Assembly: GCF_024599795.1 (NCBI RefSeq)
Contig: NZ_CP102246.1
Span: forward strand, 4,216,001-4,280,000
Source of the DNA: Enterobacter cloacae complex sp. R_G8
Lineage (GTDB): Bacteria; Pseudomonadota; Gammaproteobacteria; Enterobacterales; Enterobacteriaceae
Length of the DNA: 64,000 bases
Direction: 5' to 3'
The notes under the pieces are model-generated. The model was given only the letters and a program-made list of their open reading frames with translations, was not told the DNA's origin and did no database searches. Both the position numbers and the translations under genes were made by a program. Shown here in pieces: positions 1 to 64,000 of the stretch (the first letter of the stretch is position 1; each line of letters begins with the position of its first letter).

Positions 1-749
1 AAGAGTTCGCACATCTCCTCTTCGCTACGCATGTACTGCTGAGCAGAATAATTGCGCGGGCGCTTCGGATCGTCGAGAGTGAAGCCATCATGGATCGCCA
101 CGCGAATCTCATGAGCGTCAAAATCCCCGGCTTCAAGGAAGCGTACATCGTTGGTTGCCACCACGGGCAGCCCGCGCGCTTCCGCAAGCGCCACAGCAGC
201 ATGCAGATAGCTCTCTTCATCCGGACGACCAGTGCGGATCAGCTCCAGATAGTAACGATCCGGGAAGTATTCTTCGTAGAAAGACACGCACTGATCCACC
301 AGCGCGCTATTGCCGCGCAGCAAGCATTTGCCTACATCACCCATGCGGCCGCCGGAGATCAGCAATAACCCTTCGTTCAGCTCCGCCAGCCAGTCTCTGT
401 CAATCCATGGCCCCAGGGCGCCGTAACCGCGCTGGTAGGCTTTGGAGATAAGCAGGGTGAGATTCTGATAGCCCGTGTTATTCATCGCTAACACGGAAAT
501 TTGCGTCATTTCGTCGCCGAGCAGTTCGCTCTGCACATGAAAATCAGCACCGACGATGGGTTTCATCCCCGCCCCGTGCGCCGTTCCATAGAACTTCACC
601 AGACCACACAAGTTGGTAAAATCGGTGATCGCCAGCGCAGGCATGCCCAGTGAGGCCGCCTTTTTTACCAGCGGCCCGGTTTTCGCCAGCCCATCGATCA
701 TGGAGTAGTCGCTATGCACCCGCAGGTGTACGAAACGTGGTTCAGCCAT
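1..749 (-). CDS. dnaE: DNA polymerase III alpha subunit (5' part only)
   Basis: Catalytic subunit of the replicative polymerase. Only the first ~249 codons are inside the window; the rest lies beyond base 1. The start is ATG at 747-749, reading [20 protein letters not shown], which is the conserved N-terminus of enterobacterial DnaE. This part is the PHP domain, with its His/Asp motif (HSDYSMIDG, residues ~12-20), followed by the [12 protein letters not shown] segment. It lies 38 nt downstream of rnhB in the same direction, as in E. coli, where lpxB-rnhB-dnaE are co-transcribed. Identity is certain; the truncation is due only to the window edge. Confidence 0.97.
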
Positions 750-787
750 CTTCAGATTCCGCGTTACTTAATTGCTTGCGTATTGAT

Positions 788-1384
788 TCAGGACACCAGT
801 CCCAGCGCGCGTTTCACCGGGCCAAAACTGCGCCGGTGATGCTCGGTTGCGCCATGTTCAGCCAGCTTTTCCAGATGGAATGCTGTTGGATACCCCTTAT
901 GCTGAGCGAAGCCATACTGAGGGTAAGTGAGATCCAGCGCGGCCATTTCAGCGTCGCGGGTCACTTTGGCAATAATAGAAGCCGCACTGATTTCCGCGAC
1001 CCGGCTATCCCCTTTCACTACCGCCATGGAAGGCACGGGTAATGCAGGGCAACGGTTACCGTCAATAAGAACATACTCCGGGGCAATTTTCAGCCCCGCC
1101 ACCGCACGCTGCATCGCCAGCATGGTGGCATGCAGGATGTTCAACTCGTCGATTTCATGCGGCTCGGCACGCCCAAGGCTCCAGGCCAGTGCCTTGTCCT
1201 GAATCTCATCGAATAACGCCAGTCGGCGCTTCTCAGACAGCTTTTTGGAGTCGTTCAACCCGATAATCGGACGGGCAGGATCGAGGATCACCGCCGCGGT
1301 CACGACAGCGCCCACTAACGGACCGCGCCCCACTTCATCCACACCCGCCACAAGGTGGGTGTGAGGATAAATAAATTCCATCAT
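788..1384 (-). CDS. rnhB: Ribonuclease HII
   Basis: Cleaves the RNA strand of RNA-DNA hybrids and starts removal of misincorporated ribonucleotides. It has 198 aa, the same length as E. coli RnhB. The acidic catalytic motif [12 protein letters not shown] is near residues 14-25, and further conserved blocks are [12 protein letters not shown] and VVKGDSR. The C-terminus [13 protein letters not shown] is typical. The start codon ATG overlaps the lpxB stop by 4 nt (ATGA), so translation is probably coupled to lpxB. A second ATG follows immediately (MMEF), and E. coli begins MIEF, so the first is used here. Confidence 0.97.
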
Positions 1385-2529
1385 CTTGCTAACTCCAGCA
1401 CCGCATCAGCCGCTTGCTCATCGGCATTACAGCGGATCTGCTGATGCAGTTCGCGGAACGTATCATGCATCTGGTGGCTGGTCTTGCCGTTGGCAAGCAG
1501 CGGTAACAGCGCATCGGCCAGCGCCTGAGGCTGACACTCGTCCTGCAGAAGTTCTTTCACCAGCTCACGCCCGGCAAGCAGGTTTGGCAGCGAGACGTAC
1601 TCCGTCTTCACCAGGCGTTTGGCCAGCCAGAAGGTGAACGGCTTCATGCGATAGCCCACCACCATCGGACATTTCGCCAGCATGCACTCCAGGGCAGCCG
1701 TGCCGGACGCCAGCAACGCGGCATCGCTCGCGACCATCGCCTCACGGCCTTTTCCATCCAGCAGATGGATGTGAAGATCCGGCGCTACCTCGGCTTTAAT
1801 GCGCTCAAACTGCTCGCGGCGTTTGGCATTCACCAGTGGCACAACCACTTCGAGATCGGGATACGTATTACGCAGAATTTGCGCGGTTTTCAGGAAGTCC
1901 GCGCTCAGCATCTCCACTTCTGCGCCACGGCTGCCCGGCAGCAATGCCAGACAGTGCGCATCATGGGGGATCCCCAGCACGTCTCGCGCTGCGTTTTTAT
2001 CCGGATCTAACGGCATCGCATCCGCCATGGTATGCCCGATAAAACGGCACGGAACATTAAATTTGTCGTAAAACGCTTTTTCGAAAGGCAGGAAAGCCAG
2101 CACCAGATGGGTTGACCGTCCGATTTTGAAAACGCGTTTCTGTCGCCACGCCCAAACGGACGGACTGACGTAATGAATGGTTTTAATGCCCTGCTTTTTC
2201 AGATTCCCTTCGAGGGTAATGTTGAAGTCAGGTGCATCAATACCGACAAAGACATCGGGTTTAAGCTCGGTGAAGCGGCGGGTAAGATCGGCGCGGATAT
2301 GCAGCAGACGACGCAGCCGCCCCAGCACCTCAACGATGCCCATCACGGCCAGCTCTTCCATTTCGTACCAGGCTTCGCAGCCTTCAGCCTGCATTAGCGG
2401 GCCTGCAACGCCAACAAAGCGAGCATCAGGTACACGAGCCTTAAGCGCGCGGATAAGACCGGCACCAAGAATATCGCCGGAGGTTTCTCCGGCGACCAGG
2501 GCTATCGTAAGCGGACGACTGTCGACCAT
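1381..2529 (-). CDS. lpxB: Lipid-A-disaccharide synthase
   Basis: Glycosyltransferase (GT19) that joins UDP-2,3-diacylglucosamine and lipid X to form the tetraacyl disaccharide of lipid A, at the inner face of the cytoplasmic membrane. It has 382 aa, the E. coli length. Recognised segments are the N-terminal [15 protein letters not shown], the VGIDAPDFN motif and [12 protein letters not shown]. It overlaps lpxA by one base (TAATG) and rnhB by four, so it sits in a tightly packed lpxA-lpxB-rnhB segment. Confidence 0.98.
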
Positions 2530-3317
2530 TAACGAATCAGACCCCTTGTGGAACGGTCAAAGAATTCCATGAACGCGTTCACTTCAGGGTGCTTTTCCGC
2601 CAGCTCGGCAATTTCCGGCTTCGCCTCTTCCAGCGTTTTGCCGCTACGGTACAATAATTTATACGCGTTGCGGATAGCAGTAATCGCTTCACGACTAAAG
2701 CCACGACGCTTGAGGCCTTCGATGTTCACGCCAAATGGCGTGGCATGGTTGCCCTGCGCAATTACATACGGTGGGACGTCCTGCGCCACACCGGAGCATC
2801 CGCCGACCATCACGTGTGCACCAATGATGCAGAACTGATGGACTGCGGTCATACCGCCAATAATTGCGAAGTCATCAACCGATACGTGTCCTGCCAGCGT
2901 TGCGTTGTTGGCAAGAATACAGCGGTCACCTACTGTACAGTCGTGCGCGATGTGCGCATTAACCATAAACAGGTTATCGCTGCCCACCTTCGTCAACCCA
3001 CCACCCTGTACTGTTCCACGATGAATAGTGACGCTTTCGCGGATACGGTTACGATCGCCAATTTCCAGACGGGTCGACTCACCAGCATATTTTAAATCCT
3101 GGTTAACTTCGCCGATGGAGGCGAACTGATAGATCTCATTATTGCTGCCAATGGTCGTATGACCATTCACGACAACGTGAGATTTCAGTACTGTACCCTC
3201 ACCAATTTCGACATGGGGACCAACAATACAGAACGGGCCAATGTGGACATTAGCACCAATGATGGCACCGGTTTCCACAATAGCGGTAGGATGAATAAAG
3301 GCAGATTTATCAATCAC
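2529..3317 (-). CDS. lpxA: UDP-N-acetylglucosamine acyltransferase
   Basis: First step of lipid A synthesis: transfer of R-3-hydroxymyristate from acyl carrier protein to the 3-OH of UDP-GlcNAc. It has 262 aa, the E. coli length. The N-terminal two thirds consist of hexapeptide repeats forming a left-handed beta helix ([23 protein letters not shown] and similar). The catalytic His lies in NAHIAHDC near residue 125. The C-terminal third is the helical domain. Only 3 nt separate it from fabZ upstream, which uses the same 3-hydroxyacyl-ACP pool. Confidence 0.98.
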
Positions 3318-3320
3318 GTA

Positions 3321-3776
3321 TCAGGACTCCCGGCTACGAGCACACATCATCGTCGCTTCGCAAACAACTTTGCCGTCAACCAGCGCTACGCCTTTGAAGC
3401 GAGTCAGGCCACGACGCGTTTTTTCAAAAGTGACTTCCATGATCATCTGATCACCAGGCACGACAGGACGCTTGAAGCGCGCTTCATCGATACCCGCGAA
3501 GTAGTACAGTTCACCCGGCTCCAGTTTGCCTACGCTTTTAAACGCAAGAATACCGGTAGCTTGTGCCATCGCTTCCAGGATCAACACACCCGGGAAGATG
3601 GGTTTACCAGGGAAGTGTCCCTGGAAGAATGGCTCGTTAACGGAGACATTTTTCACTGCGCGCAGAAAACGACCTTCTTCAAAATCCAGCACACGGTCTA
3701 CCAGCAAAAACGGGTAGCGGTGCGGCAGAAGTTCTAAAATCTCTTCAATATGCAGAGTATGAGTGTCGGTAGTCAA
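3321..3776 (-). CDS. fabZ: 3-hydroxyacyl-ACP dehydratase
   Basis: Dehydrates 3-hydroxyacyl-ACP in fatty acid elongation. It competes with LpxA and LpxD for hydroxymyristoyl-ACP, which explains its place among the lpx genes. It has 151 aa with hot-dog fold motifs: [14 protein letters not shown] with the catalytic His, and [20 protein letters not shown] with the catalytic Glu. The start is a TTG codon (3774-3776), preceded by an AGGAAGAG ribosome-binding site. The resulting N-terminus [12 protein letters not shown] aligns with E. coli FabZ, which as I recall also uses TTG. Confidence 0.97.
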
Positions 3777-3818
3777 AATACTCTTCCTGTCAAAATGTAC
3801 TGATTAGCAATAATAACA

Positions 3819-3852
3819 CGGCCTGCCGGTTTAAAAGAAAGCCGACAGGCCG
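3819..3852 (-). other. Hairpin in the lpxD-fabZ spacer
   Basis: The 104 nt gap between lpxD and fabZ holds an 11-bp inverted repeat with one mismatch (CGGCCTGCCGG at 3819-3829 and CCGACAGGCCG at 3842-3852). There is no T-run on the minus strand after it, so it is not a convincing terminator. It may be an mRNA processing or stability element within the operon transcript. Function is unproven. Confidence 0.5.
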
Positions 3853-3880
3853 GGAAATTAAGCGTTAAAAAGATGAACGC

Positions 3881-4906
3881 TTAGTCTTGTTGATCGATCT
3901 TGCGCTCAAGGGACTTGAGTCGCTTGCTCATATCATCAATATTCATCACCAGAGCTGCTGTTTTACGCCATACCTTGTTAGGTTGCAGCGGGATGCCTGA
4001 GGAATAGACGCCCGGCTCAGTGATAGGACGCATCACCATGCCCATTCCCGTCACTGTAACCTTGTCGCATATTTCCATATGACCATTGATCACACTGGCA
4101 CCGCCGATCATGCAGTAACGGCCAATTTTCAGGCTGCCTGCCATGATGACGCCACCTGCAACCGCGGTATTGTCGCCAATCACAACGTTATGCGCAATCT
4201 GGCACTGATTATCGATAATAACACCGTTGCCGATAATGGTGTCGTCAAGCGCACCACGGTCAATGGTGGTGCAGGCACCGATCTCAACGCGATCGCCAAT
4301 GATAACGCGACCAAGTTGCGGGATCTTAACCCAATTACCACGATCGTTAGCGTAGCCAAAACCGTCAGAACCAATCACAGTGCTGGACTGAACGAGGCAA
4401 TTTTCGCCGATTTCCACTTCATGGTAGACGGACACATTGGCCCACAAACGGGTCCCGGCGCCGATTTTTGTGTTTTTCCCAACGAAGCAGCCCGGGCCGA
4501 TAACGACGTTATCGCCCAGCACGACGCCAGACTCAATAACGGCATTTGCGCCGACTGCTACGTTGTTACCCAGCTGAGCCGTCGGATCGATTGCTGCACT
4601 GGCAGCAATATTTTGCGCCGGCTGCGGCGTGGTATCAAGAATTTGTGCCATGCGGGCATAGGTCAGGTAGGGATTTTTCACTACCAGTGCCGCACCAGTG
4701 GCAAACGGAAGATCGTCCTGCGTCAGAACAACAGCCGACGCCTGGCATTGAGCCAGATGTTCACGGTACTTAGCGCTTACCATGAAGGTGATATTGCCAG
4801 CTTTAGCAGATTGCATGGACGCAACAGCGGTGATGACGATATCGCCATCACCGTGTAATTCTGCATCCAACTGCTGAGCTAAATCAGCCAGTCGAATTGA
4901 AGGCAT
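3881..4906 (-). CDS. lpxD: UDP-3-O-(3-hydroxymyristoyl)glucosamine N-acyltransferase
   Basis: Third committed step of lipid A synthesis: adds a second hydroxymyristoyl chain to the 2-amino group. It has 341 aa, the E. coli length. The N-terminal uridine-binding domain ([17 protein letters not shown]) is followed by a long hexapeptide-repeat beta-helix from about residue 100. The catalytic His lies in [11 protein letters not shown] near residue 239. The C-terminus is a short helical tail ([18 protein letters not shown]). It starts 3 nt after skp, and the genes are co-directional. Confidence 0.98.
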
Positions 4907-4909
4907 TAC

Positions 4910-5404
4910 TTATTTAACCTGTTTCAGAACATCAGCGGTGATGTCTTTAACATCGCTGCTGTTGAAAGCAACGGCGTTCGCATCGACAACCAGATCGATG
5001 TTCTGATCGGCAGCAACTGCTTTAACAGCAGTCTGAATGCGAGTCACCAGCTTGCCACGCTCTTCGTTAGAACGACGCTGACGATCCTGCTCAAAAGCCT
5101 GCGCTTTCTGGGAGAACGTCTGGCGCTGAGCCATTACGTCTTTTTCCAGTTTGCTGCGGTCGCTTGCTTTCATGGTAGAACCATCACGCTGCAGACGCTG
5201 CATTTTGGACTGAAGATCGTTTTCCATACCCTGCAGTTCGCTTGCACGGCCTTTGAATTCGTTTTCCAGAGTCGCAGAAACGCCTGTTTTCTGTGCAACC
5301 TGCTGGAACAAATTACCCATGTTGACGATTGCAATTTTGTCTGCTGCCTGAGCAGAAGTTGCCATCGCTAAACCGAGACCTGCAGCTAATAACCACTTTT
5401 TCAC
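4910..5404 (-). CDS. skp: Periplasmic chaperone Skp (OmpH)
   Basis: Trimeric periplasmic holdase that carries unfolded outer-membrane proteins from Sec to the BAM complex. The start is GTG at 5402-5404, behind a good AAGGAG site, giving [20 protein letters not shown] as signal peptide and [10 protein letters not shown] as the mature N-terminus. An upstream in-frame ATG would add 35 residues ahead of the signal peptide and is rejected. The protein has 164 aa against 161 in E. coli, with a 3-residue expansion in the coiled-coil tentacle ([17 protein letters not shown]). It lies immediately downstream of bamA, its functional partner. Confidence 0.97.
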
Positions 5405-5427
5405 AATTAACTCCTTACCATCCCATT

Positions 5428-5481
5428 GGTACCCGAAGGTACCGTTCTTTGCGTGGCAAGGCGATCGTTTTACCGATCGCC
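5428..5481 (-). other. Two strong hairpins upstream of skp
   Basis: Two hairpins occupy the 122 nt bamA-skp spacer. On the minus strand the one nearest skp is GGTACC-TTCG-GGTACC (5428-5443), an ultrastable UUCG tetraloop stem. The second pairs GGCGATCG with CGATCGCC around a 6-nt loop (5460-5481). Neither is followed by a T-run. They could protect or process the skp-lpxD mRNA segment. This is inference from structure only. Confidence 0.6.
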
Positions 5482-5526
5482 GGTTGTCAGCGCTACACTG
5501 CCAACGCATTCCTTTGCCGCGGAGAA

Positions 5527-7962
<2,436 letters not shown>

Positions 7963-7975
7963 CTAACTAACTCTC

Positions 7976-9328
7976 TTACAACCGAGAGAAATCATTGAAA
8001 AGTGCAAGCCCCATTAACAGCACCAGCAAAATCGAGCCAATGCGATAACTAAAGTCTTGAACTCGCTCGGATACCGGCCCGCCTTTTAGCTTTTCAATCG
8101 CTAAAAACAGCAGATGACCCCCGTCTAAAACGGGAAGCGGGAACAGGTTGATGATCCCAAGGTTCACGCTAATGAGCGCGAGAAACATGAGATAGTAAAT
8201 CACCCCGAACTCCGCTGACATCCCAGCCCCCTGGGCTATCGAAATTGGCCCACTGAGGTTGTTCAGTTTCACATCACCGGTTATCAATTTCCCCAACATG
8301 TTTACCGTCAGCTTCATCAGTTGCCATGTTTTATCCGTGGCTTCAAGGATGGCGCTGAACGGCCCATACTGGCGTATTGTTTTGTACTCATCTGGCAGCG
8401 GGATCACTTTAGGCACAACCCCTGCAAACCCTTCTGCCTTTTTGCCGACCGATTTACTATCCGGGATCAGCGTCAGCGAGAGCGGACTGCCCTGCCTTTC
8501 AACTTCCAGCGCGAGCGACGTACCCGGATTATCGCGCACCAGAGTAACAAAGGTCATCCACTGTGTTAATGGCTGACCATCGACTTTAACGATCCTGTCG
8601 CCAGCTTGCAAACCCGCTTTGCTCGCCGCCGAATTTGCCTGAACTTCGGCTAATATCGGTTCGATCTGCGCACCACGTGGGCGAATCCCCAGCGCAGAGA
8701 CGGGATCTTCTTTGTCAGGTTCGAAACTCCAGTGACGCAAATCCAGCACTTTATTCTGTCGCTGGTCAGAGCCAAACGGCGACACGCTGACCGTGGTCTG
8801 CTCATCACCGATTTTGGCGACCAGCTGCAGTCGCACGGCATCCCAATCAGGGGTTTCGATGCCATCAATCGCTTTAAGTTCCATCCCTGGTGTAATTTGC
8901 GCACTTGCCGCGATGGAATTGGGGGCGATTTCACCCACAACCGGACGCACGCCAGGGACGCCGATGATAAACACCAGCCAGTAGGCGAAGATAGCGAAGA
9001 TAAAATTGGCTACCGGTCCGGCAGCAATGATGGCGGCACGTTGTCCAACGGTTTTGTTGTTGAACGCGCTGTGCCGAAGCTCAGGGGCCACAGGCTCAAC
9101 ACGTTCGTCGAGCATTTTGACGTAGCCACCAAGCGGGATAAGGGCGATGACAAATTCGGTGCCGTGACGATCGGTTCGCGTCCAGAGCGATTTGCCAAAA
9201 CCGATGGAGAATCGCTCTACGCGCACACCGCAGCGGCGAGCAACCCAGAAATGGCCAAATTCATGCACGGTAATCAGTACACCCAGTGCAACAATGAACG
9301 CCGCCAGATTCCAGAGAATGCTCAGCAT
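7976..9328 (-). CDS. rseP: Site-2 intramembrane zinc protease RseP
   Basis: Cleaves the anti-sigma factor RseA after DegS, releasing sigma-E; it also removes remnant signal peptides. It has 450 aa from [11 protein letters not shown]; a longer in-frame start would add 15 residues inside cdsA spacer sequence and is not used. The zinc motif HEFGH is at residues 22-26, with the third metal ligand in LDGGHL near residue 402. Two PDZ domains lie between, and about four membrane segments are expected. It is 11 nt from cdsA, in the envelope-stress gene block. Confidence 0.98.
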
Positions 9329-9339
9329 AAAACCTTCCG

Positions 9340-10197
9340 TTAAATCGTCCCGAATACCAGTAAAAGCAGACAAGCAAACACGGGAACAGCCGCTGTCAGG
9401 CTGTCAATGCGATCCAGTATCCCGCCATGCCCTGGAATCAGATGTCCGCTGTCCTTAATCCCTGCTTCTCGCTTGAACATACTTTCGGTTAAATCACCGA
9501 GTACCGAGGCCAGCGCGGCAAAAATCGAGCACACCAGCAGTATTGACGGTGCAACCTCCAGATTCGCCCAGACACCATAGCCCCAGGAGATAATCGCTGC
9601 CGTAAACAAGCCGCCGATGAATCCTTGCCAGGTTTTGCCCGGCGACACCTTCGGAGCCAGTTTATGTTTGCCAAACAGTTTACCAAACATATAGGCCCCA
9701 GAGTCAGCCCCCCAGACCAGAATCATCACATAAAGCAGCCAAAGCGCACCGCTGTAGTGGTTTTCGTCGTAGTGCCAGGCGCGCAGGGCAACCATACCCC
9801 AGAAAAAAGGCACAATGGTGAGCAGGCCAAAAATGAGGCGCAGCACTTTTGAGTTACGCCACAGCGACGCGGATCCCGGATAAAAAAGCACCAGAACCAG
9901 CGCGGCAATCCACCAGGCCAGCGATACCCACAGGGAACCGGCAACCAGTGGTTGGTGAATATCATGGTGATATTCAGGCAAGGTAAACAGCATCAGGGCC
10001 AGGATTAAGCCACAGAGTACCGCCAGCCATACCCGCTGACTGCGCGACGTAAAGCCGCTAAACTGTCCCCATTCCCACGCGGCGAGCATACACACCACCA
10101 GCGTGACAATAGCGAATCCCACCGGGGGCAGTAAAAACAGCGCCGCAATGACAATGGGTATTAATACAAAAGCGGAAATCAGGCGATACTTCAGCAA
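9340..10197 (-). CDS. cdsA: Phosphatidate cytidylyltransferase
   Basis: Makes CDP-diacylglycerol, the precursor of all phospholipids, from phosphatidate and CTP in the inner membrane. It has 285 aa, the E. coli length, and is very hydrophobic with about eight membrane segments. The family signature lies in the C-terminal part, [20 protein letters not shown] followed by GILDR. It starts 12 nt after ispU. Confidence 0.98.
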
Positions 10198-10209
10198 AAG
10201 CTACCCCCA

Positions 10210-10968
10210 TCAGGCTTTGTCGCCACCAGGCTCGGTGCCGCCGAAACGACGCTCTCGATTGGCAAAGGCATGCAGCGCACCTTCAAAGTCTTGTTCATCA
10301 AAATCGGGCCAAAGCACATCCGTAAAGTAAAGTTCGGCATAGGCAATTTGCCACAGCAAAAAGTTACTTATGCGATGTTCTCCCCCTGTCCTAATTACCA
10401 AATCCACCGGTGCCAGTTCATTCATGCAGATTTGCTGACTCAGCGCTTCTTCATCAATTTGGTCGGGTCTCAACAGCCCTTCCTGAACCTGTTCAGCCAG
10501 ATGCCGAACACCCTGGATAATATCCCAGCGTCCGCCGTAATTCGCCGCGATATTCAGCGTCAGACCCGTGTTATTTTCAGTCAGCGCTTCTGCTTTACGA
10601 ATCCGTTCCTGCAAACGTGAGTTAAAACGACTGGTTTCGCCGATGACGCGCAGGCGGACGTTGTGGCGGTGCAGGCTTTTTACTTCGCTGTCGAGCGCCC
10701 ACACAAACAGTTCCATCAACGCAGTGACTTCCTGCGCAGGTCGATTCCAGTTTTCACTGCTAAAAGCATAGAGCGTTAACGCATCAATGCCGTTATTGGC
10801 GGCAAAAGAAACGGCGCGGCGAACAGATTTCGCCCCAGCTTTATGCCCAAAGGCTCGTATCTTCCCTTGTCTTTTCGCCCAGCGGCCATTGCCATCCATG
10901 ATGATTGCTACATGACGGCAGCCATGAGCTGGCAAGTTTTCGCTTATTGGTTGATTCGCAGACAACAT
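10210..10968 (-). CDS. ispU: Undecaprenyl diphosphate synthase
   Basis: Cis-prenyltransferase that extends farnesyl diphosphate with eight isopentenyl units to C55-PP, the lipid carrier for peptidoglycan and O-antigen. It has 252 aa. The motif AIIMDGNGRWAKRQGK holds the catalytic Asp (~25) and phosphate-binding Arg residues. LYAFSSENWNRP and the C-terminal VIRTGGEHRISNFLLWQIAY are typical. It is the first gene of the ispU-cdsA-rseP-bamA run and has an upstream terminator separating it from dxr. Also called uppS. Confidence 0.97.
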   Translation of the reverse strand: MLSANQPISENLPAHGCRHVAIIMDGNGRWAKRQGKIRAFGHKAGAKSVRRAVSFAANNGIDALTLYAFSSENWNRPAQEVTALMELFVWALDSEVKSLHRHNVRLRVIGETSRFNSRLQERIRKAEALTENNTGLTLNIAANYGGRWDIIQGVRHLAEQVQEGLLRPDQIDEEALSQQICMNELAPVDLVIRTGGEHRISNFLLWQIAYAELYFTDVLWPDFDEQDFEGALHAFANRERRFGGTEPGGDKA

Positions 10969-11027
10969 AACGCGTTTTTAGTCCCTGAAAAGGATTTAAC
11001 GGTACTCAGGAATACTGAAGCCTATAC

Positions 11028-11056
11028 GTAAAAAAGCCGTGTCAAACCACGGCTTA
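11028..11056 (-). terminator. Rho-independent terminator after dxr
   Basis: On the minus strand an AAGCCGTG/CACGGCTT stem is followed by six T. It lies 99 nt beyond the dxr stop and upstream of ispU, so ispU probably has its own promoter in 10969-11027. Confidence 0.8.
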
Positions 11057-11154
11057 CCTGACCACTTAAAGTCAAATACCTGCGATCAGGTGGCGCAGAC
11101 TATATCACCGAAGCCCAACGCTAACAAATAGCACGACGACTAGTGCTTGCTTTA

Positions 11155-12354
11155 TCACCAGCTTGCGAGACGTGTCACCTGTTTACGCGCAATAATACGA
11201 GCCTGCTCATCCACCGCCAGCACCTCTTCCACGCTTTGTGGTTCGCGCAGATCCATCAACTCCAGCACCGACAAATTCAGCATAGCGATATCGGTAAAAC
11301 GGATCTGCTGATTCAGAAATGCTTCAACGGTAATTTCATTGGCTGCGTTCAGTGCTGTCGTCGCCGCCTGCCCCTGGTCAAAGGCATTCATTGCAAGCTT
11401 CAGACACGGATAGCGATCGTAGTCAGGTTCACTGAACGTCAGGGAACTCAGCTTGCAGAAATCGAGTGGCTTCACGCCAGATTTCACCCGTTCCGGCCAC
11501 GCCATTGCATGTGCAATTGGCGTACGCATATCCGGCTCTCCCAGCTGTGCCAGCACGCTGCCGTCCTGATAGCGCACCATCGAGTGAATCACCGATTGCG
11601 GGTGGATCAGCACTTCCATCTGTTTCGCCGACGCGTTAAACAGCCAGCGAGCTTCAATGTATTCCAGACCTTTGTTCATCATAGTGGCGGAATCAACGGA
11701 GATCTTACGCCCCATTGACCAGTTCGGATGACGGCACGCCTGATCTGGCGTCATTGCGCTCAGTTCAGACAGTGGCGTTTCACGAAACGGGCCACCAGAC
11801 CCGGTAAGCAAAATCGATACAACCCCATTCTGCTCCAGGTCAGCGTACCCCAGGTTCTGCTGAAAAGGTTGCGGTAAACTCTGAAAAATGGCGTTGTGCT
11901 CGCTGTCGACCGGCAAAAGTCGTGCTCCGCGCTGCTTAACCGCCTCCATAAACAGGCGTCCGCAGGTCACCAGCGACTCTTTATTCGCCAGCAGAACATC
12001 TTTACCGGCATCGATGGCGGCCAGCGTCGGCAGCAACCCGGCAGCGCCAACAATGGCGGCCATCACCTGATCGACCTCATCCAGCGCAGCCATCTCACAG
12101 GCAGCCTGTTGCCCGCTCAGGACCTCGGTACGACAGCCCTTCTCTTGCAGAACGGCTTTCAGCTGGCGGGCGCTCTCTTCGTCATCCATGACCGCATAGC
12201 GGGGCGTAAACTCCAGACACTGCTCGACCATTCGCTGCACATTCTTCCCGGCCACCAGTGCTGTCACGGTGTAAAGCGCGGGGTTGTGGCGTACAACGTC
12301 GAGAGTGCTGCAACCGATAGATCCGGTTGAGCCAAGGAGAGTTAAATGCTTCAT
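11155..12354 (-). CDS. dxr: 1-deoxy-D-xylulose 5-phosphate reductoisomerase
   Basis: Second step of the non-mevalonate isoprenoid pathway: DXP plus NADPH to 2-C-methylerythritol 4-phosphate. It has 399 aa from [14 protein letters not shown], which carries the nucleotide-binding GSTGSIG motif; a longer in-frame start would add 12 residues before it and is rejected. The metal-binding [10 protein letters not shown] and the TGSGGPFRE loop are present. It supplies precursors for IspU just downstream. Also called ispC. Confidence 0.97.
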
Positions 12355-12387
12355 GAGATGCCCGAAAAAAGTTAGACCAGATAAAAG

Positions 12388-12432
12388 CAAAACGCCGCCA
12401 GCAAGACCCGAAGTCCCTCTGAACGGCGTTTA
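12388..12432 (-). terminator. Probable terminator after frr
   Basis: The minus strand shows AAACGCCG pairing with CGGCGTTT across a spacer that has its own small hairpin, then TTTTGCTTTT. It lies in the 95 nt frr-dxr gap. Confidence 0.6.
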
Positions 12433-12449
12433 TCAGTGTAAGACAGAAA

Positions 12450-13007
12450 TCAGAACTGCATCAGTTCCGCTTCTTTATCTGCCAGCGCCGCATCAATTTT
12501 CTTGATGGCCGCGTCAGTCATTTTCTGAATGTCGTCCTGGGAACGACGATCGTCATCTTCACTGATCTCTTTTTCTTTCAGCAGCGCTTTCACTTTATCG
12601 TTCGCGTCGCGACGGACGTTACGCACGGAAACACGACCCTGCTCAGCTTCACCACGCACCACTTTGATCAGGTCTTTACGACGCTCTTCCGTCAGCGGAG
12701 GCAGCGGAACACGGATATCAGCACCCGCAGAGCTTGGGTTCAGACCAAGGTCAGACGCCATGATCGCTTTCTCAACCGCCGGTCCCATAGAACGATCGAA
12801 CACGTTGATTTTCAGCGTACGGGTATCTTCTACGGTAACGCTCGCCAGCTGACGCAGCGGGGTTGGCGTACCGTAGTACTCTACGATGATGCCATCCAGC
12901 AGGCTTGGGGAAGCACGGCCAGTACGGATCTTGCTGATTTGGGTTTTGAACGCTTCTACGCATTTTTCCATGCGTACTTCAGCATCTTTTCTGATGTCGT
13001 TAATCAC
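12450..13007 (-). CDS. frr: Ribosome recycling factor
   Basis: Works with EF-G to split the post-termination ribosome. It has 185 aa, the E. coli length. The start is GTG at 13005-13007 ([16 protein letters not shown]). E. coli frr also uses GTG. Conserved segments are [14 protein letters not shown] in the three-helix bundle and [15 protein letters not shown] in the alpha/beta domain. It is a monocistronic-looking gene between pyrH and dxr. Confidence 0.98.
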
Positions 13008-13116
13008 GTTACGAATCCTTGAAAACTTGTCTCAGGCAGACTATCCGCCAGCACAGCGCTACAGGTGTGCTAAGTATAGTCGCGTTTAATTCATGACAAC
13101 GCCAAAGGCGCGCCCG

Positions 13117-13153
13117 GGTAAGATACCACTACAAAATAAAGCGGAATCTTACC
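13117..13153. repeat. Inverted repeat in the pyrH-frr spacer
   Basis: A perfect 8-bp inverted repeat, GGTAAGAT at 13117-13124 and ATCTTACC at 13146-13153, spans 37 bp just downstream of pyrH (stop at 13175). There is no T-run on the minus strand. It may be a weak terminator or an mRNA 3' end structure. Confidence 0.5.
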
Positions 13154-13174
13154 TGTATTTATCGCCGACGGAAA

Positions 13175-13900
13175 TTATTCCGTGATCAATGTGCCTTCTT
13201 TTTCACCCATGACCACGCGACGCAGTGCGCCAGGCTTGTTCATGTTGAAGACACGGATCGGCAGTTTGTGGTCGCGAGCCAGCGTGAAGGCGGCAAGATC
13301 CATCACTTTCAGCTCTTTTTCCAGTACTTCGCTGTAGGACAGCTGATCGTACATGGTAGCAGAGGGATCTTTTGCCGGGTCGGCGGTAAACACGCCATCC
13401 ACTTTGGTGGCTTTCAGCACCACATCGGCTTCGATTTCGATACCGCGCAGGCAGGCAGCGGAATCGGTCGTAAAGAACGGGTTACCCGTACCGGCGGAGA
13501 GGATCACCACGCGGTTGTTGCGCAGCAGGCTGATGGCTTCTGCCCAGCTGTAGTTATCGCACACGCCATTCAAAGGAATAGCGGACATCAGGCGGGCATT
13601 CACATAGGCACGATGGAGCGCATCACGCATTGCCAGACCGTTCATCACGGTTGCCAGCATACCCATATGGTCGCCCACAACGCGGTTCATCCCCGCTTTC
13701 GCCAGACCAGCACCACGGAAAAGGTTGCCACCGCCAATGACCACGCCGACCTGAATACCCAGTTCGACAAGTTCTTTGATCTCCTGTGCCATGCGGTCGA
13801 GAATGCTTGCGTCAATACCGAAGCCTTCCGATCCCTGCAGCGCTTCGCCACTCAGCTTAAGCAGAATGCGTTTGTACACGGGTTTTGCATTGGTAGCCAT
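13175..13900 (-). CDS. pyrH: UMP kinase
   Basis: Bacterial hexameric UMP kinase of the amino acid kinase fold, making UDP for nucleotide and envelope sugar synthesis. It has 241 aa, the E. coli length. Conserved blocks are [13 protein letters not shown] near the N-terminus, [10 protein letters not shown] for substrate binding, and [13 protein letters not shown] in the ATP-binding half. It lies downstream of tsf, from which a terminator separates it. Confidence 0.98.
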
Positions 13901-14014
13901 GTTTCTTTCCTGAGACTGTCAACGATTAAGATGGGGGTAAATTCTGGCGACATAGTATGTCGCATACCAGCACAGCGATACGGGATCCTGTCTGATTTTC
14001 GTCTGACGGGTGAC

Positions 14015-14046
14015 AAAAAGAAGCCGCCCTCAGGCGGCTCCTTTTT
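14015..14046 (-). terminator. Rho-independent terminator after tsf
   Basis: On the minus strand a GAGCCGCC/GGCGGCTT stem with a short loop is followed by a T-rich run; T-runs flank both arms, so it may work in either direction. It lies just past the tsf stop at 14052. Confidence 0.88.
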
Positions 14047-14051
14047 CATCA

Positions 14052-14903
14052 TTAAGACTGCTTGGACATTGCAGCAACTTCTGCTGCGAAGTCAGTCTCA
14101 ACTTTCTCAATGCCTTCGCCCACTTCGAAGCGGATGAAGCCAGTGACGTCAGCGTTGTGCTCTTTCAGCAGCTGAGCAACGGACTTGCTTGGATCCATAA
14201 CGAAAGGCTGGCCAGTCAGAGAAACTTCGCCGGTGAATTTCTTCATGCGGCCTTCAACCATTTTCTCTGCGATTTCTTTTGGCTTACCAGACTGCATCGC
14301 GATGTCCAGCTGAACCTGGTACTCTTTCTCTACCACTTCAGCAGACACGTCTTCTGGCTTAACGAATTCTGGTTTGCTTGCAGCGATGTGCATTGCCAGC
14401 TGTTTAACCAGCTCTTCGTCAGCGCCTTTAGCCGCAACCAGAACACCGATACGCGCACCGTGCTGGTAAGAACCCAGAACGTCGCCTTCCAGGGAAGCCA
14501 CGCGACGGATGTTGATGTTCTCACCGATTTTAGCAACCAGCGCAACACGTTCTTCTTCGAACTGTGCTTTCAGAACTTCAACGTCAGTGATTTTGCCAGC
14601 AACAGCTGCGTCCAGAACTTTGTTAGCAAATGCCTGGAAACCACCATCTTTAGCAACGAAGTCAGTCTGGCAGTTAACTTCCAGAATGATGCCGTAGGTG
14701 CCGTCGATTTTAGTGATGATCACGCCGTCAGCAGCAACGTTGCCTGCTTTTTTAGCTGCTTTGATCGCACCGGATTTACGCATGTTTTCGATTGCCAGCT
14801 CGATGTCGCCGTTCGCTTCAGTCAGCGCTTTTTTGCAATCCATCATGCCTGCGCCAGTACGCTCGCGCAGCTCTTTTACCAGGGATGCGGTAATTTCAGC
14901 CAT
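14052..14903 (-). CDS. tsf: Elongation factor Ts
   Basis: Guanine nucleotide exchange factor for EF-Tu. It has 283 aa. The N-terminal UBA-like domain contains the signature [14 protein letters not shown] (residues ~14-27). The conserved TDFVAKD in the core domain (residues ~80-86) contacts EF-Tu. It is the second gene of the rpsB-tsf operon, with an attenuating hairpin in the spacer. Confidence 0.98.
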
Positions 14904-14959
14904 TCTTAAATCCTCGGGAGATGTGAACTGCCCGGCCTGCGGCCAAACAGTATAAATTG

Positions 14960-14985
14960 AAAAAAGGGGCCGATAATGGGCCCCT
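14960..14985 (-). terminator. Attenuator between rpsB and tsf
   Basis: The minus strand reads GGGGCC, a short loop, GGCCCC, then six T: a textbook intrinsic terminator inside the rpsB-tsf spacer. A partial terminator here fits the known lower output of tsf relative to rpsB. Confidence 0.82.
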
Positions 14986-15020
14986 ATTCATACACGGTAC
15001 TAATAAGGGGTGAAACCTTA

Positions 15021-15909
<889 letters not shown>

Positions 15910-15910
<1 letters not shown>

Positions 15911-15946
15911 GCGCGCTTTATACCACAAAACACGGCCAGAAACCAA
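15910..15946 (-). promoter_or_regulatory. rpsB promoter with GC-rich discriminator
   Basis: On the minus strand, TTGGTT (15941-15946), an 18-nt spacer and TATAAA (15917-15922) are followed by a GCGCGCC discriminator. GC-rich discriminators are typical of stable-RNA and ribosomal-protein promoters under ppGpp/DksA control. DksA is encoded in this window. Confidence 0.75.
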
Positions 15947-16034
15947 TAGTTGTTGGCTGAGTGTGCTGTTAATGATTCTCAGTTTGGCACGGGGTGCGCC
16001 TGACTGGTACCATTGACGGCACTTAGACTAGTAT

Positions 16035-16051
16035 TGTCGAAAAAATCGACA
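16035..16051. repeat. Small dyad upstream of map
   Basis: TGTCGA and TCGACA flank five A, 17 nt before the map start codon. It may form a small hairpin in the map leader or serve as a binding site. Function is unknown. Confidence 0.45.
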
Positions 16052-16067
16052 CCGATGGACAGATTAC

Positions 16068-16862
16068 ATGGCTATCTCTATTAAGACCCCTGAAGAAATT
16101 GAAAAGATGCGCGTCGCCGGTCGTCTGGCCGCGGAAGTGCTGGAAATGATCGAGCCGTTCGTGAAACCGGGCGTCAGCACCGGCGAACTGGACCGCATCT
16201 GTAACGACTATATCGTTAACGAGCAGCACGCGGTCTCCGCCTGCCTCGGCTACCACGGTTTCCCGAAATCCGTCTGCATTTCTATAAATGAAGTGGTGTG
16301 CCACGGTATTCCGGACGACGAAAAACTGCTGAAAGATGGCGACATCGTCAACATCGACGTCACCGTCATTAAAGATGATTACCACGGTGACACCTCGAAG
16401 ATGTTTATCGTGGGCAAGCCAACCATCCTGGGCGAGCGCCTGTGTAAAGTGACGCAGGAGAGCCTCTACCTGGCACTGAAGATGGTAAAACCGGGCATTC
16501 GCCTGCGCACCATTGGTGCCGCCATCCAGAAGTTTGTGGAAGCGGAAGGTTTCTCCGTGGTTCGCGAATATTGTGGTCACGGCATTGGTCGCGTTTTCCA
16601 CGAAGAGCCGCAGGTTCTGCACTATGATGCGGATGACGGCGGCGTGGTGCTGCAAAAAGGCATGACCTTCACCATCGAGCCAATGGTTAACGCGGGTGAC
16701 TACCGTATCCGCACCATGAAAGATGGCTGGACGGTGAAAACCAAAGACAGAAGCTTGTCTGCGCAGTACGAGCATACTATTGTGGTAACAGACAACGGCT
16801 GCGAAATTATGACGTTGCGCAAGGATGACACCATCCCGGCAATACTGACGCACGATGAATGA
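16068..16862 (+). CDS. map: Methionine aminopeptidase, type I
   Basis: Removes the initiator methionine from nascent proteins. It has 264 aa, the E. coli length, and the pita-bread fold. Metal ligands are in VNIDVTVIKDDYHGDTSKMF (two Asp), GHGIGRVFHEEP (His) and FTIEPMVN (Glu), plus a C-terminal Glu. It is transcribed divergently from rpsB, with a 321 nt shared intergenic region, and ends in a strong terminator. Confidence 0.98.
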   Translation: MAISIKTPEEIEKMRVAGRLAAEVLEMIEPFVKPGVSTGELDRICNDYIVNEQHAVSACLGYHGFPKSVCISINEVVCHGIPDDEKLLKDGDIVNIDVTVIKDDYHGDTSKMFIVGKPTILGERLCKVTQESLYLALKMVKPGIRLRTIGAAIQKFVEAEGFSVVREYCGHGIGRVFHEEPQVLHYDADDGGVVLQKGMTFTIEPMVNAGDYRIRTMKDGWTVKTKDRSLSAQYEHTIVVTDNGCEIMTLRKDDTIPAILTHDE

Positions 16863-16863
16863 T

Positions 16864-19601
<2,738 letters not shown>

Positions 19602-19633
19602 CGTGTTTTTTAGTGAAATGGAAAGAGTAAACA

Positions 19634-20458
19634 ATGCAGCAGTTACAGAACGTTATTGAGTCCGCTTTTGAGCGTCGCGCCGAGATTACCCCGGCAAATG
19701 TGGATACCGTTACCCGCGAAGCGGTTAATCAGGTGATTTCTCTGCTGGATTCCGGCGCGCTGCGTGTAGCAGAAAAAATCGACGGTCAGTGGGTCACTCA
19801 TCAATGGCTGAAGAAAGCCGTGCTGCTCTCTTTCCGTATCAACGATAACCAGGTTATCGACGGAGCTGAAAGCCGCTACTTCGATAAAGTGCCAATGAAA
19901 TTCGCTGATTACGACGAAGCGCGTTTCCAGAAAGAAGGCTTCCGCGTAGTGCCACCTGCTGCGGTGCGTCAGGGTGCGTTCATCGCCCGTAACACCGTAC
20001 TGATGCCGTCCTACGTAAACATCGGTGCCTATGTAGACGAAGGCACCATGGTGGACACCTGGGCAACCGTGGGCTCCTGCGCGCAGATCGGTAAAAACGT
20101 TCACCTGTCCGGCGGCGTCGGCATTGGTGGCGTACTGGAACCCCTGCAGGCTAACCCAACCATCATCGAAGACAACTGCTTCATCGGCGCGCGCTCTGAA
20201 GTGGTAGAAGGCGTGATCGTTGAAGAAGGTTCAGTAATCTCTATGGGCGTTTACATCGGTCAGAGCACCCGTATTTACGACCGTGAAACCGGCGAAATCC
20301 ATTACGGCCGCGTTCCGGCGGGCTCCGTGGTGGTTTCCGGCAACCTGCCGTCTAAAGATGGTAAGTACAGCCTGTACTGTGCGGTTATCGTGAAGAAAGT
20401 GGACGCGAAAACCCGCGGTAAAGTGGGCATCAACGAATTGCTGCGCACCATCGATTAA
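19634..20458 (+). CDS. dapD: Tetrahydrodipicolinate N-succinyltransferase
   Basis: Succinylates tetrahydrodipicolinate on the way to meso-diaminopimelate and lysine. It has 274 aa, the E. coli length. The N-terminal helical domain is followed by a hexapeptide-repeat left-handed beta helix ([20 protein letters not shown] region) and the conserved ENCFIGA-like [18 protein letters not shown]. It lies 32 nt after glnD and ends in a strong terminator. Confidence 0.98.
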
Positions 20459-20469
20459 TCGGATATAAC

Positions 20470-20496
20470 AAAAAGCGGGGGCAACCCCGCTTTTTT
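20470..20496 (+). terminator. Rho-independent terminator after dapD
   Basis: AAAAAGCGGGG and CCCCGCTTTTTT pair around a short loop, 11 nt after the dapD stop. Confidence 0.92.
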
Positions 20497-20569
20497 CATA
20501 TCTGAGGGTGGCGAAAATAGATTTTTTCGTTAATTATTCAAAGGTTATGTTGAGATCAAGGGTACCGCT

Positions 20570-20956
20570 ATGTACGATAATCTGAAAAGTCTGGGCATTA
20601 CCAATCCTGATGAAATTGATCGTTACAGCCTTCGCCAGGAAGCCAACAACGATATTTTAAAAATCTATTTTCACAAGGACAAAGGAGAGTTTTTCGCCAA
20701 GAGCGTGAAGTTCAAATACCCACGCCAGCGTAAGACCGTCGTCGCAGACGGTGTAGGACAGGGATACAAAGAGGTTCAGGAAATCAGCCCTAACCTGCGC
20801 TATGTGATTGATGAACTCGATCAGATCTGCCAGCGCGACCGTACCGAAGTCGATCTCAAGCGTAAGATCCTTGACGATCTGCGTCACCTTGAAAGCGTTG
20901 TGACTAATAAGATCAGCGAGATTGAAGCGGATCTTGAGAAATTAACCCGGAAATAA
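20570..20956 (+). CDS. yaeH: UPF0325 family protein YaeH
   Basis: Small conserved cytoplasmic protein of unknown function. It has 128 aa, nearly identical to E. coli YaeH ([20 protein letters not shown] at the N-terminus). No signal peptide or membrane segment is visible. It is highly charged, and its C-terminal ~45 residues are rich in Lys, Glu and Asp and probably helical ([20 protein letters not shown]). It is a single-gene unit between the dapD terminator and its own. Confidence 0.95.
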
Positions 20957-20960
20957 AAGC

Positions 20961-20987
20961 AAAACGGCAATCCTTGATTGCCGTTTT
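20961..20987 (+). terminator. Rho-independent terminator after yaeH
   Basis: AAAACGGCAATC and GATTGCCGTTTTT pair around a 3-nt loop, directly after the yaeH stop. Confidence 0.92.
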
Positions 20988-20998
20988 TCGTGTTTGCG

Positions 20999-21042
20999 CC
21001 CTCTTCCTGTGAGGGATGGGGTGAGTGTACCATACCGCACTC
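20999..21042 (+). repeat. Degenerate copy of the dispersed palindromic element
   Basis: The segment ccctcttcctgtgagggatg then gggtgagtgtaccataccgc resembles the four better copies at 27695, 31053, 39907 and 61109, including the GGGGTGAG and CCGCAC ends. The central stem is decayed. It lies between the convergent genes yaeH and cdaR. Confidence 0.6.
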
Positions 21043-21044
21043 AG

Positions 21045-22202
21045 CTATCGCTGTTCATCCAGCTGCAGCGCCACATACAGCAGCAGCCTGTCGTCAAAAC
21101 TCCCCAGATCCAGCCCTGTCAGCTCCGAAATCCGGTTGAGCCGATACTCCAGCGTATTGCGGTGAATGAACAGCGCTTTCGACGTCGCCAGCGGCTGCAC
21201 GTTATGCCGGAACCATGCCTGCAACGTCCGACGCAGCAGGCCATTGTTGTCCATCGCTTTCAGGCGCACGAGCGGACGCGCCAGCTCATTGGCCTGCCAG
21301 CCACCGCGCAGGCTGTCGAGCAGTACCGGCAGCATCAGATCCTGATAAAAATAGCTGCGGCTTTCCGGCATTCGCTGTTTACCCACCATCATCGTGGTAC
21401 GCGCCGTACGCCATGAGCGGGCAATACTGCCAGGTCCGGTAAAGTAATTTCCCAGGGCGACGCGAAAACGCAGCTGGCCGTTCTCTTTCATACGGGAAAT
21501 CAGCTGCTCCACACGACGACGGTGATCTTCCGCATCCCAGCGACCGAACGCGTTAAGCGCCGGCTTGAGCACCACCATTTCCGTCAGGGAAACGATCGCC
21601 ACCAGGTTGTCACGCTCCGGCGTCGCCAGCGCATTCTGCAGTTGCTGCAATTCAGCCATTGCGCTATCGACCCCCAGTTGGCCGCTATCCACCTCAATCA
21701 CCGCCACCACGCGTGGTTGGTTCAGGTCGATGCCCAGACGCTGAGCCCACTCGCTCAGCGCAGGCGTATGCTCCTCTGCCTGAATCAGGTTCATCACCAG
21801 CTCTTCGCGCAGACGGCTATCCTGCGCCAGCAGGTGCATCAGGCGCGACTGCTCCAGCATCATCTCCGCCGTCATGCAGACCAGCTCGCCATATTTACGC
21901 AGTGATTCGGGTTCACCGGTCAGGCCTATTACGCCAACAATTTCCCCTTCAAGGCGCAGCGGTAAATTGATGCCCTGACGGACGCCGTGCAGGTGTTTCG
22001 CCACGGCATCATCGATATCCACGACCCGCCCCTGGGAAAGCACCAGCAACGCACCTTCGTGCAATTCCCCAATACGCTCGCGATCGCCGCTGCCAATAAT
22101 GCGCCCACGGGCATCCATTACGTTGATATTGGTATCAATGATGCGCATGGTGCGCGCCACGATGTCCTGCGCCATTTTGGTATCAAGATGCCAGCCAGCC
22201 AT
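21045..22202 (-). CDS. cdaR: Carbohydrate diacid regulator CdaR (SdaR)
   Basis: Activator of glucarate, galactarate and glycerate catabolism genes. It has 385 aa from MAGWHLDTKMAQDIVARTMR, the E. coli length, with an AGGAGGG site ahead of this ATG; a longer ORF upstream is rejected. The N-terminal putative sugar-diacid recognition domain (~residues 1-130) is followed by a C-terminal helix-turn-helix with LFIHRNTLEYRLNRISELTG near residue 340. The regulated gar/gud genes are not in this window. A palindrome upstream may be its own operator. Confidence 0.95.
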   Translation of the reverse strand: MAGWHLDTKMAQDIVARTMRIIDTNINVMDARGRIIGSGDRERIGELHEGALLVLSQGRVVDIDDAVAKHLHGVRQGINLPLRLEGEIVGVIGLTGEPESLRKYGELVCMTAEMMLEQSRLMHLLAQDSRLREELVMNLIQAEEHTPALSEWAQRLGIDLNQPRVVAVIEVDSGQLGVDSAMAELQQLQNALATPERDNLVAIVSLTEMVVLKPALNAFGRWDAEDHRRRVEQLISRMKENGQLRFRVALGNYFTGPGSIARSWRTARTTMMVGKQRMPESRSYFYQDLMLPVLLDSLRGGWQANELARPLVRLKAMDNNGLLRRTLQAWFRHNVQPLATSKALFIHRNTLEYRLNRISELTGLDLGSFDDRLLLYVALQLDEQR

Positions 22203-22255
22203 GTAACCCTCCTGTGAGCAGTGCTCCAGCATAGGGGAGTTCAATCGCGGTCGCA

Positions 22256-22271
22256 TTGTGCAAATGCACAA
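22256..22271. promoter_or_regulatory. Palindrome upstream of cdaR, candidate operator
   Basis: A perfect 7+2+7 palindrome, TTGTGCA-AA-TGCACAA, lies 54 nt ahead of the cdaR start codon. Its spacing and symmetry suit a dimeric regulator. Autoregulation by CdaR is a natural guess but is not shown by the sequence; a weak CRP site is less likely because the spacing and half-sites differ from TGTGA-N6-TCACA. Confidence 0.55.
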
Positions 22272-22312
22272 AGTCAGGGAGAGAAATGTGGACTTGTGGA
22301 AAAGGTCACAGA

Positions 22313-22342
22313 AACGAGAAAGCCCCTGCGAGCAGGGGCTTA
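22313..22342 (-). terminator. Terminator after degP
   Basis: The minus strand has AGCCCCTGC paired with GCAGGGGCT around a 3-nt loop (22322-22342), then TTTCTCGTTTC. It lies 7 nt past the degP stop. Confidence 0.82.
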
Positions 22343-22348
22343 AGAGGA

Positions 22349-23785
22349 TTACTGCATCAGCAGATAAATAGAGGTGTCACCACGCTGAATATTCAGCGCC
22401 AGCACGGATGGCTTGCTGTCGAGAATTTTGCGCAGTTCAGCGATGTTTTTCACCGGCTGCTGGTTAGCCCCCATGATCACATCACCTTTTTTCAGGCCGA
22501 TACGGGCTGCCGGTGAGTTCGCTTTCACGTTATTCACCACCACGCCTTTATCTGCACCTTTGTTGCTCATCTCCGCCCCTTCAATCCCGCTGAAGATGGT
22601 GCTGGAATCGACCTGATTCTGGCTGCTCTGCTGCAGCTCCAGGCTCACGTTAACCGCCTTACCGTCACGCAGCAGGCCGAGCGTCACTTTGCTGCCAATT
22701 GGCATTGAGCCCACTTCGGCACGCAGGGCGGCAAAGCTGCTGATCGGTTTACCGTTCAGGGAGGTGATCACATCCCCGGCTTTAATCCCCGCTTTTGCTG
22801 CGGAGGAATTCGGCATAACCTGGCTCACAAACGCGCCGCGCTGGGCGTCAACTTTCATCGCTTTCGCCAGCTCAGAGTTCAGCTCCGTACCCAGAATACC
22901 CAGCTCACCGCGTTTCACCTGGCCATACTGCACCATCTGTGCGGTCAGGTTTTTCACCATATTACTTGGGATAGCAAAACCGATACCGATGTTGCCGCCG
23001 TCCGGCGCCAGGATGGCAGTGTTAATACCAATCAGCTCACCGTTCAGGTTCACCAGCGCACCGCCGGAGTTACCGCGGTTGATCGCCGCATCCGTCTGGA
23101 TGAAGTTTTCATAGTTCTCCGCGTTCAGACCGCTACGGCCCAGCGCTGAGACAATACCCGACGTCACGGTTTCACCCAGACCGAACGGGTTACCGATGGC
23201 CACGGTGTAGTCACCGACACGCAGCGCGTCGGAGTCGGCAATTTTAATCGCCGTCAGGTTTTTAGGATCCTGAATCTGGATCAGTGCGATATCAGAGCGT
23301 GGGTCCTTGCCCACCACTTTGGCGTCAAATTTGCGCCCGTCGCTCAGTTGAACCTTAATGCTGTTGGCGTTATCCACCACGTGGTTGTTGGTCACGACAT
23401 AGCCTTTCGCAGCGTCGATAATGACCCCCGAGCCAAGCGCCATGAATTTCTGCTGCTGGCCGCCGCCCTGGCCGTCATCCCCTGCGCCACCGCCCTGACA
23501 GAACGGAGAACTCTGGAATGGCGAACCGTCCTGGCAGAATGGCGAGTTATCGCCGAAGAACTGCTGGAAGTTACGCGGCATACGCGGCGTATTGACGGTC
23601 GTGCTGCCCTCAACGTTGATACTCACCACCGATGGCATCACTTTTTCGAGCATCGGTGCCAGGCTTGGCATCTGCTGCGCGGTTGCTGCCGACGACGCGG
23701 TCTCGGCTGCAGTAGCAGTCAGAGGAGACAGCGCTAAACCTAAACTCAGAGCCAGTGCACTCATTGCTAATGTGGTTTTTTTCAT
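22349..23785 (-). CDS. degP: Periplasmic serine protease/chaperone DegP (HtrA)
   Basis: Degrades or refolds misfolded envelope proteins; oligomeric cage. It has 478 aa from MKKTTLAMSALALSLGLALS, with signal cleavage after TATAA. An alternative start three codons upstream is less likely. The catalytic triad sits in VTNNHVVD (His), RSDIALIQI (Asp) and RGNSGGALV (Ser). Two PDZ domains follow. The LA loop is glycine-rich (CQGGGAGDDGQGGGQQQ) and slightly longer than in E. coli (474 aa). A sigma-E promoter lies upstream. Confidence 0.98.
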   Translation of the reverse strand: MKKTTLAMSALALSLGLALSPLTATAAETASSAATAQQMPSLAPMLEKVMPSVVSINVEGSTTVNTPRMPRNFQQFFGDNSPFCQDGSPFQSSPFCQGGGAGDDGQGGGQQQKFMALGSGVIIDAAKGYVVTNNHVVDNANSIKVQLSDGRKFDAKVVGKDPRSDIALIQIQDPKNLTAIKIADSDALRVGDYTVAIGNPFGLGETVTSGIVSALGRSGLNAENYENFIQTDAAINRGNSGGALVNLNGELIGINTAILAPDGGNIGIGFAIPSNMVKNLTAQMVQYGQVKRGELGILGTELNSELAKAMKVDAQRGAFVSQVMPNSSAAKAGIKAGDVITSLNGKPISSFAALRAEVGSMPIGSKVTLGLLRDGKAVNVSLELQQSSQNQVDSSTIFSGIEGAEMSNKGADKGVVVNNVKANSPAARIGLKKGDVIMGANQQPVKNIAELRKILDSKPSVLALNIQRGDTSIYLLMQ

Positions 23786-23830
23786 GTTTCTCAATCTCGA
23801 TTTACAGATAACGCAAAATTGCTGTGTAAC

Positions 23831-23858
23831 TCAGATTCGTTTTATACCGCTTAGTTCC
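23831..23858 (-). promoter_or_regulatory. Sigma-E promoter of degP
   Basis: The minus strand reads GGAACT, a 17-nt spacer and TCTGA, the sigma-E pattern, and most of the spacer (TATAAAACGAA) matches the E. coli degP promoter. It is about 46 nt upstream of the degP start. This links degP to the RseP-controlled stress response, with rseP also in this window. Confidence 0.88.
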
Positions 23859-23916
23859 GGCGATAAGTTTATGGAAAAAGTAAAAATTTATTGGTCGTCT
23901 TTACAAAACTCACCGG

Positions 23917-25431
23917 TTATTCCACAGCCATCAGCTTGCGGTACTCGTCCCAGGCATACAGATCGGTCATCCCGCTGATATAGTCCTGGATGAGACGACA
24001 GCGATAATAATATTCGAGCACCGGCCATTGAGGAGCGTGGCGATCCAGTTTGCCGATGGCTTCAACATAAGCCAGACGATGACGGGTAGAAAGTTTCTGA
24101 TAAAGCCGGGACTCAATCGGTATTCGTCGCACGCGCTCGTGTTCCACCAGCTCGCTAAATTCATCGACCGATAATTGCAGCAGGGGTCGATAGATTTCCA
24201 GTAAGCCGCTGATAACCCGATATCCCTGCAGCTCTAACTGTTCAACATCAGGGTGGCTGAAGACATGGCGCATTGCGACATGTTTATATAACTCAAGCAA
24301 CTGACTAAAGCTGCTGTCATCCTCCAGCAACGCATGATTAAATTCCCCGCTAAAAATCATCGGCAAATTGTCAATAAAACGCGAGGCGGCGTAAGGCACC
24401 AGTTTATTTAATGTATTGACCCGCAAATACATAAAGAACTGATCTTCCGTACTGCGGCTTAATGTATTTGCGCGCGATTTTTCCCAGGCATTTTCGACGA
24501 CCTGCGCAAACAGCGAACCTTTTTCATGTTTCCCCCACGCATCATAAAGATGCTGATACAACTCCTCGACGCTGAATATTCTTTTCTCAACGGCGTCTTC
24601 CAGGTCGGCAACACAATAGGAGATGTCATCGGCGGCTTCCATAATCCACGTTAACGGGAAGCGGCCATTTGCAGTCAATGAAAGTTCTTTACGTAGCCGC
24701 TCAATATAGGCTTCTTCAGAGAGATAATAGCCCGGCTTTTTCATCAGATAACTGTGCGAAGCGGGCGTTTCGCCCATCCACCAGGCGGGACGGGTATATT
24801 TGAGGATGCATCCCACCTGTGCCCAGGTCAGGTTCATGCGCATCAGGGAGTGCACCAGCCGGATCCCCTGTGCATTGCCTTCAAAGTGACAGAGATCCTG
24901 ACGCACTTTACGACGCAGATCGTTCAGCGCTTCTTCGCCTTCACGCAGACGTAAATCCCGGACCACGCAGCGGTCATCACTGAGCGGCTGGCTGACGGCA
25001 TCTGACGGGAAGAGTCGCTGCCTGAACCAGTCGTTGATCGCCGCCTCGCCGAAATGGCCAAACGGCGGGTTGCCGATGTCATGCATCAGGCAGGCCATCT
25101 CAACAATGCTCTCAAAGGGCCCGGTCAACTCATCCAGACCATAGGTTTCCAGCAAGCGCTGCTCTTTGAGGCGGCTTAAAATCTCTTTGGCAATGTAGCG
25201 CCCCACCTGCTGAACTTCCATTGAGTGGGTTAAGCGTGTGCGCACGGCAGCGTTACGCTCAAGCGGAAACACCTGGGTCTTTTGCTGCAGACGACGGATG
25301 GCAGGCGAATTAATGATCCGCCCGCGATCGCTTTCGAAGATACGCAGGATCTCATGTTCGCTCTTTTCCCCCTGCGGCGAACGGAAACGTCGGTGCCAGT
25401 TAATTTTGGTGCGAAAATCGATCTGTGACAT
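23917..25431 (-). CDS. dgt: Deoxyguanosine triphosphate triphosphohydrolase
   Basis: Hydrolyses dGTP to deoxyguanosine and triphosphate; affects dNTP pools and phage or DNA metabolism. It has 504 aa, against 505 in E. coli. The HD-domain metal motif is [10 protein letters not shown] and [16 protein letters not shown] (residues ~65-130), and the substrate-contacting FEGNAQGIR segment follows near residue 190. It is upstream of degP in the same direction and divergent from mtnN. Confidence 0.97.
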
Positions 25432-25513
25432 GTGCTCCCCCGCGTGAGAATGCGTTTCCCCTTAAGCGCATGATAGACTATGCATCTTAACAAGGCACAT
25501 CGCGAGTAAATCT

Positions 25514-26212
25514 ATGAAAATCGGCATTATTGGTGCAATGGAAGAAGAAGTTACGCTGCTGCGTGACAAAATTGAGAACCGTCAGACACTCTCTCTGGGG
25601 GGTTGTGAGATCTATACCGGTCAACTGAACGGTGTTGACGTGGCTCTGCTGAAATCAGGCATCGGTAAAGTTGCTGCTGCGCTGGGCGCAACGCTGTTGC
25701 TTGAGCGTTGCAAGCCAGACGTGATCGTTAACACCGGCTCTGCGGGCGGTCTGGCACCGACCCTGAAAGTGGGTGATATCGTCGTCTCCGATGAAGCGCG
25801 TTACCACGATGCAGACGTTACCGCATTCGGCTACGAATACGGTCAGCTTCCGGGTTGCCCGGCCGGCTTTAAGGCCGACGATAAGCTGGTTGCGGCGGCA
25901 GAAGAGTGCATTGCTGAGCTGAACCTCAACGCCGTACGCGGCCTGATTGTGAGCGGTGATGCCTTCATCAATGGCTCCGTCGGCCTGGCAAAAATCCGTC
26001 ACAACTTCCCACAGGCAATCGCCGTTGAGATGGAAGCGACCGCGATTGCTCACGTCTGTCATAACTTCAACGTCCCGTTCGTGGTGGTTCGTGCCATCTC
26101 TGACGTGGCCGATCAGCAGTCTCATATCAGCTTCGACGAATTCCTGGTTGTCGCGGCAAAACAGTCCACCGTGATGGTGGAGAGCCTTGTGCAGAAACTG
26201 GCTCGTGGCTAA
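25514..26212 (+). CDS. mtnN: 5'-methylthioadenosine/S-adenosylhomocysteine nucleosidase
   Basis: Cleaves MTA, SAH and 5'-deoxyadenosine; needed for methionine salvage and autoinducer-2 precursor formation. It has 232 aa, the E. coli length. The N-terminal [16 protein letters not shown] contains the catalytic Glu (~12), and [10 protein letters not shown] near residue 197 has the catalytic Asp. [14 protein letters not shown] substrate residues appear as [12 protein letters not shown]. Its 3' end overlaps btuF. Confidence 0.98.
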
Positions 26213-27005
26213 ACATGCCGTCAGGGCGCTGGTCGCCCTGCTTCTGCTCGCACCGGCCTGGCTCTGCGCCGCGCCGCGTGTGATAACCCTCTCCCCCGCT
26301 AACACCGAACTGGCGTTTGCCGCCGGGATCACCCCCGTTGGCGTGAGTAGCTTTTCTGATTATCCACCCCAGGCCACGCGTATTGAACAGGTCGCGACCT
26401 GGCAAGGGATGAACATTGAACGCATCGTGGCGCTTAAGCCCGATCTCGTACTCGCCTGGCGTGGCGGTAACGCCGAGCGGCAGGTTAACCAGCTTACGTC
26501 GCTTGGGATCAAGGTCATGTGGGTGGATGCCGTGAGCATTGAGCAGGTCGCTCAGGCGTTACGATCTCTGGCTCCCTATAGTCCAACCCCGGCCAAAGCC
26601 GAGGATGCGGCAAAACAACTGCTCAGCGACTATGCGGCACTCAAAGCAAAATACGATACCCCCGTTAAAAAGCGCATCTTTTTGCAGTTTGGCAGCCAGC
26701 CGCTGTTCACCACCGGGAAAGGCTCTATTCAGAATCAGGTCCTGGAAGTCTGTGGCGGAGAAAATATCTTTGCGGCCAGCCGGATACCGTGGCCGCAGGT
26801 CAGCCGGGAACAGGTTCTGGCTCGCAGACCGCAGGCTATCGTTGTGGTCGGAAATGCGAGCGAGATTCCTAAAATTGAACAATTCTGGCAAAGCCAGCTA
26901 AAAATTCCGGTGATCCCCCTCACCAGCGACTGGTTTGAACGCGCCAGCCCGCGTATTATCCTCGCCGCAAAACAACTCTGTGCCGCACTGGCCGAGAGTC
27001 ATTAA
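26205..27005 (+). CDS. btuF: Vitamin B12-binding periplasmic protein BtuF
   Basis: Periplasmic cobalamin-binding protein for the BtuCD ABC transporter. The GTG at 26205 gives [15 protein letters not shown], a proper signal peptide ending APAWLCA, and aligns with E. coli (MAKSLFRALVAL, 266 aa, same length). It overlaps the mtnN end by 8 nt, so translation is probably coupled. An upstream ATG at 26187 would add six residues and is less likely. The mature part starts [20 protein letters not shown] and holds the class III binding-protein fold with one long connecting helix. Confidence 0.95.
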
Positions 27006-27032
27006 CATAAGACCCCCTTCGAGGATTTAACG

Positions 27033-27656
27033 ATGCTCGTTTATTGGCTGGATATTCTTGGCACAGCCGTTTTTGCTATCTCCGGCGTTTTACTCGCCGG
27101 AAAACTGCGCATGGATCCGTTTGGCGTGCTGGTGCTTGGCGTGGTAACTGCCGTTGGTGGTGGAACGATCCGTGATATGGCGCTGGATAATGGCCCGGTG
27201 TTTTGGGTGAAAGATCCTACCGATCTGGTGGTGGCGATGGTCACCTGCCTGTTAACCATCGTGCTGGTTCGCCAGCCCCGCCGCTTACCAAAATGGATCC
27301 TCCCGGTGCTGGATGCCGTCGGTCTGGCTGTGTTTGTCGGCATTGGGGTGAATAAAGCCTTTAATGCGGGGACAGGGCCCATGGTTGCCATCTGCATGGG
27401 CGTGCTGACTGGCGTAGGCGGCGGGATTATTCGCGATATTCTGGCACGAGAAGTGCCGATGATCCTGCGTACCGAAATCTATGCTACGGCCTGCATTATT
27501 GGCGGGATTGTACATGCCACGGCGTACTATACCTTTGCGATACCGCTGGAAAATTCAGCCATGCTGGGAATGGTGGTGACGCTGGCGATACGTCTGGCGG
27601 CGATACGCTGGCATCTTAAATTGCCGACGTTCGCATTGGATGAGAATGGAAGATAA
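27033..27656 (+). CDS. yadS: TRIC-type cation channel family membrane protein YadS
   Basis: Inner-membrane protein of the UPF0126/TRIC family, with two repeats of three membrane segments. It has 207 aa, the E. coli length. The duplicated glycine-rich motif is visible as VVTAVGGGTIRDMAL and VLTGVGGGIIRDILA; the paired GGG-x-x-RD turns line the channel in homologues. The transported ion in enterobacteria is not established. It is last in mtnN-btuF-yadS, 27 nt after btuF. Confidence 0.92.
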   Translation: MLVYWLDILGTAVFAISGVLLAGKLRMDPFGVLVLGVVTAVGGGTIRDMALDNGPVFWVKDPTDLVVAMVTCLLTIVLVRQPRRLPKWILPVLDAVGLAVFVGIGVNKAFNAGTGPMVAICMGVLTGVGGGIIRDILAREVPMILRTEIYATACIIGGIVHATAYYTFAIPLENSAMLGMVVTLAIRLAAIRWHLKLPTFALDENGR

Positions 27657-27659
27657 ACG

Positions 27660-27690
27660 CAAAACGGTAACCGCAAGGTTACCGTTTTTA
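27660..27690 (+). terminator. Rho-independent terminator after yadS
   Basis: AAAACGGTAACC and GGTTACCGTTTT pair around a 4-nt loop, 4 nt after the yadS stop. Confidence 0.9.
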
Positions 27691-27694
27691 ATCT

Positions 27695-27742
27695 TTTCTC
27701 CCTCTCCCTGTGGGAGAGGGCCGGGGTGAGGGCATCAGCCCG
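27695..27742 (+). repeat. Dispersed palindromic element, copy 1
   Basis: A CCCTCTCCCTGTGGGAGAGG core hairpin is followed by GCCGGGGTGAGGGCATCAG. It lies between the convergent genes yadS and erpA, just after the yadS terminator. It is nearly identical to the copies at 31053 (reverse), 39907 and 61109. Confidence 0.88.
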
Positions 27743-27749
27743 CCCCCTC

Positions 27750-28094
27750 TTAAATACTGAACGAAGACCCACACCCGCAGGTGCTGGTGGCATTTGGGTT
27801 AGTCACCACAAAGCGCGAACCTTCCAGACCTTCGGTGTAATCCACCGAACCGCCCACCAGATATTGCAGGCTCATCGGATCAACCACCAGCGCGACGCCC
27901 TGTTTCTCGATAGTCATATCGCCGTCGTTAACCTGGTCGTCAAAGGTAAAACCATACTGGAAGCCGCTGCAGCCGCCACCGGTAATATAGACACGCAGTT
28001 TCAGATCCGGATTGTCTTCGTCGGCAATCAGGGTTTTCACTTTGTTGGCTGCTGCTTCGGTAAACTCCAGCGGCAACGCTACGTCATCACTCAT
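27750..28094 (-). CDS. erpA: A-type iron-sulfur cluster carrier ErpA
   Basis: Delivers Fe-S clusters to apoproteins including isoprenoid enzymes IspG/IspH, essential under aerobic conditions in E. coli. It has 114 aa. The three cluster-binding cysteines are Cys42 in [10 protein letters not shown] and Cys108/Cys110 in [11 protein letters not shown] palindrome lies upstream. It follows clcA in the same direction but with an 85 nt gap. Confidence 0.97.
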
Positions 28095-28122
28095 CTTATG
28101 CTCCCATGAATACTGCTACTGC

Positions 28123-28145
28123 AATTGGGTAAAATTCACCCAATT
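28123..28145. repeat. Perfect dyad upstream of erpA
   Basis: AATTGGGT and ACCCAATT flank a 7-nt AT-rich centre, 28 nt ahead of the erpA start. On the plus strand it is followed by CTTTTT, so it resembles a terminator facing away from erpA; on the minus strand there is no T-run. It may be a regulator site for erpA (IscR controls erpA in E. coli) but does not clearly match the IscR motifs I remember. Confidence 0.55.
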
Positions 28146-28179
28146 CTTTTTGTCATTATCTAATACCCTGGTAATTCAT

Positions 28180-29580
28180 TCAAGTATTCTGCATTGCGGC
28201 CCGTTCTGCCTCTTGCTTCGCCAGGGTGCGAGCAAGAATGGTGGAGTATAGCGGTTTTCCACCCAGGAATTGGGCTAATAGTGTCGCGCCGAGACAGGTA
28301 ATGATCATTGGCAAAATGAGCTGGTAATTGTCTGTCATCTCCAGCACCAGCACGATGCCGGTCAGCGGCGCGCGCAGGGAGGCCGCCAGCAGCGCCCCCA
28401 TTCCGGCAACGGCAAACGTACCGGCCTCCAGATGATATGCCGGAAAACCGGCCGCAGCCGCCATGCCAAAGGCTGTGCCAAGCAACGTCCCCAGCGCCAG
28501 CATCGGGGCAAAAATACCACCCGGCGCACCGGAGGAAAAACAGAGCACCGTCGTGATGACGCGAGAAATAAACATAAACAGAAGCAGACCCACGCTGAAG
28601 TTGCCTGCGGCCGCAATCGGGATCAGCCCGAACCCGCCGCCCGCGGCGTTCGGCTCAATGAACCCCAGCACGCCACACAGGCCACCCAGCACGCCGCCCA
28701 TCAACACCCATTTCGTGGTATTCCCGCCATGGATGCGCTGGAACATATCCTGCGCACGCAGGATAAAGGTGTTAAACAGCGGGCCGACAACACCGAATAT
28801 CATGCCCAGGATCAGGTACAGCCACAGCGTGTTCACCGGCGCATTGGTCAGTTTCCCCACTTCGATCACCGGGCTTTCGCCATTGAAAATGCGAAACACA
28901 ATGCTCGACATGATCACACCGGTAAAGACCGCTTTGATCGAGATAAGGTTATAGCGGAACTGGGCGCGCATCTCTTCGATGATAAACAGGATCCCCGCCA
29001 GCGGTGCGTTAAACGCCGCCGAAAGCCCCGCTGCGGCGCCTGTGGCCAGCAGCGTATGGCGCGCTTCCGCGCTGCGCATCCTGAACAGATCCCCCACCAT
29101 GCGCCCGACGTTCCCACCCAACTGCACGGTGGGCCCCTCTCGACCCAGCACCATACCCGCACCAAGGGTTCCCATGCCGCCGATAAACTTCACCGGGATG
29201 ACGCGCCACCAGCGCACCGGACGCAGCTCTTCCAGTGCGCCTTCAATTTCAGGGATCCCGGAACCGCCCGCTTCCGGCGCAAATTTACGCACCAGAAAGT
29301 AGCCCACTATGGCAAATAGTGCGGACAACCCGAACGCCCAGAACCAGACCAGCCCTCCTTTGTCGGCGAAACCGGCCACCGTACCAATACGCCAGTTCAG
29401 TACCGCATTGACCGCCTTTTCAAAGGCAACCCCCGCCAGCCCGGCGAGCGTCCCTACTACAGCGGCGGCCAGTAAAATTGCCAGCGGTGTCTTATCGCGA
29501 TTGAGCAAGCGCCGGATGCTGATCCGGTGTTGCGCGCGTCGGAACTGTTGTTCTTCAAAAGAAGGTGAGTCTGCTTTCAT
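28180..29580 (-). CDS. clcA: H+/Cl- exchange transporter ClcA
   Basis: Dimeric CLC antiporter exchanging two chloride for one proton; supports extreme acid resistance. It has 466 aa, against 473 in E. coli. Signature motifs are [12 protein letters not shown] (chloride-binding Ser), [13 protein letters not shown] (gating Glu, near residue 148), [11 protein letters not shown] (proton Glu) and [14 protein letters not shown]. About 18 helices are expected. The N- and C-terminal tails differ most from E. coli. It is divergent from hemL. Confidence 0.97.
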
Positions 29581-29755
29581 TACCGTTTCTTTTCGTCATA
29601 CAAATCGCACAGGGATTTTACCAGAGTGCGTCACGTCGTCCCGTGAAAAATACTTAAAAATTGTTTAGCAATGAAAGGGGCAAAAATTTCATTACCTTTC
29701 GCGGATCACTTAGAATAGTGTGCTTAATCATTTTATACGAACCAGGAACGACGCC

Positions 29756-31036
29756 ATGAGCAAGTCTGAAAACCTCTACAGTGCAGCCCGCGAGCTTATC
29801 CCAGGTGGCGTAAACTCGCCTGTTCGCGCCTTTACAGGCGTAGGCGGAACGCCGCTGTTTATTGAACGTGCTGATGGCGCGTACCTGTTTGATGTCGACG
29901 GCAAGGCCTATATCGATTACGTCGGCTCCTGGGGCCCGATGGTGCTGGGTCACAACCACCCCGCCATCCGTAATGCAGTGATTGAAGCGGCCCAGCGCGG
30001 CCTGAGCTTTGGCGCGCCTACCGAGATGGAAGTCAAAATGGCGGAGCTGGTGACCGAGCTGGTGCCAACCATGGATATGGTGCGTATGGTGAACTCCGGT
30101 ACCGAAGCCACCATGAGCGCTATCCGTCTGGCGCGCGGCTTTACCGGTCGCGACAAAATCATCAAGTTTGAAGGCTGCTACCACGGCCATGCGGACTGCC
30201 TGCTGGTGAAAGCGGGCTCCGGCGCACTGACCCTTGGCCAGCCAAACTCCCCGGGCGTACCGGCTGATTTCGCGAAACACACCCTGACCTGCACTTATAA
30301 CGATCTGAACACCGTTCGTGCGGCATTCGAGCAGTATCCACAGGAGATCGCCTGCATCATCGTTGAACCGGTTGCGGGCAACATGAACTGCATTCCACCG
30401 CAGCCAGAGTTCCTGCCGGGCCTGCGCGCCCTGTGCGATGAGTTTGGCGCGCTGCTGATTATCGACGAAGTGATGACCGGTTTCCGCGTCGCGCTGGCGG
30501 GTGCCCAGTCTTATTACGGCGTTGAGCCCGATCTGACCTGTCTCGGCAAAATCATCGGCGGCGGTATGCCGGTGGGCGCATTCGGGGGGCGCAAGGATGT
30601 GATGGAAGCCCTGGCACCAACAGGGCCGGTTTACCAGGCGGGTACGCTCTCCGGTAACCCGATTGCCATGGCGGCGGGCTTCGCCTGCCTGACAGAAGTC
30701 TCCCAGCCGGGCATCCATGAAACCCTGACTGATCGCACGACGCAGCTGGCAAATGGTCTGCTGGAAGCGGCTGAAGAGGCGGGTATTCCGCTGGTGGTGA
30801 ACCACGTGGGCGGGATGTTCGGGATCTTCTTCACGGAAGCCCAAACCGTGACAAGCTATCAGGACGTGGTGAAGTGCGACGTTGACCGCTTCAAGCGTTT
30901 CTTCCACCTGATGCTGGAAGAAGGCGTCTACCTGGCGCCGTCAGCATTTGAAGCCGGCTTTATGTCCGTGGCGCACAGCGAAGAGGATATCAATAACACC
31001 ATCGACGCGGCGCGTAAGGTGTTTGCGAAGTTGTAA
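29756..31036 (+). CDS. hemL: Glutamate-1-semialdehyde 2,1-aminomutase
   Basis: Converts glutamate semialdehyde to 5-aminolevulinate, the first tetrapyrrole precursor, with PLP. It has 426 aa from [18 protein letters not shown], the E. coli length; an ATG-like start 12 codons earlier is rejected. The PLP lysine is in [19 protein letters not shown] near residue 265, and the gating loop is [13 protein letters not shown]. It is convergent with fhuB. Confidence 0.98.
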
Positions 31037-31052
31037 GCACGTGCGGCGTGAC

Positions 31053-31091
31053 GCCCTCACCCCGGCCCTCTCCCACAGGGAGGGGGAGCAA
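31053..31091 (-). repeat. Dispersed palindromic element, copy 2
   Basis: Reverse orientation copy: the minus strand reads CTCCCCCTCCCTGTGGGAGA then GGGCCGGGGTGAGGGC. It sits 16 nt after hemL in the convergent hemL/fhuB gap. Confidence 0.87.
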
Positions 31092-31095
31092 ACCC

Positions 31096-31128
31096 TAAAA
31101 CGTCAATCTTAGGATTGACGTTTACTTT
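31096..31128. terminator. Bidirectional terminator between hemL and fhuB
   Basis: AAACGTCAATC and GATTGACGTTT form an 11-bp perfect stem with a 4-nt loop, with T-rich sequence on both sides. It can serve both hemL (plus) and fhuB (minus). Confidence 0.85.
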
Positions 31129-31130
31129 TA

Positions 31131-33113
31131 TTACCGACTCTGCTTTCTCAACAGATAAATAAAATACGGCGCGCCGATAAAGGTCGATAGCAGACCTGCC
31201 GGGATCTGATACGGGAACAGCACCATTCTTCCGCACCAGTCCGCCACTACCAGCATTACCCCGCCCGTCAGGGCAGACATCACGATATGCGGCATCGTCC
31301 TGCGGAATCCCATCATTCTGGCGATATGCGGCGCCATCAACCCGACAAAACTCAGTGGGCCAATGGTCATGGTGGCTGTGGCCGTCAGGCACGCCGCCAG
31401 CAGTAACAGCGCGACGCGCGTTGGCGTTAACGCCATGCCGACCGCACGTGCGGTTTCGCCCCCCAGCGGCAGGATCGTCATCCAGCGGCGGCACAGGGGC
31501 ACAATCGCCAGCAGCACGATCATCACGATCCCGGAATGCACCACCTGACTGCCAGTGGCGTTGTACGTTGAGCCGGAGATCCAGGTCAGGATCTTCGCCA
31601 TCCGCGGATCGCCGCTCGCCTGCAGCATCATCAGCAGCATGGTAAAGGCGGTGCTGAGCGCCATCCCGGCCAGCAGCATCCGGTGAGGCGAAAACCCGCC
31701 GCGCCCGGAGGCAATCAGGATGATCATCAGCGTCACTGCCGCCCCGATGCTCCCGGCAGGCATCAGCCAGCCAAAGGCATTTCCCGGCACCAGGAACAGC
31801 ATCAGCACCACGCCAAACGCGGCTCCCGAACTGATACCCAGCACTTCCGGGCTGGCCATCGGGTTGCCGGTCAGGCGCTGGATAATACAGCCCGCGACCG
31901 CCAGCATTACCCCGGCAATCAACGCCGAGAGGATACGCGGCCAGCGCCACTGCAGCAGTTCCTGGAGCAAATCGCCCGTTGCCCAGTGCCAGCCCACCGC
32001 ATCGCGCCCGAAAGCAAGCGCGACAAACGAGACGATGATCAACACCGCCAGACCGGCCAGGCTGAACCACAGCACCGACTGACGCTCAGCATAAACTTTA
32101 TCCCCCGCGTCCATCGCGGGAGCACTCATACTGCGCAGGCGTGGCAACAGCCACAGCAACAGCGGCGCGCCAACCAGTGCCGTTACCGACCCGGTAGAGA
32201 CTTCCATCCAGACACGCGCCAGCCAGAGAATGATTTGATCGGAAAGCCAGAGGATCAGCGCACCAATCAGCGGGGCCAGCAGCAGTCGCGCCAGCAGGCG
32301 ACGCGCCCCGAGCATTTTTGCCAGCAGCGGGGCAAACAGTCCGATAAAGCCGATAATCCCAACCGCATTAACCAGCAATGCGCTGAGGACAATCGCCAGC
32401 GTCAGCGCCGCCAGACGCGCCAGGGAGAGCGCCAGCCCCAGATTGCGGGCTACGCCGTCATCCAGCCCCATCAGCGTCAGCGGACGTAACAGCAGCAGCG
32501 TCAACATGGCGCCGCCAACGAGCTGCGGCCACAGGCGCTGCACAATGCTCCAGTCCGTCTGGGTCAGCGTACCGGTACTCCACAGGAACATGCTTTGCAG
32601 CTGATCGTGATGGAACAGCACCAGCAGCTGGTTGATTGCCCCGCAGTACAGGCTGACGACCAGCCCTGCGAGGATCAGCGTCACGGGCGAGAGACGTTTC
32701 CCCCAGGCCACGCCGAAGACCAGCGCGCCGACCACGCACGCGCCCGCAAGCGCGGCAAACTGCGAGGTTAACGCGCCAGGCAGTGCCCACAGCGTGGTCA
32801 CCGTGATCCCAAGCTGGGCACCGGTCGCGACGCCAAGCGTTGTAGGCTCGGCCAGCGGGTTACGCAAAACCTGCTGGAACAGGACGCCCACCAGCCCTAG
32901 CCCCCCCCCGACCAGCAGCGAAATCGCCAGACGCGGCAGCAGGCTGTAGTGGAACAGCATTTGCTGAATATTATCGATATCCGGCGTAGCCAGGGCCGCG
33001 CCCCACTGCCCCCGCGGTAAGGCGGTCGAGAGGTTAAACCAGGTCAACGCCAGCGCGGTCAGGAAAATCAGAGCCAACAACAGCGCCGGGAAACGGGCAA
33101 TACGCGTACTCAT
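31131..33113 (-). CDS. fhuB: Ferrichrome ABC transporter permease FhuB
   Basis: Inner-membrane permease for hydroxamate siderophores. It has 660 aa and is a fusion of two homologous FecCD-type halves, each with about ten membrane segments, so one chain does the work of a dimer. The two halves share VFQQVLRNPLAEPTTLGVATG-like and IQRLTGNPMASPEVLGISSG motifs (L1/EAA-type loops for FhuC). The start overlaps fhuD by 4 nt. A run of nine G on the coding strand lies in the N-terminal half (32901-32909); the frame is intact. Confidence 0.98.
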   Translation of the reverse strand: MSTRIARFPALLLALIFLTALALTWFNLSTALPRGQWGAALATPDIDNIQQMLFHYSLLPRLAISLLVGGGLGLVGVLFQQVLRNPLAEPTTLGVATGAQLGITVTTLWALPGALTSQFAALAGACVVGALVFGVAWGKRLSPVTLILAGLVVSLYCGAINQLLVLFHHDQLQSMFLWSTGTLTQTDWSIVQRLWPQLVGGAMLTLLLLRPLTLMGLDDGVARNLGLALSLARLAALTLAIVLSALLVNAVGIIGFIGLFAPLLAKMLGARRLLARLLLAPLIGALILWLSDQIILWLARVWMEVSTGSVTALVGAPLLLWLLPRLRSMSAPAMDAGDKVYAERQSVLWFSLAGLAVLIIVSFVALAFGRDAVGWHWATGDLLQELLQWRWPRILSALIAGVMLAVAGCIIQRLTGNPMASPEVLGISSGAAFGVVLMLFLVPGNAFGWLMPAGSIGAAVTLMIILIASGRGGFSPHRMLLAGMALSTAFTMLLMMLQASGDPRMAKILTWISGSTYNATGSQVVHSGIVMIVLLAIVPLCRRWMTILPLGGETARAVGMALTPTRVALLLLAACLTATATMTIGPLSFVGLMAPHIARMMGFRRTMPHIVMSALTGGVMLVVADWCGRMVLFPYQIPAGLLSTFIGAPYFIYLLRKQSR

Positions 33114-34003
33114 GCTTTTCCCCCCAGCGCGTTATCCAGCACCCGGGCGAAGTGCATGGCCGACAGCGTCGCGCCGTAGAACCAGACCGCCGGTGCACGC
33201 ATAAAGCGTTGCTCACGCACGAACGGCATCGCCTGCCACAGCGGTGTCGCCATCAGCGCCTGCATTTCACGCTCGTTGCCGTGATCGAAGCACAGCACGT
33301 CCACATCGCGGAACGCCGCCAGACGGTCGATACCGACGGCGGTGCTGCCCCAGAAGGTCATCTCCCCTTCCCAGGCATTACGAATACCAAAACTATCGAG
33401 CACTTCCTGGAAAAGGCAGTTTTTACCGAACACCAGCATATGGCGCGCATCCAGCAGCGTCACCATCAGCAGCGGGCGGTCTCCGCGATGGGCAAAACGC
33501 GGCTTCAGGGAGTCAATCAGAGCATCAAACTCAGCGAAATGTTGTTTGGCTTCCGCCTCACGATTGAGGAAATGCGCCATCTCGTTGATGGAGTTTTTCG
33601 CCATCGTGAGCGGTTTTTTTCCGTCACTGAAGGAGAACCCCCGCCCAGGCGCAATACGCGCCATTGTCTCTTCTGACGGGCCATACCCCGCAGACCAGAA
33701 CAGAAATGACGGCTTCATCTGCGTCAGCAGCTCAAGGTTAGGCTCCGTTCGCAGACCAATATCAATGACCGAATCGGGCAGCGCCGGCTCGTTCACCCAC
33801 AGCCTGTAGTTGGGAATATCGGCGACACCATACGGCGTGACGCCCAGTGCCATCATCAGTTCAACAGGCAACCACTCCAGCGCCACAATACGGTGCGGAT
33901 CGACGGCAGCCGCTGCCCGCGCGAGGTTCATCTTTAACAGCAGCGGTGAAAGTGCCATGGCCGTCAGCAAGCGGCGGCGGCTCAACAAAGTAGAATTCAG
34001 CAT
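33110..34003 (-). CDS. fhuD: Ferrichrome-binding periplasmic protein FhuD
   Basis: Binds hydroxamate siderophores (ferrichrome, coprogen, aerobactin) and delivers them to FhuBC. It has 297 aa. The signal sequence has a twin-arginine motif (LSRRRLLTAMALSPLLLKM), fitting Tat export known for E. coli FhuD. The mature part begins near VDPHRIVALEWLPVELMMAL, and the class III fold is indicated by NLELLTQMKPSFLFWSAGYG and VLCFDHGNE. It overlaps fhuC by one base and fhuB by four. Confidence 0.97.
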   Translation of the reverse strand: MLNSTLLSRRRLLTAMALSPLLLKMNLARAAAAVDPHRIVALEWLPVELMMALGVTPYGVADIPNYRLWVNEPALPDSVIDIGLRTEPNLELLTQMKPSFLFWSAGYGPSEETMARIAPGRGFSFSDGKKPLTMAKNSINEMAHFLNREAEAKQHFAEFDALIDSLKPRFAHRGDRPLLMVTLLDARHMLVFGKNCLFQEVLDSFGIRNAWEGEMTFWGSTAVGIDRLAAFRDVDVLCFDHGNEREMQALMATPLWQAMPFVREQRFMRAPAVWFYGATLSAMHFARVLDNALGGKA

Positions 34004-34800
34004 CAGTAAACAAAGCTCACCGGAGCAGCCCCACCAGGATGAGGCAGGATCCCCATGGGAATACCGTAAATGTGTTCCAGGGTTTCACTTCGCATCAGTT
34101 CCGACGGTGTCCCCTGAGCAATCATCTCCCCGCCGCGAAGTGCGACAAGATAATCGCAGTAGCGCGCCGCCATGTTGATATCGTGCAGGACCGCGATAAC
34201 CGTCAGGCCACGCTGCTGGCTCAGGCGATGCACCAGCGCAAGCACATCAACCTGATGAGCGATATCCAGTGCGGAAGTCGGTTCGTCGAGCAGCAGACAG
34301 CGGCTGTCCTGCGCAACCAGCATCGCAATCCATGCTCGCTGACGTTCACCCCCGGAAAGGCTGTCGACCAGACGGTGCGCCAACGGCTTTAATCCCACCA
34401 GCGCAATCGCCTCTTCCACTTTCTCTCTGTCGGCGACACCGAAGCGCCCGAGCGCGCCATGCCACGGATAACGCCCAATCGCCACCAGCTCACGCACCGT
34501 CATCCCTTCCGCCTGGGGCAGTTGCTGCGGCAGATACGCGACTTTGCGTGCAAAGGCTTTACTGCTCCAGCTCTCCAGCGGCTGTTCATCCAGCAAAATA
34601 TCCCCTTCTGAAGGCGGCTGATGACGGCCCAGCATTTTCAGTAACGTCGATTTACCGGAACCATTGTGACCAATCAGGCCGGTAACTTTACCTGCGGGGA
34701 ACGTCAACGAGAGCGGGTGCAGCAAGGTGCGCCCGGGAACACGAAAGGAGAGTTGATTGAGCGTAAAAGTGGTGTCGGAGTGCGTTTTATTGTCCTGCAT
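34003..34800 (-). CDS. fhuC: Ferrichrome ABC transporter ATPase FhuC
   Basis: Cytoplasmic ATPase that drives FhuB. It has 265 aa from MQDNKTHSDTTFTLNQLSFR, the E. coli length; a longer ORF upstream runs into the fhuA end and is rejected. Walker A is GLIGHNGSGKSTLLKML (residues ~40-56), the signature is DSLSGGERQRAWIAML, Walker B is SRCLLLDEPTSALD, and the switch His is in AVLHDINMA. It is preceded by a strong terminator after fhuA. Confidence 0.98.
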   Translation of the reverse strand: MQDNKTHSDTTFTLNQLSFRVPGRTLLHPLSLTFPAGKVTGLIGHNGSGKSTLLKMLGRHQPPSEGDILLDEQPLESWSSKAFARKVAYLPQQLPQAEGMTVRELVAIGRYPWHGALGRFGVADREKVEEAIALVGLKPLAHRLVDSLSGGERQRAWIAMLVAQDSRCLLLDEPTSALDIAHQVDVLALVHRLSQQRGLTVIAVLHDINMAARYCDYLVALRGGEMIAQGTPSELMRSETLEHIYGIPMGILPHPGGAAPVSFVY

Positions 34801-34815
34801 ATCAGCCAACTTAAA

Positions 34816-34842
34816 TAAAAAGGGCACGGCGAACCGTGCCCG
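34816..34842 (-). terminator. Terminator between fhuA and fhuC
   Basis: The minus strand reads GGGCACGG-TTCG-CCGTGCCC followed by TTTTTATTT, ending only about 16 nt before the fhuC start codon. It should cut fhuCDB transcription relative to fhuA, which makes the abundant receptor. Confidence 0.9.
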
Positions 34843-34850
34843 AAGAGAGA

Positions 34851-37061
34851 TTAGAAGCGGAAGGTCGCGGTGGCCACAACCTGACGTCCAGCTCCCCAGT
34901 AGCATGCGTATTCGCTATAGCAGCTGGAAACGTACTCACGGTCAAAGATATTGTTCACGTTGACGCCAACTGAAGATCCCGGCAGCCCAAAGCGCGCCAG
35001 ATCGTATTTCACTGTCGCATCCGCCAGCGCGTAACCCGCGACGTTAAACGATTCGTAGGCTTTCGGAGACGTTGAGGAGTAGTAGGAAACGGTGTTGCCG
35101 ATGTAGCGCGCACCCGCCCCCAGCGTCAGACCGCTCAGTGCCGTCTCGTGGAAGGTGTAATCCGCCCACAGAGAGGCCATGTTACGCGGCACTTCCGCCG
35201 GGCGACGACCTTCATACCAGGTATCGTGTGTGTATTTCGCATCGGTGAAGCTGTACGAAGCCGTCACGTTCACGTTGGCTGATACGGCCGCTTTCGCTTC
35301 CAGCTCAACACCACGGGAACGAATTTCGCCCCCTTGCACGCTGAAGCCGCTGGTCGGGTTAGCCGGATCGGCCGTCAGATTATTGTTTTTGGTCAGCTGA
35401 TACACCGCGGCCGTCACCACCACAGGCAGATCTTTCGGTACGTATTTCACACCGGCTTCATATTGCTTGCCGCGCGCCGGATCGAACGGTTTTCCGCCCT
35501 GAGTGGTGCCCGAAATCGGTTCGAATGATTCGCTATAGCTGAAGTACGGCGTGATACCGTTGTCGAACAGGTAGTTAATCCCGCCGCGCCAGGTGAATGC
35601 CTGATCGTTAATTTCCGCGGTAGAACCGGTAGTACGGGTCAGCGCAGAGGTTTTCGCAAAGTCATAGCGGCCACCCATTGTGAGTACCCACTTATCCCAC
35701 TCTGCTTGATCCTGCGCGTACAGGCCGGTTTGTTCCTGACGATTAAGCACTTTGTACAGGTAGTAAACGTCAACATTCGAATTGCCATACGCAGGCTTTG
35801 TCATGCTGATCGGATCGGCAGTACCGTAGTCTGCGTTGATATCATTACGCATACGAAGGTAATCGACCCCGGTTAACAGGGTATGATCCACGGCACCGGT
35901 CGCAAATTTTGACTGGAGCTGAGTATCAACGGTGAACGAGTTGAGATCTTCGTCTGAACGTACATACGCGCGGCTGATTTGCGCCGGAGCGATATAGCCG
36001 TTGCCGTAGACGGAACGATAAAGGGTGTTGATTTTGGTGTAGCGCAGGTTTTGACGCAGGGTAAAAGTGTCATCAAACGCATGCGAGAAGCTGTATCCCA
36101 CCATTTTCTGGCGACGGGAGATCTTATTGTCTTCCTCGCCTTCGTTAAAATCGGTCGGCAGCTTGTGCGCTTTTCCGTTGGCATCATAGTAAGGCACAAC
36201 GGTCCCTTCCCGCGGCAGCCAGCCGTAATAGCCCGCGTCCGGATCGCTCTGGAAGTTGCTCAGGAAAGTGAAATCGGTTTTGTCGTCAGGACGCCAGCTG
36301 AAAGCAGGTGCAATGGCATAGCGAGTGGATTTGACCATCTCCTGCTGCGCATTTTCACTACGACCCAGACCGGTCAGGCGGTATGACCACACGCCGTCAT
36401 CATCAATCGCATCGCTGAAATCAAACCCGGTCTGCCACAGGTTATCGGTGCCCATCTTGAACTGAATTTCTTTCAGCGGCTCAGTGGTCGGTCGCTTGCT
36501 GACCATGCTCACAACACCGCCCGGATGGCTTTTGCCGTACAGTACAGACGTTGGGCCACGCAGCAGTTCCACGCGCTCAAGGAAGTACGGATCCATGGAC
36601 GCTTCAGAATAGTTATCGCCCTGCAGCTTCATCCCATCGAGATACTGGTTGGTATTCACGGTACTGGAAGTGGTGAAACCACGAATCGACACCACATCAT
36701 ATGTCGTTGAGGCGCCGCGGGTGGCAAAAACGCTCGGCGTATAAGCCAGCGCTTGCTTGACCGTTCCCGGCTGCTTCATGTCAATTTCTTCACGCGTAAC
36801 GACGGAAATCGACTGCGGCGTCTTTTCTATAGGTGTATCGGTCTTGGTCGCCGTCGCGGTGCGTTTCGCCGCAATCGTTGGTGCAGGCCCCCAGGCACTT
36901 TCCTGTGCAGCCGGAGCGGCAGTGACAGTGATGGTTTCTTCTTTTTTCGGGGTTTCGGCAGCATGGGTATAAGCAGACATGCCGGCAACCGCTGTGGCTA
37001 CGACAACTGCGATTTTACGCAGCGACGTGTTAATTGGCTGAGCAGTATTGGAAAGCGCCAT
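34851..37061 (-). CDS. fhuA: Ferrichrome TonB-dependent receptor FhuA
   Basis: Outer-membrane receptor for ferrichrome; in E. coli also the receptor for phages T1, T5 and phi80. It has 736 aa, against 747 in E. coli. It carries a signal peptide ending in AAVAGMSAYTHA, a TonB box (EETITVTAAP), a plug domain (VTREEIDMKQPGTVKQALAY), and a 22-strand barrel ending ATFRF. Barrel loops diverge strongly from E. coli. Loop 4 lacks the cysteine-bracketed insertion of E. coli, while the C-terminal pair (SSCYSEYACYW) is kept. Candidate promoter and Fur box lie upstream. Confidence 0.95.
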   Translation of the reverse strand: MALSNTAQPINTSLRKIAVVVATAVAGMSAYTHAAETPKKEETITVTAAPAAQESAWGPAPTIAAKRTATATKTDTPIEKTPQSISVVTREEIDMKQPGTVKQALAYTPSVFATRGASTTYDVVSIRGFTTSSTVNTNQYLDGMKLQGDNYSEASMDPYFLERVELLRGPTSVLYGKSHPGGVVSMVSKRPTTEPLKEIQFKMGTDNLWQTGFDFSDAIDDDGVWSYRLTGLGRSENAQQEMVKSTRYAIAPAFSWRPDDKTDFTFLSNFQSDPDAGYYGWLPREGTVVPYYDANGKAHKLPTDFNEGEEDNKISRRQKMVGYSFSHAFDDTFTLRQNLRYTKINTLYRSVYGNGYIAPAQISRAYVRSDEDLNSFTVDTQLQSKFATGAVDHTLLTGVDYLRMRNDINADYGTADPISMTKPAYGNSNVDVYYLYKVLNRQEQTGLYAQDQAEWDKWVLTMGGRYDFAKTSALTRTTGSTAEINDQAFTWRGGINYLFDNGITPYFSYSESFEPISGTTQGGKPFDPARGKQYEAGVKYVPKDLPVVVTAAVYQLTKNNNLTADPANPTSGFSVQGGEIRSRGVELEAKAAVSANVNVTASYSFTDAKYTHDTWYEGRRPAEVPRNMASLWADYTFHETALSGLTLGAGARYIGNTVSYYSSTSPKAYESFNVAGYALADATVKYDLARFGLPGSSVGVNVNNIFDREYVSSCYSEYACYWGAGRQVVATATFRF

Positions 37062-37096
37062 GGTGTATCTCTGATGGAAAAGTGAATGATAACGTA

Positions 37097-37115
37097 AACG
37101 AGAATTATTATTATG
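37097..37115 (-). promoter_or_regulatory. Candidate Fur box of fhuA
   Basis: CATAATAATAATTCTCGTT on the minus strand matches the 19-bp Fur consensus at 12 positions, with the left half well kept. It lies just downstream of the predicted -10 (37124-37129), a good place for iron-dependent repression. Confidence 0.6.
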
Positions 37116-37123
37116 ACCGCAGC

Positions 37124-37153
37124 ATAATAGGCGAAACGTTGGCCGTATAGCAA
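37124..37153 (-). promoter_or_regulatory. Candidate fhuA promoter
   Basis: On the minus strand, TTGCTA (37148-37153), an 18-nt spacer and TATTAT (37124-37129). It is about 65 nt upstream of the fhuA start and adjoins the Fur box. Confidence 0.5.
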
Positions 37154-37178
37154 GCAGTAAGCGGCCCTACGAGAATTA

Positions 37179-37238
37179 AGGGTTTAAGAAATAACCAGGA
37201 GAAAACGAAGGGTTAATCAGAATTAAAACGAGGGTTAA
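37179..37238. repeat. Repeated AGGGTTAA motif upstream of fhuA
   Basis: AGGGTTAA occurs at 37209-37216 and 37231-37238 (exactly 22 bp apart), and AGGGTTTAA at 37179-37187. The two 22-bp-spaced copies share a wider ACGA(A)GGGTTAAT context. Regular spacing of about two helical turns suggests a multi-site regulator. Unexplained. Confidence 0.5.
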
Positions 37239-37257
37239 TAAAATGGGGAAAACGGGT

Positions 37258-37283
37258 AAAAAAATCCCCCCTTTCGGGGGGAT
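37258..37283 (-). terminator. Rho-independent terminator after mrcB
   Basis: The minus strand has ATCCCCCC-GAAA-GGGGGGAT followed by a T-run, 10 nt past the mrcB stop. Confidence 0.9.
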
Positions 37284-37292
37284 CTGGAACAG

Positions 37293-39821
37293 TTAGTTAC
37301 CGCCGAACATATCTTTAATCCAGCCCGCGACACCGTCGCTGTCTTTCTTCTCGTTCTGCTGCTGCGGCTGTTGTTGCTGCTGCGGCTGCTGAGGCTGAGA
37401 AGACTGGTCGAACGGGTTGCCCGTCGGCTGCTCTGGCTGGCTCTGCTGGCACAGGGAATCCGGGTTGGTGGTCCAGACAGGCAAGGTACGCATACCGCCG
37501 CCACAGACAAAGTTTCCGGAACTGTCCACGCCCATATCCACGATATCTTCCGGTGCAACCAGATCCAGCGGCACCGGCGACTGATTCGCCAGATAACGCT
37601 GGTAAATCGACATCGCCCCGCTCGCACCATACAGTTTGGTTGGCTGGTTGTTATCGCGGCCCACCCAGGTGATCACCACTTCACGACCATCAATACCGGC
37701 AAACCAGGTATCGACGTTATTGTTGGTGGTCCCGGTTTTACCCGCCAGATGCAGGCCCGGATACTTCGCACCCAGTTGACGGCCGGTACCACGTTGCACA
37801 ACCTGCTGCATCGTCCACAGCGTCATATAGGCTGCCTGCGCCGGAACGGCACGTTCCGCCTGTGGGAAGCTCTGGTACAGCACGGAGCCATCTTCGGCGA
37901 TCACCGAACGCAGGGCTGACAGCGGCGCACGGTTACCGCCGCTGGCAATGGTCTGGAACGCCTGTGCCACTTCGATTGGCGTCAGGTTTAACGCCCCCAG
38001 GATCATGGCTGGTACAGGGTGCAGCTGATCTTTGGCGACGCCCAGTTTCTGCCAGGTGTCGACAATCGCCGGCAGACCCAGCGCCATCCCCAGGTTTACC
38101 GTCGGCACGTTCATGGAGCGGGTCAACGCATCCACCAGCATTACCTGGCCGCTGAACTGTTTATCATCGTTCTGCGGTGACCAGACCTGGCCGTTAGGCT
38201 GACGCAGGGAGATCGGCGCGTCGGCAATCCAGGTATTCAGGCGATACAGATTTGGCTGGCTCAGGGCAGTGAGATAGGTTGCGGGCTTCGCCAGTGAACC
38301 GATCGAACGGCGCGCCTGCATAGCACGGTTGTAGCCTGCAAACTGCGGCTCAGCCCCGCCCACCATCGCACGGACTTCACCCGTGTTACGGTCAACCACC
38401 ACCATCGCGGTTTCCAGATCGCTCAGCTTACGCTGTTTCTTCAGCGCCGGAATGCCCTCAACGGCCGCTTTCTCTGCCGCATCCTGCGCCACGGAGTCAA
38501 AGGTGGTAAAGATCTTCACGCCGGAGAGATCTTTCACTTTATCACCGAGCTTGCTCTGCAGCTCCTGACGCACCAGCTGCATAAACGCAGGCTGAGGTGA
38601 GATCACACCGCCGCGCGGCTGCACGCCAAGCGGACGTGCGCTCAGCATGTCGTACAGCTCCTGGTCAATCACCTGCTGTTGTTGCAGCAGACGCAGCACC
38701 AGGTTACGACGTTCCAGCGCCAGTTTCGGGTTACGCCATGGGTTATAAATGGACGCCCCTTTCACCATGCCCACCAGCAGCGCCTGCTGATCAAGGCTCA
38801 GCTCCTCCACCGGGCGGCCAAAGTAGTACAGGCTCGCCAGCGGGAAGCCGCGGATTTCGTTATCACCGCTCTGACCGAGATAGACCTCGTTCATATACAG
38901 CTCAAGGATACGATCCTTGCTGTAACGCGCGTCCATCAGCACGGCCATGTACGCTTCGTTGGCTTTACGCCAGTAAGAGCGCTCGCTGGAGAGGAACAGG
39001 TTCTTCACCAGCTGTTGGGTAAGCGTACTCGCCCCCTGCACGGTACGTCCGGCAGTCAGGTTAGCCAACACCGCACGGCCAATGGAGTAGAGGCTGATAC
39101 CATCGTGCTCATAGAAGTGACGGTCTTCGGTAGCCAGCAGGGTGTCCACCAGCAGGTCCGGGAAGCCGTTACGCGCCACGAACAGACGCTGCTCGCCGTT
39201 CGCTGATGAAAGCATAGTGATCAGTCGCGGATCGAGACGGAAGAAACCGAACTGGCGGTTGTTATCCATGTTCTCGATGGTTTCCAGACGATCGCCGTCA
39301 AAGGTCAGACGCGCACGCACCTGCCCCTCTTTGCTGTCCGGGAAATCGAACGGACGGCGGATCATCTCAATGGTTTTCGCCTGCACGGTAAATTCGCCAG
39401 GACGCGTCATTTTCGACACCTGACGATACTGGGTGGCTTCCAGCAGTTTCACCATCTCGTTCTTACTGATCGACATGTCCGGCTCAAGGTTCACCATGCG
39501 GCCATACACCGCCGCAGGCAACTGCCAGACTTTCCCGTCGATACGGCTGCGGATCTTCTGATCCAGATAAACGCCGTAGATCGCCATCAGCACAACAAAA
39601 ACAATGAACAGCTTCAGCAGCAGCCAGAACCAACCGCGTTTGCCCCGAGGCTTACGCCCTTTGCCTTTTCCTTTACGCGGCATCGGTTCTTCATCCTCAT
39701 ACTCGTCTTCATAGTCATCGTCATAGTCCTCATCTCTGAGGCGACGACGGCTCACCTTTTCTTTCGCCGGACGCGTTGGTTTTCCCTTACGCCCAATTGG
39801 CTCGCGGTCATTCCCCGCCAT
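37293..39821 (-). CDS. mrcB: Penicillin-binding protein 1B
   Basis: Bifunctional peptidoglycan glycosyltransferase/transpeptidase. It has 842 aa from [18 protein letters not shown]; five extra upstream residues are possible but unlike E. coli. The order is a charged acidic/basic cytoplasmic tail, one membrane segment ([20 protein letters not shown]), a UB2H domain, a glycosyltransferase (catalytic Glu in [14 protein letters not shown]), and a transpeptidase with SxxK in [13 protein letters not shown] and KTGTT. The C-terminal tail is Gln-rich. An internal Met47 matches the shorter PBP1B-gamma start of E. coli. Confidence 0.98.
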
Positions 39822-39906
39822 GCTTTTTCTCCGCAACGTTCAGGCGCAAAGGCCCGATTCTCTTTTCTTCCACTGACCTGTGAAAGAAGAAATCTCTCAA
39901 AATTGC

Positions 39907-39960
39907 TTTTCTCCCTCTCCCTGTGGAAGAGGGTCGGGGTGAGGGCATCAGGCCGCACTC
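39907..39960 (+). repeat. Dispersed palindromic element, copy 3
   Basis: CTCCCTCTCCCTGTGGAAGA then GGGTCGGGGTGAGGGCATCA and GGCCGCACTC. It ends 5 nt before the hrpB stop codon, in the hrpB-mrcB gap. Confidence 0.88.
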
Positions 39961-39965
39961 CCCTT

Positions 39966-42395
39966 TTACGAATATTTCTTCGTCCGCCGTGTCGGCGCCG
40001 TATTCGCCGGATCGTCCGGCCAGACATGTTTGGGATAACGCCCTTTCATCTCTTTTTGCACTTCACGGTAGCTCCCCGCCCAGAATGCGCCCAAATCGCG
40101 GGTGATCTGCAGCGGGCGATGCGCAGGTGACAACAGCTCAAGCACCATGGGCACGCTCCCCTCGGCGATGGACGGCGTGGTCGCCTCGCCAAACATCTCC
40201 TGCATCCGTACCGCCAGCGCCGGTGGATTATCCTCGTGATAACGAATGGCAATCCGGCTGCCGGTCGGCACAGTGTAATGCCCAGGCAGTTCACTATCCA
40301 GACGTTGACGTAATGACCAGTCGAGTAAATTCTGTAACGCCACCTTAACATCAAGCGCTTTCAGCGCCCGCAGCGAGTGTACACCGCTCATTTGCGGCAG
40401 TAGCCAGCTTTCCAGCGACGCAAGTAACGAGTCATCATCCACCGCCGGCCAGGCATACTCCGGCAACCAGCGTGCGGCACAGAGCAGACGAATACGGTAC
40501 TGCTCGGCCTCCGGTGTCCAGTTCAGAACACCTAATCCTTTTTCCCGGATACCGTTCAGCATCGCCTGGTGCAACTCCTCTTCCGACGGCTTTGCCAGCG
40601 GCTTCGTCCCCAGGGTCAGTTTACCTATCTGACTACGACGAAATGCCTTCAGGGTGCCCTGCACATCATCCCACTCAACGATGTCGGACTGCTGAAGCAG
40701 TTGCGGACACGCCCGCGTGAGGGCATCAATATCCACAGCCACGGCCTGCAAAATACGGGCATCAGGAGAGTGGCTACCCTGCAGTAAGAGCGGCGCAATC
40801 AGCCATTCATGGCGCGTCAGGGCGTCATCGCTGTCCAGCATAGCACCCATGCCGTTTGCCAGTTGATAACGTCCATCCAGCCCGCGACGACGCGCGATCC
40901 TGTCGGCAAACGCCTGCGCCAGCAGGGGCGCAATGCTGTCAGCGTCCGGCGTACCACCACGGCTGTTAAGCCGTTTACAGAGTTGCTGCGCGCGCTGCTG
41001 CCAGTTCCCCTGATTGCGCGAAAAGGCCTGGGCCAGATCAGAATTTGCACCACGAGGCGGCTCCTCAAGGATAGCCGCCAGTTTTGCCGCCGTGGCAATT
41101 TCATCATCGCCCTGCGCGGCCACCAGCATCGCCGCCAGCCGGGGATCGTTACCCAGCGCGGCCATTTTCTGCCCGCGCGATGATAACCTGTCGCCGTCCA
41201 GCGCGCCTAACTGAGTCAGTAAGGCGCGCGCCGCCGCCAGGTTTACCGCCGGGGGCATATTGAGCCAGGTCAACTGTGCGGGCTCGGGGCACCCCCACTG
41301 CAACAGTTCCACGATCAGCCCCGAAAGATCGCTTTGTAAAATTTCCGGCGTGCTCTGCACAGCCGCGCGTTCGGCCTGTTCTGGGCTGATGAGATGCAAA
41401 CAGATGCCAGGCTCAAGACGCCCGGCGCGGCCAGCACGCTGTACCATTGACGCCTGGCTGATGCGTTGCGTCAGCAGCTTTGTCAGCCCGGTGCGCGGGT
41501 CAAAACTGGCTACTCTCTCCTGGGCGCTGTCCACCACCAGGCGAATGCCTTCAATGGTCAAACTGGTTTCGGCAATATTGGTGGCCAGTACCACTTTACG
41601 CTGCCCCGTCGGCGCGGGAAGGATGGCCTTGCGCTGGTCACTCAACGACAGTGCGCCGTAGAGCGGGCAGAGCATTACGTCGCTGCCCACGCGGGCGGCA
41701 AGCTGCTCCTGCACCCGCTGGATTTCGCCAACGCCCGGCAAAAACAGCAGCAGCGAACCGGATTCCTGACGCAGCAAGTCGGCAGTGGCGATAGCCACCG
41801 CTTCATCGAAACGCTGATGGGCAGGAAGGGGCTGATAGCGGCGCTCAACCGGAAACGCACGCCCTTCGGAGGTGATGACCGGCGCCTCCGGTAACGTCTG
41901 CTGTAGCCGCTCGTTATCCAGCGTGGCCGACATGATGAGCAGTCGAAGATCGTCCCGTAACCCCTGCTGGACATCCAGCAACAGCGCCAGCGCCAGATCC
42001 GCCTGCAGGCTGCGCTCGTGGAATTCATCCAGAATCACCAGCCCGATGCCGGTCAGTTCCGGATCGTTTTGCAGCATACGGGTGAGGATCCCTTCAGTCA
42101 CCACTTCAAGCCGTGTAGACGGGCCAACGCAGGTTTCGGCGCGCATACGGTAGCCCACCGTTTCGCCCGGTTTTTCATTCAGCAGTTCCGCCAGGCGCTG
42201 TGCCACGTTGCGTGCGGCCAGTCTGCGCGGCTCCAGCAGGATAATCTTCCCGCTGATAATTCCTGCGTTGAGGATGTGCAGCGGTAACCAGGTGGACTTA
42301 CCGGCACCCGTAGGGGCGTTAAGTAAAACCTGCGGGGCATCCTGCAAGGCAGCGAGCAGTTCAGGAAGGACGACGGCGACCGGCAATGAGGACAC
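39966..42395 (-). CDS. hrpB: ATP-dependent RNA helicase HrpB
   Basis: DEAH-box helicase with no settled substrate. The start is taken as GTG at 42393-42395 (MSSLPVAVVLPELLAAL), with a TGGAG site 8 nt upstream, giving 809 aa, exactly the E. coli length; an ATG 15 codons earlier is less likely. Walker A is NAPTGAGKSTWLPL, and the DEAH variant is ILDEFHERSLQADLAL. Motif VI is QRAGRAGRLEPG. The C-terminal HrpB-specific domain ends PTRRTKKYS. It is divergent from thpR. Confidence 0.96.
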   Translation of the reverse strand: MSSLPVAVVLPELLAALQDAPQVLLNAPTGAGKSTWLPLHILNAGIISGKIILLEPRRLAARNVAQRLAELLNEKPGETVGYRMRAETCVGPSTRLEVVTEGILTRMLQNDPELTGIGLVILDEFHERSLQADLALALLLDVQQGLRDDLRLLIMSATLDNERLQQTLPEAPVITSEGRAFPVERRYQPLPAHQRFDEAVAIATADLLRQESGSLLLFLPGVGEIQRVQEQLAARVGSDVMLCPLYGALSLSDQRKAILPAPTGQRKVVLATNIAETSLTIEGIRLVVDSAQERVASFDPRTGLTKLLTQRISQASMVQRAGRAGRLEPGICLHLISPEQAERAAVQSTPEILQSDLSGLIVELLQWGCPEPAQLTWLNMPPAVNLAAARALLTQLGALDGDRLSSRGQKMAALGNDPRLAAMLVAAQGDDEIATAAKLAAILEEPPRGANSDLAQAFSRNQGNWQQRAQQLCKRLNSRGGTPDADSIAPLLAQAFADRIARRRGLDGRYQLANGMGAMLDSDDALTRHEWLIAPLLLQGSHSPDARILQAVAVDIDALTRACPQLLQQSDIVEWDDVQGTLKAFRRSQIGKLTLGTKPLAKPSEEELHQAMLNGIREKGLGVLNWTPEAEQYRIRLLCAARWLPEYAWPAVDDDSLLASLESWLLPQMSGVHSLRALKALDVKVALQNLLDWSLRQRLDSELPGHYTVPTGSRIAIRYHEDNPPALAVRMQEMFGEATTPSIAEGSVPMVLELLSPAHRPLQITRDLGAFWAGSYREVQKEMKGRYPKHVWPDDPANTAPTRRTKKYS

Positions 42396-42468
42396 TAACA
42401 GCTCCAGAGGGTTAACATTAGTCGGCGTACATTGTAGCATCGGCGCATATCATTACCGAGTCCCCTGT

Positions 42469-43023
42469 ATGTCTGAGTCGAAACGGCTGTTTTTCGCCAT
42501 TGAGTTGCCCACGCCGATCCAACGACAAATTGTTCGCTGGCGCGCCGAACACTTCCCGCCCGAAGCGGGCCGCCCGGTTGCCGCCGCAAACCTCCACCTG
42601 ACGCTGGCTTTTCTGGGCGACGTCAGTGGAGAGAAACAGCGCGCCCTGGCGGCGATGGCCGGTCGGATTTCCCAGCCGGGGTTCACGCTGACCCTTGATG
42701 ATGCGAGGCAATGGCTCCGCTCCCGCGTCGTCTGGCTGGGGACGCGCCAGCCGCCGCGCGGATTATTACAGCTTGCAAATATGCTGCGCGCCCAGGCGGC
42801 GCGTAGCGGCTGTTACCAGAGCCCGCAGCCGTTTCATCCCCATATTACGCTGCTGCGCGATGCCGGTCAGGCCGTTGCCATACCGCCACCGGGTTTTCAC
42901 TGGGCCTTTCCGGTGACCTCATTCGCGCTGTACGAATCTGTTTTTTCACAAGGACGCACCCGCTATACGCCGCTCCAGCGCTGGACGCTGGGCGATACCC
43001 TAAGGAATTCTGATGAAGTTTAG
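42469..43023 (+). CDS. thpR: RNA 2',3'-cyclic phosphodiesterase
   Basis: 2H-family phosphoesterase (formerly LigT). It opens 2',3'-cyclic phosphates; the ligase activity on tRNA half molecules is reversible in vitro. It has 184 aa, with two HxTx motifs: [10 protein letters not shown] (~45-54) and [12 protein letters not shown] (~125-136). The start ATG follows the 73 nt divergent gap to hrpB. Its last 11 nt overlap sfsA. Much longer upstream extensions lie antisense to hrpB and are rejected. Confidence 0.93.
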
Positions 43024-43717
43024 TCCTGCACTGCAACGCGCCACGCTTATCCAACGCTACAAGCGTTTTCTCGCCGATGTCATTACCCCTGAAGGGGAAC
43101 AGTTAACGCTGCACTGCCCCAATACCGGGGCAATGACAGGATGTGCGACACCGGGTGACACGGTCTGGTATTCCACGTCAGAAAATACTAAACGCAAATA
43201 TCCCTATACCTGGGAAATGACGCAAACCCAGCAAGGGGCATTTATTTGCGTTAACACCCTGCGTGCGAATCAATTAGTTAAGGAAGCCCTGACCAACGGA
43301 ACCCTTCCCGAACTGGTGGGTTACGGCACGCATAAATCAGAAGTGAAATATGGCGATGAAGGCAGCAGAATTGACTTTATGTTACAGGCGGAAGACCGCC
43401 CCGAGTGCTATATTGAAGTCAAATCAGTCACGTTAGCGGAACAGGAAAACGGCTTCTTCCCGGATGCGGTCACGCTACGGGGACAGAAGCATCTGCGGGA
43501 GCTGATGAGTGTTGCGGCGGCGGGCAAACGCGCCGTATTGCTGTTTGCGGTTTTGCACTCAGCCATTGAACGATTTTCTCCAGCCCGCCATATTGATCTC
43601 AAATACGCGCAATTGTTGAATGAGGCACAAAAGCAGGGGGTAGAGGTTTTGGCTTATAAAGCGGAACTTTCTGCCGATAATATGACTCTGAGATCCTCTC
43701 TTCCCATTGTCTTATAA
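43013..43717 (+). CDS. sfsA: Sugar fermentation stimulation protein SfsA
   Basis: Conserved protein first found as a stimulator of maltose metabolism; reported to bind DNA, and its fold resembles nucleases. It has 234 aa, the E. coli length. Recognisable segments are [35 protein letters not shown] and the catalytic-looking [10 protein letters not shown] (E-x-K). It overlaps the thpR end by 11 nt, indicating coupled translation. Actual role is uncertain. Confidence 0.95.
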
Positions 43718-43893
43718 GGGATTAGATGATTGATGATTAAGTGTTCTGGCCGCGTGCGCAAATACGCTTTTCCTCACAGGCTTGTCAAGTGTTACGTTTA
43801 GATAATTGCCATACGGAAAAGCATCTGCTATTTATAGCGACCTGATTTTTCCCCCAACACGGGGATCGATAGTGCGTGTTAAGGAGAAGCAAC

Positions 43894-44349
43894 ATGCAAG
43901 AAGGGCAAAACCGTAAAACATCGTCCCTGAGTATTCTCGCCATCGCTGGGGTGGAGCCGTATCAAGAGAAGCCGGGCGAAGAGTATATGAATGAAGCCCA
44001 GCTGTCGCACTTCAAGCGTATTCTTGAAGCATGGCGTAATCAACTCAGGGATGAAGTCGATCGCACCGTTAGTCATATGCAGGATGAAGCGGCTAACTTC
44101 CCGGATCCGGTAGATCGTGCCGCTCAGGAAGAAGAGTTCAGCCTGGAACTGCGTAACCGTGACCGCGAGCGCAAACTGATCAAAAAGATCGAAAAAACGC
44201 TGAAGAAGGTCGAGGACGAAGATTTTGGCTACTGCGAATCCTGTGGTGTTGAAATCGGCATTCGTCGCCTTGAAGCGCGTCCAACCGCCGATCTGTGCAT
44301 CGACTGTAAAACGCTGGCAGAAATCCGCGAAAAACAGATGGCGGGTTAA
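43894..44349 (+). CDS. dksA: RNA polymerase-binding transcription factor DksA
   Basis: Binds the secondary channel of RNA polymerase and potentiates ppGpp. It has 151 aa from [20 protein letters not shown], the E. coli length, with an AAGGAGA site ahead; six extra upstream residues are rejected. The coiled-coil tip aspartates (71 and 74) are in [10 protein letters not shown]. The four-cysteine zinc finger is CESCG ... LCIDC near the C-terminus. It sits before gluQ, from which a terminator separates it. Confidence 0.98.
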
Positions 44350-44373
44350 TCCCGGTCCTGTTTACCCACTCCA

Positions 44374-44399
44374 AAGGCGGGAGTCTCTCCCGCCTTATT
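44374..44399 (+). terminator. Rho-independent terminator after dksA
   Basis: AAGGCGGGAG and CTCCCGCCTT pair around TCT, then TATTA. The T-run is weak, so read-through into gluQ (start 44409) is likely. Confidence 0.8.
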
Positions 44400-44408
44400 A
44401 CTGTTGAT

Positions 44409-45299
44409 ATGTCTGAATCTCACTATATCGGGCGCTTCGCGCCATCCCCCTCCGGTGAATTACATTTCGGCTCGTTAATTGCCGCTCTCGGCAGCTACCT
44501 GCAGGCGCGCGCAAGCCTGGGCAAATGGCTCGTTCGCATTGAAGATATTGATCCTCCGCGTGAAGTTCCCGGTGCAGCAGACACCATTCTGCGTCAGCTG
44601 GAACATTACGGTCTTCACTGGGACGGCGACGTTCTCTGGCAGTCAACACGTCACGACGCCTACCGGGAACGTCTGGCCTGGCTCGCGGAGCAGGGGCTGT
44701 CCTATAACTGCACCTGCACCCGCGCGCGCATCCAGAGCGTGGGGGGCGTCTATGACGGCCATTGCCGCACGCTCAATCACGGCCCGGAACACGCCGCCGT
44801 ACGTCTGTTGCAGCGCGCTCCCGTGCTCCACTTTAACGACCTGCTCTCCGGTGACATTCAGGCGGATGAGCGCCTGGCGCGGGAAGATTTTATTATTCAC
44901 CGCCGTGACGGACTGTTTGCCTATAACCTGGCGGTGGTGGTGGATGATCACTTTCAGGGCGTCACCGAAATTGTGCGCGGGGCCGATCTAGTTGAGCCTA
45001 CGGTGCGGCAAATAGCGTTGTATCACCAGTTTGGCTGGACCGCGCCGGATTACATTCATCTGCCGCTGGCCGTCAACGAACGGGGCAGTAAGCTGTCAAA
45101 GCAAAACCACGCCCCTGCCCTGCCAGACGGCGATCCGCGCCCCGTTTTGATCGACGCGTTGCGATTTCTCAACCAGAATGTAACCCATGAATGGCAGGAT
45201 CTGCACATTGACGAACTGCTGAAAATGGCCATTGCCAACTGGACGCTCAGGGCAGTGCCAAAAATCCAGCATTCTCAAATGCGTTGCGCTGAGCTATGA
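44409..45299 (+). CDS. gluQ: Glutamyl-Q tRNA(Asp) synthetase
   Basis: GluRS paralogue lacking the anticodon-binding domain; it attaches glutamate to queuosine in tRNA-Asp. It has 296 aa. The class I HIGH-like motif is [19 protein letters not shown], the KMSKS-like motif is [10 protein letters not shown], and zinc ligands lie in CTCTRAR and YDGHC. The C-terminus (about the last 40 residues) differs from E. coli. It is 59 nt after dksA, as in other enterobacteria. Also known as yadB/gluQRS. Confidence 0.96.
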
Positions 45300-45341
45300 T
45301 TAGCCGCTTTTTTCATAACAAAACACACTACGAGGTGTACC

Positions 45342-46739
45342 ATTTTTACCCGAGTCGCTAATTTTTGCCGTAAAGTGCTAAGCCGCGAAGAGAGCATGGC
45401 GAATGACGCTATTGCGCAACCCCACATGTCGGTTATTCCGCGTGAGCAGCACAATATTTCCCGCAAAGATATCAGTGAAAATGCCCTCAAGGTGCTCTAT
45501 CGTCTGAATAAAGCGGGCTACGAGGCCTATCTCGTTGGCGGTGGAGTACGTGATTTACTGCTGGGCAAAAAACCCAAAGATTTCGACGTGACGACCAGCG
45601 CCACGCCCGAGCAGGTGCGTAAATTATTCCGCAATTGCCGTCTCGTTGGCCGCCGTTTCCGTCTGGCTCACGTCATGTTCGGGCCAGAAATTATTGAGGT
45701 GGCGACGTTCCGTGGACACCACGAAGCGGGGGCATCCGATCGCACGACCTCCCAGCGCGGCCAGAACGGTATGCTGCTGCGCGACAACATCTTCGGTTCT
45801 ATCGAAGAAGATGCTCAGCGTCGCGATTTCACCATCAACAGCCTTTACTACAGTGTGGCGGATTTCACCGTGCGTGATTACGTCGGCGGCATGCAGGATC
45901 TGAAAGAAGGTCTGATTCGCCTGATCGGTACGCCGGAAACCCGCTATCGCGAAGATCCTGTGCGTATGCTGCGCGCCGTGCGTTTCGCCGCCAAGCTGGA
46001 TATGCGCATCAGCCCGGAGACGGCAGAGCCGATCCCGCGTCTGGCGACACTTATCAACGACGTGCCACCTGCCCGTCTGTTTGAAGAAGCGCTAAAACTG
46101 CTGCAAGCCGGTCACGGATTTGAAACCTACAACCTGCTGCGCGAATATAACCTTTTCCAGCCGTTATTCCCGACCATTACCCGCTACTTCACCGAAAATG
46201 GTGACAGCCCAATGGAACGCATGATTGCACAGGTGTTGAAGAATACCGACACCCGTATCCGCAACGATATGCGCGTGAACCCGGCGTTCCTGTTTGCGGC
46301 AATGTTCTGGTATCCGCTGCTGGAAACCGCTCAACGCATTACCCAGGAAAGCGGTCTCGCCTATTACGATGCTTTCGCGCTGGCGGCAAACGACGTGCTG
46401 GACGAAGGCTGTCGTACGCTGGCCATCCCGAAACGGATCACCACGCTGGTGCGCGATATCTGGCAGCTTCAGCTGCGTATGTCCCGTCGTCAGGGCAAAC
46501 GCGCCTGGAAGCTGATGGAGCATCCTAAGTTCCGCGCGGCCTTTGATCTGCTCTCTCTGCGTGCTGAAATTGAACGCAATCAGGAGCTGCAGCGTCTGGC
46601 GCAGTGGTGGGCCGAGTTCCAGGTCTCCGCACCGCCGGAGCAAAAAGATATGCTTACCGGCCTTGATGAAGAGCCGGCACCGCGTCGTCGTCACCGTCGT
46701 CCGCGCAAGCGCGCACCGCGTCGCGAAGGCACCGCATGA
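45342..46739 (+). CDS. pcnB: Poly(A) polymerase I, predicted AUU start
   Basis: Adds poly(A) tails that speed RNA decay; controls plasmid ColE1 copy number through RNA I. Starting at the ATT at 45342 gives (M)[17 protein letters not shown], the known E. coli N-terminus, and 465 aa, exactly the E. coli length. An AGG-rich site (ACGAGGTG) precedes it. E. coli pcnB is reported to use AUU. The later GTG at 45375 would lose 11 conserved residues. Catalytic motifs are [20 protein letters not shown] and the Asp pair DFD; the C-terminus is Arg-rich ([14 protein letters not shown]). Confidence 0.93.
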
Positions 46740-47215
46740 CCCTCGCGTATATCGCTATCGGCAGCAATCTGGCCTCTCCGCTGGAGCAGGTTAATGCTGC
46801 CGTTCAGGCGCTGGGTGAGATCCCCCAGAGCCGGATCGTCGCTGTCTCCTCTTTTTACCGCACACCACCGCTGGGACCTCAGGATCAGCCTGACTACCTG
46901 AACGCCGCCGTGGTGCTGGATACCGCGCTGGATGCCGAAACATTGCTGGATAACACCCAGCGAATCGAGTTGCAGCAGGGCCGCGTGCGCAAAGCCGAAC
47001 GCTGGGGACCCCGAACCCTGGACCTCGACATTATGCTGTTTGGCAACGAGGTGATTAACACCCCACGCCTGATTGTGCCGCATTACGACATGAAAAATCG
47101 TGGGTTTATGCTCTGGCCGCTGTTTGAAGTTGCCCCCGATCTCACCTTCCCGGACGGCATTCCGCTCAGGGACATTCTGGACAACCTCCACGCGGAAAAA
47201 CCCGCTCGCTGGTAA
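46736..47215 (+). CDS. folK: 2-amino-4-hydroxy-6-hydroxymethyldihydropteridine pyrophosphokinase
   Basis: Folate pathway enzyme that activates hydroxymethyl-dihydropterin with pyrophosphate. It has 159 aa. The HPPK signature [15 protein letters not shown] (residues ~83-97) holds the Mg-binding Asp pair. The N-terminus [19 protein letters not shown] is typical. It overlaps pcnB by 4 nt (ATGA). It is followed directly by the panB promoter region; in E. coli K-12 a fimbrial operon lies in this gap. Confidence 0.97.
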
Positions 47216-47231
47216 GCCTGCAACCCTGCCC

Positions 47232-47258
47232 ATTAGCCATAAAATAATTGTGGCTAAT
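47232..47258. repeat. Inverted repeat between folK and panB
   Basis: A perfect 8-bp inverted repeat, ATTAGCCA and TGGCTAAT, with an 11-nt AT-rich centre, lies 16 nt after folK. It could be a weak folK terminator or an operator; it is upstream of the panB -35. Confidence 0.5.
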
Positions 47259-47274
47259 CGACTACCTAAAATCA

Positions 47275-47302
47275 TTGTTCCCTCGAATGTTACTGTTAGA
47301 AT
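47275..47302 (+). promoter_or_regulatory. Candidate panB promoter
   Basis: TTGTTC, a 16-nt spacer and TAGAAT, placed 36 nt before the panB start. It is the best -35/-10 pair in the 123 nt folK-panB gap. Confidence 0.5.
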
Positions 47303-47338
47303 GCGCAAAGATTCGCTTTTGGGCTATCAGGAAACAGT

Positions 47339-48130
47339 ATGAAACCAACCACCATCTCCTTACTGCAGAAATGCAAACAGGAAAAGAGACGCTTCGCCAC
47401 CATCACCGCATATGACTACAGCTTCGCCAGACTGTTTGCCGAAGAGGGTATCAACGTCATGCTGGTCGGGGATTCGTTAGGGATGACGGTACAAGGGCAT
47501 GACTCCACCCTGCCGGTCACGGTCGAGGATATTGCCTACCACACCCGTGCCGTGCGCCGTGGCGCCCCCGCTTGCCTGCTGCTTTCCGATCTGCCGTTTA
47601 TGGCCTACGCCACGCCAGAGCAAGCTTTCGACAATGCGGCGGCCGTGATGCGTGCCGGTGCCAACATGGTCAAAATCGAAGGCGGCGCCTGGCTTGTGGA
47701 AACGGTAAAAATGCTCACCGAGCGCGCCGTGCCGGTGTGCGGTCATTTAGGCCTGACGCCACAGTCCGTCAATATCTTTGGCGGTTACAAGGTGCAAGGC
47801 CGTGGTGATGCCGCGCAGACGCTGTTTGATGATGCCCTCGCGCTGGAAGCGGCTGGCGCACAGTTGCTGGTACTGGAATGTGTCCCGGTGGAACTGGCAA
47901 AACGCATCACCGACGCGCTGTCGATTCCGGTGATTGGGATTGGCGCGGGCAACGTCACCGACGGTCAGATTCTGGTAATGCATGACGCCTTTGGTATTAC
48001 CGGCGGTCATATCCCGAAATTCGCCAAAAATTTCCTTACTGAAGCGGGCGACATGCGCGCCGCGGTCAGGCAGTATATTGCCGACGTCGAATCCGGTGTT
48101 TACCCGGGTGAAGAACACAGTTTCCATTAA
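47339..48130 (+). CDS. panB: 3-methyl-2-oxobutanoate hydroxymethyltransferase
   Basis: First step of pantothenate synthesis: adds a hydroxymethyl group from methylene-THF to alpha-ketoisovalerate. It has 263 aa and is a TIM barrel. Metal-binding and substrate segments are [20 protein letters not shown] and MVKIEGGAW, with a catalytic Glu in LECVPVELA near residue 181. It is 11 nt from panC. Confidence 0.98.
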
Positions 48131-48141
48131 GGAGTCTCGTT

Positions 48142-48993
48142 GTGCTAATCATTGAAACCCTGCCGCTGCTTCGCCAGCATATCCGTCGTGCGCGACAGGA
48201 AGGTAAACGTATTGCACTGGTCCCGACCATGGGTAACCTGCATGACGGCCATATGAAACTGGTCGACGAAGCGAAAGCCCGCGCAGATATCGTGGTGGTC
48301 AGTATCTTCGTTAATCCAATGCAGTTCGATCGCGCAGACGACCTGGCGCGCTATCCTCGTACGCTGCAGGAAGATTGCGAAAAACTGAAAAAACGCCATG
48401 CGGACTTCGTCTTCGCACCGGCACCTGCGGATGTGTACCCTCAGGGTACGGGAGAGGCAACGTACGTTGACGTCCCGGGTATTTCCACCATGCTCGAAGG
48501 GGCAAGCCGTCCAGGCCATTTCCGCGGCGTATCGACCATCGTCAGCAAGCTGTTCAATCTGGTGCAGCCTGACGTCGCCTGTTTCGGTGAGAAAGATTTC
48601 CAGCAGCTGGCGCTGATCCGCAAGATGGTGGCCGATATGGGCTATGATATCGAGATCGTGGGCGTGCCGATTGTGCGGGCTAAAGATGGTCTGGCGCTCA
48701 GCTCCCGTAACGGTTATCTGACCGCTGAGCAGCGTAAGATTGCCCCAGGATTAAGCAAAGTCATGAACACCATGGCAGAGCAACTGTTAGCCAAAGAGTT
48801 GTCCGCAGAGGAGATTGTCGCCCTCGCTGAGCAAGCGCTGAACGATAAAGGCTTCCGTGCTGACGACATTCAAATCCGTGATGCCGACACCCTGCTTGAG
48901 CTGACCGACGCCAGCAAACGCGCGGTTATTCTGGTGGCAGCATGGCTCGGTCAGGCGCGACTCATCGACAATAAAGTGGTCGAGCTGGCGTAG
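48142..48993 (+). CDS. panC: Pantothenate synthetase
   Basis: Joins pantoate and beta-alanine with ATP. It has 283 aa, the E. coli length, and a GTG start (48142) behind AAGGAG. Nucleotidyltransferase motifs are [15 protein letters not shown] (HIGH-type) and [13 protein letters not shown] (KMSKS-type). Only 59 nt separate it from panD. The E. coli insertion yadD (rpnC) is absent from this gap. Confidence 0.98.
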
Positions 48994-49005
48994 TATTCTT
49001 ACCCT

Positions 49006-49025
49006 CCCCTCTTACGAGAGGGGTT
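49006..49025 (+). terminator. Hairpin between panC and panD
   Basis: CCCCTCT-TACG-AGAGGGG, a tight stem with a UACG loop, followed by only TTAA. Probably a weak attenuator or mRNA stability structure within panBCD. Confidence 0.55.
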
Positions 49026-49052
49026 AACGCATGATGATTAAAGGTACACGTA

Positions 49053-49433
49053 ATGATTCGCAAAATGCTGCAAGGTAAGCTTCACCGTGTGAAAGTCACG
49101 CAGGCCGACCTGCACTATGAAGGCTCCTGCGCGATCGATCAGGATTTTCTCGACGCGGCGGGTATTCTTGAAAACGAAGCCATTGATATCTGGAACGTGA
49201 ACAACGGTAAACGTTTCTCCACCTACGCTATCGCTGCCGAGCGCGGATCTAAAATTATCTCCGTTAACGGTGCCGCCGCGCACTGTGCCGACGTGGGTGA
49301 TATTGTGATCATCGCGAGCTTCGTCATGATGTCCGACGAAGAGGCGCGCCGCTGGCAGCCTAAAGTGGCCTACTTTGAAGGTGACAACGAGATGAAACGC
49401 ACCGCGAAGGCGATCCCGGTGCAGGTTGCCTGA
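49053..49433 (+). CDS. panD: Aspartate 1-decarboxylase (pyruvoyl enzyme precursor)
   Basis: Supplies beta-alanine for pantothenate. It has 126 aa and is made as a proenzyme that cleaves itself at Gly24-Ser25 ([10 protein letters not shown]) to form the pyruvoyl cofactor on Ser25. The conserved Tyr58 and neighbouring [13 protein letters not shown] segment are present. It ends the pan run; the fimbrial operon leader begins after it. Confidence 0.98.
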
Positions 49434-49440
49434 ATCCGGT

Positions 49441-49471
49441 GAGGAGCGGATTTCTCAGGATCCGCTCCTTA
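49441..49471 (+). terminator. Hairpin after panD
   Basis: GGAGCGGAT and ATCCGCTCC pair around an 8-nt loop, 10 nt after panD. It lacks a proper T-run, so termination strength is uncertain. It is followed by a second, weaker dyad (AAGTA-CTTCA-TACTT, ~49481-49496). Confidence 0.6.
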
Positions 49472-49835
49472 AGTGACGATAAGTACTTCATACTTTTATC
49501 GCTAATAACATCACTCCTCATTTATTTATCCTGTTTCCCTCCCCCATCGCGCCTGTTTTTTTTAAAAAATACATTTCCCTAAATAATATAATAATGGAAA
49601 TGATCCTTACCATTTATAATTTATATCGTACCAGAATGCGTTCGACGCGCTAAAAAAACTCCTCCCTGCATTCTTTTATAGAATTTTCAAGATCATTTTC
49701 AGTAACTTATCCGGACCCTCACTTTTTCTAACGATGATATTAAGCAATTTTAAATACCCAACGCATTCAGAGATCCCTATCATCTTTTTTGCTTGAATTA
49801 CATCAGTGAAATGTTTTTTAAATGGAATTTTAATC
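49472..49835 (+). promoter_or_regulatory. AT-rich leader of the fimbrial operon
   Basis: About 360 nt with no credible gene, far more AT-rich than the flanking core genome. It contains T8 followed by A6 (49556-49569), a dyad CATTTCC/GGAAATG (49572-49602), a consensus -10 hexamer TATAAT (49615-49620) with no good -35, and a long-spaced repeat AGAATGC/GCATTCT (49633-49674). This suits an H-NS-silenced, activator-dependent fimbrial promoter. No recombinase gene or long terminal repeats of a fim-type switch are seen. Confidence 0.55.
49572..49602. promoter_or_regulatory. Dyad upstream of the fimbrial -10, candidate operator
   Basis: CATTTCC and GGAAATG, perfect inverse complements separated by 17 nt, end 12 nt before TATAAT. 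They occupy the place where a -35 element would lie, so a regulator binding here could replace or block sigma-70 contact. Confidence 0.5.
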
Positions 49836-50423
49836 ATGTTAAAAAAAACGCTATTAGCTTCAGTTGTAACTTTATTCGTAACAGGTTCTTTTTCAGCAAC
49901 TGCAGACACAGATCTGGGTTTAATCACCTTTGATGGTGCAGTAACTGATACAACATGTAATATTTCCACTTCTAATGGTGAAGCACAAAACAATATCACC
50001 ATCACCTTACCGGTTGTTAAAAAATCTGAGGTTGAATCCACCACCGTCGATACCGGCGTCGGCTCTAAGAATTTTGAACTGCTGCTCACCAACTGCCCTG
50101 AAACATTAAAGAGTGCGTCTGCAAACTTCATGTCTAAAAATATGGGTGCCATTGCAAACGGTACCATTGAACCTGACGCCGGCGTAGCAGGCGCAGCAAC
50201 GAACGTTGCACTTGCCCTGTATAACAATGCCCCAACAACCTCTTCTCGTATTATGGTCGGCCAGCCAGACAATAATACGCAGAAAGCCGACCTGAATGCA
50301 GGTTCCGCTAAACTGTTCTACCGCGTTGCTTATGTCCCTGGCGCCAACTGGGTGAAAGACACGAATCCTGTGCAGTCAGGTAAAGTCAGCGCCAACGCTT
50401 ACTTCACCATGAGCTACGAATAA
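49836..50423 (+). CDS. Probable major fimbrial subunit
   Basis: Chaperone-usher pilin, 195 aa, first in the operon and followed by an attenuator, which suggests it is the major shaft subunit. The signal peptide is MLKKTLLASVVTLFVTGSFS-ATA; I chose the ATG at 49836 since an earlier in-frame ATG adds ten non-signal residues. The mature part begins DTDLGLITFDGAVTDTTC, giving the donor strand then the first Cys; the second is in LLLTNCPETL. The C-terminus ends FTMSYE with the penultimate Tyr of the chaperone-binding motif. I do not recognise a specific named fimbria. Confidence 0.85.
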   Translation: MLKKTLLASVVTLFVTGSFSATADTDLGLITFDGAVTDTTCNISTSNGEAQNNITITLPVVKKSEVESTTVDTGVGSKNFELLLTNCPETLKSASANFMSKNMGAIANGTIEPDAGVAGAATNVALALYNNAPTTSSRIMVGQPDNNTQKADLNAGSAKLFYRVAYVPGANWVKDTNPVQSGKVSANAYFTMSYE

Positions 50424-50438
50424 TTTATCCCTGCCGCT

Positions 50439-50464
50439 AATGTGCCCCGCTGGGCACATTTTTC
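50439..50464 (+). terminator. Attenuator between major pilin and chaperone
   Basis: AATGTGCCC-CGCT-GGGCACATT followed by TTTTCG. It lies 16 nt after the pilin stop and 20 nt before the chaperone start. Expected to make pilin mRNA exceed assembly-gene mRNA. Confidence 0.88.
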
Positions 50465-50484
50465 GTATTTTTTCGAGAATATAC

Positions 50485-51222
50485 ATGTACGTACTGAATA
50501 TTAAGAGCGGATTAAAAGCCCTGCTGCTGGCCTCGGTGAGCGTTTTTGCTCTTAACGCCAGTGCAGATATTGTCATTTCTGCCACCCGTATCATTTATCC
50601 TGAATCGGCAAAGGACGTAACGGTATCGATGGATAACCGTGGCACCCGGCCTTTACTGGTACAAACCTGGCTCGACGACGGAAGAGATAGCACCAATCCT
50701 CAGGAGCTCAAACTTCCCTTTATTGTTACCCCCCCGGTTTCGCGTGTTGAACCGCAAAAAGGGCAAACCGTCAGAATCACCTGGCTTGGTCAGACATTGC
50801 CAAAAGATAAAGAGTCCCTGTTCTGGTTTAACGTTCTGGAAGTTCCGCCAAAAGCAAAGGAGAGCGACAACCAAAGCATGCTTCAGCTTGCTTTCCGTAC
50901 CCGCATAAAACTCTTTTTCCGTCCTACAGGGTTGAAAGGGGAACCGACAGAGGCAGCCAAAAATCTTAAATGGTCTCAAACCCGACAAGGGCAAAAAGTC
51001 GTTTTAAGTGCGAAAAATGACTCGCCGTATTATGTTTCGCTGGCGAGTGCATCGCTTATTTCAGGCGGTAAACGTTACGAGATCGAAACGCATTATATTG
51101 AGCCGTTCTCAAGCCAGACAATGAATGTGAAAAACGCCCCCCTGACAGGCAATAGCAAAATAACCTGGCAAGCCATCAATGATTACGGTGGAATTGATAA
51201 ATATGAGTTTATACAGAATTGA
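50485..51222 (+). CDS. Periplasmic fimbrial chaperone (PapD-like)
   Basis: Folds and caps pilins by donor-strand complementation and hands them to the usher. It has 245 aa; the start MYVLNIKSGLKALLLASVSV gives a signal peptide ending FALNASA. Mature DIVISATRIIYPE has the conserved Arg (Arg8 in PapD), and RTRIKLFFRPTGL has the Lys (Lys112). The region between LFWFNVLEVPP and QLAFRTRIKLF is short, so it is an FGS-type chaperone. An upstream ATG at 50440 lies inside the attenuator and is rejected. The stop is at 51220-51222. Confidence 0.92.
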   Translation: MYVLNIKSGLKALLLASVSVFALNASADIVISATRIIYPESAKDVTVSMDNRGTRPLLVQTWLDDGRDSTNPQELKLPFIVTPPVSRVEPQKGQTVRITWLGQTLPKDKESLFWFNVLEVPPKAKESDNQSMLQLAFRTRIKLFFRPTGLKGEPTEAAKNLKWSQTRQGQKVVLSAKNDSPYYVSLASASLISGGKRYEIETHYIEPFSSQTMNVKNAPLTGNSKITWQAINDYGGIDKYEFIQN

Positions 51223-51287
51223 CCCTGTATTCATTTCATATCATTCGCAAGAACTATAATTGGCTTTGCTCTTGGACAGAGTTCATC

Positions 51288-53867
51288 ATGCACTTTAGAC
51301 GTTCGCTACTATGTTTATCGATAAGTGCGGTATTGCCGTTATGTGCATTTGCTGCTGAAAATAATAAAGAAGAAGACGTGCAGTTTAACGAGCAGTTTCT
51401 TTATAACACCGGTGCATCAATTGATGTCAGTCGCTTTTCAAAGGGCAACCCTGTAATTGCCGGAACATATAAGGTGAAGGTGATTATTAACGGGAAACCT
51501 TCCGTTACCACGGACCTTCTCTTTAAGGAGAATGGTACTCCACGCGCCACGCCCTGTATCACCCCTAAACTGCTCACTCAGGCAAATGTCACCATCGAGC
51601 AACTTAAACAAGCAGAGGGAGATTCTGAGGACACCTGTGTCTCTGTGTCGAACGCCTATCCCGGGTCACGCGTGGCTTACGATCCTTCCACTCAGGAGTT
51701 AGACCTTTCCATTCCGCAGGCTTTCGTTATTCAGCGTCCCTCAGGGTTTGTCGATCCTTCGCTTTGGGAAGACGGTATCCCGGTAGCCATGCTCTCCTGG
51801 GATCTCAATGGCTGGCACGCCGACACGCCTGACTCCAGCACTGATACGGCCTATGCAGGCTTACGCTATGGGGCAAATCTGGGGCCATGGCGACTCCGCG
51901 CACGCGGCAACCTGAACTGGGATCAGGATTCCGGTACCCATTACGCCAGCCAGGACATTTATCTTCAGCGTGATATCACGCCCCTTAAAGCGCAGTTTAT
52001 CGCCGGAGATTCCTATACCCGTGGTGACGCCTTCGATTCCATTAGCCTGCGCGGGGCGCGTTTATATAACGATGACCGTATGCTTCCTAACGGCATATCA
52101 ACCTATGCGCCGGTGATCCGGGGAGTCGCAAACAGTAATGCCAAAGTCACGATCGCCCAAAGTGGCAATACGATTTACGAAACGTCCGTACCGCCAGGGC
52201 CATTTGAAATCTCGGATCTCAGTACAACAGGTTACGGAAGCGATCTTATCGTCACGGTAGAAGAGACGGATGGGAGCAAACGTTCCTTCTCAGTCGCCTA
52301 TTCTTCCGTCGCGCAAATGCTTCGCCCTGGCTACTCGCGATGGGATATCGGCGTAGGTGAACTGCGTGACGACAGCCTGCACGACAAACCAATGGTGGGA
52401 TATGCCACGGGGTATTATGGCTTAACCAATACCTTCACGGGCTATGCAGGGCTGGAATACACCGATAGCGATTTCTACGCCGCATTGCTGGGTATTGCGA
52501 TGAATACCCGTGTGGGTGCATTCGCCTTTGATGCCACGCATTCTGACGCCCGGATTGACGGCTTACGACATCTCACCGGCGAAAGTTATCGCATCTCCTA
52601 CAGCAAACTCATGGAAGCCACGAATACCTCTTTCAACGTCGCCGCTTACCGGTTTTCAACGTCTGACTACCTCAGCCTGAATGATGCAGCCTCGTTGACC
52701 AATGAGATCAAATACCGTGACAGGGAACGTAACCCTGAACGTAATAACCGCGACGTGTATCAGACCTTCCAGCGCATGAAAAACCAGATCCAGGTAAATA
52801 TCAGCCAGCCGTTGAAAATGGCTGACCTTGATTTGGGATCGCTGTATGTCAACTCAACCTGGCAGGACTACTGGAATGAAAGTAGTTCGTCCGCGCAATA
52901 CTCCGTTGGCCACAGTCATTCGCTAAGCTGGGGAAGTTATAGCCTCTCCGTGCAGCGCACCTACAATGAGTTCGGGGAAAAAGATGACAGTGTCTATCTG
53001 AACCTCACTATTCCATTCGACACGCTGATGGGTAACGGCAAGCGTGCGGGCGGATTCTCCTCACTCACGACGGGCATCGGCAGCGATTTACAAGGTGGCG
53101 GGAGTTTTAACGCCAGCGCCAATGGCAGCACTGAAGATAATCGCTTCAGTTACAGCATTACCGAAAGCACCACGCGTAATGACGATACGTTAAACCAGCT
53201 CAGCAGCTACGGCAGTTACAACGGCCCGCATGGACCGATGAGCCTTTCCGTCTCAGCCTCAGATGACGATTCGCGGCAATATTCTGCCAGCTACAGCGGC
53301 GGGTTGGTTCTGCACTCGGGTGGCGTAACACTTGCACCCGGCAGCATCAGCGAAAGCGATACGCTTGCGTTGATTAAAGCAGAGGGAGCAGACGGTGCCC
53401 GCGTCTCTACCGGTAATGGCGAAATCGGCGCCTCAGGCTATGCCGTTATGCCCTATCTGTCCGCCTACCGTGAAAACAGCGTAGGTCTTGATATCAGCGA
53501 GATGCGCTCTGACGTGGAAGTGAAAAATACCCGCTCCACCACCGTTCCCCGCAGCGGTGCCGTTGTGCTGGTTAACTTTGAAACCGATCAGGGGCGTTCC
53601 GTGTTAATGGAACTGACGCGTGACGACGGTGGATTTATTCCATTAGGCGCCGATGTGCAAACCGACCAGGGCGTATCCGTGGGTAGCGTGGGTCAGGCCG
53701 GGCAAGCCTGGATCCGCGGAATTGAAGATAAAGGAACGTTAAACATCGTCTGGGGAAGTGAGCCGGGCTCATCCTGTAGCGCCACCTACCAGATCCCACC
53801 GGATGCGAAAAAGATTGGACCGACAACGCTGCTGACGGGCCAGACCTGCCACGTTACAGCCTTATAA
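51288..53867 (+). CDS. Outer-membrane fimbrial usher
   Basis: Secretes and polymerises pilins. It has 859 aa from MHFRRSLLCLSISAVLPLCA, with cleavage near FAA; an earlier in-frame TTG start would bury the signal and is rejected. The N-terminal domain starts VQFNEQFLYNTGASIDVSRF, then the 24-strand barrel with a plug near residues 230-330 (LYNDDRMLPNGISTYAPVIR). The C-terminal domain ends with a cysteine pair (GSSCSATYQIPP ... GQTCHV). It follows the chaperone with a 65 nt gap. Confidence 0.93.
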   Translation: MHFRRSLLCLSISAVLPLCAFAAENNKEEDVQFNEQFLYNTGASIDVSRFSKGNPVIAGTYKVKVIINGKPSVTTDLLFKENGTPRATPCITPKLLTQANVTIEQLKQAEGDSEDTCVSVSNAYPGSRVAYDPSTQELDLSIPQAFVIQRPSGFVDPSLWEDGIPVAMLSWDLNGWHADTPDSSTDTAYAGLRYGANLGPWRLRARGNLNWDQDSGTHYASQDIYLQRDITPLKAQFIAGDSYTRGDAFDSISLRGARLYNDDRMLPNGISTYAPVIRGVANSNAKVTIAQSGNTIYETSVPPGPFEISDLSTTGYGSDLIVTVEETDGSKRSFSVAYSSVAQMLRPGYSRWDIGVGELRDDSLHDKPMVGYATGYYGLTNTFTGYAGLEYTDSDFYAALLGIAMNTRVGAFAFDATHSDARIDGLRHLTGESYRISYSKLMEATNTSFNVAAYRFSTSDYLSLNDAASLTNEIKYRDRERNPERNNRDVYQTFQRMKNQIQVNISQPLKMADLDLGSLYVNSTWQDYWNESSSSAQYSVGHSHSLSWGSYSLSVQRTYNEFGEKDDSVYLNLTIPFDTLMGNGKRAGGFSSLTTGIGSDLQGGGSFNASANGSTEDNRFSYSITESTTRNDDTLNQLSSYGSYNGPHGPMSLSVSASDDDSRQYSASYSGGLVLHSGGVTLAPGSISESDTLALIKAEGADGARVSTGNGEIGASGYAVMPYLSAYRENSVGLDISEMRSDVEVKNTRSTTVPRSGAVVLVNFETDQGRSVLMELTRDDGGFIPLGADVQTDQGVSVGSVGQAGQAWIRGIEDKGTLNIVWGSEPGSSCSATYQIPPDAKKIGPTTLLTGQTCHVTAL

Positions 53868-53880
53868 AGGGAGTTAAAAC

Positions 53881-54459
53881 ATGCTTTTTAAAGCCTGGAA
53901 AAAAACAGGATTCTTTATTTTAAGTACAGGGCTGATGGCCCTGTCACTGGAATCATACGCGGACACACTCGATATTACTTTTACCGCTAATATCCGCGAC
54001 ACCACCTGCGATATGAAAATTGAAGGCGGCAGCGGTGATGGCAGCAGCAACGTTATCCCCATTGGCACTAACGGCAAGGTGCGCCTGGATTACATCATCC
54101 TGAAAAATGCCAAAGCGACGACCAACTTTAAACTCAAAATGGTCTCCTGCCCGTCAAGTCTGACATCGCTGAAAACAACCATTAGCGGTAGTGCCAGCCC
54201 TGTAACTACGGCCATTAAGAACTCACTCTCCGGCGAAGGCAGCGCGGAGCATATTGGTGTGGCGATTTCCCGCACCGCCACCCCGGATGCCCCGTTTGTC
54301 ATCAATTCATTCACCGATACGCAGCGCCTCATCTGGTCGAGCGGAGAAATAAGTGCTGGCGAGGTTTCACTCCTGGCGACGCTGGTGGAAACCGCAAGCG
54401 GGCAAGGCACGACCGGCAACTTTAGCGGTATCGCTACGTTTAATTTCACCTATGAATAA
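53881..54459 (+). CDS. Minor fimbrial subunit 1
   Basis: Pilin-domain protein of 192 aa. The signal peptide starts MLFKAWKKTGFFILSTGLMA and ends ESYA. The mature N-terminus DTLDITFTANIRDTTC has an alternating-hydrophobic donor strand before the first Cys; the second Cys is in KMVSCPSSL. The C-terminus FNFTYE keeps the penultimate Tyr. It is preceded by a GGGAG site 13 nt after the usher. Of the minor subunits, it looks most like a shaft or adaptor pilin. Confidence 0.85.
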   Translation: MLFKAWKKTGFFILSTGLMALSLESYADTLDITFTANIRDTTCDMKIEGGSGDGSSNVIPIGTNGKVRLDYIILKNAKATTNFKLKMVSCPSSLTSLKTTISGSASPVTTAIKNSLSGEGSAEHIGVAISRTATPDAPFVINSFTDTQRLIWSSGEISAGEVSLLATLVETASGQGTTGNFSGIATFNFTYE

Positions 54460-54483
54460 CTGGCAGCAATACGGAGCGTTGAG

Positions 54484-55041
54484 ATGAAAAAGAAAATGAC
54501 ATTACTGGTGCTTGCGATGACTGCCACCCTGCCTTCCGTTGCGTTAAGCACCATTACAGGCACCACAAGCGTTGAGGCCACGTTTACGTCCACCATAGAG
54601 GCCGGCACCTGCAATGCGGAGATACAAGATGCCGGCGGAGCACCTATAAGCATTTTACCGTTTGGCGACGTGTTTAAGTCCGACCTTGTGAGCAAGAACC
54701 GAAGAGGGGCATTCAAAATCGCGTTCACCAATTGTGCCGGGGTCAAAAATGCCGCCATTCAGGCCACGCCGGGGGCAGGCGGGTCGTGTACCGGTAATGC
54801 TAAAAATGGAACCTCGTATGCCGCCGGGCATAACGTCGGTTTTGAAATCTGGAAAGGCACTGTCGACTCAGGCTCCCTGTTGAACTGCGCCACAGCCCCG
54901 ACCTCTCTCGTCAACCTCTCTAACGGGACGGGGAAGTTTGAAATGGATGCGCGCATCGTCATTGCGCAAGATAAAACGATTTCTGACGTGACCACGGGGT
55001 CGGTCAGCGCACCAGTGACGTTTATCGTGACCTATCAATAA
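54484..55041 (+). CDS. Minor fimbrial subunit 2
   Basis: Pilin-domain protein of 185 aa. The signal peptide is MKKKMTLLVLAMTATLPSVA followed by LS. The mature part has VEATFTSTIEAGTC, with Cys pair partner in KIAFTNCAG, and it has two more cysteines (GGSCTGNAKNG and LLNCATAPT), an unusual second possible disulfide. It ends FIVTYQ. A CGGAG site lies ahead; its stop overlaps the next ATG by one base. Confidence 0.85.
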   Translation: MKKKMTLLVLAMTATLPSVALSTITGTTSVEATFTSTIEAGTCNAEIQDAGGAPISILPFGDVFKSDLVSKNRRGAFKIAFTNCAGVKNAAIQATPGAGGSCTGNAKNGTSYAAGHNVGFEIWKGTVDSGSLLNCATAPTSLVNLSNGTGKFEMDARIVIAQDKTISDVTTGSVSAPVTFIVTYQ

Positions 55042-55676
55042 TGTTAATTCAGACAGGTAGCTTAAACAGGATGTTCCACTCCCGCTTCTTTATTAAAAAT
55101 AGGGTGTCCTGGCTCACCCTCTGCCTGGGTTTTCCCGCTGCGGGGATTACCTCAAGCCTGGAAATGGATATGACGGCAAACATTATCAACAATACGTGCC
55201 AGGTGAGTATTCCTGATAACGGAAACGTAACGCTGCCAACGGTGGGAAGGGCGTGGTTTTATACTGCGGATGGCGCCGATCGCCTTAAGCCAGCGGACCC
55301 CGCAGGAGGAACACGCTTCATGATTCAGGTGTTGGACTGTAGCGGGGATGAATCCGGAGCCGGGCAAGCGCTGCACTTTACCTTTAAACCACAGTCTGCC
55401 CAAATTGATGGCATTTCCAAACAAATATTCAGTAATGAGACGTCCGCCATCGCAGGCGGCGCAGAGAATGTGGGGATTGTCATTTTTTCAGAATCCAGTA
55501 ATCAAAACGTCCTCGACAGCGAGGGGCAGTCTGATGTGGCAGTCAAAATAGCCACGCCTTCAGACCCGCAAAGCTATTTGAAAGCGTATAACTTTTACGC
55601 CCGCTACCAAAATTACGGCCCGGTCAGCGCAGGAAAAGTGACCGCGCGCGCATTGGTCAGCGTGACATATCGCTAA
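55041..55676 (+). CDS. Minor fimbrial subunit 3
   Basis: Pilin-domain protein of 211 aa from the coupled ATG at 55041 (TAATG); an ATG at 55071 (MFHSRFFIKNRVSWLTLCLG) would give a shorter signal and is a real alternative. The mature part has LEMDMTANIINNTC as donor strand and first Cys; the second Cys is in IQVLDCSGD. The C-terminus ends LVSVTYR. It probably works as an adaptor near the tip, just before the adhesin gene. Confidence 0.82.
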   Translation: MLIQTGSLNRMFHSRFFIKNRVSWLTLCLGFPAAGITSSLEMDMTANIINNTCQVSIPDNGNVTLPTVGRAWFYTADGADRLKPADPAGGTRFMIQVLDCSGDESGAGQALHFTFKPQSAQIDGISKQIFSNETSAIAGGAENVGIVIFSESSNQNVLDSEGQSDVAVKIATPSDPQSYLKAYNFYARYQNYGPVSAGKVTARALVSVTYR

Positions 55677-55700
55677 CAGGCAACGCTAAAAGGAAGAACT

Positions 55701-56774
55701 ATGGCACAGCGTCCTGGGATAACTGTTTCCCCACGTTTTTACGGTTTTATTATTTTATTTATGTGCTTAACCATGAGTGCCTTTTACGCCAGTGCAGCCG
55801 AGGAGTGCCAGATTGGGAGTGCTAAGCCACGTGCGGTTGGCGATTTTACGGGTGGAAAACCGACGTTAAGAGCGGTGGATGCCGTCACCGCTCCCACAAA
55901 AATCAGTACCCTCTATCCCTTAAGCCTAACCCCCCGGTTGATGAGCGTATGCTCAGGTGGACAACATGGAGAAAACATCTTTACCGCAACACGGGCTACC
56001 CTGCAGGTGGGCAGCATCGACGGTAAAGCCTTATTCAAAACCAATGTGACCGGCATTGCTTATGCCCTGGCGTTTCGAACAATAGGTACGGGAGTCACGG
56101 CCTATTTTGCCCCCAGCACAAACTGGTTTCTGACGTTACATTTGGAGGATCAGGATGAATTATTGCAATACCGAACCTGGGAGGCCGCGGTCGAGTTTTA
56201 TCAGCTTCCCAGCTTTGCCGGGGTTCCCGCGGAGGTGGTCTCCGTTGGCCCTGCCGGAGGGACTATCGGAGACTTTGGTATTGGCGATCCCTATGCACCT
56301 AATGATGACCATCCAGGCACAACCATCAGCATTGCCGACATGGCATTCACAACACCAATAATAAAACCAACCTGCACCCTTACGGCCCCCAAAACCGTGG
56401 ATCTGGGGGATTATGGTGTATCCGACCTGGAGAACGATAACACCTTAAACGTATATGCGGCGGTGTCCGGGAATTGCACCAACACACGTAAAATCACCAT
56501 GAAGTTGACCACCAGTAAGACCACCGGCACTGATGGCACATTACTCGCCAATACCGCATCCTCGAATGCAGCAAAAGGCGTAGGAGTGTTTCTGATGTGG
56601 CCGGACAACAGCCAGGTGGTGCCTAATTCCACTAACAGCTATACCACGCGGGAGAACACCACCATTGCATTATTCAGCCGGTTACTTACGGCCCGGTTAG
56701 TTAAGTCTGGTACAGAAAAAGTCACCTCTGGCACGTTCAGCGCCATCGGCACCCTGCAGTTCACCTATGAGTAA
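55701..56774 (+). CDS. Putative two-domain fimbrial tip adhesin
   Basis: It has 357 aa with an AAGGAAG site. The signal peptide ends at AFYASA. The N-terminal domain (mature residues ~33-220) starts AEECQIGSAKPR and has a second Cys in LMSVCSGG; it has no N-terminal donor strand and is not a sequence I recognise. The C-terminal pilin domain starts near IIKPTCTLTAPKTVDLGDYG, with Cys pair partner in SGNCTN, and ends LQFTYE. The layout matches FimH-like tip adhesins. The receptor is unknown. Its stop lies one base from the yadE stop on the other strand. Confidence 0.85.
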   Translation: MAQRPGITVSPRFYGFIILFMCLTMSAFYASAAEECQIGSAKPRAVGDFTGGKPTLRAVDAVTAPTKISTLYPLSLTPRLMSVCSGGQHGENIFTATRATLQVGSIDGKALFKTNVTGIAYALAFRTIGTGVTAYFAPSTNWFLTLHLEDQDELLQYRTWEAAVEFYQLPSFAGVPAEVVSVGPAGGTIGDFGIGDPYAPNDDHPGTTISIADMAFTTPIIKPTCTLTAPKTVDLGDYGVSDLENDNTLNVYAAVSGNCTNTRKITMKLTTSKTTGTDGTLLANTASSNAAKGVGVFLMWPDNSQVVPNSTNSYTTRENTTIALFSRLLTARLVKSGTEKVTSGTFSAIGTLQFTYE

Positions 56775-56775
56775 T

Positions 56776-58023
56776 TTATCCCTGCGGCTGGTTACTGATC
56801 AGCCGCGACATCGTCTCCAGCGAATCCGTTCTTAAGATATACAGGCGTTTCAGTAAGAACGGATTATCCCCCGGCTTAACCTTCCCTTTCACCGTCGTGA
56901 CGGCCAGATGAAAACCGGCGTCATTCGCGGCTTTTATCGCTTTGTTGTCGTAGCCACCAAAGGGATAAGAGAGATACAGTACGCGCGGGTTAAACTGCGC
57001 CAGCCCCCGCCGCGAGCGTTCAAAATCAAACAAAATCACGTGGTAGCTGCGGCTCAGTAAAATCGGATGTTTATTACCATCGACGCGGTGCAGGAAGTGC
57101 GTGTGGGACTGAATATCGAACACGTCCTGGATGCCCTTCAGCTCCTGAACGCTCATAAACTGCAGCGATTTTGGATCCCACTTCTGGGGATGGCGCTTAA
57201 TGCGCGATGAGATGATAAATGCCGTGGCGTTAAACCCGTACTCTTTCAGAATCGGGTAAGCGTAGCGGCTCACGGATTTCAGCCCGTCATCAAAGGTGAT
57301 CACCACCGATTTAGCAGGCAGGTTCATTTTGTTACGCACGTACCCTTCCAGTTGATACATCGTCAGGGTGGTATACCCCTGGTCGCGCAGCCAGGCCATC
57401 TGGTTATTGAACGCACGCACGCTGGTGGTGGTAGACGTATGTCGAAAACGCGTGTTCTCTTCATCACGCAAAATATGATGGTAGGTCAGAACCGGGAGGC
57501 CGTTATCTTCCTGCGCATCCAGGCTGCTGATCCACGCCAGACGGTTACCGATGCGAATCTGGTACCAGGTCTGGTTTAAGCGGTCCTTGAGTTTGCTTAA
57601 AACCGGGTAACGCAGATTGGCGCTCAACGTTCCGAATGGCGCACTGCCGCTGGACGGCGCGTTGTACACCGGTGTGTCTTTCCAGGTGATCAGGTTTTGA
57701 TTACTGAGCGGCTTATTAAGATCGCCAAGGCTGTCCTCAACGCGCTGCTTTCCCTGCACCTGCTCCAGATGGCCTTTATCAATAAAGCCTGTCCCAAATC
57801 CGAAGCGAAACTCGTAGTAATCCGCAGCGGTAGGCACAACGGCGAGGATCTGTCCGGCGCTGACATGGCCGACGTTCACGACTTCATTACCCACCTGCGC
57901 CCAGATAGCCGCATCCTCGGTGGTTTGCATGTACTGGGCTGGAAGACCTTGCTGACTTAATAAACTGGCTGATGCCCCACCAGAGAGAACCAGCAGGAAC
58001 AGGAACAAAATACGCGTGAACAT
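56776..58023 (-). CDS. yadE: Putative polysaccharide deacetylase YadE
   Basis: Secreted or periplasmic NodB-type deacetylase, substrate unknown. It has 415 aa from [20 protein letters not shown], which gives a signal peptide; a longer upstream start is rejected. The C-terminal deacetylase domain shows [11 protein letters not shown] (metal Asp pair), [10 protein letters not shown] (His pair) and [10 protein letters not shown]. The N-terminal ~180 residues may hold SH3-like segments ([20 protein letters not shown]). It is last of yadI-yadE and tail-to-tail with the adhesin gene. Confidence 0.92.
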
Positions 58024-58086
58024 GTCTGTGATATCGGTACGAATAAACTGATGCCATTGTAACAAATGCACCATCAATACCAATGT

Positions 58087-58527
58087 TTAATTCTTATACA
58101 GGTCGTGAAGCAGGACAAAGGGAGGATTTTTCTGCTGTTGATGCCACAAGCTGCTGACGCCCAGCTCACCTTGTGCCACGATGGCATGGCGAAACTCTGC
58201 GCTGCTTAATAATTCACGCTGTGGATACATTAACTCCAGTAAGGGAAGGTTAATGCCGGAGATCACTTCACAGCAGTCGTGTTTGTGGCTCAGTAAGGAG
58301 GCGGCGCGATACGGCGCTGCACCCGATTTATCGGTGAGAAAGATAACACCTTCGCCGGTGTCGGTTTCATGCAGAGCATCGCACATCATCCGGCTCAACA
58401 TGTTGGTGCTCAGCCCTTGCCAGTAATTCACCGCGCGACACTGCGCCAGTGGACCAAACCTGGCTTCAAGCTTTATCAACATCTCCTGCGCCTGTTCATC
58501 GTGGCAGGTAATGACCCATCCCAGCAT
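58087..58527 (-). CDS. yadI: PTS mannose-family EIIA component YadI
   Basis: Phosphocarrier-type EIIA domain of 146 aa, the E. coli length. His9 in VITCHDEQAQEML is the likely phosphorylation site, and GVIFLTDKSGAAPYRAASLL fits the family fold. No EIIB or EIIC partners are nearby, so it may act in regulation or with another transporter. It lies 63 nt ahead of yadE, probably co-transcribed. Confidence 0.92.
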   Translation of the reverse strand: MLGWVITCHDEQAQEMLIKLEARFGPLAQCRAVNYWQGLSTNMLSRMMCDALHETDTGEGVIFLTDKSGAAPYRAASLLSHKHDCCEVISGINLPLLELMYPQRELLSSAEFRHAIVAQGELGVSSLWHQQQKNPPFVLLHDLYKN

Positions 58528-58594
58528 AACGTTCTCTCCTTAGCAGGCGAGTAGTTTAGCGGAGTGAAGATTAGCTTACGGTGATAACAGTCAA

Positions 58595-58630
58595 AGAAAA
58601 GTGCCCGGCAACCAGAAAGCCACCGGGCGG
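58595..58630 (-). terminator. Terminator after yadH
   Basis: The minus strand has GCCCGG and CCGGGC around a 14-nt loop (58603-58628), then ACTTTTCTTT. It lies just past the yadH stop. Confidence 0.75.
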
Positions 58631-58634
58631 AAGG

Positions 58635-59405
58635 TTAGCTGCGCAGTCCGCGCCCGCGCTGGATTAAATACCAGCACAGCAGGTAGAAGGCGACGATAAA
58701 CACCACCAGCACCGCCACTGTGGTAAACAGCGGAACGTCAGTAATACCGAGGAAGCCGAAGCGGAACCCGCTGATCATGTAGACAATCGGGTTCAGGTGC
58801 GACAACGCCTGCCAGAACGGCGGCAGCAACGTCAGGGAGTAGAACACCCCACCCAGATAGGTCAGCGGGGTCAGGACAAAGGTCGGGATCAGGCTGATAT
58901 CGTCAAACGTTTTGGCAAACACCGCGTTCAGCAGACCGGCAAGCGAGAACAGGATCGCCGTCAGCAGCAGCGTCAGCCCCACGAACAGCCAGGAGTGCAC
59001 CTGGAACGGCACGAAGAATAAGGAGATAGCCGTCACCAGGATCCCGACGCACAGGCCGCGCGCCACGCCGCCGCCGACGTAGCCCGCGATGATCACATGC
59101 GTTGGTACCGGCGCCACCAGCAGCTCCTCAATGTTGCGCTGGAACTTAGCGCTAAAGAATGACGAAGCCACGTTGGCGTAGGCGTTGGTGATCACCGCCA
59201 TCATGATCAAACCCGGAACGATAAACTGCATATAGGTAAAGCCGTGCATCTCACCAATGCGGGAACCAATCAGGTTACCGAAGATGATGAAATAGAGCGT
59301 CATGGTGATCACCGGTGGCACCAGGGTTTGTACCCAGATGCGCATAAAGCGGTTGATCTCTTTCGCCCAGATGCTTTTCAGCGCGACCCAATAAAGATGC
59401 GTCAT
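58635..59405 (-). CDS. yadH: ABC-2 type transporter permease YadH
   Basis: Inner-membrane permease of 256 aa with about six membrane segments. The ABC-2 motif is visible in the C-terminal half (FVLTPLTYLGGVFYSLTLLP). The N-terminus MTHLYWVALKSIWAKEINRF is typical of the YadH/NodJ family. It overlaps yadG by 4 nt and forms an exporter with it. Substrate is unknown. Confidence 0.95.
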   Translation of the reverse strand: MTHLYWVALKSIWAKEINRFMRIWVQTLVPPVITMTLYFIIFGNLIGSRIGEMHGFTYMQFIVPGLIMMAVITNAYANVASSFFSAKFQRNIEELLVAPVPTHVIIAGYVGGGVARGLCVGILVTAISLFFVPFQVHSWLFVGLTLLLTAILFSLAGLLNAVFAKTFDDISLIPTFVLTPLTYLGGVFYSLTLLPPFWQALSHLNPIVYMISGFRFGFLGITDVPLFTTVAVLVVFIVAFYLLCWYLIQRGRGLRS

Positions 59406-60328
59406 GCCTTGTCTCCTTGTTTATCCTGCACCAGAGAGACAAACAGCTCTTCCAGTCGGTTCGCTTTGTTGCGCATACTTAAAACCTGAATGCCCTGGGC
59501 ACTCAACTGGGAGAAGACGCTGTTGATGCCCTGCTCCCGCAATACTTCGACTTCCAGCGTGGAGGTATCGACCAGACGATACTGGTACCCTTCAAGCTTC
59601 GGCAGCGCGCTTTTTGCCGCCAGATCGAGAATGAACGTCTCTGATTTCAGCTTCGAGAGCAGATCCTTCATCGAGGTATTTTCCACCAGCTCACCGTTCT
59701 GAATGATGCCGATGTTGCGGCACAGCATTTCCGCCTCTTCAAGGTAGTGCGTCGTCAGAATAATGGTGGTGCCTTTGTCGTTGAGATCCTTCAGGAACCC
59801 CCACATTGAGCGACGCAGCTCAATATCTACCCCGGCGGTGGGCTCGTCGAGGATCAGCAGTTTCGGCTCATGCATCAGCGCACGAGCAATCATCAGACGG
59901 CGCTTCATGCCGCCAGACAACATACGCGCACGTTCGTTACGCTTTTCCCATAGATCGAGTTGTTTCAGGTACTTTTCACTGCGTGCTAACGCTTCTTTTC
60001 GCTCTACGCCGTAGTAGCCCGCCTGGTTGACGACGATCTGCTGCACCGTCTCAAACGGGTTGAAGTTAAACTCCTGCGGTACCAGACCAAGCTGACGTTT
60101 AGCGTTGACCACATCTTTTTGCAGATCGTAACCAAAGACGCTGACCCGGCCAGAGGTCTTATTGACCAGCGAACTGATAATGCCGATGGTCGTCGATTTC
60201 CCCGCGCCGTTCGGCCCCAGAAGCGCATAGAAATCCCCTGCCTCTACTTTGAGATCTATCCCGCGTAGCGCCTGAACGCCGCCCGGATAGGTTTTTTTAA
60301 GCTGCTCAAGCTCCAGTGCAATCGCCAT
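59402..60328 (-). CDS. yadG: ABC transporter ATPase YadG
   Basis: ATPase partner of YadH. It has 308 aa, the E. coli length. Walker A is LLGPNGAGKSTTIGII, the signature is RMLSGGMKRRLMIARAL, Walker B is KLLILDEPTAGVDIELR, and the His switch is TTHYLEEAE. The C-terminal ~80 residues after the ATPase core are family-specific. It is divergent from can with a 107 nt gap. Confidence 0.96.
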   Translation of the reverse strand: MAIALELEQLKKTYPGGVQALRGIDLKVEAGDFYALLGPNGAGKSTTIGIISSLVNKTSGRVSVFGYDLQKDVVNAKRQLGLVPQEFNFNPFETVQQIVVNQAGYYGVERKEALARSEKYLKQLDLWEKRNERARMLSGGMKRRLMIARALMHEPKLLILDEPTAGVDIELRRSMWGFLKDLNDKGTTIILTTHYLEEAEMLCRNIGIIQNGELVENTSMKDLLSKLKSETFILDLAAKSALPKLEGYQYRLVDTSTLEVEVLREQGINSVFSQLSAQGIQVLSMRNKANRLEELFVSLVQDKQGDKA

Positions 60329-60435
60329 GAATTAAACTTACCTTAGGTTCTGACACACGTTGTGTGGTTTCATTAAAAGTCGGGTTACCCTATAGTAGCG
60401 CAACGCAATCACTCGGTTACAGGTCGCTAACCTCC

Positions 60436-61098
60436 ATGAACAACATAGATACACTCATCAGCAACAATGCACTATGGTCAAAAATGCTGGTGGAGGAAGA
60501 CCCCGGATTTTTTGAAAAGCTTGCGCAAGCGCAGAATCCACGCTTTCTCTGGATTGGATGTTCCGACAGCCGTGTTCCGGCTGAGCGCCTGACGGGCCTT
60601 GAGCCCGGCGAACTGTTTGTTCACCGTAACGTTGCCAACCTGGTGATTCATACCGATCTCAACTGCCTGTCTGTGGTTCAGTACGCCGTTGATGTTCTGG
60701 AAGTCGAGCACATCATTATTTGCGGTCACTACGGCTGCGGTGGCGTGCAGGCGGCGGTCGAAAATCCGGAACTGGGGCTCATCGATAACTGGCTGCTGCA
60801 CATCCGCGATATCTGGTTCAAACATAGCTCACTGCTGGGTGAAATGCCGCAGGAACGCCGGATGGACACGCTGTGTGAACTGAACGTGATGGAGCAGGTG
60901 TATAACCTGGGTCATTCAACGATCATGCAGTCAGCGTGGAAGCGCGGGCAGAAGGTCTCTATCCACGGCTGGGCATACGGTATTCATGACGGTCTGCTGC
61001 GTAACCTCGAAGTGACCGCCACCAACCGCGAAACGCTGGAACAGCGTTACCGTTCAGGAATTGCCAACCTTAAGCTTAAGCACGTGAACCATAAATAA
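60436..61098 (+). CDS. can: Beta-class carbonic anhydrase
   Basis: Interconverts CO2 and bicarbonate, essential in air for bicarbonate-dependent carboxylations. It has 220 aa from [20 protein letters not shown], the E. coli length; a longer in-frame start is rejected. Zinc ligands are Cys42 and Asp44 in [12 protein letters not shown], and His98 and Cys101 in [11 protein letters not shown] dispersed palindromic element follows it. Confidence 0.98.
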
Positions 61099-61108
61099 AG
61101 CCGGGGGT

Positions 61109-61160
61109 TTTCTCCCTCTCCCTGTGGGAGAGGGCTGGAGTGAAGGCACCAGGCCGCACT
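61109..61160 (+). repeat. Dispersed palindromic element, copy 4
   Basis: TTTCTCCCTCTCCCTGTGGG then AGAGGGCTGGAGTGAAGGC and ACCAGGCCGCAC. It lies between the convergent genes can and hpt, and its last two bases overlap the hpt stop codon. The 3' half is slightly diverged from the other copies. Confidence 0.85.
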
Positions 61161-61695
61161 ACTCGTCCAGAAGCACAACCTTCCCAACATACGGCAGATG
61201 ACGATAACGCTGCGCATAGTCAATGCCGTAACCGACGACGAATTCGTCCGGAATGGAGAAGCCCACAAACTCCACCGGCACCTGCACTTCACGGCGGTCT
61301 GGTTTATCCAGCAGAGTACAGATGGCCAGGGATTTCGGCTCACGCAGACTCAGGATCTCGCGCACTTTAGAAAGCGTGTTACCGGAGTCGATGATGTCTT
61401 CGACGATCAACACATCTTTGCCACGAATATCTTCATCCAGGTCTTTCAGGATTTTCACATCACGGGTTGTGGACATGCCGCTGCCGTAGCTGGAGGCGGT
61501 CATAAAATCGACCTCATGTGACACCTGCACTTCACGGCACAGATCTGCCATGAACATGAAAGAGCCACGCAACAGACCGACCAGCACCATTTCGCTGCCG
61601 CTGTCCTTGTAATGTTCGGTGATTTGACGACCCAGTTCGGCGATACGCGCTTTGATCTCGGCTTCCGGGATCATCACTTCAACAGTATGTTTCAT
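61159..61695 (-). CDS. hpt: Hypoxanthine phosphoribosyltransferase
   Basis: Purine salvage, mainly hypoxanthine to IMP. It has 178 aa from [20 protein letters not shown]; four extra residues from an earlier ATG lack a ribosome site. The PRPP-binding motif is [15 protein letters not shown] (residues ~100-114). The flexible loop [15 protein letters not shown] is present. It is divergent from gcd with a 208 nt regulatory region. Confidence 0.98.
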
Positions 61696-61824
61696 ATTAC
61701 TAACCATATGATTTTAATGAAAATCTCTCAATGCGGATGAACGTTATTCCGGCATCGATACGCAAGCCAGCCATTATATCAGCAAATGGCTAAGCCTGGC
61801 GCATGAGTTATAAAAAGCAAATAT

Positions 61825-61840
61825 TGTGATTCCGATCACA
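61825..61840. promoter_or_regulatory. Perfect CRP site between hpt and gcd
   Basis: TGTGA-TTCCGA-TCACA matches the CRP consensus core exactly. A good -10 hexamer TATAAT for gcd lies at 61853-61858; the site covers the matching -35 position, which suggests CRP represses gcd, as reported for E. coli gcd. Confidence 0.85.
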
Positions 61841-61903
61841 CTTGTTAATACCTATAATTAGTTGCTAGCAAATTATTAACAAAAACTGACGAGTACACTT
61901 TCT

Positions 61904-64000
61904 ATGGCTGAAACAAACTCTAAACAGCCGCGTCTACTGGTGACACTAACAGCGTTATTCGCCGCCTTCTGCGGCCTGTACCTGTTAATCGGTGGCGTCT
62001 GGCTGGTCGCAATCGGCGGCTCCTGGTACTACCCGATAGCGGGTCTGGTTATGCTTGGCGTAACCGTCCTGCTCTGGCGTAGAAAACAATCCGCACTGTG
62101 GCTCTATGCTGCATTACTCCTCGCCACCATGATCTGGGGCGTCTGGGAAGTCGGTTTCGACTTCTGGGCACTGACGCCGCGCAGTGACATTCTGGTCTTC
62201 TTCGGTATCTGGCTGATCCTGCCGTTCGTCTGGCGTCGCCTGATCGTGCCTTCCAGCGGTGCCGTTGCGGCGCTGGTGGTTGCGCTGCTCATCAGTGGCG
62301 GCATCCTGACCTGGGCCGGCTTTAACGACCCGCAGGAGATCAACGGAACGCTGAACGCAGAGTCAACCCCTGCTGCGGCTATCTCGCAGGTCGCGGACGG
62401 TGACTGGCCGGCGTATGGGCGTAACCAGGAAGGTCAGCGCTACTCCCCGCTGAAGCAAATCAACGCGGACAACGTGAAAAACCTGAAAGAAGCCTGGGTA
62501 TTCCGTACCGGCGATCTGAAGATGCCGAACGATCCAGGTGAGCTGACCAACGAAGTGACGCCGATTAAAGTGGGCAACATGCTTTATCTGTGTACGGCGC
62601 ACCAGCGTCTGTTCGCGCTCGACGCGGCCACCGGTAAAGAGAAATGGCACTTCGATCCGCAGCTGAACTCCAACCCGTCGTTCCAGCACATCACCTGCCG
62701 TGGCGTCTCTTACCACGAAGCGCGCGCGGACAATGCCAGCCCGGACGTCATTGCCGACTGTCCTCGCCGCATTATGCTGCCGGTGAACGATGGCCGCCTG
62801 TTCGCGATTAACGCCGAAACGGGCAAGCTGTGCGAAACCTTCGCCAACAAAGGTATCCTGAATCTGCAGACCAACATGCCGGACACCACGCCGGGTCTGT
62901 ATGAACCCACCTCACCGCCCATCATCACAGATAAGACTATTGTGATTGCTGGTTCGGTCACGGATAACTTCTCCACCCGCGAAACCTCTGGCGTTATCCG
63001 TGGTTTCGACGTGAACACCGGTAAACTGCTGTGGGCCTTCGATCCGGGCGCGAAAGATCCTAACGCGATCCCGTCTGATGAACACACCTTTACCTTTAAC
63101 TCGCCAAACTCCTGGGCACCGGCCGCGTATGACGCGAAGCTGGATCTGGTCTACCTGCCAATGGGCGTGACCACGCCTGATATCTGGGGCGGTAACCGTA
63201 CCCCTGAGCAGGAACGTTATGCCAGCTCCATTCTGGCGCTGAACGCGACCACCGGTAAACTGGCCTGGAGTTACCAGACCGTACACCACGATCTGTGGGA
63301 TATGGATATGCCGTCCCAGCCAACGCTGGCGGACATTACCGTTAACGGCAAAACCGTTCCGGTGATTTATGCTCCGGCGAAAACCGGTAACATCTTCGTC
63401 CTGGACCGTCGTAACGGCGAGCTGGTTGTGCCTGCACCGGAAAAACCGGTTCCTCAGGGCGCGGCAAAAGGCGATTACGTCACGAAAACGCAGCCGTTCT
63501 CTGACCTGAGCTTCCGTCCGAAGAAAGATCTCAGCGGGGCAGACATGTGGGGTGCCACCATGTTTGACCAGCTGGTATGCCGCGTGATGTTCCATCAGCT
63601 GCGCTATGAAGGCATCTTCACCCCGCCTTCTGAGCAGGGTACGCTGGTCTTCCCGGGTAACCTGGGGATGTTCGAATGGGGCGGGATCTCCGTTGACCCT
63701 AATCGTCAGGTGGCGATTGCCAACCCGATGGCGCTGCCGTTTGTCTCTAAACTGATCCCACGTGGTCCAGGTAACCCGATGGAGCAGCCAAAAGACGCGA
63801 AAGGCAGCGGTACCGAAGCCGGTATTCAGCCGCAGTATGGTGTACCGTTTGGCGTCACCCTGAATCCATTCCTGTCTCCGTTTGGTCTGCCGTGTAAACA
63901 GCCTGCCTGGGGATATATCTCCGGTCTGGATCTGAAAACCAACCAGATCGTGTGGAAAAAACGTATTGGTACCCCGCAGGACAGCATGCCGTTCCCGATG
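61904..64000 (+). CDS. gcd: PQQ-dependent glucose dehydrogenase (5' part)
   Basis: Membrane quinoprotein that oxidises glucose to gluconolactone in the periplasm and feeds ubiquinone. The window holds 699 of about 796 residues; the 3' end is cut by the window edge. The N-terminal ~145 residues have five membrane segments (LLVTLTALFAAFCGLYLLIG and following). The periplasmic beta-propeller has PQQ-type repeats (YLCTAHQRLFALDAATGKEK, GRLFAINAETGKL, GVIRGFDVNTGKLLWAFDPG). The enzyme needs PQQ; no pqq genes are in this window. Confidence 0.97.
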   Translation, partial: MAETNSKQPRLLVTLTALFAAFCGLYLLIGGVWLVAIGGSWYYPIAGLVMLGVTVLLWRRKQSALWLYAALLLATMIWGVWEVGFDFWALTPRSDILVFFGIWLILPFVWRRLIVPSSGAVAALVVALLISGGILTWAGFNDPQEINGTLNAESTPAAAISQVADGDWPAYGRNQEGQRYSPLKQINADNVKNLKEAWVFRTGDLKMPNDPGELTNEVTPIKVGNMLYLCTAHQRLFALDAATGKEKWHFDPQLNSNPSFQHITCRGVSYHEARADNASPDVIADCPRRIMLPVNDGRLFAINAETGKLCETFANKGILNLQTNMPDTTPGLYEPTSPPIITDKTIVIAGSVTDNFSTRETSGVIRGFDVNTGKLLWAFDPGAKDPNAIPSDEHTFTFNSPNSWAPAAYDAKLDLVYLPMGVTTPDIWGGNRTPEQERYASSILALNATTGKLAWSYQTVHHDLWDMDMPSQPTLADITVNGKTVPVIYAPAKTGNIFVLDRRNGELVVPAPEKPVPQGAAKGDYVTKTQPFSDLSFRPKKDLSGADMWGATMFDQLVCRVMFHQLRYEGIFTPPSEQGTLVFPGNLGMFEWGGISVDPNRQVAIANPMALPFVSKLIPRGPGNPMEQPKDAKGSGTEAGIQPQYGVPFGVTLNPFLSPFGLPCKQPAWGYISGLDLKTNQIVWKKRIGTPQDSMPFPM

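Follow-up and report, generated by a model that had tools for sequence, protein, structure and literature searches.

A complete Stk-type chaperone-usher operon between panD and yadE of an Enterobacter chromosome, in a gene interval recurrently occupied by fimbrial operons

Background

Donor-strand assembly of pilins by a chaperone and an usher is established for the chaperone-usher family of fimbriae. The members closest to the operon described here are the Yad fimbriae of E. coli, encoded by yadN-yadV-htrE-yadMLKC, and the Sta, Stk and Sti fimbriae of Salmonella. In the available part of PMC3373541, stk and sta are both assigned to the gamma4 usher clade, stk being counted among its newly identified members, and some Salmonella operons are described as having taken the place of others at analogous loci. 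A locus position common to Yad and Sta is given in the accessible portion of PMC3559732; thus, the notion that one fimbrial operon may replace another at a given site is not new. The yad operon of E. coli K-12 is flanked by panB and folK, as the initial annotation of the present locus had stated, and panD and yadE are 3 bp apart in that strain.

In this paper, we describe a fimbrial operon between panD and yadE in an Enterobacter chromosome, and compare its site and its usher across the genus and related genera. Our literature search, which reached few subscription papers and is no proof of absence, returned no account of a stk operon at panD-yadE or of a split operon such as that described below; nor were a survey of four junctions and a genome with three operons in one interval found in these searches.

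Results

Architecture of the operon

In the window, i.e. the whole stretch of 64,000 nucleotides that was analysed, the gap between panD and yadE is filled by seven open genes (49836-56774). The features are as follows, with bit scores given against the cut-off of each NCBIfam model.

49053..49433, plus strand: panD, upstream neighbour of the stk operon
49434..49835, plus strand: A+T-rich leader, with a 10-bp perfect hairpin at 49442-49469
49836..50423, plus strand: stkA, major pilin (PRK15307 StkA, 285 against 259; Pfam Fimbrial)
50485..51222 (open frame from 50440), plus strand: stkB, periplasmic chaperone (PapD_N, PapD_C; PRK09926, 367.8 against 285)
51288..53867, plus strand: stkC, outer-membrane usher, 859 aa (three usher domains; PRK09828, 1320.8 against 830)
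53881..54459, plus strand: stkD, minor pilin (PRK15306, 299.5 against 205)
54484..55041, plus strand: stkE, minor pilin of the StaE family (PRK15263.1-2, 242.2 against 213)
55041..55676, plus strand: stkF, minor pilin (PRK15262, 219.4 against 132)
55701..56774, plus strand: stkG, predicted two-domain tip adhesin (PRK15305 StkG, 452.8 against 329; structural model and fold matches)
56776..58023, minus strand: yadE, polysaccharide deacetylase, convergent downstream neighbour

A complete seven-gene fimbrial operon in the order major pilin, chaperone, usher, three minor pilins and adhesin had been proposed from the letters of the DNA, and all seven genes are indeed open in that order; its 3' end at 56774 stands, but the leader begins at 49434 rather than 49472. 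The corrected start of stkA is the ATG at 49836, and for stkB a start at 50485 is more likely than one at 50440. The start of stkF overlaps the stop codon of stkE (55041), and stkG ends one base before the stop codon of yadE. The operon therefore sits exactly between the stop codons of the convergent panD and yadE, and breaks neither gene.

Pfam searches returned five Fimbrial domains (PF00419), one PapD_N/PapD_C chaperone and one PapC_N/Usher/PapC_C usher, all above the curated cut-offs, the weakest match being that of the second minor pilin (26.0 against 25.6 bits). With a PapD-like chaperone, a three-domain usher and pilin subunits in a single operon, the locus encodes fimbriae of the chaperone-usher class, and the relatives of StkC in the PDB are FimD and PapC. 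As each of the seven genes exceeds its NCBIfam equivalog cut-off, StkA and StkG included, the operon is of the Stk type, which is not new but known from Salmonella (NCBIfam), and its adhesin is already called 'fimbrial protein StkG' in Enterobacter records. The 4.95-Mb chromosome (G000) has 12 usher places (13 matches, two of which share one frame), so that the stk operon is one among many fimbriae of this organism.

Adhesin and leader

The pilin domain of StkG covers residues 215-356 (Pfam), and the predicted structure combines an N-terminal receptor domain with this C-terminal pilin domain, the two-domain plan of FimH-type adhesins. The model is matched by CupB6, LpfD and FimH, the full-length TM-scores to FimH in Foldseek being low, about 0.3.

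The initial annotation had also pointed to an AT-rich leader, and the G+C content of 49434-49832 is 34.3%, as compared with 54.6% across the window. This region probably comprises the panD terminator together with a promoter or silencing region of the operon, although no sigma-70 consensus site was found on its plus strand. The inverted repeats in the leader are short or imperfect and do not demonstrate an invertible promoter. E. coli Yad is silenced by H-NS according to the available part of PMC13245861; by analogy, the stk operon may be expressed in a similar manner and may likewise be under H-NS control.

Several other candidates were discarded. All the 2231 plasmid records with a match are less than 60% identical to the usher, which speaks against a recent plasmid source; there is no tRNA in 44000-64000, as a tRNA-associated island would have; and no known RNA element reaches the gathering threshold in 45300-61800. 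In none of 5426 E. coli genomes does a match extend over 80% of the operon query, and the 15 best matches listed are 75 bases inside yadE.

Occurrence at panD-yadE within the genus

At panD-yadE in 35 other genomes of the same genus, the operon is present in 17, the site is empty in 17, and one (G007) has a split operon. Wherever checked, occupied sites have the same seven-gene order, and at empty sites a few bases separate the stop codon of panD from that of yadE, except in G013. This genome (L025) retains a 46-bp hairpin at its otherwise empty site, a possible scar of operon loss. An StkC-type usher was found in 27 of 61 genomes of the genus (window included), downstream of panD in all but G007, where it is upstream. 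In G449, stkA and stkF are apparently missing; hence stk copies are not all complete. Among close relatives, records of Enterobacter cloacae, Enterobacter genomosp. O and Lelliottia nimipressuralis show this operon at this site, and the genus is probably Enterobacter in the broad sense.

Fimbrial junctions across pcnB-can

The survey combined these 35 same-genus loci with the best 104, by panD similarity, of 232 genomes of other genera with a panD match (G259, matched at a contig end, was skipped); as it spans 20 kb and several loci stop at contig ends (e.g. L039, L148), operons lying beyond could be missed. Ushers occur at four junctions, panD-yadE, folK-panB, yadI-yadH and, once, pcnB-folK. 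Among the best 104 other-genus loci, 8 have an usher downstream of panD (one frame broken, one lacking yadE), 12 just 5' of panB, 1 at pcnB-folK and 3 at yadI-yadH; for the 12, 'folK-panB' means that no folK was found between usher and panB, folK itself being beyond the stretch read. In one genome (G386; L067, L175), Yad, Stk and Sti operons are found together in one pcnB-can interval: the HtrE-type usher lies at panB, the Stk operon occupies panD-yadE, and yadI-yadH has a StiC equivalog (1592.9 bits). The yadI-yadH usher of G431 (L070) belongs to the PRK15304 family and is unrelated to the StiC of G317 and G386.

These data support the pcnB-can interval as a recurrent site for fimbrial operons in the family, as the initial annotation had proposed. 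It had noted that folK-panB and yadH-yadI are intact in the window, and both are uninterrupted; its placing of sti between yadH and yadI agrees with G317 and G386, where the StiC-equivalog usher adjoins yadH, with yadI on the opposite side.

Some further features of the surveyed loci were recorded. The Stk operon of G386 includes two additional minor pilins. G193 (L061) has a Stk operon as well, and yadE was not found in the stretch from there to yadI. Between panC and panD, at the K-12 rpnC place, there is a gap of about 1.2-1.6 kb in L071, L074, L075, L076, L077, L079, L082, L083, L090, L096 and L097, and one of about 1.1 kb separates panB and panC in L108, L114 and L118.

A split operon

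G007 has stkA-F at folK-panB (L152, L035), and a gene for a 373-aa adhesin stands alone between panD and yadE behind its own A+T-rich leader; as the two parts flank panBCD, these genes are inside the operon. The match of this adhesin to the StkG model is weak but extends from end to end (39.8 bits, E 2.5e-10, cut-off 329). Within the genus, it is most similar to proteins of G449, G458, G034 and G457 (35-36% identity along almost the entire length), four genomes in which the usher is found downstream of panD; in G457, the usher is on another contig than the adhesin. G107, from another genus, also has stkA-F between folK and panB; it has no adhesin at panD-yadE, and a search of its genome with the G007 adhesin gave nothing at E 1e-5.

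Usher phylogeny and comparison with known fimbriae

The usher tree has 47 rows, from which G285 (broken usher), G198 (internal stop), G369, G292 and G418 were left out; G007 is represented by a partial piece of 759 aa, and the typed StkC of PMC9238391, a source available in part, is not among the rows. The HtrE-type clade has support of 100/100 and its sister, the Stk-type clade, 94/98, and the usher of G201 (50% identity) is not placed firmly with either. The 27 panD-yadE rows plus G007 form a group with 98/97, and the six-genome subclade of the window has 100/100. In AU tests, a single clade of folK-panB ushers was rejected (p-AU 1.7e-6), whereas a single clade of panD-yadE ushers was not (p-AU 0.478).

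The operon has its gene order, NCBIfam usher family and neighbourhood in common with Yad and Sta, but its usher is 47% identical to HtrE and falls outside the HtrE-type clade (100/100), and its site is panD-yadE instead of folK-panB. Sti shares the pcnB-can interval, at yadI-yadH, but differs in gene content and usher family, its ushers being 31-32% identical to that of the window, which scores 355 bits against the StiC cut-off of 1422. A tight grouping with HtrE or Sti ushers, which the initial annotation had named as the sign of a mere rearrangement, is thus not seen, and the operon cannot be read, in any strict sense, as a Yad operon that has moved, given the position of its usher in the tree. 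Salmonella usher proteins found by search, of unassigned type, are 59-63% identical to the window's usher in pairwise comparison. Compared with Salmonella Stk, this usher represents a subtype, 91-95% identical across six same-genus genomes and at most 67% identical to other same-genus stk ushers.

Probable allele exchange within the genus

For 18 same-genus rows, the usher tree and a flank tree of eight genes, all of the same neighbourhood and possibly recombined themselves, strongly reject each other. In sliding identities, the nearest relative changes at the operon edges for G033 and for G024 versus G021, the latter two being sisters in the flank tree with ushers of different subclades; no clear switch was seen at the edges of G009, which also has the usher type of the window. 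The mutual rejection and the two edge switches indicate that alleles were probably exchanged by homologous recombination through the flanks, and stk operons appear to have been swapped among some Enterobacter species.

Within the subclade of the window, the tip end is more variable than the usher, and independently of it. Identities to the window for usher, StkF and StkG are 95/62/61% in G020, 93/83/93% in G033, 94/88/72% in G017, 92/81/71% in G003 and 91/60/57% in G009. The same pattern, with variable minor subunits and adhesin, is described for E. coli Yad in the accessible part of PMC13245861.

Discussion

The reading that we favour, with a probability of roughly 0.8, is that of a complete Stk-type chaperone-usher operon on an Enterobacter chromosome, whose assembly, adhesion and exchange by flank recombination in a recurrently occupied interval form one account. 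StkB would fold the pilins in the periplasm and pass them to the StkC usher, which would secrete StkG first, then StkF, StkE and StkD as tip and adaptor, and then the StkA rod, the subunits presumably joining by donor-strand assembly. Judging from homology and predicted fold, the fimbriae may be adhesive, with StkG attaching to a surface sugar or protein. The operon would have come and gone within the genus and given way to other Stk alleles, the likeliest route being homologous recombination in the conserved genes on either side, and loss may explain many of the empty sites.

As to how Yad, Stk and Sti came to share the interval, a plausible answer, to which we give somewhat less than even odds, is that they came in by separate acquisitions, each at another junction of a single hotspot. 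Distinct usher clades by junction bear out this part of the initial annotation, as do the two unrelated usher families at yadI-yadH and the coexistence of the three operons in G386; moreover, five genomes from other genera have Stk-like ushers (50-56% identity) at a great distance from panD or on another contig, so that operons of this kind do move about. It does not follow, however, that the operons at folK-panB and panD-yadE are fully independent, since the Yad and Stk ushers are sisters, the gene order is identical on either side of panBCD, and Stk-type genes occupy the Yad position in G007 and G107. These same observations leave one or several local moves as open as separate acquisition.

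Only slightly less credible, in our estimate, is a local rearrangement in which an ancestral Yad/Stk operon crossed panBCD in one or more steps, one of them recorded by the split in G007. The lone adhesin of G007, with its best matches in genomes whose ushers lie downstream of panD, and the single panD-yadE usher clade, which the AU test does not reject, fit this course of events. Nevertheless, the split is found in one genome only, among the 61 of the genus with the usher placed, and the same layout would result from two operons followed by two losses; G007 leaves the other panD-yadE ushers monophyletic in 44% of bootstrap trees, and Stk-like ushers that other genera have at other genomic sites diverge below it. 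A broader and more speculative proposal, which we consider rather unlikely, treats the panBCD neighbourhood as a cassette-exchange locus with four docking junctions, where alleles are swapped via the flanks and an operon can cross panBCD part by part; G007 would then represent an intermediate stage, with the pantothenate genes between its minor pilins and its tip adhesin. Descent from an operon at panD-yadE in the genus ancestor with repeated loss only is improbable, for although the site is fixed, presence is less scattered than with shuffled labels (7 changes against a mean of 12.3) and the G013 remnant looks like a deletion scar, the strong conflict of the usher and flank trees and the differing usher subclades of the flank sisters G024 and G021 argue against it.

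Conclusion

Yad, Stk and Sti, which are usually treated as positionally unrelated, are here tied to one short housekeeping interval. The favoured reading provides a worked case in which adhesive surface structures would pass from one Enterobacter species to another with no phage, plasmid or tRNA site involved, and the split operon of G007 makes the notion of Yad and Stk as one relocated operon directly testable.
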